Part shown: positions 1 to 64,000 of the stretch, piece by piece | Layout: each line of letters begins with the position of its first letter | Numbering within the stretch: the stretch's first letter is position 1 | Made by a program: the position numbers and the translations under genes | NCBI RefSeq assembly: GCF_024713975.1 | Contig: NC_091111.1 | Span: 20,487,501 to 20,551,500, forward strand | DNA length: 64,000 nt | Direction: 5' to 3' | DNA from: Paralichthys olivaceus | Lineage: Eukaryota; Chordata; Actinopteri; Pleuronectiformes; Paralichthyidae | The notes under the pieces: generated by a model | Told to the model about the DNA's origin: nothing | The model's database searches: none | Seen by the model: only the letters and a program-made list of their open reading frames with translations

Positions 1-548
1 ACACAAGAGCTTTGCTTCTGCGTCGTCTTTGTGCTAAGCTAAATAAAGCTAAGCAAAGCCGTCCTGACACACTGAGGGAATATCACAATCTCTGTGATGC
101 TTTCAAACGTGTTACTGAACAAAGTGACGTGAAAATGTAGTGGTTATTGTTAAGCTTCAATTTTTTACAGTAAAAAAACAGTTATAACTGTCACATATGA
201 AGCTTTTACAGTTTAGTGATGATTCTTAATGTTTGTAAAGAGGAAAATACACAAAAGATCCCGCAGCATTCCTGATTGAAGACATTTTCCACAATAAAAA
301 TATTTGATATGTTTCTAAATATTTAACAAAACAACCAAAGAATCACAAAATATTGGTTTCTGTTGTTTTTACAGCACAAGAGATTTTTTTGGCAAGTTGG
401 TTTGAGTTATTATGATCTCAATCTCATGGTTTCTAATTAATAACAATAATAATAATAAAGTAATCTGTTCACTACTGATATAATTAAACACAAACGTTCT
501 TTGGGTTCCTCGCTGATTCAACGCTTCACAGTATTTTAAAAATGTTAT
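1..548. other. 3' flank of plekhg3, no gene seen
   Basis: This AT-rich stretch follows the plekhg3 stop codon on the minus strand. It is presumably 3' UTR and flank. I found no canonical minus-strand AATAAA here, so the polyadenylation site may lie outside the window or use a variant signal. No open frame resembling a protein was found. Confidence 0.5.
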
Positions 549-3500
549 TCAGCTCAGACTCTGGAACTTTTCTCTCAGGTTCTTTACGATGCTCTGATTT
601 CCAACTTCCGTCTTCTGTCCCACATTTGTTTTCTGGGACTCTTCCTCCTGATTGGTGAGAAACACTGTTGTCTTGTCGAGGTCTTGAGGCCTCGCAGACT
701 CACTTTTACTTTTACCCTCCTCTCTCTGTTTGTATTCGTCAGATTCCTGATAGGCTCGGCAGCGGTCGATGACAGCCATGATGGAGATCTTCTCCCTGCT
801 AGTTGGTGAACGGATCTGAACGTAATTTTCTTCTTCTTCTTCTTTTGATGACGAGGCTGTCTCTTCGGACTCAGGCTCTGGAAGTTTCTCGATGACAGTG
901 ATCTTGTGTTCAGGGTCATTGGGTAACATGGTCTCAGCTGCGATAAAGTAACCGTCATACTCGGTGTCAGTCACCAGATCATTCAGCTTCTGCAGCTCAG
1001 ACATTTGAGCTCCGCTGAGTTGAGGGTCGAGCGAATTGGCTCGATGAAGCCGTTTGCTGCGTTCTCGCCGGCTGGTGTCCTGGCTGCGGCGAGTCTTGTA
1101 TGAAGGACCCTTGCCAGAAGCTCCTTCGGTGAAGGAGGGACTGGAGGAGCAGCTGGAGTGTCTCCTCACACCCCAGTCAAACATCTGCTCCGGGATCGAG
1201 TGACTCCGGTTGACAGGACTCTTCTGGTCGGAGTATTTGGAGCGGAGTTCTCGGACGTCAGGCCAGTTAAAGCCCTCGATGAGAGGAGGAGTCAGGTGGC
1301 TGCAGGAGGGAGCCGGACCACTGGAGACCAAACCTGAGCTGAGAATGGAGGTTGGAGGCTGGGTCTGGTCGGTGGGGCTCAGCTGTAGAGAAGGAGCCTT
1401 AAGCTGAGCAACCAGCGCCAGGGTCAGGTCCGATTTACCTGGAAAATATAAAACAATCAGTGTTTTAACATTTGATTTTTATTATAACCTGTTTAATCCT
1501 CTAATAAAACACTTGCAAGATTCTGTCATTCTTTAAAGCTGTCTTCACACATGAGCTCCAGGTAGAATCCAGAGAGACTTGTCTCCAGAGACTCGTCTCC
1601 AGAGTTCATGTTTCACAGCTGAACAACTCAGCAGCAGGTTTTCTGCTCAGACTCGTTCAGCATCAGATCCTCCTCGTTCTTCAGGTGAGAGGTGGAGCAG
1701 ACAGACAGGAAGTGATCATGTGATCATGTTTACATCACCTGACACCGTCGTCAGCTCTCATCACCACAAACTGTCTTCACGTCTTCGTCTGTGTCTTCTA
1801 CGTGTGTGTCAGCACTTTGTCACCAGAGACATTTGTTTGTGTTTCTTCGTGTTTGTGTCACGTGTTAGAAGCTCATCACCCCCCCACTCCCTCCCAGTGG
1901 ATCAGTGGAGGACGCTCTGCTGTGTCCTCACTTCTCCTGGACTTAGACTTTATACAGGAGTGAGGGAGGAGACAGACAAACTGAGTCTCACTCAGACATT
2001 TGAGTTCGTCCTCCAGAGAACTGAGGAGTTCAGGTCTGAAAGCATCTTAAGAGAAATCTAAACTGGAATCACTGTCCTGTGGCTGTTTGTATCCATCAAC
2101 AAGAGCAGGTTCAGTTCCTTCCTTATATATTACATTAAAAATAAAATCAGGTCACGTGAGCTTTGACCCTCGTCCACCGAAATCGAATCAGTTAATTTTT
2201 GAGTCTAAATGACAACTGCTAAAAATGTGAAGAAATTCCCTCAAGACAGACTTGAGATTTCTTGCTTGAGAGGACAAAAAACTGCGTCTCTGTTGCTAGG
2301 CGCCAGTGGTAAGGACGGGACAACCAGCCTTCGCAGTCATTGAGCACTCCCTCTGACAGAGGCGGCACCTGACATGGCCCACGGCTAACTTCTGAACGGT
2401 CCAGGTGTGGACTGATGAAACAGACACATATTTAATCTGACAATCATCTTTGTAAAAACATCTGTGATGTGGTCTGACACTCTGACAACGTACCTGAACC
2501 CTCCGTCTCCTCCACCACGCAGGGTAAACTCTTCTTGCTGATCAAGATGCCCTGACTTCGTTGTCGCATCACTGGTTGTGTCGTTTTGATTCGCTGGCTG
2601 TACTGGCGAGCCAGGTGGAGGACTTTGCTCTTCGTTTGGTCCATGTCGTTGCTTGAATCCTCACGGGGCCTTTCTGCCTCTGCGCTCAGTTGAGTGACCC
2701 GCAGAACCGGAGCCCTAGGGATGACGGCCTCTTCCCTGAAAACCTTCAGACTTCCTTTATGAGTCGTGTCTGAGGATTTTTGCTTGAGTGTTGAAGGGCT
2801 CATTAATTTTTCTGGGAAGGTGCTGAGGTCAGACACTTCACTCTCTCGCTCACAGGTCTTGTTCGGGATCTTTGTGATGCCGTCAGTTTCTCTGGAGTTT
2901 CTCGGAACATGGCAACCTCTGTTGTCGCTTTGAGATCTGGTGATCTTTTGCTCCATCGTCTGCCAGACCTTGATCATTTCAGATGAGGGTCTGAACTCCT
3001 CGTCCTCAGATGGAAACGTCTGCAGGCTCTGAGATCTGAGGCTTTCTTCTGAATCTGAGCTTCTCTGATCATACTTTAAAGAGTCCAAAGAGTCACTGGA
3101 AACCAAGTGACCGCTGGTGTCTGTGGGTAAAGTTGAGTGTAACTCCACTGATGATGGGTCAAGACTGGAGGATGTAGTCAAGGTGGAGGGATTCTTCTGG
3201 ACGTGGTTATCCTTCGGAATGCTGTCGAGGCGGCTAACCGAACTCCTGACAAGCCCAGTTGGGATGTATGTCAGACTCTCTCTGCGCTGAAGGCTGAAGG
3301 TGGCATCCTGGCTCTCGGCATTCTCATAGTAACTCTTGATTTTGCCGATGAGCAGCTGGTCCTGTTTGGACAGGATGGAGTCCCGCCTCCGTTGAATGCT
3401 TCTGTCAGCGTCAAAAAGGCTGTCGTCCTGAGGAGATAACTGAGTCAAATCTGTTGCTCCAAAGGTCTCCGCAGGATCAGAACAGACGCTGTTGAACCTT

Positions 3501-6500
3501 AAAGGTCGGTCGATGGGTTCTGCACTGAGACTGAGGCTGCTGCTGGTTCTGCTCGGTAACCGTGGAGAAGCACAGCCGAGGGTGCGGGCTTTGTCTGGAG
3601 CTGCGCTGCTTCGTTTGATGCTGTTGGTGAAGTGCTGAGCGATGGAGCTGGCTTTGTCCAGAACAGAAGATGGAAGAATACTGGTGGCTTCATCCTCTTT
3701 TTCTGACGACTCCTTGTCATCCTCCTCTTCTTCAGATGATTCCGCACTGCTCAAGGTTCTTGAATCTGAATCTGGCGTGGCAGACAGTGGTTCTTCTGTG
3801 GGGGCTGGATCTCCTTCAGGTTTCAGTTTTTCAGAACTTTGAGGAGACACTGAGATCGTAGGAGGCTCCAGATCCAAAAAGTCTGGTTCAGCATTTTCTG
3901 TCAGTCCAGATTCAGATGTCTTCTCCTGCAGCAGCTCATCTGTGGACGACTAAAATCCAAATAATAATTAGAAATGAAATACTGTCTAAAATATTTAAAT
4001 GCCAGCTGACGATTCAGAGACGAGTTTGTGCGGCTGGTTTAGTGAAGTTTTTTACAGATAAACTACAAAAAATAAAAAAAGTTGCAAATATTTTAAAAGC
4101 AAGTCCTGTGCTGATACTCACCTGCTCAGACGTCACTTCAGCTCCACCATCTTTTTCAGGAGGTTGTCCTTTTTCTTTGTTCAAGTCGAGTGATGAGACA
4201 TCGTTGCCGTCCTGCAACAAACAACTTTAATATCAGCTGATCAAAACAAAGTAAACATAAAAAACAACAAACAAAAGTGTGTCACTGTTTATTTAAAGGA
4301 TTAGTTCACAAGTTCTACTGTTTTATATATTTTAAACATGTTATAAGTTTTGAACTTTTCACCTTCTTTGTGTTAGGAGAAGAAACTTCAGACACAAATA
4401 AAACTTTATTCGTAGATTGATGCCATAGCGAAATGACGCTTTGATACAAAATCAGCTTCAAATGAAACAGCGTTTGAAACCAAACATACAAGTAAACAAA
4501 TAAACAAAACAAATGTGCTGCTCTTCAGAAATAAAGTTCTGCCATTCAGACATGTCACATCATTTCATCAGAACCCTTGCAGTATAGCTTAGCATAAAGA
4601 CTGGAAGCAGAGGGAAACTGTTAGCCTAGCTTAGCATAAAAACTGGAAGCAGAGGGAAATGGTTAGCCTGTTAGCTTAACATAAAGGTCAGATTCAGGTC
4701 CTGCTGACAGCAGAGCTGTACGATGTTTCACTCCAGGAGCTTTCTAACGCTCAGGTTCATGTTTATCTGTAGTTTGCGTTATAAGAACCTATAGAACCAT
4801 AAGAACCTTCAAAGCCTACAAATCCTTCCAAACCTAGAGAGACACTTCAGAATCTACAGAACATTCACAACCTCAAGAACCTACAGAAACATTATTCCCC
4901 ACAGAACCAACCTATAGAACCTTCAAAACCTAAAGAACCTTCATAATCCTCAGAATCTACAAAATCTTCCTAAACTACGGGACTTTCAAAACCTACAGAA
5001 ACATCAGAACCTTCTAAACCTACAGAACCATAAGACACTTCAGAACCTACAGAACTGACATAGCCTTAAGATCCATGTAAATCTACAGAACCTATAGACG
5101 TCCTACGTCTGACCTCTAAAGAACTCTGCTTCTTGACACAGTGAATCAGTTCATCTCCAGCTCCAGAACACCTGAAGAACTGGAGCTAGAACGGTTTCGT
5201 CATCACTGCCAGAGGGTCGTGATCCGTGTGGTACATGTGTTCCGGTGTTAGTTCCACATTGGTCGTTGAGCGGCTGTTAAATGTGACGTGTTAGGGCGTT
5301 GCCGTAAGGCGGCTCAATAAGGAAGACGACCAGGCTGGCGGCAGAAAGCCTCACCGTCACCGCGGTGGACGGACAATTCTGGAACCTATGGGGCCAGCAG
5401 TCGAAGGCGGCGAGTATGGAGCTGGTGAAGTCGTCTACCTGGTCGTCCTCCAGAAGGATCTCTTCCAGCTCGCTCTCCGCTGCCTGGTGAGGGTGCTGCA
5501 GAGACAAACTCCCCTCCTCCCCTTCCTTGCTGCAGATCAGCCGCTCCTCCCCCTCCCCCCTTGGCGGCCCAGCTGGTCCGTCCACCTCAGACTCGTCCTG
5601 ACCGGACGCCAGCGTGCTGCCACTGATGGTGGCCTGCAGAGGGCGTCTCTTAAACAGTGACCCCCACTCCCTGTCTGAGACCTGCAGGGGTCAGATGTCA
5701 ATCACTGCCCACAGAGGGTGCTACTGTGATGGTTTTAATATAAGTTATTTACAGTTTTTTCTGAATTGCTAAAAGACTTAACTCCTGTTGTGTGAATCAG
5801 TTGCTCAGTTGTCTAAACTCATTCACTGAATTGAGCATCATTTTGACAAAACCATAAACTATCTTCACTTAGTAAAACACTATCTGCAGATCTCAGTCCT
5901 TCCTTTTGCAAAACTCTAAACACATTCTCGTGCAATAAAACACAGTTGTCACTGTGATGCACTGATGTCACTGTGATGCATAACGGTAAAAACCAGCGGC
6001 AAAATATGAACACAAGTGAAACACATGAGTCATCCATTGAACACAACGATTCAAACTTGATCACACTTGTTTCTCATCATGTCATGACAACATGAAAACC
6101 AATATAAGTTCAGAGTGCAGCAGGTTGGTCCTGCAAGCTCATGACAACAACGGATCAGAGACACAGAGGACGAGTGTGTGTAAGAGGAGGTTTCCGTTGC
6201 CTGGAAAGGGGCAAAAAGAGCTGTGGCCTGACCCAGCCCAAAGACAGGATGAAGCTCAATGATCAACTGTGTAAAGTTCTTTATTGTGACCAATAAACAT
6301 TTCTCCATGAGCAACAGGCCTCGATCACTGTGTTTTCAATATTTTGTTGTAGTGTTTAATGACAGCGCAGCAGTTTTTCTATTTTGACTGATTCGTCTGA
6401 CAACATTGTTTGGTTTTGAGCACATGTGAAACTATTTTGAGGCGATGGTGTGGTTTTGCAAAAATAATCAGAGGTTTTGTGAGAGTAGTTTGAGAAAAGA

Positions 6501-9500
6501 GTTTTGTGTTTAGAATTCTGAGAAAAGGACAGGAGGATTCAAAAAACGTGTTTCAACAAGTGTAAAAAACTGTAATAGGTTTAAAATAATATTCAGTGTC
6601 TGAACGATGTCTTAATCACAGACTGGTTAGAAGAACAGAGAAAAGTATAAAGCTCACCTGAAAGATGTCTGAGGTCAGCAGCAGCAGCATCAGAAGAAGA
6701 AGAAGAAAGAAGTGTTTAGGTTCAAACAGATAAAAATGTTTTGTTGACATAACAAATGATCATGTGAGCTTCTGATTCATGTGGTAAGTAGTGAAATTAA
6801 ATTGATGTAAAAAATAACAAGAGATTTGTGAAACAATCAGTTGACTGACAAACAAACAAACCTCTGACGACTGATTTTAGGACTTGATTGTTCGGTTCTG
6901 AAGAAGAAAGAAAAGTGTTCAGTCAAACATTAGCAGAACATGAAAACGCTGAAGAAAGTGTGTGTGCCACCAGACTCACGTCCCCGTCCAGCGTCTTTAC
7001 ACTGAGAGGACGCAGCTTTCTTGCGACGCTCAGGGCTGTAACGATACCTGGGAGGATCTGCAGGTGACAATGACAGGAAGTGAAGAGGAACTCAGAGTTT
7101 ATGATCTTAACATGTTGTTCTCAACCAGTCCAACACAAACAACAACAAACATAATGATAACAAAATAATAATTATTAACTTATTTCCACCTCCAGCAGGT
7201 TCAGATCCACAAGATGAATCTGATGCTCTGCCTGTACGTCGCGTACACTGGTCATGTGATGTAAACAGTGTTGTTGTTTACAGATGTTTTTGACAGATGT
7301 TTGATGTTGTTGTCAGATGTTTAATGTTGTTGACAGATGTTTAGTGTTGTTTACAGATGTTTAGTGTGGTTGACAGGTGTTGTTTACAGATGTTTAGTGA
7401 TGTTGACAGATGTTGTTGACAGATGTTTAGTGATGTTGACGGATGTTGTTTACAGATGTTAAGTGTTGTTGACAGATGTTTAGTGTTGTTTACAGATGTT
7501 TAGTGTGGTTGACAGGTGTTGTTTACAGATGTTTAATGTTGTTTGAAGATAAGGGTAAGGGTTAACCCTGCTGTTATATTTTATGAACAAACAGAATTAA
7601 AACAGGTCAATAAAATATTTTGAGACGTTTTATGATGTTGATAACATTATTTTTTACTCACAGATGGAATCCATTTCCAAGATGGCGTCTTTAGCCTGAA
7701 ACGAAGCAGACGATAAACATGAGATGTGTTTCCAGAACTAACCCTTGCAGATGTTTGTGAGCTGCTCGTGTCGTCGCTAACCTTCTGTGGGATGATGGCG
7801 TGATGGTTTTCCAGAATGATGCGTTTGATGTGATGAGCCCACAGCTTCTTCTCCTCCACCGTCTTCGCCTGCAAACAACAACAACACAAATGGCCAAACA
7901 CATCACAACTAACGCAGGAACTTAGAATATTTAGTTTGGTCTGTTTCTATAGTTTAACACATTTTCTGAAAACTATATAATATAAAAAATAATCGAGTAT
8001 ATCAATTTGGGTTAGGGTTAGTAATAAGTAATAGTAATAAGGAGACGACCAATGTGTCTGAAGATAAACAAATACTCAAATATACGAAATAAACATATAA
8101 AAACATAATCATGAATTTAAAATAAAGTTTCTCTTATCAAACACTTTATTTCCTCGACTAATGCTTTTATAGATTTCATATCAGTTTTTTTCTGATCTGA
8201 TTAATATCGAATATTCAATCAATACTTTGTCTATTTAACAACTTTATTTCATGTTTTATAACATTTTCTACCTCCATCAAATAAAATTCATCGTACATGT
8301 GTGTCGACTATACACATTATAAAAAAATTATTCATATACATACATACATTATATATGTATGTATAGCATATATGGTGAATAATACACAGCTAAATAAATG
8401 AAGGGAACACTTCAAACATCAGATCTCAACGATTCAAGTGTAAAATCTTTACTGATGAACATTGTAGAATTAGTTGAGAACAAATTGACGTAACAATGAT
8501 CAGAGGAAACTAAAACCATCAACCCAGTGAGGGGATTCAAACCTGAACATCCCAGTAACAAACTGAAACCACAGGCTGATCCAACATGTGACTCAGTGGG
8601 TGTGGCCTCCTGGTGCCTGGATGTTCTCCTGACAATGACATGATGCTCCTGATGAGTCGGAGGATGGAGTCCTGGGGATCTCCTCTCAGACCTGGATCAT
8701 CACTGAGCTCCTGGACAGTCTGTGGACGGACTTGGTGGCGTCAGATACATCACTTCCCATAGGTGCTCAACTGGATTTAGGTCAGAGGAACGGGAGGGTC
8801 AGTCAATGCCTTTGTCATCCAGGACCAGGAGGAACCCAAGGTCCACTTCACCAAGAGGAACCCAGGAGGAACCCGGGGTCACCTACACCAGCGTAAGGTC
8901 TGACAGTCGCTCTGAGGATTTCATCCTGGTACTTAGCAGCAGTCAGGGAACCGTTGGCTGTGACATGGAGGTCTGCGTGACCTTCTAAGGATCTGCCTCC
9001 ACAGACCATCACTGACCCTCCACCAAACTGGTCATAGATGATGTTACAGCAGCGTCACGTTCACCACAGCTTCTCCAGATCCTTTCACATCTGTCACATG
9101 TGTTCAGTGTGAACCTGCTCATCTGTGAGGAGAACGAGGCTCCAGTGGTGAACCTGCTGGTCCTGGTGTTCTCAGGTGAATGGAGCTGCTCAGTGCTGGA
9201 CTGTGAGCTAAGGTCCCACTAGAGGACGTCATGTCTCCTCATGTAGTCTGTTTCTGACAGTTTGGTCAGAAACACACCAGTACCCTGCTGGAGGTCATTT
9301 TGTAGAGCAGTGCTCCTCCTGTTCCTCCTCACAAGGAGCAGATACCTGCTGCTAGGTTGATGCTCTTCTACTGTCCAGCTCTCCTGGTGTCTCCTGGGTG
9401 TAATGTACCCTGGTGTATCGTCTCCTGGTGTCTCCTGGTTTAACATCTCCTGGTGTCTCCTCCAGGCTCTGGAGACTGTGCTGGAGACACAAACCTTCTT

Positions 9501-12500
9501 GTGACCACAAGTATGGATGTGTCCTCCTGGAGGAGCTGGACTACCTGTGCACCCTGATGGTGCTGCAGGTAGCGCCTCAAGTAGTGACAAGGACTCGAGA
9601 AGGACATAGAACTAGAATGAGTCAGGAAGGACCAGGAGAGAGCAGCTGTCTGTGGACACCACATTAAAAACATTCCCTGTCTGATGACCTTGTTACTTTG
9701 ATTTGCATTAAAGCAGAGAAACTGATTCACAATCACTTGTTCTTCTAAATGGACACATTGATCTGAAGTTTAACTTTAAACTGGACATTAAGGTTCCCTC
9801 ACTTTACTGAGCTGTGTATCTGTCACACACAAAAAAAATGCTGTGGTGTGTGAGATGTCGGGGGTTGACCTGGACGGTGTGTGGTTGTTTGGGATGTTTG
9901 TAATGAGTGACGCTGAAGCTCAGAGAATCTTTGGCGTTTTCGATCAACATCAGAGTGGAACACTGAAACAGAGCGAGAGAGAGAAAACAGCGTCAGCTTC
10001 AATTGTACAAAGACTCAAAAAAAATCATGAGTTGTAGTGTTCCTCACTGAGATGTGCGTTTTATAGACGTAGTGTTCTCCGCGGCGTTTGGTGATGAGCA
10101 GCACGCGATCAAACAAGAACAGCGTTCTCTCGTTCTTGGCTCGATGAACTTTGAAGGTTCCCTCCAAAACCAGTTCTCCGTACGTGGTGAGGTCAGGACC
10201 TTTCCAGTTCAACAGCAGAGACTGAACCTCCTGAACGAATACACAAACACACCTTTTATCTGGGCTTTTACTTTGTACAGTGATTTCCTGATAGCACAGC
10301 GCCACCTGGAGGGACATCAACAACTAATCAACTTCCATCGTAAAACTGCTGCTTTAAGACGTCACCTCAGAGCCGTTCATCAAATATATGTGTTAAACCA
10401 ATCATCTGATTCACCTGCAGCCTGACAGCATGTTCATGTTTCCTCTTCATGTCATTGATGTACCAGGCCACGCCCGTCATCGTGTAGATCGCCTCCTCCA
10501 CCACCTCATACCCCTCCTCCTCAGGGTCAAAGTGCTTCGCTATCTCCTAAACAACAACAACATCCAACAGAATCAGTCAGACAGAACACACTTCTGTGAT
10601 CCGCTCCTGAATGTGCTGGAACAATGTTTGGCTGCTTGAACGCTCAGTCTGAGACACGACAGAGGACATTACATCACCTCTGTACAATGATCTCAGATCT
10701 GCTGCTTTACACACTGCAGGTGTGAAGGGTTCTTACCTGGAGCAGCAGGTGGTATTTCAGGATCCTCTGAACAGGTTTGAGTAGATAAGAACCCAAAGGT
10801 AGCGAACGCTTCAACTGTGCCTGACGCTCCCGAAAAAACTTTGCCAGAGATTTAATCCTCATGCAATCAGTGAGTGCTGCCACAGAACTGCAACAGATGT
10901 GAACATGTGTGAACATGTGTGAACAAGTGTGAACATGTGTGAACATGTGTGAACAGGTGTGAACAGGTGTGAACATGTGTGAACAGGTGTGAACAGGTGT
11001 GAACAGGTGTGAAAAGGGTCTGTACTACGAAGCTGGTTCAACATATCCGGCTGAACTTAACCTAACAAACACAGTCAGGCTAAGTGGTCACATGACGCTG
11101 GTTATCAACTCCTTTTCTTTTAGATATGAGTGTGTGCACATGAAAGGGGCGGAGTTTACTGCATATGACCAATCACAGACGGTTTGACTGACAGCAGAGC
11201 TGAAGATCAAACTGTTGAATAATAAAAATCAGAGGAGAACAAACATCCAGAATAAAAGAAACAGTTCCAGCTGCTAAACACAGAAGAACAGCTGGTGACA
11301 CATCTGGGATTGTGCCCAAGTGTAAGTTACAGCGCCCCCTGGGGACATTTGGTAAAAATATATAACGTGACCATGTGGTCAGTGGGCGGAGCTTCTATAC
11401 TGTTTGATCTCTTATCTCCAACTTTACCTGGAGCAGGTCAGCTGCTCAAGATAAGTTACCATGGTAATTTACCCCGAGAACATGTGAACGAGCTTCGTAG
11501 GACGGAAAACTTAACCTGAAGTTAAGTGATAACTACAAACCCTGCTTCATGGGACAGAGCTCAGGTAGAAACAGGTGTGAACAAACCTCTGTAAAACAAC
11601 ATGAGGAAGTGTGTAGTCAGAACTCACTTGGGGTAGTTGGTGCAGTACTGAGTGTAGATCTCAAAGTACTCGCTCTGAAACAAACAGGAAACAGTAAAGT
11701 CCAGTTTCAAGTTCAGATTCTGATTCAGATTCAGATTCATTCTCTCACCTTCATGACGAAGCAGCGAGCGACCCTGACGGGGTCGTTGTCACACAGGTCG
11801 AGAGCCTGAAGCAGCTCACTGTGAACAATAAACACGTCACCATGACGACACTACAACAAGCCCCACTTCTGAACAAAATGAATCTTTAATTTGTTCTGAA
11901 ATTCTGAATCAGTTTGATAAAATCAGTTCACAATGAAACAAACACAGCATTTAGTCACAATGGAGCTTTTGATCGGATCACATGATCTTCAGCAGGTGAA
12001 GTAACCATGGCAACATTTTCACATTGGAAGTGGTAACCAGTGAAGGGAGCGGAGGAGTGGTGTAGTGTGAGGAAACATCATCGATCCAATAACCACAGAT
12101 GAAGATCATGTGATCAGTTTTCACTTCAATGAAAGAAACAGTGAGAGAAAACTCTGACACGTAATGGATCCACCTGTCCAGCAGGTGGAGCCAGTGTGCT
12201 TCATGCCGCTGACCAAATAAAAACATGTGTCTGTGTGCGTGTCCACAGCAAAACACTCCACACGGGTTACGCCGGTCCGACAAACAAACTCACCCTCTGA
12301 AACGAACCAGCAAGCGCTAACCCTGAGGAAACGTTACAACACACGAGACTCAGGTCAAAGGTCAGAGGTCACATCACTTCTTCTCAACATATTTCAGTTT
12401 GTCACCTGTTGAACTCGTAAATGTCCTCGATGTTTCCAAACAGAGAGCAAACCTGCTCAGGACGAATCGACAAATCAGAGCAGTCGATGATGTGAGCCAG

Positions 12501-13808
12501 GTAATCCTAAAGAGACGACATCAAGATGAAAGCGTAAATGTTTTACAGAGTAAATGTTTTACAGCGTAAATGTTTTACAGAGTAAATGTTTTACAGAGTA
12601 AATGTGATCTTTATTTATTGATGATATTGATTTAGAATTGACAGATGAGTTTGTGAGCAGGTTCCTTTCTGTGTATAATTTATTGATTATTTATTGTTTT
12701 GGGATCGTCCAGGTTCTCGCTCTGATCCTCGTCGTTACATCAGCAGCTCATCCAGGTCTTAACCAGGTGATTATCACCATGACGACGGCGGCGACTGATC
12801 TCAGCTGAAACCTGCTCATTGTCACGTGTCGTGTCCCTGTCTGACCTGCAGGGGGGGCGTCGTCCAGGAACATCCTGTGGACTTTAACTTTATAGTAGAA
12901 GTAGCAGCACACGTCAGAAATTTTTATATAAAATATATATAAATATGTAAATATAATAGTTATATGCGTATAAAAAAAAGATATAACATATATTATTATT
13001 AATATAAATTTAATATAAACAGAGCTGATGATGTCACCTCTACGATCATGCGCAGGTCTCTGACATACATCCTCTCGGTCTCGATGATCTCCATGATGAC
13101 CCGGTCTAGGTAGGTAGGTTTAGGGTTCGGTGTCATGCTGCCGGTCATGAACGGCGACGTCTGCTGCCGGCCCCTTGAGGCCCGACTCGCCGGCAACTCT
13201 TTGTTGTTGTTGTTGTTGTGGGTGAGGCCAAGGCTCCACCCCTTACTGTGGCAGGGTGGGCATGACCCCTCGTCACTGTGTCCTGCGGGGCTCAGGTCTG
13301 GGTTGATGTGGGGGGTTTGGATGGACGGCGGCGGTGCAAGGATGTCGTCTCTGGATCCTGAGGACAGTGTGGAGATCAGGCTCGCAGGGCAAGGGTCCGA
13401 CAATGGCAGGTCAGAGTCAGAGGGCGGGGCTACCGGCGCGTGCTCATTACTGCTACTGGAGGCGGTGGAGAGGCGGGGCGACTCTGAGGGGAGAGGTGTG
13501 ATTGACAGAACTGATCAGGATCTCAAAGATTTTTCACACTTTCAAAATAAAAGTTAAGTTATGAGGGAGTGGGAGGAGTTAGTGTCAGTGAGGAGACAGG
13601 ATGTGACATCACAGCAAGAGAATGTGACATCACACACAAGTCGGAAACGTGACGAGGAAACAGCTGGTGACACGGAACGCTGAAATTTCAAGTCTGAATA
13701 TCAGACATGCAAGTTTTCTGTGACGCAGCATTATGTAACAGTTTAAGTCAGCTGGTTTCCATGGTGATTAAGAGTGTGGTCATGTGACCTGAGATTATCT
13801 TTGAGTGA

Positions 13809-13853
<45 letters not shown>

Positions 13854-14659
13854 CAGCTTGTCATTTTGTTTTCTTTAACCAACTAAAACCACTAAGAAAC
13901 TATACTACCCATCAGCCTCAGGGGCTGTTGCTATGGAGACACAGAGCGAGCAGAGAACAAACAACCTTTATTTACAACTAACGTCCGCACAAGATCACAA
14001 GCTGCTGCTTCATCTGCAACAAACAATAACACAACATCACAACTACAGACTCAGTGTCCGTCTGACATGTCACATTAAAACCAGACAACGTCAGAGGAAA
14101 CAGTCTGACCTGATCGTTTGTTCCTTCCTTCCACCTCCTCCTGTCTGCAGAGACCAGGACCAGGTCCGATCAGGACACAGACTCTACATGCAGCTCCACC
14201 AGCACAGGGCGGGACGTAATCCAATTAGAATGAGCGTGAGGAGCAGGGGGAGGGTGACGCCACCTGCTGGACATTCACTGACCTCTGACCTCACACAACA
14301 GATAATGATGTGTTCACTGTCACATCAACTGTTTCTGTCCGTTATTTAAAAATAAACAACTCATTCTGAAGCGACACTGACGTGTGTGTGTGTGTGTGTG
14401 TTTTATGACTGTGATCAGTGATGAAGTCACACTGAGACAAAACTGACACACACTTCTATTGTCCTGGTGTGTGTTTGTGATGGTGTGTGTTGTGTGTGTG
14501 TGTGTGTGTGTGTGTTTGTTTTTGTGATGGTGTGTGTGTGTGTGTGTGTGTTCGTGATGGTGTGTGTTGTGTGTGTGTGTGTATGTGATGGTGCGTGTGT
14601 GAGATGGTGTGTGTTGTGTGTGTTTGTTTGTGTGAGATGGTGTGCGTGGGTGTGAGATG

Positions 14660-14692
<33 letters not shown>

Positions 14693-15283
14693 ATGGTGTG
14701 CATGTGTGTGTGTGGGTGTGAGATGGTGTGTGTGTGTGTGTGTGTGATGGTGTGTGGGTGTGAGATGCTGTGTGTGTGTGTGTGTGTGAGATGGTGTGTG
14801 TGTGTGTGTATGTGTGTATGAGATGGTGTGCGTGTGTGTGTGTGTGTGTGCGTGTGTGTGTGTGAGATGGTGTGTGTGTGTGTGTGAGATGGTGTGTGTG
14901 CGTGTGCGTGTGTGTGTGTGGACACTGCCGGTTCCCTTCACCACCGGCCACAGAGAAGAAAAACAACACTGATGACAACAAGGACGGATCTGTGAGCGAG
15001 ACTGAAGCTGTTTTCGGACGTGCACATGGCTCGTGCACGAGTTAGATGAGAGAAAACAGTTGCTCTGGAACTTTTCCTTCAGAACGTCGTCAGTGTCTAA
15101 TGTGTTATGTTTGAACCCAATTTTCCGGTTCAAACTAACTTCCTGTTTAGCGTTAGCATCATGTGCTAACAGTTGATGATTTCAGACTGACCTCTGACCT
15201 CATGTGGATCAGGAGCAGTGAGATCAGATCTTACCTTCAGACATGGAGACGTCAGAGGAGATGATGACAGACCCTTCAGGCAT
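549..15283 (-). CDS. plekhg3: PLEKHG3, Rho guanine nucleotide exchange factor (DH-PH), 18 coding exons
   Basis: This gene encodes a Dbl-family exchange factor that activates Rho-type GTPases and binds actin. Coding exons, in transcript order, are 15283-15235, 13483-13038, 12506-12406, 11818-11749, 11674-11628, 10887-10737, 10546-10415, 10230-10048, 9962-9870, 7868-7782, 7695-7662, 7057-6980, 6897-6862, 6668-6658, 5681-5355, 4211-4122, 3949-2494 and 1438-549. All joins are GT-AG and phase-consistent, giving about 1426 residues. The DH domain lies at about residues 143-325 ([31 protein letters not shown]) and the PH domain at about 335-445 ([35 protein letters not shown]). PLEKHG3-type tail motifs follow: [53 protein letters not shown], and the terminal [15 protein letters not shown]2 was considered, but these tail motifs fit PLEKHG3. 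The 11-nt exon at 6658-6668 is the least certain part. Confidence 0.94.
4562..4700. repeat. Fish interspersed repeat containing 'ttagcataaagactgg' units
   Basis: The unit 'agcttagcataaa(g/a)actggaagcagagggaaa' occurs twice in tandem, at about 4589-4618 and 4629-4660. The same core appears at 32707-32735 in pak6 intron 2. It resembles a dispersed element I recognise from percomorph genomes, but I cannot name the family with certainty. Confidence 0.55.
4780..5100. repeat. Degenerate minisatellite, 'aacctacagaacctt' type
   Basis: A diverged short tandem repeat made of words such as 'agaacct', 'tcaaaacct' and 'acctacagaac' fills about 320 bp of the plekhg3 intron between the exons at 5355 and 4211. 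No coding content was found. Confidence 0.7.
5752..6572. mobile_element. Non-autonomous DNA transposon with CAGTTTTTT termini and TA flanks
   Basis: The element begins CAGTTTTTTCTGAATTGC, and its right end reads, on the opposite strand, CAGTTTTTTACACTTG. Both ends are flanked by TA (5750-5751 and 6573-6574), which fits Tc1/mariner-type insertion. It is about 821 bp long, contains no intact transposase, and lies in a plekhg3 intron. The superfamily is inferred only from the CAG terminus and the TA flanks. Confidence 0.65.
7262..7545. repeat. Minisatellite, 'gttgacagatgtttagt' unit
   Basis: About 280 bp consist of roughly 17-18-bp units such as 'gttgacagatgtttagt' and 'gtttacagatgtttagt', with variable unit length. 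It occupies the plekhg3 intron between the exons at 7662 and 7057. Confidence 0.85.
8385..9816 (-). mobile_element. Degenerate Tc1-like transposon, essentially full length (about 1.43 kb)
   Basis: The left end CACAGCTAAATAAATGAAGG and the right end (opposite strand, CACAGCTCAGTAAAGTGAGG) form diverged terminal inverted repeats. TA flanks both sides (8383-8384 and 9817-9818). On the minus strand, fragments read like a Tc1-family transposase: [18 protein letters not shown] near 9250-9340, [10 protein letters not shown] near 9100, [19 protein letters not shown] near 8740-8800, and a terminal GGHTH-like segment. Many stops and frameshifts break it. It sits in the plekhg3 intron between the exons at 9870 and 7868. 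Confidence 0.88.
10890..11014. repeat. 10-bp minisatellite, 'gtgtgaacat'
   Basis: About a dozen tandem copies of GTGTGAACAT or GTGTGAACAG abut the splice acceptor of the plekhg3 exon 10887-10737. In the minus-strand transcript they form the polypyrimidine-side intron, reading 'cacatgttcacac'. Confidence 0.9.
11028..11555. mobile_element. Dispersed inverted-repeat element, copy 1
   Basis: The left edge ctacgaagctggttca and the right edge (reverse complement ctacgaagctcgttca) match at 15 of 16 bases. The interior words 'ctgaacttaacctaacaa', 'gagtgtgtgcacatgaaag', 'ggagtttactgcatatgacc' and 'gatctcttatctccaact' recur in the same order at 62928-63690. It therefore looks like a non-autonomous DNA transposon. 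It lies in a plekhg3 intron. Confidence 0.75.
12535..12605. repeat. 16-bp tandem repeat, 'gtaaatgttttacaga'
   Basis: Four near-identical copies of GTAAATGTTTTACAG(A/C) occur just upstream, in the transcript sense, of the plekhg3 exon 12506-12406. No other content was seen. Confidence 0.85.
13811..13850. repeat. (CA)n microsatellite
   Basis: A pure CA dinucleotide run of about 38 bp lies in the plekhg3 intron upstream of the exon 13483-13038. Confidence 0.95.
14384..14930. repeat. Long compound (GT)n array with 'gatggt' interruptions
   Basis: About 550 bp of GT-rich sequence contains regularly spaced 'gagatggtgtg' or 'gtgatggtgtg' interruptions. It yields long but meaningless open frames (His-Thr or Cys-Val repeats) on both strands. 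It is intronic in plekhg3. Confidence 0.95.
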
Positions 15284-15324
15284 CGCTCCGACACCTGCAC
15301 ACCTGCACACACACACACAGACTG

Positions 15325-15485
15325 TAAATAAATATGGACGACATGACAGCTCTGTAAAGTATAGCCAAAGTGTCTGTCTCATCATAAACCTTGCCTTCTC
15401 CATGTTAGCAGATAGGACATGAAGCTAAAAATCAAAGCAGACATTGAACCAGGTTCTGTTGGTGCTTCATCCTGGTCCTTACTTC
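15325..15485 (+). repeat. Short interspersed repeat, family A copy
   Basis: The words 'gactgtaaataaatatggacgac', 'aaaccttgccttctccatg' and 'ttagcagataggacatg' appear in order. Related copies lie at about 53345-53385 and 54035-54190, and an inverted copy at about 45295-45480. It is intronic in plekhg3. The family name is not known to me. Confidence 0.65.
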
Positions 15486-16395
15486 ACTGAGCGTCACATG
15501 GTCGAACAGCGAAACAATGAAGGAGGATCAGCTGAGTGTGTTTGTTGACATGATGGTGAAACTAAATCCAACCAAAACAAAGCGTCAGTGACGACAGAGA
15601 CCAGCTGTGAGGAACCGGACCGACCGCCTATCACTGATACAACCTGAACCTAGTCCCAAAAGAAAAGCGCGCTTCAGTGGTATGGAAGTATTTCAGCTTC
15701 AAGGGGGCAGATGTGGGACAGAGCAACACCTGTCATGGAACAGTTGCCACATCACAAGGCAACACCAGGAACTCTTAGTCCAGGTTGAAGAAGTAGAGAT
15801 TTACTTTATCCAATAGTGGAAGAAAAGAGTTAAATGCTTGTTATCAGCAAATAAATATTTGACTTGAATGTTCAATATTTAGATATGTTGTGTAACCTTT
15901 ATATTGCTTTTTTATCACTATATTAAGTGATAGCTTTAATATAAGATGTTATTTTCTCTCTGGGAACTTTATTAAACTTGATTGCAGAATGTTGCTTCTC
16001 CTGAGTCTGACAGTTTCAGATATGTTCTATTTTCTTATTGGAATTGATTTATTATTAAAATTATTTATCAAACTTAACAGTGACAGCTTTTGTAATAATT
16101 GATCTATGTTTGATGCTTCTATGTCCCATGTAAATTAAAAAACAATAAACACTCAGTTCTCATTTTTGCATTTAATTACAGAGAAGTTCATATTTTGATG
16201 GTATCGACGTGACATCACATGTTTAAACACCAAATCATTCATTAATCGTAATCCAGGTAAAGGTTTGAAATAATGGTGGCAATGATTGGACGTTTTATGG
16301 CCTCGCCCCTAATAACTCTATACTGCCCCTAGAGTTCATGTGCATATTGTCTGTTTGGTTAATAAAGATAAAACACACTGACCGACACACACATA

Positions 16396-16530
16396 ATGAG
16401 AAGGACACACAATCACACACACATGGAAACACAATCACACACTTGTACACACACACACACACACAGATACACAAACACGGAAACACAATCACACACTTGT
16501 ACACACACACACACACACACACACAGATAC
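16396..16530. repeat. (AC)n microsatellite cluster
   Basis: Two AC runs are embedded in a roughly 50-bp direct repeat ('ggaaacacaatcacacacttgtacacac'). It is a simple repeat with no gene, inside the large first intron of plekhg3. Confidence 0.9.
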
Positions 16531-16762
16531 TTGTATATACACACGCGCGCATGGACACACACGCTCGTTTCCTCGTCGTCAGGGTTTCATGACAATGTTG
16601 TTGTTGTTTGTTGTTGTTTGTTGTTGTTTCCGTATAAAAATCGACGTTTCGTCTCGAGCCTCAATCGGAGCCACACCCACTCTCTTGTCTGATTGGTTTA
16701 AAGTTGGACACTTCCGTGTTAAGCAGCTGTGTCTCGTGAGGGTGAACAGGTAAATTACTCAC

Positions 16763-16902
16763 CTGAGACCAACCTGAGGTCCGTGTGTGTCCGTGTGTCC
16801 GTGTGTCCGTGTGTGTCCGTGAGTCCGTGTGAGTCCGTGCGTGTGTCATTAACCTCCACACTGTCTGCAGGCTGCCGCGCACTCACTTACTGCGCATGCG
16901 CA
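16763..16902 (-). promoter_or_regulatory. plekhg3: Probable plekhg3 promoter and 5' noncoding exon
   Basis: On the minus strand a strong splice donor (TCTCAG followed by gtgagtaat) ends an exon at 16763. About 130 bp further upstream lies the palindrome TGCGCATGCGCA at 16891-16902, a perfect NRF1-type site common in TATA-less housekeeping promoters. The next exon downstream (15294-15235) begins after a gtgcag acceptor and carries the start codon at 15283. This arrangement suggests that transcription starts near 16.85-16.9 kb. The exact start site cannot be read from sequence. Confidence 0.6.
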
Positions 16903-17382
16903 CAACTAGGAGGAAGCGGTCACTGTCACAAAGTTCGTCTGAGAACCAGCAGGGGGCGTCCTCACACACATCTGCTCTACTTTCATTTGTGTGGAGCGAT
17001 TCATAATCAATCAATAGAAAACTTATAGAAAACTTATCGGAGACATGTGAGTCCTGGAATACGTCATGATGTGAAGGAACATGTGACTGATAAGAACCAA
17101 TCAGGAAGAGAACGTGGGCATCATCGTTTACAAAAGTTTTAAAACAGGTCACTGTGGGCGGAGCCTTAATGTCGATGTATTCATATTTTTTCCTCGTTGA
17201 ACTTTTTGTTTCTCAGTGAGGAAGTGATCGAGGATAAAAGAGTGGCATGATATAAAAAGTATTGTCATGTAAAGTGACCATAATATAAGTAATATTGCAA
17301 AAGTAAGTGACCATGATATAAATACTATGGTAAGGTAAGTGTATCCATGATGATATAAATAAAATGGTACATTGTAAGTGAT

Positions 17383-18110
17383 CTAGACATTGTAAGTGGA
17401 AATGTAAATATTAAAAATATTAGAAATATTAGAAATATAAAAACAGATAAATAAAAATACAGCCATGGTGAGTAGTAGTGAGTAGAGACATGAACAGGTG
17501 TTGTAGAGCCTGACAGCAGCCGGGATGAAGGACCTGCAGAACCTCTCCTTCTTACACCATGGGTGTAACAGTCTGCAGCTGAAGGAGCTGCTCAGGGACC
17601 ACAGTGTCAGTCTCCTCAGCAGGTGGAGGCGACTCTGGCCCTTCTTGTAAAGAGCATGGGTGTTGTCAGTCCAGTCCAGTTTATCGTTGAGGTGAACACC
17701 CAGGAATTTGTAGCTCTCCAGTACCTCTATGTCCGATCCCTGGATGTTCACCGGTGTGAAGTGGGATTCTTTCCTCCGGAAGTTTACGATCATCTCCTTC
17801 GTCTTGCTGGTGATGAGCTGAAGCTGGTTGAGCTCACTCCAGCTGACAAAGTCCCTGATGACCGTCCTGTATTCCAGGTCGTTCCCCTCAGAAACACATC
17901 CAACAATGGCTGTGTCATCGGAGATCATCTGGATGTGGCAGTGGGTGGTGTTGTGGGTGAAGTCCGATGTGTAGAGGGTGAAGAGAAAGGGGGAGAGCAC
18001 CGTACCCTGAGGGGCACCTGTGCTGCAGTGCACCACGTCAGACACAGTGATGGAGCCTCACAAACTGTGGTCTGTTGGTGAGGTGGTCAGTTGTCCATGC
18101 AGCCAGGTGT
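17383..18110 (-). mobile_element. CR1/Rex1-type LINE reverse-transcriptase fragment, internally deleted
   Basis: The minus strand encodes GAPQGTVLSPFLFTLYTSDF, the RT motif-4/5 region. It continues with DDTAIVGC, LNQLQLITSKTKEM, VLESYKFLGVHLNDKLDW and LYKKGQSRLHLLRRL, all typical of the end of a CR1/Rex1/L2-class reverse transcriptase. The frame then jumps directly to SSSFSCRLLHPW-KKERFCRSFIPAAVRLYN, the usual C-terminal tail, so a segment between them is deleted. The catalytic Y/FADD position reads SDD. The copy is 5' truncated and dead. Confidence 0.85.
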
Positions 18111-18183
18111 TGGTCTACTCCCACACTTTCAATCTTCACTTTGAGCAGTGAAGGCCATTTTAAGAGAGGAGTTAATAATCCCC

Positions 18184-18265
18184 AACTTCCTGTGTTTTAA
18201 TCCACTACTTCCTGTATTTTAATCCAATACTTCCTGTATTTTAATCCACTACTTCCTGTATTTCC
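18184..18265. repeat. 21-bp tandem repeat, 'cttcctgtattttaatccact'
   Basis: About four tandem units of CTTCCTGTATTTTAATCCACT lie between the LINE fragment and spint1. No coding content was seen. Confidence 0.85.
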
Positions 18266-18269
18266 TGTT

Positions 18270-19190
18270 GTCAGATAAACATAAAATGTAAACATATTTT
18301 ATTCTTTATTAACACTTACACTTATCAATATTCAGATGTGAACAACAGATCTCTCTGTCTCCCCCTGCTGGATGTTAATCTCACTGTCGACAACAATTCA
18401 CTGTTACACAACAGAGAACCAAAAAGAAAACATAAAGAGACGAGTTCAAACACGTCGGAGTGTAACAAACAACCAGAGGACGTCACGGAGAATCTTCTCC
18501 TGAAACACAAAATCTCAAAAGGTGTTTAGTTTGTCCAGTCTGGACCAATCCACAGAGGGCCCCCTCGATGTAAACACAAAGTATCCAAACACAAAGGGCC
18601 CCTCTGGGGCAAAGAAAACCACAACTCATACAATCCAGACGAAACAAACTAGTGAAAACATCACTTATAGACAGGAAAGCCAATAAAATAAGATTGTAGT
18701 TATTCTTTCTGGAATGAGCAGCTGCATGAGCGGTGAGCGTGCGTGAGCCAAAGTTTAGAATGTTCCTGACTGAAAAAGACATCCACACCCACATCAGTGA
18801 CCACACCCCGTGTATAGAATAATTAAATAAAGAAATCGGTGTCTGAATCTACTTTGCTTTGTGTTCACACAGAGAACACAGACAACACGCTCGTGACCCA
18901 GGACATGTCAGAACATATGTCTTTTGTACATCTTGTGAAACACATGAAAATAGAAACTTGTATGTGGAGTTTGTTGATGACATCACAGTCGTCTCTGCCG
19001 TTTCATTTCGTTTGAGCGGATGCTATGAATAAAGTTTTGTCAGATTAAGTAATAATTAATATTTCAATTCTTAATTAAGATTCTTTCTGCTTCACTTTTG
19101 TTTCCGCTGCTCTCACTCACATGTTCTTCTGTTGTCATGGAGACTCTCAGATGTTTTCACGAGACAATAAGAAAATGAAAAAACTTTCAT
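18270..19190. other. Intergenic between LINE fragment and spint1 3' end
   Basis: No conserved protein, RNA gene or clear repeat was recognised here. Short open frames of about 60-107 codons on both strands have no family resemblance and are treated as chance. Confidence 0.5.
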
Positions 19191-19193
19191 CTG

Positions 19194-19206
19194 TTTATTC
19201 TTTATT
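19194..19206 (-). terminator. spint1: spint1 polyadenylation signals
   Basis: On the minus strand AATAAA occurs twice, at 19199-19194 and 19206-19201, about 255-265 bp after the spint1 stop codon. This is a normal distance for a 3' UTR. Confidence 0.7.
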
Positions 19207-19459
19207 GACAAATGAGCATATTTTAACGACCTGAGATATTAAAAGTTTTATTTTAAATCAGATTCAACCTTTGACCCCAACAAACACAACTGATAAATAT
19301 AAGAAAAACAAAGTGACAGAAGCCCGACAAACAAGTTCAAACACAAAGTGAACATCTTCACACGTGATGATTACAGTCACAAACCACTGAAGACCTCACA
19401 CAGGTCTGTGGTCATCATGAGGACATAAGTGATGATGTCACACAGGTGAAGTAATGACA

Positions 19460-20548
19460 TCATACAGCTTTAGTGGTGCTGTTGTAAACGAGCATGTCCT
19501 GTTCCGGCAGCGCCACATGGGCAGGGCCTGTACTGACAGGCCTATGGGAGCGCTCCCTCCTGTTCTTCAGGAAGCAGTAGGTCAGGATGGCCAACAGAGC
19601 CAAGATGGCCACCGACAGGACCACAGCCAGAGCTATGGCGCCTGAGGAGGAGAGAGTGAGGTCACTTCCTGTCCGTTTACACCTGATTTTAAAATCTTTT
19701 GCAATTATCTTACAGATCTGACCTGAGTCGTCTTTGTCATCCTTGTCGTTCTCAAAACGGCCAAACATACCTCTGAAGAAGACGTTTTGCTCTGAGGACA
19801 CAAACACAAGGTTAAGTACAACTATAGGGAACCCTATGGAACAACAGGGAACTAAATGGAACTATAGGGACACATACGGGACTATATAGACTATATGGAA
19901 CTATAAAGTCAGAACTGTATGGCATTTTGACAACATGGACTGTATTGCGACACGTGCAGCTACATCTGGCACTATTTTTTTCCTCTTTTGTACCAGTCAC
20001 TCCATCGCAGATATCACCGCAATAGTTTTCTTCCTCAAAGTTGTTCTCATTTCCTCGACAACCACCGTAGGTGAAGCGGTGGCACTTCCTGTCCAGGGGG
20101 TCGTAGTACCAGCGGGTGTGACTCGCCCGACATGGACCAGTGTGGGGGGGCTCCGCACACCGAGCTGTGGCAGGTTGGGATGGGGTTAGAATGTAACATG
20201 TTAGCTTCAGCGGATAATTAGCAGGTGTAGAAGAAGAAACAGACCTTTCCTCTGGTTGACGTCAATGCTCAGCAGGCGAGTGAAGGTCTGGTTTACTGAG
20301 GAAGAGGAGGAGGAAGATCACAGCTGTGTGTTTAGTCTTGTGTGTCTGTTTTGTGAGCACGTTTTGTTTGATCCTCACTCAGATGTCAATGAGTGTGTGT
20401 GTTGTTTGTGTGTTACGTTTGTGGCAGTGTTCCTCATCTGATCCATCGCTGCAGTGGTTCACACCGTCACACTCCAGACCTCTGTCCAGACAGCAGCCAC
20501 TGCTGCAGATCAGCTGATCAGGATGACATGCTGACCCACACACCTCTG

Positions 20549-20583
<35 letters not shown>

Positions 20584-20732
20584 ATCCTTCACATCCTAAA
20601 CGGTTAACCCTAACCCTAAGGTGCATTGTGGGACTGACCTGAGGGGAAGGTGACACCCCTCTCTGCTGTTGCTGTGGACAAAAAAACAGAAACATGAATC
20701 ATCAATCGGTCTCATGTACCTGTGTCTCTGTG

Positions 20733-20763
<31 letters not shown>

Positions 20764-21075
20764 CCGTGTTACCTTTGACATCTTTGCAGGTGGACAAACA
20801 CTCTTCTTTAGTCACGTAGTTGTTGTTGTTTGGTTTACAGCCTCCGAACACAAACTGCTCACAGACTCCTGTAATAGCGTCGTAGTGCCAACGAGGAAAC
20901 GCGCCGCGACACGGCCCGACCTTCACAGCAGCCAAACAGTAAACTGAGACGGAAACATGACGCCATCAAACGTTTCATAAAGTTTCATATGAAAAAATGT
21001 TTGTGACAAAAGAAGAAGAGAGAATAAGGAAACAGGGCAAACTGGTTAGCATGCTAACCCCAGTGGAAGAAAACA

Positions 21076-21160
<85 letters not shown>

Positions 21161-23387
21161 CAGGGATTCCAGTCCAACCAGTTTGAGGCGAGGTGTGGCT
21201 CCTCAGTGTAAAAACATACTGATCACTCAACACTGATGATCAACTGATACCAATCAATACTGACACATTATTTATGGAGCTTCCTATGTCCATATACTTC
21301 TGGCCAAGTTAAAGCAGTTTCACAGATTTTATTTTGAAGGGAAGCACTGCATGTATGTCTTGTGTGGCGGGAAAACAACTAAATCATCAGTGGACTACAT
21401 TTCCCATGAGCACTCACAGCTGGACAGCTCTGGGCTGAGGACAAGGACGGTGACCTTGGTATCGTCTGATTGGCCGTTGGAGTCAGTGACGGTGAGCTTG
21501 AACAGGTATGAGCCTGTCTGCAGGTTAGAGAGTTGCACCTGGTCAGGTAGAGCGGTCCCCTGCAGAAATCACAAATCATTGAATTTCAAATGACAGCAAC
21601 AGATTCAACACTAACCACTTTGTTACTACACTATATATCTATATCTATAGATATATAGATATATTATATATACAATGAAATGATGTGAATTCATGTGCCC
21701 AAAGCAGTTTCAGTCAGTTTTGTAATATGAGATAAAGTACGCACAGTACCTAGGTTTGCTCTGCAATCCTTGACCTGGGGTATTGTAGGAATGATGCTAC
21801 ATGTCCCTTCCTGTTGTTTTACTTTTTCCTTATCATAGTTTGTCATGTACGTTTGAATAATAATAAAAAGTACTTTTACAACTTTAAACACTTTAATTCA
21901 ACTTTAATCCACCGCTCATCTGTTCACACACAACACGCAGGTTTGCCAGAAAAATAAAATACTTTAATGACGTTTTTGTAAATGTTAGGCCCCGCCCCCT
22001 GTGTTAGCAGGCTTTACCTCCATCTTGACGCCAGCGTCTCCGCTCAGCAGACTCCAGTGATAGTCAGTGATGTGGGCGTCGCCCAGCGTCAGGCTCTCGA
22101 TGCCGTTCAGGATCACCATCTCACCAGGCTGAACGATGACATCACGACCTGCGTTGGCGATGGGCTCACCTAAAGAAACAGTGATGTCACTGTGAAACTT
22201 TTTGTTGTTGTGTTGCTATGGAGACGCTATTTTAGTTTCAATCTAGAGAAACTGTCAAAATAAAAGCAGCTGAATTGACTGTGATCAGCTCCTGTTCTTT
22301 CAAAATAAAAGCAGCTGGATTGACTTTGATCAGCTCCTGATCTTCTCAGGTGAATCATCTCCATGACAACACAGCAACTGTACTCACTGAAGAAGAGCAT
22401 GTGACTGAAAGTTGTAAATATTGATCTGTGTACTGATCTGTGTGCTGTGTACTGATCTGTGTACTGAACCATGTATTGATGATCTGTGTACTGAACTGTG
22501 TACTGATCTGTGTACTGTGCACTGATCTGTGTACTGTGCACTGATCTGTGTACTGATCTGTGTACTGTGTACTGATTTGTGTACTGAACCGTGTACTGTG
22601 TACTGATCTGTGTACTGAACCGTGTATTGATCTGTGTAGTGATCTGTGTACTGATCTGTATACTGATCTGTGTACTGAACCGTGTATTGATCTGTGTACT
22701 GTGTACTGATCTGTGTACTGATCTGTGTTCTGTGTACTGTGTACTGATCTGTGTACTGTGTACTGATCTGTGTACTGAACCATGTATTGATGATCTGTGT
22801 ACTGAACCGTGTACTGATCTGTGTACTGTCTACTGATCTGTGTACTGAACCATGTATTGATGATCTGTGTACTGAACCGTGTACTGATCTGTGTACTGTG
22901 TACTGATCTGTGTACTGTGTACTGATCTGTGTACTGATTGATCCAGTGACTGTAATGGTGCAGGTGTGGACTCACCTGCCCCCTGTGGTCCCGCCAGGTG
23001 CTTCTGGAACACGGACTCTCTGATGAAGCTCTGGTATCCGGCCTGGTTCACGAACCTGCACACGAAACGGTTTCTGTGGACGCAGCTGAACAGGACGCAG
23101 GTGCGATTCTCAGATTCTGTCGCTCCGGCGGCGCGCGGCTCCAGCAGCGCTACGCTGCAGCGCGGGTTCCCGCAGCACGCGCGCTCACAGGCCTCCAGGG
23201 TGTGAACGCGCGCAGTGGCTAGTAGCGCCGCTCCCTCCTTCACCGCGTCCTCCGCGTCCAGCACGAAGTCATCCTGACCGGAGCGGTGAGCCGCGCGGCA
23301 CTGCGCGTCCTCCGCCGCTCCGCCCTGCCGCAACAGCGGCAGCAGGAGGAAGAGGAGCAGGGGCGGCAGCAGGGAGGAAGAAGTCAT
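19460..23387 (-). CDS. spint1: SPINT1 / HAI-1, membrane Kunitz-type serine protease inhibitor
   Basis: HAI-1 is a type I membrane protein that inhibits matriptase, hepsin and HGF activator at epithelial surfaces. Exons in transcript order are 23387-22976, 22169-22018, 21559-21418, 20943-20773, 20671-20639, 20545-20417, 20295-20245, 20164-19994, 19791-19723 and 19641-19460, giving about 503 residues with every phase consistent. The order of parts is: signal peptide (about 1-24), MANSC domain (about 28-130), PKD-like domain (about 138-235), Kunitz 1 (about 238-290, GPCRGAF, P1 Arg), LDLa (about 307-345, CDGVNHCSDGSDEEHC), Kunitz 2 (about 366-420, GPCRASH, P1 Arg) and a transmembrane helix (about 446-468). 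The short tail carries LVYNSTTKAV, like the LVYN end of mammalian HAI-1. SPINT2 lacks MANSC and PKD, so it is excluded. The donor of exon 9 could alternatively lie 10 bp further on. Confidence 0.95.
21079..21160. repeat. (GT)40 microsatellite
   Basis: An almost pure GT run of about 80 bp lies in the spint1 intron between the PKD and Kunitz 1 exons. It could be polymorphic and Z-DNA-prone. Confidence 0.97.
21633..21674. repeat. AT-rich palindrome
   Basis: The run 'tatatctatatctatagata' continues as a nearly perfect inverted repeat centred near 21650. It is able to form a hairpin or cruciform and lies in a spint1 intron. Confidence 0.7.
22415..22945. repeat. Large minisatellite, 'tgtactgatctg' unit, in spint1 intron 1
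   Basis: About 530 bp are built from the 12-mer TGTACTGATCTG, with variants 'tgtactgaaccg' and 'tgtattgatgatctg' arranged in higher-order blocks. It ends about 30 bp before the first coding exon's splice donor. Open frames through it (YTDQYTVH-type repeats) are not real proteins. Confidence 0.95.
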
Positions 23388-24554
23388 TTTTTTAGCTGCA
23401 GTCAGTGTGTCAGAACTTTGACTTCACCGCGTGTCGCTCCTCGTCTCTTCAGGTGTGTCTCACCTTTTCACAGAGGAAAATAACTCATATGACGTCACTC
23501 AGGTGTGTCCAGGAGGCGGAGTCTCTTTGTTGAAGGGTTAGTAATAAAAACACTGATTACAGTGTTTTTATTGTTTCATCTTTATGTACAGTCTATGTAA
23601 TAATCTCATAATGTTTGTAAACATGTTTGTTTTATCTCAATAAAATCAGATGTGTTTAAATTTTATTTACACAAGTTATTGCTGTGTTATTGTTACTGAC
23701 ACTAAACAATATCAAAACACGATCATTAGGAATTCATTATGATGTATTTACAGTTCAGTACTTGAGTAAATGTACTTGTAACTCATTACCAGTGTGTAGT
23801 ATCACAACAAAAGCTCTGAAGATCTCAAGTGATTTTCATTTGAAGTCTTGTAGTTTGAGTAGTGACCAGCAGGAGGCACTATCATATTTTCTCGCTCATC
23901 TGAAGGTTTTTTATACATTTTTCTTTAATCATTTTTTTTTGTCCTGACGATGTAAACTGGAAACAGCTGCTGCACGTGGTCATATCAGAGTTCTTTAATC
24001 TGTTGAGTCTCGTTATTGATTATATAAATGTGTGTTCTATATATATTTATAATACACATGTTGTTGCTTTTTACTTAAATTCATTTAAAATAATCACATA
24101 AATAAAAACTAAATGTGTTGAGTTCTGACTGGTCAAGAACATTATGATCAATAAATGTAATAAAAGATGAATCAATAAATCAATAAGATGAATTAAAGCT
24201 CTGAAAATAAAACCTTGTGTTGTGGAAAATAAATGATATAGAAAAATGATCAAAGTGAAGATAAATATTCTCATATTCATACATTTATTGTGTCGTTATT
24301 CTGTTATTAATCAATCAGTCATCCGATATCAATCTATTATTAATTTATGATTCGTTATTAATCTGTTATCGATTTATTATTTATTATTAATTTAATTATA
24401 ATTTCTTTATACATTATTAACGATTCGGTGCAATTACGGTCAGCGTGTACACGGTTCAGCGGTTCACACTCCGACCAGCAGGAGCGCTGAAACAGGATAT
24501 GGGCCAGAGCGGAAGTGACGCCAGGGGTTCTGGTAGAATCGTCCAATGAGAAGC
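23388..24554. other. Divergent intergenic region between spint1 and bub1b
   Basis: The two genes point away from each other across about 1.2 kb, so both promoters should lie here. The spint1 side is GC-rich near 23390-23520 and the rest is AT-rich. A CCAAT box (24543) sits just before the bub1b leader exon. No further gene was seen. Confidence 0.55.
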
Positions 24555-24597
24555 GCAGCTGCAGTTCGAACAGAGGCAGCGACTCGGAAACGTTGAG
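24555..24597 (+). other. bub1b: Probable bub1b 5' noncoding exon
   Basis: A donor (GTTGAG followed by gtgaaa) ends at 24597, just downstream of CCAAT at 24543 and a GC-rich patch. The next exon starts at 25583 after an acceptor (catccag) and contains the ATG at 25591. The left edge of this exon is a guess. Confidence 0.45.
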
Positions 24598-25590
24598 GTG
24601 AAAAACTGATTATTGATCATTTGTCCACGTTCACTTTTCCTTTAACTTTCGCTTCTTTGTTAAACTATTTAAACTTCGATGATTCACAAACTCGGTTCAG
24701 ATGTTTGTGCTCAAACAAAGTGATGATTTAATTCAATCTGTTTAATGTTTTAATCTGTGTATATGTGTTTATTGTTTAAATTAATTAAATCTGGTTGTGT
24801 CGGGACTTTCTTAAAAACGCAGGTGTAGTTGGAAAATGGGGTGTTTTCAATTTATTTACAGCCGGTCTCCCAATGTGCACTTGGACATTTTTACAAGAAT
24901 ATAAAAACAAATAATTTTAAATAAAAAAAACAACTTCTTCCCTACTTCCCACATAAGCTCTGATGTCACCTCCTCAGACTCAGAGAACAATGACAAGGGC
25001 TTAAGCTGCCCTTTTATACATTCAGCCCCTCCCACTGGGCTTAATCACCAATTTAAACAATATTATGGGCAAAAACCAGCGCATGGAAACAAAAATAACA
25101 GGTTACAATGACTTGTTTATATGTCACAAAATATCTCCTCTTTAAACAAATAATGACTTTTGCGAAAAAAGGCATTAACTATAAATAGTACAACTCTAAT
25201 TATCATTGAAAAAAACAACAGGAAACTATTTAAACGGACGGAAGTTGTGCCTGGAACTTCCTGCACCGACAGCTAGACGAACTAGCAGCGTCCCCAAACG
25301 GCTGGTGTGTGTGTGTGTGTGTGTGTGTGTGAACTAGGCCTGAGAGTGATATCTGCTTGTGTGGACCGAGCTGCTCCTTCACACTGGTTCAATGTGTTTA
25401 AATTATTCTGGTTTAATGTGTTTAAATTAATCTGGTTTAATCTGGTTCAATGTATTAACCTGTTTACTGTTTAGCTGTGACCTGACTTAAAGTTATTATT
25501 AATCAAAAACAGATGTTTTCATGTGTTGCTTCAGTAGATGATCAGACTGAGTGGTGGGCTCTGATTGGTCCATCACATCCAGGTGAAGCC

Positions 25591-28500
25591 ATGGCAGAAC
25601 TGCACGTGAACACACAGTAAGATACAATGACTTCACCATTTACCCGTGGTATGACATTAAATTAAATGTTATGTGTATAGTCATCATCATAATATACAAG
25701 GAAGGAGGAACGTTGAGGGTCTGAGTCTAGAACCCAGAGTGTGAGTTGTTCCACAGGACATCATTGGTTTATGTTCAGACGTGTCATGTGTTGAATTCAT
25801 TTGAAAGTGACTCTTCGACGTGTCATCTAATTGCCTGCAGGAGTGCTCAGAGTGGGGCGGGGCCTGAGGAGAAGGGCGGGGCCAGACAGGTCAGTGAGTA
25901 CTGTAAAGATTTGCTGACAAGAGGACGAGAGGAGCTGAGTTTGGAGGAGCTGCGAGCCGAACGCTACTTCCTGCAGAGACAGAGGAACGTGGAGGGTACG
26001 TTGGCTGGCGTGTTGGCTGGCGTGTTGGCTGGCGTGTTGGCTGGCCATTCTGATTGTGTGTATTCTGCAGAGAGACTGAAAAGTCTGACGGAGATGAAGG
26101 AACTGCTGAGTCATGAGCTCGAGGAGAAGAAGAAACTTTTACTGCTGAGAACATCACAACAAGTACTACTCATACTAATACAGCTAATAATAATAACAAT
26201 AATAATGATCATCATTATTATTAGGGAATATAATACTATTGTAGGTTCAGAGGAGAAACAACTCATACACAATAAATAAAGATGCACAAAAAGATGATTT
26301 ATGTTATTTTCGGTGGTTCATATCACACTGATCACTAGTTATTGATGGTCTCAGCAGGTGCTTCATGAAGCCTCCTCTCAGACGTCAGATTCTTGTCGAC
26401 CAGCTGTTTCCTCCTTCCAGATATACGATGAGTCACAGTCCACTGCTGCACGGCCTGCTGGGTAATAAACACATGGTTCACACGTGTGTTTATGTGTTTT
26501 AGCTGTGACCAAACTCATCACGTGTTTCATCAAACAGAAACTTTGACCTGCTCTACGACGTCTCCCTCCAACCTGACGACACAGGACTGAGTCTGAAGAT
26601 CCAGTTCCCAAGACCAGGTGAGTGAGACCAGGACTGAATCTGAGGGAACAATGTCTCATGCGTCATGATTATAATATTATTATATTATTATTAGTCAATA
26701 TGAAAACAGTTGTATTTAAACCAGTCATGTGTTCATCATTTGTTCATCTTGGGCCTTTCAGATTGTCCCGGAGGAACGACCGGAGACCTCAAGACTCTGG
26801 TGGACCCCCATCCCTCCTCCAGCCCTCACGAACCAGGCTCCTATACCACAAACAATTTGAGTCCCATACATGAGACCACTGTGGAAGCTGGAACCTGGAA
26901 TCTACTGGAAGACCAGAGGCAGGACAAGAACCAGAACCAAGACCAGAGCCAGGACCAGAAGCAGCAGGAGGAGATTGAACCTGGTACGTTATAATGAGCT
27001 AAACAGAAATGAGCTGCAACTGTTAAGAAAAGAAGAGATAAGAAAATCCTATTAGTCTCACAATGATTCTCTATTGATCTAATGTATAATAACATTAATT
27101 AAGCCGTGCTATGTTTCAGGACCAGCAGGGGGGGGGGTGGATCCCTGTGATCCAGAGGTCCGGCAGCGGCTGTTGGACGTCTGTGATGTCACTTCCTCTC
27201 CTGGTTTTCATTGCGAGTCTCGATCCCTCCCTCCTGTAAGCAGCTTTTTGCAGCTGGGTAAGAATGCACACGCCCTAACAAGAGTAAAATAAGATGGTTC
27301 TCCTCCGTATGGAGATGTTCTCCTCAGATTTACATCTCCCCGGGTCTTTTCTCTTTGACACTGTTCTCTTTGCTGCTTCTGTTAAATGACTGATCCTGGT
27401 GTGTGTGTTCTGTCCACCAGGAGGCGACGTGTATCACATCTACTCAAGAGTCTTAGATGAAGAAATGTTCTCCATTTATAAAGGAGCCACATATGATGAC
27501 AACGTTCTTGTTAAGGTTTGAATTCACACGACATTTCAATTCTGAGATTCATTCAGTAACCATGGTGACAGGTGTAATCAGTGATTCATCAGCAGCTGAG
27601 GCTCATGGGTAATGTCGCCTGTGCTGTAGGTGGACCGTTGTCGTATTCCGTGGGATTTTCATCAGTTTTGTCGCCTGAAGAAAAACTCATCTGTCAACAG
27701 TCTCCCTCTTATCAGCTGTTTCCTGTTTCTGGATGGCTGCATCACCGTCTACACCTGTCCACCTGACCACATGTTCACCGTGAGTTACTTCCTGTCCACG
27801 ACATGCCATGAGACACAAACTGAGGACCTGACGTGCGTGTGCGTGTGTGTGTGTCAGGAGCTGACGGAGTGTGAGGACTCGGCTGTTCGCAAATCTCTCC
27901 TCCTGCTGCAGTTGGTGTTGGAGCTTCACTCCTGCCGCTTGCTTCATGCGGCGCTGCGGCCTAGCATCCTCTTCGCTACTTATCGGTACGTCAGCTCACA
28001 GGAGAGGGGGGGTTCATATGACTCTGAAGCTGTTGATTGGTTGTTGGTTGTTGGTCCAGAGGTCTGAACCTTGAGCGGGTCTTCCCGGTGGACTGGTCGT
28101 CATCCGTGGACGTGCAGCAGGACGTCACCTCGGTGCAGCAGCTGTCATCAGCTCACTCTTACATTACAGTCGGTCTCCTGGAGCCAACGTCACCGCCACA
28201 GCTGGTACCACGTCCAACACACCTGTTCTCTCTGTACACACCCACCTACCTCACTGGGATTGGATAATACTAACCCCTCCCCCCTTCCATCAGGCAGATC
28301 TGGTGGGCGTGGCTGAAACTGTCCACCTCCTCCTGACCAACAGCAGGATGGTCCTGGTGAAAGACGATGACGGTTGGACAGTCGAGCAGTTCAGCCAAGA
28401 CGAGTCCTGGTACTGGTATTAAATCATTAATTAAATCAATAATAAATTATCATTTTATTGATTGATGTCATTACATTTCATTTAACTGACGCTTTTATCC

Positions 28501-28661
28501 AAAGCAACTTACAGATGTAACTTCCTGTCTGCAGCAACATGTTTCCGGGGACGTGGAAGACCTGGAGGAGGTTTTTCCGGTCGCTACTGAACGCCAGTGG
28601 TCGCTGTTCAATGTCCGTCCTGTCGGACGTGGCGGAGCAGTTGTCGGTTCTCTTAAAGTGA
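25591..28661 (+). CDS. bub1b: Short BUB1B (BubR1) lacking the N-terminal TPR/KEN half
   Basis: The product resembles the C-terminal half of the kinetochore pseudokinase BubR1. Coding exons are 25591-25616, 25841-25995, 26071-26162, 26382-26461, 26538-26617, 26762-26983, 27120-27257, 27421-27515, 27630-27779, 27858-27985, 28060-28204, 28294-28409 and 28535-28661. They give 517 residues with phases consistent. Visible parts are a Bub3-binding GLEBS-like segment ([12 protein letters not shown], about 41-52), an ABBA motif (FQIYDE, 103-108), an LxxIxE PP2A-B56 site (LSPIHE, 177-182) and the pseudokinase domain (about 230-517; [25 protein letters not shown]). The usual HGD reads HAA (376-378). Vertebrate BubR1 has about 1050 residues. 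The TPR and KEN boxes are absent, and no exon for them was seen between the leader exon and 25841. The pak6 neighbour matches human BUB1B-PAK6 linkage. Confidence 0.88.
25996..26070 (+). repeat. bub1b: 75-nt bub1b intron made of 12-bp repeats, in frame
   Basis: The intron between coding exons 2 and 3 of bub1b is 75 nt, divisible by three and free of stops. It contains about four copies of TTGGCTGGCGTG, which would encode a repeated Leu-Ala-Gly-Val if retained. The donor (gtacgt) and acceptor (tattctgcag) look normal. Confidence 0.75.
28457..28530 (+). repeat. Short fish repeat tail, 'gacgcttttatccaaagcaacttac'
   Basis: This core recurs widely in teleost genomes as part of a short interspersed element. 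Here it ends within about 15 bp of the acceptor of the last bub1b exon. The family assignment rests on memory of the motif only. Confidence 0.5.
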
Positions 28662-28704
28662 AACATCATCTGTTCTTTCTGTTCATCATTATTTTTCACA
28701 TTTA

Positions 28705-28710
28705 AATAAA
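28705..28710 (+). terminator. bub1b: bub1b polyadenylation signal
   Basis: AATAAA lies 44 bp after the bub1b stop codon at 28661, and a second lies a few bases later. Confidence 0.75.
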
Positions 28711-28797
28711 TTAATAAACTTTTTCACTGAATTTGTTTTCTGTTTTCTGTTGGAAAAGATTAAGAGAAAAAATTGGTCTGAAAATATAAATTTGAGA

Positions 28798-29330
28798 ACA
28801 TTAGAGTTTAAAGGTTCACTGTGTAGAACTTGGTGACATCTAGTGATGAAGTTGTATGTTGCAGCTGAATACCCCTCACCTCCCCCTTTTAAAATACGAA
28901 GGAGAACCTGTCATTATCTACTCAGCACTATGATGGAGGGGGGAGTGGAGTGTTTGAGTCCATTAAACACTTGTGGAGTCTCAGGGAAACTTTGTTAGCG
29001 CAGAATCCAACACAACTGAATTAACTGGAGACAAAAGCTTCAGATGCAATGAAACCAAAAAAACACTCCATATCTGCTCCTGTGATGTCATCAAGTGTCC
29101 ACAAGTCCCCACATTGAAATTCAACTGGAAACGACGTCATTTACAGTTTTAAGCCGAAAAGTCCACTATGAGAAGTAGTGAAGCTAGTGGATGTAGCCAC
29201 ACGAACGCACGTGCCCTTGAGCGAGAGTGTGCGTACATGAACGTGCCTCTGAGGAGGATATCAGAGGACATTTATGAAGTCTAAAATACTAAGAATCGTG
29301 TTTTAATTAACTGAATTAAACTTTGTCTTT
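28798..29330. repeat. Dispersed fish repeat ('ttcactgtgtagaacttggtgacatctag')
   Basis: The opening words 'aggttcactgtgtagaac', 'gacatctagtgatgaagttg' and 'tgaatacccctcacctcccc' match a repeat I recognise from many percomorph genomes. It fills the space after bub1b. I cannot name the family. Confidence 0.5.
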
Positions 29331-29494
29331 GTAGTCATCATGTGTCTGTAACTGGTGTGGTCACGCCTGTTTCTATAGAAACAACCTGGGTTACATGTTA
29401 AACCTTTAATAAACTGAACGTGTTCCAAGTTGAGTCATTTCTGCCTGAGGGGCGAGTGAGGCCTGCTGAGGCCTGTAGAGAGAGAGAGAGAGCG

Positions 29495-29762
29495 CTGTGT
29501 GTGTGTGCATGTTCTTGTACAGCTATCTTTGTGAGGACCAGTTTTAGACTTTAACCGATAGAGTGAGGACATTTTGGCCGATCCTCACTTTGTGACCCCC
29601 CCTTTAATGGACTGTTTGGGGGTTAAGACTTGGTTTTAGGGTTAGAATCAGGTTCAGGTTAGGTTAAGAGTGAGGGATTTAGTTTGGATGGTTAGGGTAA
29701 GGGGCTGGGGAATGCATTATGCCAATGAATGTCCTCACTAAGATAGAAGTACAAATGTGTGT
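29495..29762. mobile_element. Inverted-repeat element with 'gtgaggaca' ends, copy 1
   Basis: The segment runs from 'cttgtacagctatctttgtgaggacc' to 'gtcctcactaagatagaagtacaaa', which are near inverted repeats. The interior is 'ggttaagacttggttttagggttaga'. A rearranged, reversed relative lies at 36290-36702. It is consistent with a MITE abundant in spiny-rayed fishes. Confidence 0.65.
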
Positions 29763-29999
29763 GTTTAGGAGGAGAAACAAACTGTCAGTTAAACTAAACC
29801 CAGCCCCCTCCATCTTCTTTTTCCTTCATACCTGAAACACAGTGAGACAGGGACGAGCGAGGTGGAGAGAGAGAGACAGAGTAAGAGCAACAGAAGGAAG
29901 CAACAGAACCAACTCACCTGGACTCAGTGATGGTCTGGTTCTAAACATCTTTACTGTTATCTTCCCTGGTGCCTCTGTTCTCAACTTTCTTCATGTTCT

Positions 30000-30415
30000 C
30001 CTCTGTACTCCATGTTCTGTTCTTTGATTGTGATGTTCTCCCCTTGGTCTCCATGTTCTGTTCTTTGTTTTCCATGTTCTCCATGTTCTGTTCTTTGTTT
30101 TCCATGTTCTCCATGTTCTCCATGTTCTGTTCTTCGTTTTCCATGTTCTTCGTGTTCTCCATTGGTCTCCATGTTCTGTTCTTTGTTTCCCTTGTTCTGT
30201 TCCTTGATTTCAATGTTCTCCATCTTCTCCTTTGGTATCCATGTTCTGTACAGTGTTTTCCATGTCCTCCTCTGTTCTCCATGTCCTCTTCTTTGATTTC
30301 CAAGTTCTCCTGTTCTTCATGTTCTCCATGTTCTCCCTTGGTCTCTATGTTCTGTCTTTTGTTTTCCTTGTTCTGTTCTTTGTTTTCCATGTTCTCCTCT
30401 GTTCTCCTCTTGCAG
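30000..30415. repeat. Pyrimidine-rich minisatellite, 'ccatgttctgttctttgtttt'
   Basis: About 400 bp of imperfect 21-bp and 9-bp units (CCATGTTCTGTTCTTTGTTTT, CCATGTTCT) end at a splice acceptor (ctcttgcag, 30415). The strand asymmetry gives long artificial open frames on both strands. Confidence 0.85.
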
Positions 30416-30482
30416 GTGACTCACTCTGAGTGAGTGTGAATCAGTGCAGTTGTCTGGTCATGTCTTGTGTTTGATTCCTCAG
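30416..30482 (+). other. pak6: Possible pak6 5' noncoding exon
   Basis: The stretch is bounded by an acceptor (ctcctcttgcag) and a donor (TCCTCAG followed by gtatgt), and has no useful open frame. It lies 300 bp upstream of the pak6 coding exon, which itself begins after an acceptor (ttccctcag, ending at about 30759). This is inferred from splice-site quality alone. Confidence 0.4.
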
Positions 30483-30791
30483 GTATGTTAGTCACACCCT
30501 GAACACATTCACTCAATCTCGTACTTCCATCTTAGTGAGGACAATCACTGGAGTAATATTTAGATGATTCATTATTATTTAATGTTGTGTTAATGTTGTC
30601 AATGTTGTGATCATGCTGTGTCTGAGTGTGTGTCTATATGTCTGTGTTTGTGTGTCTGAGTGTGTGTCTATATGTCTGTGTTTGTGTGTCTGTGTGTGTG
30701 ACTCCATCCTTCATTGATTTTTCCGATTCAGCAGCAGTCATGTTGTTGTTTCCCTCAGGTCTCATCACTCCCCTGTTGTCACTGTGTTGCC

Positions 30792-36942
<6,151 letters not shown>

Positions 36943-37297
36943 AAACCTGAGAGTGTGTACGAGACGCTGAGAGCAGCTCAGCAGCATCACACCTGTGTCT
37001 CATTGATGGCAATGAAGGACTTCATCAGCCAATCACATACCAGTGTTGCTGTTGCCTATCAGACCTCTATCAACCAATAAGGTGAGTTAAACCATCCTAA
37101 CAATGGCCGCACGGTGACCGGCTGAGCACTGATGGTCACTTCAGGTCATGAACTTTGACCTGTCCCCCGAGAGCAGGAAGTGATATCATCAAATCTTTTC
37201 AAAATGAATGTAGCTTTAGAAGAACTTTATGTTCAAGTATTAAAAAATGAAATGATTGATTTGTTTTTAAGGTTTAAAATATTTGTTCTTGTGAAAG

Positions 37298-37303
37298 AAT
37301 AAA
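37298..37303 (+). terminator. pak6: pak6 polyadenylation signal
   Basis: AATAAA occurs 356 bp after the pak6 stop codon, followed by a T-rich stretch. Confidence 0.65.
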
Positions 37304-37309
37304 AAGTTG

Positions 37310-38790
37310 GTTTTTGTATTATTGTATTATTATTTGTATTGTTTTTATATTATTTACAGTCAAACTTTACTTTGTACATCAATAAATAATTATCTTAATG
37401 ATCTACATCTAAAATACATTATGAATATTTATTTTATATTTGTTCATGACATAATTTTCTAAATAATTCAGTCAATGATTTTATTATAACTGAACCACAA
37501 CATTTATTCTTCATTTTATACATAATTACTTTCATTTTGAAATCTCTAAATGTCAATAAATGATTAAGATTCAGATTTTTACACAAAATATTTAAAGTGA
37601 TGAAGAAGAGGCTTGTGTGAGTTTATCAGGACAAAGAGCCTCTGAGATAACATGAAGTTGTTTTAATGAGTGTGTGTTTGTGTCACATTACAAGAACACA
37701 AAGAAGCAAATAAAGACGAATTCAAGTGAAAATTCGACGTTTGTTTGTCTCTTCAATGCACAAACATCAGATAAAAAATAAATTCAATAATTATTCAACA
37801 TTTTCTCAAAAGTCAAAGTTACATTTTCCTTCTAGAACTTAATTTATACATTTATTTAAAAGATGAAAGTTTGTTTCTCGACAGAAACACTTGAAACACT
37901 AATACAAATGTTTTACTGCATTTAATTCAGTTTATTACTGATTACATTTATTATTTTCACTTTGATTTGAGCCTAAGTTGTTTTTAAATGTTTGTCGTCA
38001 CAAACTGACTTTGCTCGGGTTTCAACCCTGAAGATAAGTTTCTATTTGAGTCGAGACTCCGAGATAAAGAGAGACAAACACTCGAGTCCATCACAAAACA
38101 CTCGTCACATTTCAAACTATTTCTGCTTTTCTCTTTTTATCAGAAACGTTAGAACAAACCTAAAATCTTCTGTGAATTTAAACTGTTTAGTTTTAGAGAT
38201 TTAAACACACATTTAATCATTTCATTATGTTTCACAAATGTTTATATAAACAGACATTAGCCTCACATTTTCTCTCCAGAAAAAAACATTAAAACAAATC
38301 CTAAATCAAACTGAAGACAAAGTGATTAATTTGAAATTAATTTAGTAAAGATAAATTCTTCAAGTTCAAATAAAGAAACAAACTCATACACTGAAGTTTC
38401 TCTCTTTTTATTTTAGAAATATGTTCAAGAACAAAATACTGAACTAAATAAGATGTTAGAATTGTAGTTAGTGCAGATCTGCTGAATTGATAATTCATTA
38501 TAATAATAATAAGTAATAAGTATTCAGAAGTGAGAAGGTATTTTAAACACTTAACTGGATCAAAACGTTTGTAGCTTTACATCCTTTAAGTCGACGGTTG
38601 CAATGATTTAACTGCAGAACACACTGAGATGAGTCAGTTCTAAATGAAGAAGTGTCTGAGTCTTTATCTGCAGACAGATAAGCACTGAAACTCTACTCTC
38701 CTAAAATGGACTTAAACAGCCAAAGGTCCTGAATCTGCCCTCGAGGCGCTTCCACGTCCGAGGACAAATTTAGTTTGACCTTTTTTTTCT
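37310..38790. other. AT-rich intergenic between pak6 and the myosin gene
   Basis: No protein-coding sequence, RNA gene or clear repeat was recognised. The last few hundred bases must contain upstream control of the myosin gene. Confidence 0.5.
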
Positions 38791-38795
38791 TTCAG

Positions 38796-38835
38796 CAGTT
38801 GTCTCCTAATTTGGTCCACAGTGATACTTTATAAA
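38796..38835 (+). promoter_or_regulatory. Muscle-type core promoter of the intronless myosin: E-box, CArG box, TATA box
   Basis: An E-box CAGTTG lies at 38796-38801, a perfect CArG box CCTAATTTGG (the SRF site) at 38805-38814, and TATAAA at 38830-38835. The initiation codon follows 83 bp after the TATA box, leaving a short unspliced 5' UTR of roughly 55 bp. This spacing is typical of striated-muscle genes. Activity is inferred from the motifs. Confidence 0.7.
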
Positions 38836-38917
38836 CGGCCGCCTGCAGCAAAGACTCTGCAGATCTTCTTCTCTGTTTGTTGTCTGTTAAAACTGCTGAA
38901 GACCTCCACCCTCAAAT

Positions 38918-41900
38918 ATGGGTGATGCTCTGATGGCCGAGTTTGGGAAGGCGGCTCCTTACCTTAGAAAGTCAGACAAAGAGCGCCTGGAAGCTCAGAC
39001 CAGACCTTTTGACATCAAGACTGAATGTTTTGTAATTGACGATAAAGTTGAATATGTGAAGGGACAAATCCAGAGCAAAGACGGAGGGATGGTGACTGTC
39101 AAGAAGGATGATGGAACAACTGTAACTGTGAAGGAGTCCGATGTTCACCCACAGAACCCGCCAAAATTTGATAAAATTGAAGACATGGCAATGTTCACTT
39201 TCCTCCATGAGCCTGCAGTGCTGTTCAACCTCAAAGAGCGTTACGCAGCGTGGATGATCTACACCTACTCTGGGCTCTTCTGTGTCACCGTCAACCCCTA
39301 CAAGTGGCTTCCTGTCTACGACTCTGAGGTGGTGGCAGCCTACAGGGGGAAGAAGAGAACCGAGGCCCCCCCTCATATCTTCTCAATCTCTGATAATGCC
39401 TACCAGTACATGCTGACTGACAGAGAGAACCAGTCCGTCCTCATCACCGGAGAATCCGGAGCAGGAAAGACTGTGAACACTAAAAGAGTCATCCAGTACT
39501 TTGCCAGCATTGCAGCTGTTGGTGGTGGAGCCAAAAAAGACACCAGCAAGGGTACACTAGAGGATCAAATCATCCAGGCAAATCCTGCACTGGAGGCCTT
39601 TGGCAACGCCAAAACATTGAGAAATGACAATTCATCTCGTTTTGGAAAATTCATTCGAATTCACTTTGGTACGAGTGGCAAACTGTCATCTGCCGACATC
39701 GAGACGTACCTGCTGGAGAAGTCACGCGTCACTTTTCAGCTTAAGGCTGAAAGGGACTATCACATTTTCTACCAGATCCTTTCTAATCAAAAGCCAGAGC
39801 TGCTGGACATGCTGCTGATCACCAACAACCCGTATGACTACTCCTACATCTCCCAAGGAGAGGTAACAGTATCATCCATCAATGACTCGGAGGAGCTGAT
39901 GGCCACCGACAGTGCTTTCGATGTGCTCGGCTTCACTCCAGAAGAGAAGATGGGTGTCTATAAACTTACCGGTGCCATCATGCACTACGGCAACATGAAG
40001 TTCAAACAGAAGCAGCGTGAGGAGCAGGCTGAACCTGATGGAACGGAGGCTGCTGATAAATCAGCTTACCTGATGGGGCTGAACTCTGCTGACCTCATCA
40101 AAGGCCTGTGTCATCCCAGGGTCAAGGTAGGAAATGAATATGTCACCAAAGGCCAAAGTGTGGACCAAGTTTACTATGCCGTTGGTGCTCTGGCTAAGTC
40201 AGTGTATGAAAAGATGTTTAGCTGGATGGTGGTGAGAATTAACCAATCCCTGGACACCAAACAGCACCGACAGTACTTCATAGGAGTGCTGGACATTGCT
40301 GGATTTGAGATCTTTGATTTAAACACCTTCGAGCAGCTGTGCATCAATTACACTAATGAGAAACTGCAACAGTTTTTCAACCATCACATGTTTGTGTTGG
40401 AACAAGAGGAGTACAAGAAGGAAGGGATTGATTGGGAGTTCATTGACTTTGGGATGGACTTACAAGCGTGTATTGACCTAATTGAGAAGCCGCTTGGGAT
40501 CCTGTCAATTCTGGAGGAAGAATGCATGTTTCCCAAAGCCAGTGACCAGACTTTTAAGTCCAAGCTCTACGATAATCATCTGGGCAAGAACAAGATGTTT
40601 GAGAAGCCGAAGGCAGCAAAGGGGAAAGCAGAAGCTCATTTTGCTCTGGTTCACTATGCTGGTACTGTGGACTACAACATCGCTGGTTGGCTGGTCAAAA
40701 ACAAAGATCCCCTGAATGAAACAGTGGTTGGTCTTTACCAGAAATCCTCTCTGAAGCTCCTCAGTCTGTTGTTTTCAAGTTATTCAGGGACTGATGGTGG
40801 TGACAAGGGAAGTGGCAAAGGAGCCAAAAAGAAAGGCTCCTCATTCCAGACGGTGTCTGCACTTCACAGGGAGAACCTGAATAAGCTAATGAACAACCTG
40901 AAGACCACACATCCTCACTTTGTCCGCTGTCTAATTCCAAATGAGAAGAAAAACCCAGGAGTCATGGACAACTGCCTTGTGATGCACCAGTTGCGCTGTA
41001 ATGGTGTCCTAGAAGGCATCAGAATATGCAGGAAGGGTTTCCCAAACAGGGTGCTGTATGGCGACTTCAAACAGCGGTACAGGATCCTGAATGCCTCTGC
41101 CATTCCTGAGGGTCAATTCATTGACTGTAAGAAAAGTGCTGAAAAGTTGCTGGGATCACTGGACATTGACCACACCCAGTACAAGTTTGGCCACACAAAG
41201 GTTTTCTTTAAAGCTGGCTTGCTGGGAACTCTCGAGGAAATGCGAGATGAGCAACTCTCTCGGATCATCACCAGGATCCAGGCTAATGCCCGGGCACTCC
41301 TCATGAGGGCACAGTTTGCTAAACTAGTGGAACGTAGGGATGCTCTGATGGTCATCCAGTGGAACCTTCGCTCTTTCCTTGGTGTAAAAAATTGGCCCTG
41401 GATGAAGCTGTTCTTCAAGATCAAACCTTTGCTAAAGAGCGCTGAATCCGAGAAAGAGATGGCCAACATTAAAGATGAGTTCAACAAGCTAAAAGAAGCG
41501 CTGGAGAAATCAGAAGCAAGACGAAAGGAAATAGAGGAGAAAACGGTGACTCTTCTCCAAGAGAAGAATGATCTGACTCTGCAAATCCAGTCTGAACAGG
41601 ATACTCTGACAGATGCTGAAGAACGCTGTGAACAGCTTATTAAGAGCAAGATTCAACTGGAGGCCAAGCTGAAAGAGATGACAGAAAGACTCGAAGATGA
41701 AGAAGAGCTGAATGCAGACCTCACAGCTAAAAAACGTAAACTTGAGGATGAAAGCTCTGAGTTGAAAAAAGATATCGATGACCTGGAGCTGACTTTGGCC
41801 AAAGTTGAGAAAGAGAAACACGCTACAGAGAATAAGGTGAAAAACCTAACAGAGGAAATGGCTTCCCAGGATGAGAACATCATGAAACTGACCAAAGAGA

Positions 41901-44722
41901 AGAAGGCACTGCAGGAGGCTCACCAGCAGACACTGGATGACCTTCAGAGTGAAGAGGACAAAGCCAACAGTTTAAACAAAGCTAAAGTTAAGCTGGAACA
42001 ACAGGTAGATGATTTGGAGGGCTCACTGGAGCAAGAGAAGAAAGTCAGGATGGACCTTGAGCGTTCAAAGAGGAAGCTCGAGGGAGACCTGAAACTGACC
42101 CAGGAGAGTTTGATGGACTTGGACAATGATAAACAACAGCTGGAAGAAAAGCTCAAGAAAAAAGACTTTGAAATTGTCCAAATAAATTCAAGACTAGAAG
42201 ATGAACAGGTGGCTTCAGTTCAGCTCCAGAAGAAGCTGAAAGAAAACCAGGCGAGAATTGAGGAGCTTGAAGAGGAGCTGGATGCTGAGCGTGCAGCCCG
42301 TGCCAAAGTGGAGAAGCAGCGCTCCGATCTTTCCCGTGAGCTGGAGGACATCAGCGAACGCCTGGAAGAAGCAGGTGGAGCAACATCGGCTCAGGTGGAG
42401 CTGAGTAAGAAAAGAGATGCTGAATTTCAGAAGCTGCGAAGGGAACTGGAAGAATCAACCCTCCACCATGACTCTACTGCTGCCACCCTGAGGAAGAAAC
42501 ATGCAGACAGTGTCGCTGAACTGGGTGAGCAGATTGACAACCTGCAGCGAGTGAAACAGAAGCTGGAGAAAGAAAAGAGTGAGCTTAAACTTGAGTTGGA
42601 TGACTTGTCTTCTAACATGGAGAGTGTTGTGAAGGCCAAGTCAAACATTGAGAAGATATGTCGTACAATGGAAGACAACATGAATGAGTACAAGAGTAAA
42701 TATGAGGAAGCTCAACGAAGTGTCAATGACTTAAATACCCAGAGGGCCAAGCTGCTCACTGAAAATGGGGAATTTGGACGCCAGCTGGAGGAGAAGGAGT
42801 GTCTAATTTCACAACTGACTAGAGGGAAGAATTCATACAACCAGCAGGTAGAAGATCTACGCAGGCAGCTAGAAGAAGAGATCAAGGCAAAGAATGCACT
42901 TGCCCATGCTGTGCAGTCTGCTCGTCATGACTGTGATCTGCTCCGAGAACAGTTTGAAGAAGAGCAAGAAGCAAAGGCTGAGCTGCAGAGAGCTCTGTCC
43001 AAAACGAACACTGAGGTCTCAGCATGGAGGACAAAATATGAAACTGATGGAATTCAGAGAACAGAAGAGTTGGAAGAAGCCAAAAAGAAGCTTGTTCAGA
43101 GACTGCAGGAAGCAGAGGAGGCCATTGAGGCAGTGAACGCAAAGTGTTCATCTCTTGAGAAGACCAAACATCGCCTCCAAAATGAGATTGAAGACCTAAT
43201 GCTGGACCTCGAGAGATCCAATGCAGCATCTGCAGCACTGGACAAGAAGCAAAGAGCCTTTGACAAAGTTTTGGCAGAGTGGAAGCAAAAATTTGAGGAG
43301 TCACAGTGTGAGTTGGAGGCCTCCCAGAAGGAGGCTCGGTCTCTGAGTACTGAACTCTTCAAACTGAGAAATGCCTATGAAGAGAGTCTGGATCAACTCG
43401 AGACAATGAAGAGAGAGAACAAAAACCTCCAGGAGGAGATCTCGGACCTCACTGACCAGCTGGGGGAGGGTGGTAGAAGTGCCCATGAACTGGAGAAGAT
43501 TCGGAAGCAGCTTGAACAAGAAAAGGCTGAGCTCCAGTCAGCACTGGAGGAGGCAGAAGGTTCCCTGGAGCATGAAGAGAGCAAGATCCTGCGAGCTCAA
43601 CTTGAATTCAACCAGGTGAAGGCCGAGATGGAGCGGAAAGTGGCTGAGAAAGACGAGGAAATGGAGCAGGCCAAGAGAAACTACCAACGCATGCTTGAGT
43701 CACTTCAGTCCTCTCTGGAATCTGAGACCAGAAGCCGCAATGAGGCCCTAAGAATCAAGAAGAAGATGGAAGGTGATCTAAACGAGATGGAGATTCAGCT
43801 CTGCCAAGCTAATAGGCAAGCAGCTGACGCCCAAAAACAGCTCAAGAGCCTCCAGGCCTTCCTGAAGGACACTCAACTGCAGCTGGATGAGACACAACAT
43901 GGCAATGAGGACCTGAGAGAGAACATCGCTCTCCTTGAAAGACGAAACAACCTGATCCAGGCTGAGCTTGAGGAAGTGAGGGCTGCCCTCGAGCAAACGG
44001 AAAGAAGTCGGAAACTTGCTGAACAGGAGCTGACTGATGCAAGTGAGCGAATGCAACTTCTACACTCACAGAACACTAGCCTGATCAACCAGAAGAAGAA
44101 GCATGAAACAGATCTCCTCCACCTGCAGAATGAGATTGAGGAGGCCATACAGGAAAACCGCAATGCTGAGGAGAAGGCAAAGAAGGCCATCACAGATGCA
44201 GCCATGATGGCTGAGGAGCTCAAGAAGGAGCAGGACACCAGTGCCCATCTGGAGCGCATGAAGAAGAACATGGAGCAGACCATCAAAGACCTGCAACACC
44301 GTCTGGACGAGGCCGAGCAAATCGCCATGAAGGGCGGCAAGAAGCAGCTTCAGAAACTGGAGGCTCACATCAAAGAGCTGGAGAATGAGCTAGAGGCCGA
44401 GCAGAGGAGGGGAACCGAATCTATCAAAGGAGTTCGCAAGTATGAACGCCGCATCAAGGAGCTCACCTACCAGACTGAGGAAGACCGCAAGAACATGGCT
44501 CGCCTCCAGGACCTTGTGGACAAACTACAGCTCAAGGTAAAATCCTACAAACATGCAGCTGAGGAGGCTGAGGAGGCGGCAAATACCAACATGGCCAAAC
44601 TCCGCAAACTGCAGCACGAGTTGGAGGAGGCGGAAGAGAGAGCCGACATTGCCGAGTCACAGGTGAACAAGCTAAGGGCAAAGACCAGGGATGGATCCTC
44701 CAAGAAGGGCCTGGATGAGTGA
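38918..44722 (+). CDS. Intronless full-length sarcomeric myosin heavy chain, slow/cardiac type
   Basis: This 1934-residue reading frame covers a complete class II muscle myosin heavy chain with no introns, whereas vertebrate sarcomeric MYH genes normally have about 40 exons. The motor has the SH3-like N-terminus, P-loop GESGAGKT, switch [10 protein letters not shown], switch II DIAGFE, loop 2 ([14 protein letters not shown]), the actin-binding [12 protein letters not shown], and the SH1/SH2 helix [19 protein letters not shown]. The neck follows with IQ-type light-chain sites ([37 protein letters not shown]). An uninterrupted heptad coiled-coil rod of about 1090 residues runs to [11 protein letters not shown]. 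The start [20 protein letters not shown] and the KKGLDE end look like the slow/cardiac (myh6/myh7/vmhc/smyhc) clade rather than fast skeletal. No stops, frameshifts or lost catalytic residues were seen. It is best read as a functional retrogene. The exact orthologue is not known to me. Confidence 0.96.
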
Positions 44723-45149
44723 GGATGCCCCAGAATCAACATCACAGGTGATGGCTTCCTCGTGCCAAATATGAATTATTTCTAAACGTAATTGACTTAA
44801 GTCCAGTTACCCACGTACATCAACATTTTCTTATTGTATTTTGTTGATATGACGCCCTCCGTCTCTCCTCATTAACATCTGTGAATCTGTTTTGATTGAC
44901 AGGTGTTCCTGTTTCTGGGCCATTGGAGATACGCAGCTGAAACTAAGTGCAGCAAATATCGTGTTCTGATCTGTTGACATGAGCAGTAGAATTCTCCCTG
45001 TTGACCTCTGCTGAGTGGCTGAGTTGTTTGCATCTCGTGTGAACGTTTATGTGGATGAGGGAAAGTAACGTCAGCAATTTGATTTGAACATGGGGTTAGG
45101 CTAACCCTAACCCTAACCTTATTATGTTAGGATTTGGATCTTCAAATTT

Positions 45150-45285
45150 AACTGAATTAAATGCCTTTTATTTTAGTTCATTCATCTTTTTGCCATGGAT
45201 TTTTTTTTGTGAAGCACTTTGTAACCTTGCTTAGAAAAGTGCTATACAAATAAAGTTATTATTATTAACAACTCCAACTCACAAT
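45150..45285 (+). repeat. LINE/SINE-type 3' tail ('gtgctatacaaataaagttattatt')
   Basis: The motif 'gaagcactttgtaacc...aaaagtgctatacaaataaagttattattatt' is a widespread 3' end of fish non-LTR elements or their SINE partners. It lies about 430 bp after the myosin stop codon. Confidence 0.65.
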
Positions 45286-45294
45286 CAGAAGAAG

Positions 45295-45500
45295 GTTTTG
45301 GAAACATCTAAAACAAAAGTCTCTGAAGAGAAAAGTGTCCATGTCCCTTTTGCTAATGTGGAGGAGATGGGGTTTATGTCCTATGCTGCAGCCAGCCATC
45401 AGGGGGAGATCGAGATGCTTTGGGTTCACTTGTTATTCATCTTTATTCACAGTCTATGGTCAGATTCACTGTTGTTACTGTATCTCAATAAAAGTGTGTC
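45295..45500 (-). repeat. Short interspersed repeat, family A, inverted copy
   Basis: Read on the minus strand, the words 'gactgtgaataaagatg', 'ccctgatggctggctgcag', 'aaaccccatctcctccac' and 'aaagggacatgg' match in order the copies at 54035-54190 and 15325-15485. AATAAA at 45487-45492 on the plus strand could end the myosin transcript. Confidence 0.6.
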
Positions 45501-46450
45501 CGCCCACTCGTTGTCATCTATGTCTGATTAAAATCAGCCAGCTCCCCCTACTGGCAAGTGACTGTAACTTCAAAGCAAAAACTGTTTACTGAGCAAACCA
45601 ATTAAAATATAATTAATTTCCTTTTCTAGAGAAACATTTTGAGACAAAAGCAGTGGAACTATTATTTAATATTTGCACATAATTTTTATAATAATTGATG
45701 GAATGTTAGAACACTCAGTGTATTTTTGGATGATGTTTATGTTTGGCTCAAATTAAGATTTCACTTAGTTCTCATAAAATGTTGTTGTTCATTCAATTTA
45801 ATCACATTAATCCTGATGCACTGAATTTATTATTTTGTCTTGATCTGTTAGAGAAAATATATTCTGCTGCTGCAATAGGAAAAAGGTGTTAACATGTTAA
45901 AAACATGTTAAACATGTGGCTGTTTCCTCGTAACCAAGATGCATGCTTTCATGTAATCTTTCTGTTTTATATTACAATAAAAACAAACATTTACATCCTG
46001 TTTATTTTAATATTCAGTCAAGTGTTGCATCGGCAGTGGACTTAAACAACAGAGTGCTAATTATTTACTATAGTAAGCTCTGCCTGTATCCGTTCTCTCC
46101 ACTTTTGACTTAGGTACAGTACTTTAGTAAATGTACTTAGTTACATTCTACCTGTGTTGTGAGTTTCATGATGAAGAACACTTTCACTGTCTTGGTGTAG
46201 GGATACAGGCTGAATCCGACCAATCCAAGGTTTCACAGGAACAGGTGATGGAACAGAATCCACTCGTGTAGTTTGCATGTTGGTGGTGGACTGGAATTGT
46301 ACCTGGTTTGTATTTGGATCGCAAATGAGTCAGTGAACTGTCAAAGAACTGCAAACTGAAACAGCCATTAGAACAAGAACACACTTTAAAATAACATATA
46401 TTTTATAATCACGTTCATACTGAGCTGAGGGAGTGAGACCGAGTCGTTTC
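45500..46450. other. AT-rich intergenic between myosin and zbtb1 3' end
   Basis: No gene, RNA or recognisable repeat was found. Short frames have no family resemblance. Confidence 0.45.
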
Positions 46451-46471
46451 TTCAAACAGAAAGTCACTTGG

Positions 46472-46505
46472 TTTATTAAGAACTGAAGAAAAAGGCGTTT
46501 TTATT
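46472..46505 (-). terminator. zbtb1: zbtb1 polyadenylation signals
   Basis: Minus-strand AATAAA sequences lie at 46477-46472 and 46505-46500, about 1.2 kb after the zbtb1 stop codon. This implies a 3' UTR of that length, and nothing else was recognised between 46506 and 47698. Confidence 0.55.
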
Positions 46506-47698
46506 TTCCAGACATCAGACATTTTTCTTAAACATCAGAAAATCCTTCGAAAGCAGACATGAGGAAAAACATTGAGTTCAACGACAACAGCTGACGATCG
46601 AAACACGAGCAGACGAAAGGTGGATTCTGAACTGGATTCAGTTAGGTCATCGTGCTCGACTCTGAAATGCTTGGGTTCGTTTGGGTCGGTCAGAAACTGG
46701 TTTGGACTAGTTGATGTGTTTTGTCTGGTTAGTTGTTTGGATCTGGTTAAGTTTGGAACTGGTTTGGGTTAGAAATGGTTTAGACTGAATATGATTGGAG
46801 TGTTGGTTTAAGATTCTTTACAGCTGATTTGTGTTGTGAATGACCTTGATGAAAGCAGCTTAACGACTCATCAGGACAAAGAAGGTCATGGTGTCAGACA
46901 GTAATCAGAACAACATGGATAGTGTTTCAGTTCTTTATAATCTTTCACCGGGGGGGGTTTCCCATCCATCCCCCACCATGCACCACTGAAGAAGACAGTA
47001 AAGAATCAGACGTGCGCACCACTGTAACAGCAAAGGCACCAATCACAGAGTGAATGTAAAGCGTGTTAAGAATCAGCAAATAGAACCTTATTCTGACCAC
47101 AAGAAAAACTTGCAGCAGTTCATCTTCAGATTGTAGGATTCTGGGAGCTAGAGCTAAAAAACGTTAACATAAACATTTTTGTGACAGTAAACTTTAACCC
47201 GTTTCCTCTCTCACACTGCTGGTGTTCACACCAGCTAACACTGTGACAGAGGCATGATGGGAGTTTCCTGGACAGGCCTGCAGAGCTGTGGTCGATTCCG
47301 TCTCTTTCCACCTGCCAATGTGACTTTGGTACATTCTAGTGTTGAAATGATTTGTTGACACTGGACAGAACACGAATGAACAGTTGGGGTTCTTTGGGTT
47401 CTTTAAGAGTGTGAATTCTCAGAACATCCAGATTTAAAGCTGTGAACATGTGGTGCACATCGTTCTGAGCCATGTGAACTCCACGGCATCTTATCAAAAT
47501 AAAAAGCTACACAGTGAGTCTTAACAGAGAGACCAATCAGCAGCCAACTGCTTTCGCAGTACAAGCGCTTGGGTTATGCATATACTTTAAAAGTGCAGAT
47601 TAAGATTTTTGGGGTTCAAGTGCATACGTTTGTTCTCACATTTATGGCTTTCTTGGGTCATAAACTAGAAATAAAAGCACAGGAAGTTTATGATGATT

Positions 47699-49750
47699 CT
47701 ATAGTCTCTTGGTATGTTTGGAGTTATAGTGGCTCCTCATGTCTTTACGGAGGCGGAACTTCTCGCCACAGACGCCGCAGATGTACAGGTGGACGTCCAT
47801 GTGTTTCTCCAGCTGCTCTCCACCAGGGAAGATCTGGAAACACACTTGACAGATGGTTTCTCCTGCGGACAGGTGGGAGATCATGTGTCGGACGTGGTCA
47901 TGTTTGAGGAAGGTTCCCTGGTCACAGACTGGGCACACGTAGCGAGCCATGCCTTTGTGCATGTCTGTGTGTAACCGGAGCTGGCGCTCCCGCAGGAATT
48001 GTTTCCCACAGGTCTGGCAGGTGAACTGCTTCTCCTTGGTGTGGACGGTGTAGTGCTCCCGCAGGTGACAGCGCTGGTAGAAGCCTTTGCCGCAAATGCT
48101 GCAGAAGTGTTTGCGACGGTGATCTGGTTCGGCCCCCTCCTCCAGCAACACCGGACGGAACAGCTCCTGGTCGTGGCAGGACAAGGCATGCTCCAGCGCC
48201 ACATTCTCGTTCTGGAAAAGTAGCCCGCAATGAGGGCAGGCCAAGTCTGCAGCCTCCAGCAGGCCCTCCTCCATCCCTTGTGGCTCCTCCAGCAGCGACG
48301 CCTCGTCCTCCCCGTGGGAATCTGACTCACCGCCTTGGGATTCTCCGCAGCGCTCTGCATGCTCCTGAAGCTGTCGACCTTTGATCAGCACCTGACCACA
48401 CCGTCCACAGGCACATATGTGGCCCATGTGGTTGGACAGGTAGTGGGCCGACTTGTCCTCATCTGTTAATAGAGTGCCACAGAGTTCACAGGGGGTGTCG
48501 GCGTCTTGCTTCTCGTCTTTAACTTTACGAAGTTTCACAGGAATCCCTGAATTGTCACAGCTGGACATGTGGACTTCAAAAGGCTCACTGCTCTTCTCCA
48601 AGCCTGAGACGTTGGGCTCTGGGTCCCGATCCGAACCTTTGTCCCTCAACATGTCTTTACGTGTTACGTCATTGAACCTTGTGCTACAGTCTCTTTTAGC
48701 ATGCTCGCCGACTCTGACCACTTCGATCTCAGGGAACATGCTTTCGTCTGGTTCTGTCTTGATGGAGATGCTCCGAGTCGACCTGGGCTCGCCATCTGTC
48801 CCAGCTGCCACCGACCTGATGGTGAGGTCAGAGTTGACCTTGGCCTCTGGCCACTCATCCTCGCCTTTACAGTGAACCCTGTGCTCTTCAGTGCTCTCAG
48901 AAGCAGAGCTTTCAGCTTTATTTGAGTCATTGTCGCCCTCTGCGTTACCTCTTGGAGGGTGGTAGGCCTTCCGGTTTGTGCAGGTAAGGATGTGCTCGAT
49001 TAAAAGCTTCTCACAACTGAAGACGAAGCCACAGTCATCACAGGTGTAGGTGCGCCCAAACCGAGGACGGTCTTTGAGAGTCGAACTTCTGCCACTGGAC
49101 CTCTTTCTCAAGTCACATGGCTGCTCAACTGTTCCGTCCACAGCCGGGGTTGCCACGATCAGAGGAGTGTTCACCACCTCCTCCGCCACCACTGGCCTGG
49201 TGATGGTTGCCGGAACAGCTGGACGTCCGGCACTGCTGCTGACAGGTTTCGGTAGGTGCTCCACTTCTGGTGCAGGAGGCCCCTGCTGCTCGTACATGCG
49301 AACTCCAAACATCATTTTTCCGCCAGCTGGGCCGGCGGAGGAGCTGGACGAGGAGGAGGAGGCCGAGGAGGATGGGGTGAGGTTGGAGCTCCTGATGTCC
49401 CTGAGATCCTCCAGTGAGTCAGGGATGTAGTACATCTGCAGGTACGCCATGGATGACTTAAGCTCATCAAACTCATAGCTCCCCACGACGATGCGTCCAA
49501 GGTACATGAGCTGCAGGATGAGGTCGAAGCACTCAGCGCTGATCTGCATGTTGCTGAGGTCCAGTCGCCCTGTCCCCTGCTGGTCCCGGATAAACATCAT
49601 CCTGAAGTAGGAGCTGCAGGCTGCCAGGACGGCCTTGTGTGCCCTGAAGTAAATGTCACCAATGGCGATGAGGCAGTCACACAGGAAGCCCCACTCTCGC
49701 TGGTTGTTGAGCTGCTGGAGGACGTGGTCGCTGTGGCTCGGCCTCGCCAT
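47699..49750 (-). CDS. zbtb1: ZBTB1, BTB/zinc-finger transcriptional repressor
   Basis: ZBTB1 is a nuclear repressor needed in mammals for lymphoid development and DNA-damage tolerance. The whole coding sequence is one exon of 683 residues, as in mammals. The start is MARPSHSDHV at 49750, four bases after a splice acceptor (ctctcctgtctgcag); an in-frame ATG at 49777 lies inside the intron and is rejected. The BTB domain covers about residues 1-125 (VLQQLNNQREWGFLCDC, AHKAVLAACSSYFRMMF). A Ser-rich stretch follows. Zinc fingers include CDDCGFVFSCEKL, a UBZ-type segment (CACGRCGQVLIKGRQLQEH) and a C-terminal C2H2 array with GKGFYQRCHLREHYTVH, CGKQFLRERQLRLH, QVCFQIFPGGEQL and CGVCGEKFRLRKDMRSHY. 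Its divergent partner is zbtb25, as in mammals. Confidence 0.97.
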   Translation of the reverse strand: MARPSHSDHVLQQLNNQREWGFLCDCLIAIGDIYFRAHKAVLAACSSYFRMMFIRDQQGTGRLDLSNMQISAECFDLILQLMYLGRIVVGSYEFDELKSSMAYLQMYYIPDSLEDLRDIRSSNLTPSSSASSSSSSSSAGPAGGKMMFGVRMYEQQGPPAPEVEHLPKPVSSSAGRPAVPATITRPVVAEEVVNTPLIVATPAVDGTVEQPCDLRKRSSGRSSTLKDRPRFGRTYTCDDCGFVFSCEKLLIEHILTCTNRKAYHPPRGNAEGDNDSNKAESSASESTEEHRVHCKGEDEWPEAKVNSDLTIRSVAAGTDGEPRSTRSISIKTEPDESMFPEIEVVRVGEHAKRDCSTRFNDVTRKDMLRDKGSDRDPEPNVSGLEKSSEPFEVHMSSCDNSGIPVKLRKVKDEKQDADTPCELCGTLLTDEDKSAHYLSNHMGHICACGRCGQVLIKGRQLQEHAERCGESQGGESDSHGEDEASLLEEPQGMEEGLLEAADLACPHCGLLFQNENVALEHALSCHDQELFRPVLLEEGAEPDHRRKHFCSICGKGFYQRCHLREHYTVHTKEKQFTCQTCGKQFLRERQLRLHTDMHKGMARYVCPVCDQGTFLKHDHVRHMISHLSAGETICQVCFQIFPGGEQLEKHMDVHLYICGVCGEKFRLRKDMRSHYNSKHTKRL

Positions 49751-50459
49751 CGCCCTGCAGACAGGAGAGGAAACCATGGAGAGAGACGATAAGACTTGAG
49801 TGTAGACTCAGAAATCCATGTTTACTTAAGTGTGACCAACAATGGCACTGAGCAACAACATTCTAAACTGCATCATATCAGAAAATCATTTGTTGGTGAG
49901 TCTCAGTTCATCTGATCCCATTGTTAATAAACATTTACTGACAGTTCAGGACATCAAGTGGATGAAAACTGCTGAAACAGTGCATCTAATGACAAGCCCA
50001 TTTGATTTGTCCTGTTTTAATGATGCAGGGTTCACGAGTAAGTGTGTTAAAGACAGGTGGTGGCTACACCCTTCACTGTTACTGTACAATAACCTCATGG
50101 CGTCTTTTTTGTTCCTTGTTTGTTTTTGTGACTTGAAACTAAACACTGGTTTATACACAGGTCAAATGACTCTGATCCACCTCCATGACAGTTTCAACAT
50201 GTAAATCCCACGGCAAGGTTCGCTGTGAGTTGTCTTTAACACATATATATCATGGGTTGTTACATGAAGCTCAATAGTCATGTCAGAGAGCTTCATACCA
50301 ACAGTGAGTTACATGTCAAACTAAACACATACTTAAGCTAACATATATATTTAAGGAGCCAAAATACTGTTTCAAAATTTGATTCAAATTATTGATTTTT
50401 ATGATTAAATCATTTATTGCTAAAATCTTCAGGATACTTTGTCATTTTTTTCAATTTTT

Positions 50460-50668
50460 TTCAGACATACATGTTAATGTTTCAGTGGAACATCTGTCAT
50501 GTGTGTAACATACAAGTAAATGTTTCTGTGTTAAACATGTGTCTGTAACATACATGTTAATATTTATTTGTTTAACATGTCTATAACATATATGTTAGTG
50601 TTTCAGTGTAGACCATAGGTGTGAACAAGTGTCTGTAACATACATGTAATGTGTGTTTTGTTAAACTA
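50460..50668. repeat. Roughly 50-bp tandem repeat, 'gtaacatacatgttaatgtttcagtg'
   Basis: Four diverged units pair 'taacatacatgttaatgttt' with 'aaacatgtgtctg'. They lie in the zbtb1 5' intron. No other content was seen in the surrounding intron 49755-50805. Confidence 0.75.
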
Positions 50669-50805
50669 ATTAATTCTCAGTAATCAAAGATCTTTTAACT
50701 TTTATTGGCAGGAAAAAACATTGAAACTTTACTCAAACTTGTAATTTCGGTTCTGAACCAGGCTCCGTTAATAAAACTGCTCCTGTCACAGAGAGTCGGT
50801 CTCAC

Positions 50806-50955
50806 CGGGAGAGGTCACACAGTCACCGGCTGACATTCGCCAAGAGACCCGCAGTTAGAGCCCGACAGACCGGAGACAGGGGGTGAGTGTGACCCGAGGA
50901 GGAGAGCCTGGTTCGGCTCGGAGAAGAGAGAGAGGCCACAAACTAAGATGGAGAT
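50806..50955 (-). promoter_or_regulatory. zbtb1: zbtb1 5' noncoding exon (proximal) and promoter
   Basis: On the minus strand a donor (CTCTCCCG followed by gtgagacc) ends an exon at 50806 in GC-rich sequence. An ETS-like CCGGAAGT lies just upstream, near 51000. This exon can splice to the coding exon at 49754. Confidence 0.55.
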
Positions 50956-51383
50956 TACTGTTAGCTGCGTTTAGCTAACTGCTGTTAGCGTCCCCCGTGC
51001 CGGAAGTCACAATGGGTACCCCTCCAAAATAAAACGTGTAAAACGCTAGAGAGAAATAAGGTACTATATAATATGTACAAAAGTATTCTACAAAGTATAT
51101 TCAATTATATTTTGTTATGAATGGACAGTAATTAAGATAATTACTTTCATCTGAATATTCTCCGCACGCGTTTAACCTTGGATTTCTTTTAGACTTTTAA
51201 TGTTTTGAAAAGCTACACCGGATGTTATTGATGTAAATGTTGTAACTGACAAGTTACCGCAAGCAGTCCCGCCGCCCCCGCACCGCCGCCCGCATCGAGC
51301 CCGCATCGAGTCCGCAGCAGCAGGCCGCGGAGACACTCCCCGGCCGGAGGCTCTGAGGGCCGGGCACAAAGTCAACGACTCAC

Positions 51384-51592
51384 CGAGGCTGCTGTAGGCC
51401 GGCGGGATAGCGGATGTTTCCGGAGGCTCCTGCCGGAGATGAGCTGCGTTGAGGCGGGTGTTTCCGGAGGCTCCTGCCGGAGATGAGCTGCGTTGAGGCG
51501 GATAAAGGGACGAAGGAGCTGCCTCTTCTTCTTCTCTTCTGCTGGAGGAAACTACTTCCGCACTGCGAGGAAACACACGAAGAAGACACTCA
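51384..51592 (-). promoter_or_regulatory. zbtb1: Alternative zbtb1 first exon in CpG-rich sequence with 44-bp duplication
   Basis: A second good minus-strand donor (AGCCTCG followed by gtgagtcg) ends at 51384 in strongly CpG-rich sequence. Two tandem copies of a 44-bp unit starting TGTTTCCGGAGGCTCC occupy 51415-51458 and 51459-51502. ETS-like ttccgg words recur in the repeat and an 'acttccg' lies near 51555. I infer an alternative first exon. Open frames here are not coding. Confidence 0.5.
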
Positions 51593-51599
51593 GCGTCCG

Positions 51600-52140
51600 G
51601 TCAAAATATGGCTTTCAAAATAAAATCAATCCAAAACAACCTGTTTTATTCCTCATACTGTTTACTTGAGGGATTATTCTAAAATGATTATATTAATATA
51701 TTTGGTTTGATTAAAAATGAAGTACATAAAAAGAAAACATCCTGAAAGGATAAAACATTTCCCTAACTTTTATATATTTAATTTTATATAACAAATAATT
51801 GGTCAATGTTAAAACATGAAAAATCAAGAGTACCTGGCTGCATCTACAAGCAAACTGAACTTGTTGGACAAAGAAATAACTAAATAAACAAATAATATCA
51901 ATAAACAACATCACAACATTCTTCATTACAAGGACGATGCAGCAAAATCCACAGTTGCATCTCAGCTGCTCACTAATCTGACAAGAACCTTTTTGAATAA
52001 TTCTTGTTTCCCTCCATAGAACAGAAAAATCCCCAATGACTCTGGAAAGTTTTCTCATCCTCCTTCATCTGAGAGCAGACACCATCTGTCATAATATTCT
52101 CCCAGACATTCAAGCCTCTATCACCAATAAACCCTTCGAC
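51600..52140. other. AT-rich intergenic between zbtb1 and zbtb25 promoters
   Basis: No gene or clear repeat was recognised before the LINE fragment that follows. Confidence 0.45.
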
Positions 52141-52149
52141 TGGTTTTAA

Positions 52150-52690
52150 ATCGTGTCTCTCTGGCTCAGTGCATCCAACTCAAGTATTTCGAATCCCAGC
52201 CATGTTCCAGTCACTTCTGGTGTTCCCTAGTGTTCTGTCCTGGGGCCCCTTGTGTTTATCATCTATTTACTTCCTGGTTCTCCTGCAACTTCCTCAAACT
52301 CAACAGTGATTAAACTGAGGTTTTTTTCCATGAATCCATCGCTCCTGTGCTTCAGCAGCTTCATTAAGATTCTGCTCGTCCATAATCTCATTGCTCTTTA
52401 CCTTTCACAAATCCTGCGCATCTCAGGTCTTCTTCCATCTACCTCACTGTACCACCTGCCCGATTGTCCACCATGACCGCTCTGCTCCCCTTCTCTGGAA
52501 CTCCCTCCCCTGAGACATCCATAACAATGACTCTACATTTTCGTCTTTTTAAACTGGTACATTCAGTCTGATGTTTACATTTGGTCAAACTACACAATGT
52601 TTTATTGATCTTTTGACACATTGTTTTTTGTTCTGTTTTTTAATCTGTGACCTTGATATATATAAAATCATTGTTGATTTTGCATAGATT
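52150..52690 (+). mobile_element. L2-type LINE fragment, internally deleted
   Basis: The plus strand reads GVP-CSVLGPLVFIIYLLPGS near 52218-52280, matching the GVPQGSVLGPLLF motif of L2/CR1-class reverse transcriptases. After a gap comes LWNSLP-DIHNNDSTFSSF near 52488-52545, matching the LWNSLPxxIRxxDSxxxF C-terminal signature. Stops and deletions show that it is dead. It separates the zbtb1 and zbtb25 promoters. Confidence 0.75.
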
Positions 52691-52844
52691 AATTCTCATA
52701 AAACTAAATCAAATGAAATCAATGAGCTAACTGATCTCTTTTCATCTCCCTCATCTTCTCTGACATCATCATGACTGATTATCGATTATTGATCAAGTAA
52801 CGGGAGGTAAACGCAGTCACGTCACGTGAGCCTTTGACCCTTCC

Positions 52845-52929
52845 TCTCGCGAGACGTGACGCCGTTTTTTGCGGGATCAGCTCTGCAGCATCAGACACCG
52901 GAGACAATCTGCATATTTCTATTTCTGCG
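52845..52929 (+). promoter_or_regulatory. zbtb25: zbtb25 promoter with TCTCGCGAGA motif and 5' noncoding exon
   Basis: The perfect palindrome TCTCGCGAGA lies at 52845-52854, the CGCG promoter element bound by factors such as BANP in vertebrates. A donor (TTCTGCG followed by gtaagag) ends an exon at 52929, and the next acceptor (ttttgcag) precedes the coding exon at 54519. CpG-rich sequence continues to about 53110. Confidence 0.65.
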
Positions 52930-53150
52930 GTAAGAGCGTGATTAGCGGCGCGCGTGCACGGTGCACACAGACAGAACCTCGCGGAGACGCGTGTGCACGC
53001 GGCTGTTTGCGTGTGATGTGAGCGAGGAGGTGCGTGCTGCTGAATGTGGACACTGAGGATGGAGGCTGCAGCCTGAAGCGCGCGACACAACATGCACGCG
53101 CTAGACGTGCTGTTGTTTGGTTGCACGAGCGTTTCCGGTGTTCCCCCACT

Positions 53151-53221
53151 GTGTGTGTAAGTGTGTGTGTTTGTGTGAACATACACACACACACACACGT
53201 GTGTGCGTGTGTGTGTTTGTG
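53151..53221. repeat. (GT)n-(AC)n-(GT)n alternating tract
   Basis: GT-rich, AC-rich and GT-rich runs follow one another, making a self-complementary, Z-DNA-prone block about 250 bp downstream of the zbtb25 first exon. Confidence 0.85.
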
Positions 53222-53863
53222 GCTGTCCAGGTGTTCTGGGTGATGATGTCATTACACCTGAGCTCAGGGATGGCCCTTAGCAGCCTGCAGCGATGACATC
53301 ATCAGTCAATCAGATTGATTGACAGGAATATGACAGATTCAGATCCATGACTGTAAATAAAGATGGACGACGTGACGGCTCCTTTAAATTGATGATGTTT
53401 TATATTTAAATAATATATATTATCAATAAAATTGATGATAGTATCTAAATTATTTATTGAAAGTCGACAACTTGTTACCTTAAGTGCAGAAGTCGTGTAT
53501 CACCCCACATATCAGCGTTTGTTAAACATGCAATGTGACACCAGTGGATGTTAGCATTTGTGAGTTATGACCAGACACTAACAGTTCTGCTGCTGTTACA
53601 GCTTCACCTGCTGCTGCTTCCTCCATGTTTTTATAACACAACAAATACTGTGCCTGCATCTTGGAGACTTGCTGACTGCTTGATGTTGGACAGAATCAAC
53701 CAAATCATCCCGGTGCAGCCCCCACCCATAAGTTAATAATTAATAAGTAAGAATCCCCACATCAATGCACTAAGGCTAATCACTCACATATAGAACTGAT
53801 CTTTATAAAAACCTGCTGAATTCTATTTATGTTCATGAATAAATGTTGCCTCATAATCTGCAG

Positions 53864-53864
<1 letters not shown>

Positions 53865-53897
<33 letters not shown>
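53865..53897. repeat. (TG)n microsatellite
   Basis: A GT run of about 32 bp lies in zbtb25 intron 1. No gene was seen elsewhere in the intron besides the family A repeat copies. Confidence 0.95.
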
Positions 53898-53898
<1 letters not shown>

Positions 53899-54034
53899 TT
53901 TTTAATGTGTTTAAATATGTGTCTCATAAAACATCATCTTGATCAAATCAAATAAACACAATTCTAATTTACATTTCACATGGTGATGCTAACCTTTGGA
54001 AATTTCACTCTAGCTAATAGAGAAACCTGTAACC

Positions 54035-54190
54035 GTTTTATAATATGATGTCAAATCACCAGTATCACCCCCTGGTGTCTGGCTGTAGGATAGGCCATAA
54101 ACCCTGCCTCCTCCATGTTAGCAGATGGGACATGGACCAAACAAAAAAATCAAAGTAGACGTTAAACAAATGTTTGTCAAAGATGGTTCT
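54035..54190 (+). repeat. Short interspersed repeat, family A copy
   Basis: The order 'agtatcaccccctggtgtctggctg', 'aaaccctgcctcctccatg', 'ttagcagatgggacatgg', 'aaatcaaagtagacgtt' matches the copy at 15325-15485 and, inverted, 45295-45500. It is in zbtb25 intron 1. Confidence 0.7.
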
Positions 54191-54526
54191 GTCATCTCAG
54201 GTCGTTCTTATCTCTCTGATGTTTGTTCGTGTTTCTGATCAGTTTGGTTTGAATCACTTATTTAATGATATAAAAACAGGCTGAGACGTCATGATTGACA
54301 GCTGATACTGACTCAGGATTGGTCGAGAGCGTGTATGGGCAGGACTTCAATTCCACGGCTCCACTTCACGATCACTGCTGCACAGACTCTGACTGTAAAT
54401 GACGTCATCACCACAAGCAAAATTTGAGACGTGTCATTGTCTTATTTGGAGGCTTTGATATTTGTTTATAGACTCTGTTTTGTCTCAGTCTTGAGTCAGA
54501 CATGTTGTTGTTTTGCAGAGTGGGTC

Positions 54527-55958
54527 ATGGAGGTGTCGTCTCACAGCCTCTTCCTGCTGCAGCAACTCAACGTTCAGAGAGAGTTCGGCTTCCTGTGCGA
54601 CTGCACCGTCGCTATCGGAAACGTCTACTTCAAAGCTCACCGAGCTGTGCTGGCCGCCTTCTCCAACTACTTCAAGATGATCTTCATCCACCAGTCCAGG
54701 TCAGTCCGATGTTTTTCTAAAAGTTAACCTGTAACTTCATAAACCGCTGAATCCTCATTGTGTCGTGTGTGTCCTCAGTGAGTGTATAAAGATCCAGCCC
54801 ACAGACATCCAGCCCGACGTCTTCAGCTACCTGCTGCACATCATGTACACTGGCATGTGTCCCAAACAGCCAGTGGACCAGAGCCGGCTGCAAGATGGCA
54901 TCAAGTTCCTTCACGCCTACCAGCTGTGTCGGAAACCAGATGAAGGTGCACTAGATGCCACAACTGATGTGGTCCGTATGTCCAACCTGTATGGAATTCA
55001 GATCTCGTCCCAGCTGGCCAACAAGGATGTGTCTGGAGTCCCCAAGACCACCACGGTGTCCCGAGGGGCCCCAGAGGATGGATGCTCTTCAGTCCGGGGG
55101 GCACGGTCCCACTCACAGCTGTCCCTCCCTGTTGGACTGGAGGGGGTGCCTTCAGACCGCCAGGCTTCGGCACTTCGCAACGTCTGCTCTGTAGCGTCTG
55201 GAGATGATTCAGACATTTCTTCTCGAATCAAGCAGGAACAAGTAGAGGAGGAGGAGGCGGAGGACAGGGAGGGAGAGGAGGGGGCAGAGCCAGGATCCCC
55301 GTCTCCAGCCCAGGGCAGCAGTCCCAGTCTCCTGTTTAAAGACCGACCCCTGGTCCTGCTGTGCCCCAGCTGTGGAGAGCGCTGCTTGTCCCCGGAAGGC
55401 CTCCGGGAGCATCTATTCAGCCACGCCCTTGACCCTGCCCGCCTGATGGAGGGGTTGTCGCACGGGAGACAGCTGAACACCAGTGTCGAAGAAGGGCCAC
55501 GGGGGGGCCAAGAGCAGCTAGACGCTGGATGTCTGGAGGAGGCGCTGAGGCAGAGCCAGGCGCTGGCCAATCAGCTGGCTGCTGAGCTGAGGAGGAGTCG
55601 AGGGGGGGGAGGGGGGAGCAGCCCCACCCCCGCCGTCCTGCACTCCCGTAAACGTAAAATTGCCTGCGCTGTCTGCAGCCTGCGCTTCTCCCACAAAAGC
55701 CAGCTGCAAGAGCACATGTACACCCACACCGGCAAACCGTCCCGCTACCACCGCTACAACCGCCTCTGCAGCCAGCTCTTCCAGGCCTCCGCCCACTTTT
55801 GTGAGGGCGCCGCAGAGCCTGGGGGAGGGGGCGGGGTGCCAACTGCTGCCGCTGTCTCTGAGGAGGCAAACAGGGACACTCAGGACAACGGCAGCTCCTG
55901 CTACTCCCTGGACTCTGAGATCTCTCAGGAGAGTGTGGATGGCGTTCCCGTGGAGTAA
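54527..55958 (+). CDS. zbtb25: ZBTB25, BTB/zinc-finger transcription factor
   Basis: ZBTB25 is a nuclear BTB protein reported as a repressor in mammalian T cells. The coding exons are 54527-54699 and 54779-55958, joined in phase 2 to give 450 residues. The BTB domain covers about 1-125 ([60 protein letters not shown]), with the intron placed before ECIKI. A Glu-rich acidic stretch lies in the middle (about 215-230). Two C2H2 fingers follow at about 253-274 ([17 protein letters not shown]) and 354-374 ([21 protein letters not shown]). The C-terminal ESVDGVPVE resembles the mammalian end. The linker contains Gly/Ser-rich runs (GGGGGS) absent from the mammalian protein. Confidence 0.96.
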
Positions 55959-56584
55959 TGTCATCAGGTGATGTCATATTGTCATAGTGGCGTGAATGAG
56001 CACACAGAGAGTGAAAAGACAAACCTGGAGGTGATTCTGTGCCATTGCAGGTGTGTGTATGGATAACAAGTGAAAGTCAATCAAACAAACAATTAGCTGC
56101 TGCAGAGTGGGACAGAGGAGATGACAGCTCTGATTGGCTGCTGAAGTTTCAAGACCAATCAGAGGAGAGCGAATGTCTTTGATGTTTCCTCACGTTACAT
56201 GTAGACGAGCCTTACACAGAAACAGCTGTTGTGCTTTTAATGTGAAAAGACATTCAGTTATAATTTGAAATTCAGATCCTGTATAGGATCATACATTTGA
56301 TTTTTCCTGTTTCCTTTTCCTGATGAGATTTAAGTTAATCAAAAAAGGGGTGTTCCTTTAACGTTGATTTGTGTCGGGTAACCCTAACCCTTTGATTTCA
56401 CAGTTGATATTGATTATTGATCGGTGAATGTCTGATTGCTCAGTAGTGACGTCGTCTTTGTGCTTCTCTGAAAAAAAAATCCCAGGTTGACGTGTTTTCA
56501 ACAATTGTCTGGTTTTCATCGTAAATAGGTTTGTAAATAAACGTCTTTTTCCACCAATCAGTTTGACTGAGGACATTCACACTC

Positions 56585-56590
56585 AATAAA
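56585..56590 (+). terminator. zbtb25: Possible zbtb25 polyadenylation signal
   Basis: AATAAA lies about 630 bp after the stop codon. Another AAATAAA occurs near 56535. Which is used is unknown. Confidence 0.45.
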
Positions 56591-56849
56591 ACACACACAA
56601 CAAAAACAATCAAATATACACAGGAAAGCACAAAAACGAACATCAACAAAAAACAACAAACTTTTTCACCGAAGATAATTCTTATAATACTTAAATGTTA
56701 GGTTAAAAGTCAGTGTTCATCTCATTGATCACAAATCGGATCAATAACAGAAGCGTTAGTTCTGATGACTCATCATTTGGACTCAACATTATTGGAGTGA
56801 ACGCTACTCCTGAAACACATAAGATCACACATCAGATTCTGACCTGCAG

Positions 56850-57660
56850 GTGTCAGCAGAGAGCAGAACAGAGGCATGCTGGAAAAAACTGGGAAACCTT
56901 TTTCAAAGTTTTGCCGTGAAACAAGAAGTTGTTGTAACTTCAGTGGACATTATTCAATATGCACCAAACTTCACGTTTGATAAAAGTCCTGGCCTGAACA
57001 CATCTACATGCAAATATTCATTCATAGTCATAGCGCCCCCTACAGACAAGAAGAAATTACATATTTTATACTGCGATATACTCCTCAAAGTTTGATGTTT
57101 TACCTTGAAAAAGGAAGTTGACTATATCTCGTCCAAACTTCCCATAAGCAGATCCAGCTGTCATTTGGTCCAAAGACCCTTAAGAGTGTGAAGAAGACAT
57201 CTTGTGAATGTTGTCCGTTTACGTTGAACGCTGAACAATGTTGATCTATTTTTTACAGTTGATCGAATTTTTGTGAGACTAAACATACATGAGAAGTCAT
57301 GAAACTTGGCAAACATGTCAGAATGACATTACAATATGGGTTTTACATATGGTCATGGATAAATGGCTCGAAACTAAATTTCATCAAAGAAGCCCAAGCA
57401 TAATGTTTCACAGATAAGTAGGAAAACCGGTATGTATCATGGCCAGACATACCCATACCCTAAATTGAACAGGAAGTTAGTAATGTGGATTGTAATGTAA
57501 AATTTCTACTTGGTTTTTGCTTTTGGCAGGAATTCTACTTGAATGAACTCCTACAGAATCATTTTAACTTCATATTGTTTGTGCAAACAATAGACAGATG
57601 TTTGTGGTATAATGTGGAATTTTGAAGTTTTGCTGTGAAATAGGAAGTTGTTCAGGTGTT
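56850..57660. repeat. Dispersed fish repeat with 'gaaanaggaagttg' words
   Basis: The words 'gtgaaacaagaagttgttgta', 'catagcgccccctacagac', 'accttgaaaaaggaagttg' and 'gctgtgaaataggaagttgtt' recur within the segment and resemble a repeat I know from percomorph genomes. It lies between the converging zbtb25 and mthfd1 genes. The family is unnamed here. Confidence 0.5.
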
Positions 57661-58266
57661 GCCTAATCAGATGTCCTGATTAAGTCACATCTGTCCACCC
57701 ACAAACAACTGCTGCTGAACGAGCCTGATGTTTCCATCAAGAGGAGGAGACCGACCCCAGAGATAAAAGACAGAAAATACTGGAGTTAGACACACTCAAC
57801 AAACAAACAAATAAATAAGAGGCAGGTTCAAGGTTGCGTAAGTTTAGACACATCTGAAAGCATAGTGCCTGACAGTCAGAGCTCAGGTGATTTGAACACT
57901 CCATCAATGAAATGATCTGATTTAGTTGTTCTATTTGAATCTGACACATTTCTGTGACATGTTTTTAAATGACATCAGCGTCTCAGACTTGAAACAACAA
58001 ACTGATCAAACTCATTTTAGTGTCGAATAAGCTGAATTTGTGTTGATGAACGGTGAAGAAATAAAATCAATTGATCAAACATACAGACTGTCAAGTTATA
58101 TCAGGAACCAATCAAAGTGTCAGTGACGAACGTGACACAGTTCCACCATCAGGTACTGAGAAGTATTACACTGAGGAACAGATACCACTTTTTCAAAAGT
58201 AACTAACAATTGACTTTACATATAACTACATGAAGTAAAAAAGTTTTTTTGACTGGTGAAACGGTG
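57660..58266. other. Intergenic before the mthfd1 3' end
   Basis: No coding sequence was seen. In particular there is no trace on the minus strand of the formate-tetrahydrofolate ligase domain that would normally follow the MTHFD1 D/C domain. Confidence 0.6.
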
Positions 58267-58272
58267 TTTATT
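58267..58272 (-). terminator. mthfd1: mthfd1-like polyadenylation signal
   Basis: Minus-strand AATAAA lies 234 bp after the stop codon at 58506. It supports the short gene end. Confidence 0.7.
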
Positions 58273-58505
58273 CAAATCTGTGGAGACAGAGGATGTCATC
58301 TTGTCCACACCTGTCCAAACTGTCCACCTGCAGGCAAACGGACAAATGTGAGCATTCTCCAGCAGGGGGCGACCCTCTGTCAACAACATTCAGTCACTAA
58401 TAGATATAAAATGATGATTTAAAGTTTTAAGGAAAACTGTTCGTTAAGGTTGTGAAATAAAACAGGGTCTTGCTACCTCAGTGTTTCCTGTAAAGTTGGT
58501 TCAGT

Positions 58506-59874
58506 TCAGACGTGTTTGAGGAAACGACGTGCGCTCTGCACCGTGTTCTGCAACAAAACCATGGAAGCATCACCTCAGATCGGAATCCAGGTAAAAAATG
58601 GAATCGAAAAAAAATAAATGACATAAACAAACACAACATGCCTCCATGAGCATGGCCACCGTCATCGGCCCCACCCCTCCTGGGACAGGTGTGATAAATC
58701 CTGCTCTCTGATTGGCTGAGGCATAGTGGACGTCTCCGACGACACGTTTACCGCTCTCCTTTGTGTGATCTGTGACAGAGGTCAAAGGTCACACACAGTC
58801 ATCACGAGGGTCAGAGGACATAACACATAATGATGGATCAGTTATTGATTAATCAGTGACTTAAACCTCAACTCTGATCGAACACAAACATTGCGAAACA
58901 AAGTGTGTAAGTGTGTAGTATCAGTGTGTAGTATCAGTGTGTAGTATCAGTGTGTAGTATCAGTGTGTAGTATCAGTCGTTTAAGTGTGTAGTATCAGTC
59001 GTTTAAGTGTGTAGTATCATTGTGTACCTGGTATGTGGTTAATTCCACAGTCAATGACCACAGCTCCTTCTTTCAGCCACTCTCCTCTGATCATCTCAGC
59101 TTTACCTGCTCCCACCACCAGGATGTCAGCCCTACTCACCTGTACACACAGGAAACACATCATCATCACACAGGAAACACATTGTGGTGTCTGAAATGCT
59201 ATGTGTTGTCCTCCCTATAAAAGAAATGTATCTTTGGGTTTGAGGCCCACAGGTCCTGAGGAATTTCGAGAAAGCCTGAATATATGTTAAGGCATTAGGT
59301 CACAGTTTTAAGGGTTACACTAAATTTGAGTAAGTGCCTTCTCTCCCTGTTACCAGACAGATGAGAAGAGCTGGATGAAAGCCAGATGTGTTTTCTTTAG
59401 ATTCATGAAAACAACCCTATATAAACGAGGAGTTGAAGTTGTCCCCTTAGAAGAGATTCACATTGGCCCCGATCATCACACAGGAAACACATCATCATCA
59501 CACAGGAAACACATCATCATCACACAGGAAACACATCATCACCTGCTCAGGTAGGTTTGTTGTCTTTGAGTGACAGGTGGTCACGGTGGCATGATTCCAC
59601 AACAACAGGTCATGCATCGGAGCACCAACAATTTTACTTCGACCAATCACCACCGCAGATGACCCTGCCACGGTAACGCCTGCACAGGAACAGCAAGTCA
59701 CAGTCTTTATATGATGATGGTTACTGATGGTCTTTGTATATAGTCATCAATTGTCTTTATATACAGTGTACGACCTGTCTGTCTGATCAGCTCCATGCAG
59801 CCTCTCGGTGTACACGGGAGGAAACAGTCATTGAGTTCACCTCGAGACAACCTCCCTGCATTTATACAGGTCAG

Positions 59875-59919
<45 letters not shown>

Positions 59920-62784
59920 ACCCACACACACACACACACACCGAGTCAGTGTTAAAAGTCAGTTTGCAGATGATATCACTTCCTGTGCGGACTCACCCGT
60001 CCACGTCTTTCTCTGGAGACACGGCATTGACGATGAGTTCAGTGTCGATGATGTTCACAGAATCCAGAGGAAGCTGCACGATCAAACCGTGAACCAAACG
60101 GTTCTCGTTCACCGACATGATGCTCTGCAGGACCTGATACAGGAAGCAGGAAGCAGGAAATAGGAAGCAGGAAGCAGTAATCAGGAAACCCGAAACAGGA
60201 TCAGGAAATAATTCTTTATTAATTAAATTCAATACCTGTTCAGCCGAAAGATACATTTAACATATGTTCATACAAGTGTGTGTGTGTGTAGAATTTATCA
60301 ATTTCAATGAGTCCATGAAAATAGACTTCTTTCAAAGATAGATAGAAGTGTGTTTTTTTTTTTTGTGCAAAAAAATACTCGAACCCTTGACAATTTTCTG
60401 TCCATTATAAAACCAAATTTAATATTTTTGTCAGTCAACACTGTTATAGCCAAATTATTATTCAACAGCCTTCCAAAATAGATTGGATGTATTACAAGAG
60501 AGATGTTTCTATTTCTATTTTACAGAATACACAATAATTAGAAACAATCTTGAACCTGAGCTGTATCATTCACTGTTTTAAAGTGCATTTGTTTAGTTTT
60601 TGGAAGAACACGGAAAGATATCTACGTCTAATGCTCTTAGACATCACAGAAGTGTATTCCTGCCATAGGTACCTTCTCTTTAGAGACAAGAAAGAAGAGA
60701 CAGACTTAGACAGTTGTTGACGAGGACTCCCTTAATCAGACCATCACTTTTAGAACAGCAGAATATTCTCTGTTAGAGACCCTTAGATTGTATATACCAT
60801 TAAATTCACTATAGTGAAGAATGTTGCCTTTGTCATCTATTAATTGTCATTCTTTAACGTAAAGTGATTCCTCTTTATCAGAATGCATCGGTGTACTGTG
60901 GGGAGAGAAATTAAATGTAAACGTTAGCTAGAAGCCGAAACCTCCAGTGAAGCAGACGTCACATGTTTGATTGGTCAGAAAGTATGCCAAAGACCTCTTA
61001 GTACTATTAGTACTATTGACCACAGCTTTTCTTTTTAGTTTTCTTTTCTTTTCAAGTCAAATCTGGTTTATTGAGGTTTTTTGGGGGATATAACAGAGGT
61101 ACAGTGTTTTTAGTTTAAGTGTGGGTGTGCAATGACAGCTGCTGACACCAATCCCAGTAAAGCATCGATAAACCCCAAAAAACAAAGGATGTATGTAAAT
61201 AGTGTTGGTATATACAATCACAATAAAATAATGCCTGCCAGCCACACAAAGGCTGGTTCTGTTGGTTCAACCCCTAACACATAATAATCAAGGATTTACC
61301 AACATTTAAATAAACATTTACAAAGACTAGAATGTATCTAAAAAAAAAAAGTTAGGGTTAGTAGTTAGACAAAAATGATCTTTCTTCAAAACAGGGATTT
61401 TGCATTGCTCAGATAATAGTTTTTATTTTGTTTTATTGTGACACTTTGTTGTTATATTTCCATTCAAATGATCAAAAAAACCAAATGTTTGATTGGTCAG
61501 ACGTGTTTCTGGTAAAAACACGAAGTAATAGAGGATGTTGTGCGTTGGTCACTGACCTCACATTGCGTTGCTGTGTTTGGAAGCCTCACATGTTTCGCAT
61601 CAATTCCAATCTGCAGAGACGACAAAGTGAATATGTTAAAGCTGCAAAAATCAATATGCATATATTTTTTTTGGGGGGGGGGGGGGGGGTTCTCTCACCA
61701 CTGCCTCTTGTGGCTGGAGAGGGAAAACCACATTTATGACTGAAGACACGTTGGGTTTAACATGTGATTCATCTTGTGGGGTACATGAATCATATGTTCA
61801 CAAAGTCGGTCCGTCACTTAACACTGTCTCTACTTTGCTCATTGGTTCCCACTGATGATGTCATTCTATAAGCACGTTGCATGGATGTAGTTTCATTTTT
61901 CATTTCCTCAAACTGCTGCATGTTTTTAAATAAAAATAAAAAGGAGTTTAGGGACCCAGCAGAGGGGGTGGAGTCTCAGCACCTCACCTGAGCCGCAGCC
62001 TTCAGTTTGGTGCTGATGTACAAGTTAGAGTCGTCTCTGTCTCCCACCTGCAACACAATGTAACACATATTACTGCTTCCTGTCGTCCACGCCATTTCAT
62101 AGCAGTGTCCTTAAAAACAAGATGGAGGATTGACAGAAAACCTCCCGTGTGACCTGAACACCTGGATTGTCTGGGAACGTTCCAGTTCAGGAGGAACAGA
62201 TAAATTCAAGTTCCACGTTGAATTGGGCAGAGTTCAACTGTAACACTCACATTTTCCTGTCAGACCGGATGTGAACAGATCAGATGTTCACGTTAACATT
62301 CGTTTGCGAGACCGTTTGTTATCAGTCAACTGAAAACAGCAGCGTCACGGTTCACCTGACAAGTCTGCCCCCTGAAGGCTGTGTGTGTAAACATCACTAT
62401 ACAACTAATATATAACAGTCACATGTAAAAATTATAACTTTTATGTAAAGTAACTTGAGATCATGTATATTGAATTTAATTGAATTATAACAATTCAAAT
62501 AATATGGGGGGGGGGGGCTCCACGTTCTGAGTAAAGGTTAAAAATTAAATTTACCTGAAGAACCAACAAACCGGGTTTGAACCCAGAGAAGTCACTCGTC
62601 ATCTTCTGCACCTCGTTCTTCAGCCTCTGTCTCACCAACCTACACAAAGGTCAAGGGTCAACTCTCTAACACCTGACAAAATGGAACAAAGTGGGATGTG
62701 GACTCACTTGGATGTCTTGTTGCCAGAAATGATGGTTGCTATGGAGCGGCTTCTTCCTAAGCAACCAGGGGCTGCAAGACGCAT
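58506..62784 (-). CDS. mthfd1: MTHFD1-derived short methylenetetrahydrofolate dehydrogenase/cyclohydrolase without ligase domain
   Basis: The product should interconvert 5,10-methylene-, 5,10-methenyl- and 10-formyl-tetrahydrofolate. Exons in order are 62784-62708, 62639-62555, 62047-61988, 61610-61557, 60133-59997, 59875-59775, 59679-59543, 59139-59028, 58769-58642 and 58547-58506, giving 310 residues with phases consistent. Active-site Tyr64 and Lys68 lie in [26 protein letters not shown], the NADP loop GRSKIVGAP (184-192) and [17 protein letters not shown] are intact. The sequence is cytosolic MTHFD1-like, not MTHFD2-like ([19 protein letters not shown]). It ends [13 protein letters not shown]-stop, where MTHFD1 continues for another 620 or so residues. 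The last intron uses a GC donor (GAG followed by gcatgt). The N-terminus [20 protein letters not shown] looks like a mitochondrial leader, but an upstream first exon cannot be excluded. Its place next to zbtb25 matches the human MTHFD1 locus. Confidence 0.9.
58900..59022. repeat. 15-bp tandem repeat, 'gtgtgtagtatcagt'
   Basis: About eight units of GTGTGTAGTATCAGT, some with a 'cgtttaa' insertion, abut the splice donor of the mthfd1-like exon 59139-59028. Confidence 0.9.
59465..59542. repeat. 22-bp tandem repeat, 'cacacaggaaacacatcatcat'
   Basis: Three to four copies lie directly against the donor of the mthfd1-like exon 59679-59543. The same unit appears at 59147-59180 next to the acceptor side of the following exon, so the intron is bracketed by it. 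Confidence 0.85.
59878..59940. repeat. (CA)n microsatellite
   Basis: A CA run of about 62 bp starts three bases beyond the acceptor of the mthfd1-like exon 59875-59775. In the transcript it is the (TG)n tract immediately preceding the AG. Confidence 0.95.
60290..61550. other. mthfd1-like intron 4 interior
   Basis: About 1.3 kb of AT-rich intron shows no recognised exon, RNA or repeat family. Confidence 0.45.
61664..61690. repeat. T-tract followed by a run of about 16 G
   Basis: An uninterrupted T-run followed by an uninterrupted G-run lies in mthfd1-like intron 3. A similar G-run of about 13 lies at 62505-62518. These are simple-sequence tracts that could fold as G-quadruplex. Confidence 0.8.
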
Positions 62785-62927
62785 TAAGTGGGTGCCTAAT
62801 GACAACATGACTGACAGGGGGGGGCTCATTAGAAATGTACCATCAGCCCCAGCCCCCCCACAGACAATAGACCCCACCCCAACACATGTCACACACGTCA
62901 ACAATGCAACACGTCAACAGGGGTCTA

Positions 62928-63690
62928 AGAAGTGAGTTCAACACATCCAGGATTTCTTTCATTTATCCAGCTGAACTTAACCTAACAATCACAGTCAGGC
63001 TCAGTGGTCACATGATGCCGGTTATCAACTAGTTAAGTTAACTCAGGTTTTCCTTATCAAGATATGAGTGTGTGCACATTAAAGGGGAGGAGTTTACTGC
63101 ATATGACCAATCACAAACAAGTTTGACTGACAGCAGAGCCTCATATTTCACAATGAGGATCCAACTGTTACTACTACAGCATTAAAAGTGAAATATGTGT
63201 GGTTCTCCTCCGCTCACACTCCCAGTACATCAGTATCAGTAAGTGAAGTACATGTAGACAGTCTGTGGTACTGAGAGTACTTTGCTCCTTCGGGTCAGGT
63301 TGGTTCTGTTGAAGCTCCAGCAGCTGACAAAGGTTCATCCTCTGAGGAGAATCTAGATCTTTCAGAAACTCCTCAGAGGATCTCAGAGGCTCTGGTGGGT
63401 CTCTGAAGACCCTGGTCCTCCTCAGAGACTGGAACGATCCACAGCAGCTCCACGATAACAACATGATGTCATGGTTCAAAGGAGGGGAGTGGTCAGTGGG
63501 CGGAGCTTTTATACTTTTTGATCTCTTATCTCCAACTTAACCTGGAGCCGGTCAGCTGGTAAACATGTTACCATGGTGATTTACCCGGTAACAAGGGAAC
63601 GAGCTTCGTAGGACTGAAAACTCTGAATTAAACCTGAAGTTAAGTGATAACCACACATCCTGCTTCATAGTTCAGAGGTCAGGTAGACAT
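62928..63690. mobile_element. Dispersed inverted-repeat element, copy 2, with extra internal segment
   Basis: The order of words matches the 11028-11555 copy, including 'ctgaacttaacctaacaa', 'gagtgtgtgcacat', 'gaggagtttactgcatatgacc', 'gatctcttatctccaact', 'gagcttcgtagga' and 'cctgaagttaagtgataac'. Copy 2 carries about 250-300 bp more in the middle. The minus strand there reads LRRTRVFRDPPEPL...NLCQLLEL, which weakly recalls the start of PIF/Harbinger transposases. It lies upstream of the mthfd1-like start. Confidence 0.65.
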
Positions 63691-64000
63691 GGTCAGAGTC
63701 TGACAGAGTTTATCATGAAACAGAAACTGATCAGAGTCACACATCTCACTGCTCCTCTGTTTCTATAAAAGAAAAAATTAATACATTTAATCAAACTTTT
63801 ATTTTATATCTGAGATATTTGTTTTATGTTTCTGTGATTATTGATCGGAAGTCAATACATGTGGATAAAATCCTACCCCCCCCCCACTTACAACTCACAC
63901 TCAAACTCAGGCATGTGCATGTGAATACACGTCCACACCATACATACTTTCTTTTATCTTGATATGAATATTATTGTTTGATTATTGATCGATCAACTCT
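63690..64000. other. Right edge of window, no gene seen
   Basis: AT-rich sequence with no coding or RNA feature recognised. An upstream noncoding exon of the mthfd1-like gene could lie here or beyond the window. Confidence 0.4.

Follow-up and report, generated by a model that had tools for sequence, protein, structure and literature searches.

Sarcomeric myosin heavy chain (MYH) genes are textbook multi-exon genes. MYH6, MYH7 and their fish counterparts (vmhc, vmhcl and the slow cluster) resemble the gene described here in protein architecture and length, but this gene differs from them in having no introns, in standing alone elsewhere in the genome and in carrying no intronic mir-208. Zebrafish amhc presumably lies on a chromosome other than that of vmhcl and vmhc. 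In zebrafish, vmhcl and vmhc are arranged in tandem on chromosome 2, and the atrial isoform is amhc (PMC8783688); the MYH6 of black rockfish has 1934 amino acids, a mass of 222.63 kDa and a pI of 5.62, with its highest expression in heart (PMC8228858). The protein studied here is alike in size and charge (1934 amino acids, 222.52 kDa, pI 5.56), and it further resembles teleost myh6/amhc, the zebrafish weak atrium gene, in being of slow/cardiac type and not part of the tandem cluster of MYH7-like genes.

Retrogenes in teleosts offer a second comparison; hatching-enzyme genes are far shorter than the myosin gene, and rhodopsin and opsin genes are short. The teleost hatching-enzyme retrogenes moved with their promoter (PMC6385490) and are similar in the loss of all introns, the new chromosomal position and a promoter block that was apparently kept, while the myosin gene shares only a short putative promoter block (CArG box, spacing and TATA box). 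Among the intron-less teleost rhodopsin/opsin retrogenes (PMC11461388, PMC10339062), a main role has likewise passed to the retrogene, with intron-bearing relatives still present; the myosin gene differs in encoding a 1934-codon motor, and its full-length paralogs each contain 35-38 coding introns.

The gene was found in a stretch of 64,000 nucleotides of the Paralichthys olivaceus genome (hereafter the window), between a group II PAK kinase gene (30702..36942, plus strand; exons partly mapped, the last best matching PAK6), whose frame stops 1975 bp short of the ATG of the myosin, and a BTB/C2H2 zinc-finger gene (47699..49777, minus strand) which we take to be ZBTB1. No Rfam family reached the gathering score in the window, and tblastn confirmed no relative in the collections of viral and prokaryote contigs. 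The single-exon coding sequence of a slow/cardiac-type sarcomeric myosin heavy chain (38918..44722, plus strand; 222.5 kDa) runs uninterrupted for 1934 codons from the ATG at 38918 to the TGA at 44722, and its stop-to-stop span (38900-44722) is 1940 codons in comparison to 241 codons for the longest stop-free run in the shuffled flanks (20 mononucleotide shuffles).

The Pfam domains identified in the protein were Myosin_N (residues 32-76), Myosin_head (88-765, covering profile positions 2-679 of 679) and Myosin_tail_1 (845-1922), so that the SH3-like N-domain, full motor, neck and full-length coiled-coil tail of a sarcomeric class II myosin are all present. The catalytic motifs are intact, all on the plus strand: the P-loop GESGAGKT (39449..39472, residues 178-185), switch I (39623..39652, residues 236-245), switch II DIAGFE (40292..40309, residues 459-464) and the SH2/SH1 helix region (40985..41044, residues 690-709); WPWMKLF marks the end of the light-chain-binding neck (41393..41413, plus strand, residues 826-832). 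The best PDB match was Myosin-7 for the full-length protein and, for the motor, Myosin-6 (1536.9 bits) followed by Myosin-7 (1525.9 bits), and the motor shares 86% identity with the Myosin-6 chain of known structure that was included in our tree. A complete, stop-free frame of 1934 codons with preserved motor motifs and rod had been claimed by the sequence-only reading, and the frame, domains and motifs above bear this out; its slow/cardiac interpretation of the termini also held, since gene A of the MYH6/7-type cluster on chromosome C16 (C16A) begins with the same N-terminal residues.

The frame carries no coding intron in comparison to 35-38 in each of the 10 full-length MYH paralogs of the same genome, among which 30 intron positions are common to all ten, and introns were present in 17 of the 17 paralogous MYH loci compared (10 full-length and 7 partly fetched; the alignments and trees leave out some further MYH loci seen in the genome). 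Among the best 24 of 1992 first-look candidates in the 588-Mb genome, one full-length single-exon match was found, which is the window gene itself. These counts support the origin from mRNA that had been proposed at first sight. Elsewhere in the genome, motor exon matches by DNA were at most 92% identical among the matches listed (best 40 of 52 candidates), and no full-length paralog exceeded 83% protein identity, the value observed for C16A and C16B. Assembly artefacts built from transcript sequence do exist, and the coding part of the locus is exactly mRNA-like, as it would be if the single exon had been assembled from transcript sequence or contaminating cDNA. However, this case, which had been named from the outset as one that would speak against the retrogene, lacks a donor: no near-identical intron-bearing gene was found elsewhere in the assembly among the best candidates scored. 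The window also contains no N and lies in a chromosome-sized contig, the 1 kb upstream of the gene matches nowhere else in the genome, and the 3' flank is unique apart from one dispersed repeat fragment (45115..45267, plus strand; 39 other places at 82-90% identity among the best 40 of 1358 candidates). We thus give an artefact almost no credence.

In the phylogenetic trees, the window myosin, which is located on chromosome C19, was the sister of a four-gene slow/cardiac clade whose members sit on two other chromosomes, C16 and C17, with support of 99/98 for protein and 99/99 for codon positions 1+2 (18 rows), and of 88/86 in a smaller tree (15 rows), in agreement with the slow/cardiac parent first suggested. 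One gene of the clade, C16B, hosts mir-208, the microRNA of MYH6/7 introns; its presence in the C16 cluster suggests that C16 is the ancestral position. The window myosin groups with this mir-208-bearing cluster and mammalian MYH6/7, apart from the fast skeletal genes, and its branch in the motor tree falls outside the group of mammalian MYH6/7 with the C16 and C17 genes (91/91). The AU test retained a fish-only clade (p 0.124) and disfavoured a position of the window myosin as sister to mammalian MYH6 alone (p 0.030) or to MYH6+MYH7 (p 0.043). The lineage of the window gene is older than the split among the slow/cardiac paralogs of the C16 cluster and C17. At 52 diagnostic motor positions it matches MYH6 at 22 and MYH7 at 15, in comparison to 9-15 and 20-27, respectively, for the four intron-bearing slow paralogs.

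Among columns invariant in the 10 paralogs, the window myosin deviates at 58 of 1221; leave-one-out deviations were 5-20 of 1168-1183 columns for the four slow paralogs, each of which has closer sisters, and 52 of 1215 for C21. A degenerate MYH stretch between C16A and C16B, with 278 alignable residues at 48% identity and 2 stops, served as a control for decay; this fourth MYH stretch of the C16 cluster was rejected as a possible parent, being a decayed remnant whose very long branch joins the C16 genes.

Synonymous sites are saturated between the window gene and all ten full-length paralogs (pS 0.743-0.779, pN 0.107-0.161), and the gene is therefore no recent copy. The omega on its branch, which also takes in any time preceding retroposition, was 0.037 with omega = 1 rejected (2dlnL 317.7), and ranged from 0.033 to 0.040 over five different outgroups, with omega = 1 rejected each time (2dlnL 164-295 for the four others). 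Had the frame evolved neutrally, a stop would be expected in it (P > 0.95) once substitution exceeded about 1.1%. Strong purifying selection has kept a full-length thick-filament motor, as omega and the intact frame demonstrate. An intact frame by itself would also fit a very recent copy, that is, a young processed pseudogene intact by chance, but no parent above 83% protein identity exists among the full-length paralogs, the synonymous saturation extends to 10 of 10 of them, the branch omega is as low as given above, and the parent would have to have been deleted recently or missed by the assembly; the probability of such a pseudogene is negligible. Of the earlier claim of a functional gene under selection, the purifying selection on the sequence stood, and function itself is a probable reading of it; the age of the lineage is a refinement of that claim.

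Upstream of the gene, a TATA box (TATAAA, 38830..38835, plus strand) starts 88 nt before the ATG and is preceded, 15 nt upstream, by a proximal CArG box, CCTAATTTGG (38805..38814, no strand assigned); a distal CArG box, CCTAAAATGG, lies at 38700..38709 (no strand assigned). Both are predicted SRF-type sites by consensus match, and both, like the TATAAA, lie no more than 218 bp before the ATG. Over the 1975 bp upstream, at least two CArG boxes were seen in 0.8% of 3000 shuffles, and the CArG boxes alone stand out among the consensus sites tested: MEF2 consensus sites were absent (0 versus 2.9 expected), as were M-CAT sites, enrichment of GATA, E-box and TBX5 sites was not clear, and NKE-like and nuclear-receptor half sites were borderline (P 0.05 and 0.04, 200 shuffles), the single half site at 38776..38781 (minus strand; TGACCT on plus) being weak evidence. 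The putative 5' UTR (38860..38917, plus strand), taken to start about 30 nt past the TATA box, has no upstream ATG and no apparent intron. At the other end, an AATAAA at 45249 within the 3' repeat fragment is a possible polyadenylation signal.

The CArG-15nt-TATAAA block also precedes C16B with identical spacing, and the copy may therefore have carried its core promoter with it; the spacer is identical at only 3 of 15 bases, so that descent of the block is not proven by sequence. We consider it highly probable that the window gene is a functional, ancient retrogene of slow/cardiac type. A spliced transcript of a MYH6/7-type ancestor would have been reverse-transcribed, an event which we infer together with its date, and the cDNA would have entered a different chromosome at a site flanked by pak6 and a ZBTB gene, in a lineage that split off before the C16 cluster and C17 separated; its own TATA promoter with the two predicted CArG boxes probably drives an unspliced mRNA.

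No poly(A) tract is left at the locus, and no convincing target-site duplication was found, one 11-bp repeat being observed against 0.74 shared 10-mers expected by chance. An old copy would be expected to lose both marks; their absence weakens the case for a visible retroposition scar and leaves in-place intron loss as a rival, in which a complete DNA duplicate of a slow/cardiac MYH, promoter included, moved to this chromosome and later lost all introns when it recombined with a cDNA of its own. The missing marks, the block common to the window gene and C16B, and the TATA-to-ATG distance of 88 nt in comparison to 102 nt spliced in C16B (splice sites picked by eye), as if introns alone had been removed, would all suit such a loss. 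In-place loss usually spares some introns, especially near the 5' end, whereas here about 37 coding introns and apparently both 5'-UTR introns are gone; matches between the flanks and the fetched MYH loci are confined to short or repeat-like segments, and the unique upstream kilobase also argues against a DNA duplicate. We regard in-place loss as improbable, and equally so its corollary that the same protein gene obtained its promoter through DNA duplication rather than RNA.

We lean slightly toward a chamber-specific heart myosin, the teleost myh6/amhc (atrial myosin), an assignment suggested by length, mass and elimination, with the C17 gene as a rival 'MYH6' candidate. The zebrafish weak atrium residues D1341 and H1524 (PMC7717946) do not discriminate; the corresponding D and H occur one residue earlier here and are identical in all four slow paralogs. 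More tentative, and on the whole doubtful, is the combined proposal that the retrogene brought its core promoter in a spliced transcript whose start lay ahead of the CArG-TATA block, gave rise to the teleost atrial myosin, and had its motor converge on mammalian alpha-myosin, as its leaning to MYH6 at the diagnostic motor positions would suggest. If this were true, an alpha-like atrial myosin would have been reached separately in fish and mammals, in fish through an RNA copy.

Among the open-access papers searched, none was recognised as describing a sarcomeric MYH of fish that lacks introns. An old, complete and constrained intronless MYH suggests that retroposition can copy a coding sequence of 5.8 kb whole and that such a copy can be retained. 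The intronless state also deprives a major muscle gene of intron-based controls such as alternative splicing and intronic mir-208. If the gene is the fish atrial myosin, the widely used heart genetics of zebrafish may rest on a retrogene, with consequences for nonsense-mediated decay in mutants of the gene and for the origin of its promoter.

The window gene was found to be one open frame on the forward strand, running from ATG to TGA over 1934 codons (38918-44722; stop-to-stop extent 38900-44722), as the sequence-only reading had claimed, and the longest stop-free run in mononucleotide shuffles of the flanks (n = 20) was 241 codons. Pfam recognised in its protein (1934 aa, 222.52 kDa, pI 5.56) an SH3-like domain at the N terminus, a complete motor domain and a complete tail, and the P-loop, switch I, switch II, the SH2/SH1 helix and the neck motif were all intact, which confirmed that the motor motifs and the rod are preserved. 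Against solved structures, the whole protein scored highest with Myosin-7 (3486.5 bits; Myosin-4 3261.7; best 60 of 173 matched sequences), and the motor alone with Myosin-6 (1536.9 bits; Myosin-7 1525.9; best 60 of 150).

For the intron comparison, 26 stretches of 10 kb each were fetched from the same genome, and the protein was aligned to 17 paralogous loci by a purpose-written spliced-alignment script accepting GT-AG introns only; several other MYH loci met in the protein and DNA searches of this genome are left out of the comparison. The results showed that the 10 paralogs available at full or nearly full length carry 35 to 38 coding introns each and no stop, with 30 intron positions, identical in residue and phase, common to 10/10 of them, and that the seven partly covered loci carry 18 to 34 introns across 804 to 1541 aligned residues, also with no stop. 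The window gene has 0 introns. Two further stretches were aligned, one of which is the end of a third gene on contig C7 (159 residues, 3 introns). Between C16A and C16B, two of the four intron-bearing slow/cardiac-type paralogs (C16A, C16B, C16C and C17), a degenerate slow-type MYH remnant lies on the reverse strand (fetched stretch L011, G000:C16 about 20451900-20453300), with 278 alignable residues, 48% identity and 2 stops; in this genome, MYH copies free of constraint therefore seem to decay.

The whole genome (588,085,608 bases, 25 contigs), in which the window lies at C19:20487501-20551500, was also searched. The protein search gave 107 matches (24 of 1992 first-look candidates scored), among which the window gene was the sole full-length uninterrupted one, the others being exon-sized pieces on C2, C5, C7, C16, C17 and C21. 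When the motor part was searched as DNA, no second copy appeared among the matches listed (196 matches; 40 of 52 candidates scored), the closest other one being on C16 with 92% identity over 143 bases. The 1 kb upstream had no other match in the genome, and the sole part of the 3' flank matching elsewhere was a dispersed repeat fragment at 45115-45267 (40 of 1358 candidates scored), beside which a short CCCTAA run lies at about 45092-45118.

No poly(A) tract remains in the flanks and no convincing target-site duplication was found there, and for this reason intron loss in place, instead of retroposition, remains the main rival explanation; the absence of both scars is likewise expected of an old insertion. 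Upstream of the gene there are two consensus CArG boxes (38700-38709 and 38805-38814) and a TATAAA (38830-38835), while MEF2 sites numbered 0 and muscle motifs other than CArG add little. Among 3000 shuffles of the 1975-bp upstream region, 0.8% contained at least two CArG boxes and 0.6% a CArG-N5-40-TATAAA on the forward strand. In the 64-kb window plus 230 kb of loci, the latter arrangement occurred exactly twice, at the window gene and at C16B, with a 15-nt spacer at both (chance rate from window shuffles, 0.13 per 64 kb). The spacer itself is not conserved (3/15 bases identical), and the distance from TATA box to ATG is 88 contiguous nt at the window gene versus 102 nt spliced in C16B, which by eye has apparently two noncoding 5' exons. 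Shared descent would account for the block, and so would its having arisen independently at the two genes under a common demand. Shared descent would resemble the hatching-enzyme retrogenes, for which movement with their own promoters has been proposed (PMC6385490).

Differences between the window gene and the 10 full-length paralogs reached proportions of 0.743 to 0.779 at synonymous sites, which are saturated, and 0.107 to 0.161 at nonsynonymous sites. In a codon-model branch test with six genes (1921/1934 codons), omega was 0.037 on the window gene branch and 0.072 on the rest, and omega = 1 on that branch was rejected (2dlnL 317.7); four other outgroups gave 0.033 to 0.040 (2dlnL 164 to 295), in agreement with the proposed selection on the long frame. 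As the tested branch may include time before copying, the test bounds neutral drift without dating retroposition. Because 4.8% of all single substitutions in the frame make stops, about 1.1% neutral divergence would leave a 5% chance of a stop-free frame. Conservation is not the whole picture, as the window gene deviates at 58 of 1221 columns that are the same in all ten paralogs; leave-one-out counts are lower for the slow paralogs (5 to 20 of 1168 to 1183, with closer sisters present) and similar for the C21 paralog (52/1215).

Protein identity to the window gene was 83.0% for C16A and C16B, 82.0% for C17 and 81.5% for C16C, and 75.1% to 76.5% for six full-length fast-type genes. The 18-row trees placed the window gene as sister to C17 plus C16A/B/C with support of 99/98 (protein) and 99/99 (codon positions 1+2), that clade itself having 100/100, and the joining node had 88/86 in a 15-row tree. 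A mir-208 precursor (Rfam, 66.8 bits) lies inside C16B (L012:3670-3745 on G000:C16, reverse strand), and since mir-208 is the microRNA of MYH6/7 introns, this marks the C16 cluster as MYH6/7-type. The slow/cardiac parent type that had been suggested stands. An intronic microRNA such as mir-208 cannot be hosted by the intronless window gene. In a motor tree with mammalian MYH6 and MYH7, the window gene lay outside a group formed by the mammalian sequences and C16/C17 (91/91, not starred); a fish-only clade was not rejected (AU p 0.124), and pairing with MYH6 alone was disfavoured (AU p 0.030). Since the window gene branches outside C16/C17, its lineage is older than the C16/C17 split, and it may also predate the fish-tetrapod split.

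The expected landmarks pak6 and zbtb1 stand: on one side is a group II PAK gene, closest to PAK6 in its last exon, and on the other a BTB zinc-finger gene, presumably ZBTB1. Other genes in the window, with Pfam domains where found, are a RhoGEF/PH gene (549-13514, reverse), a Kunitz/MANEC gene (19460-23423, reverse) and a second BTB/zinc-finger-like gene (54428-55958, forward; frame 54428-54727 by eye), which by eye we take to be PLEKHG3-like, SPINT1-like and ZBTB25-like, respectively. A LINE-type reverse transcriptase fragment (Pfam RVT_1; 17383-18057, reverse) lies between the first two. Inside the PAK6 gene region, two reverse-strand open frames at 34798-35790 resemble by eye the C-terminal portion of a GIY-YIG type Penelope-like element, the longer matching no Pfam family. 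Close to the last PAK6 exon is a tandem array (36374-36596; six copies, 94% matches) whose 35-bp unit looks like degenerate telomere repeats.

In the open-access library that was searched, no description of an intronless fish sarcomeric MYH was recognised, and myh6 may already stand as a single-exon gene in public annotations. The sequence predicts that the product acts as a thick-filament motor of heart or slow muscle. Black rockfish is reported to have a single MYH6 besides three tandem MYH7 genes, and that MYH6, with expression highest in heart, has 1934 aa, 222.63 kDa and pI 5.62, in comparison to 1934 aa, 222.52 kDa and pI 5.56 here (PMC8228858). At 52 motor positions separating mammalian MYH6 from MYH7, which are not independent and were counted post hoc, the window gene agreed with MYH6 at 22 and with MYH7 at 15, the other 15 matching neither, and the four intron-bearing slow paralogs agreed with MYH6 at 9 to 15 and MYH7 at 20 to 27. 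These MYH6-leaning positions would fit the window gene as a candidate for the fish atrial gene myh6/amhc, the loss of which is reported to abolish atrial contraction in zebrafish (PMC3602621, PMC9147009).
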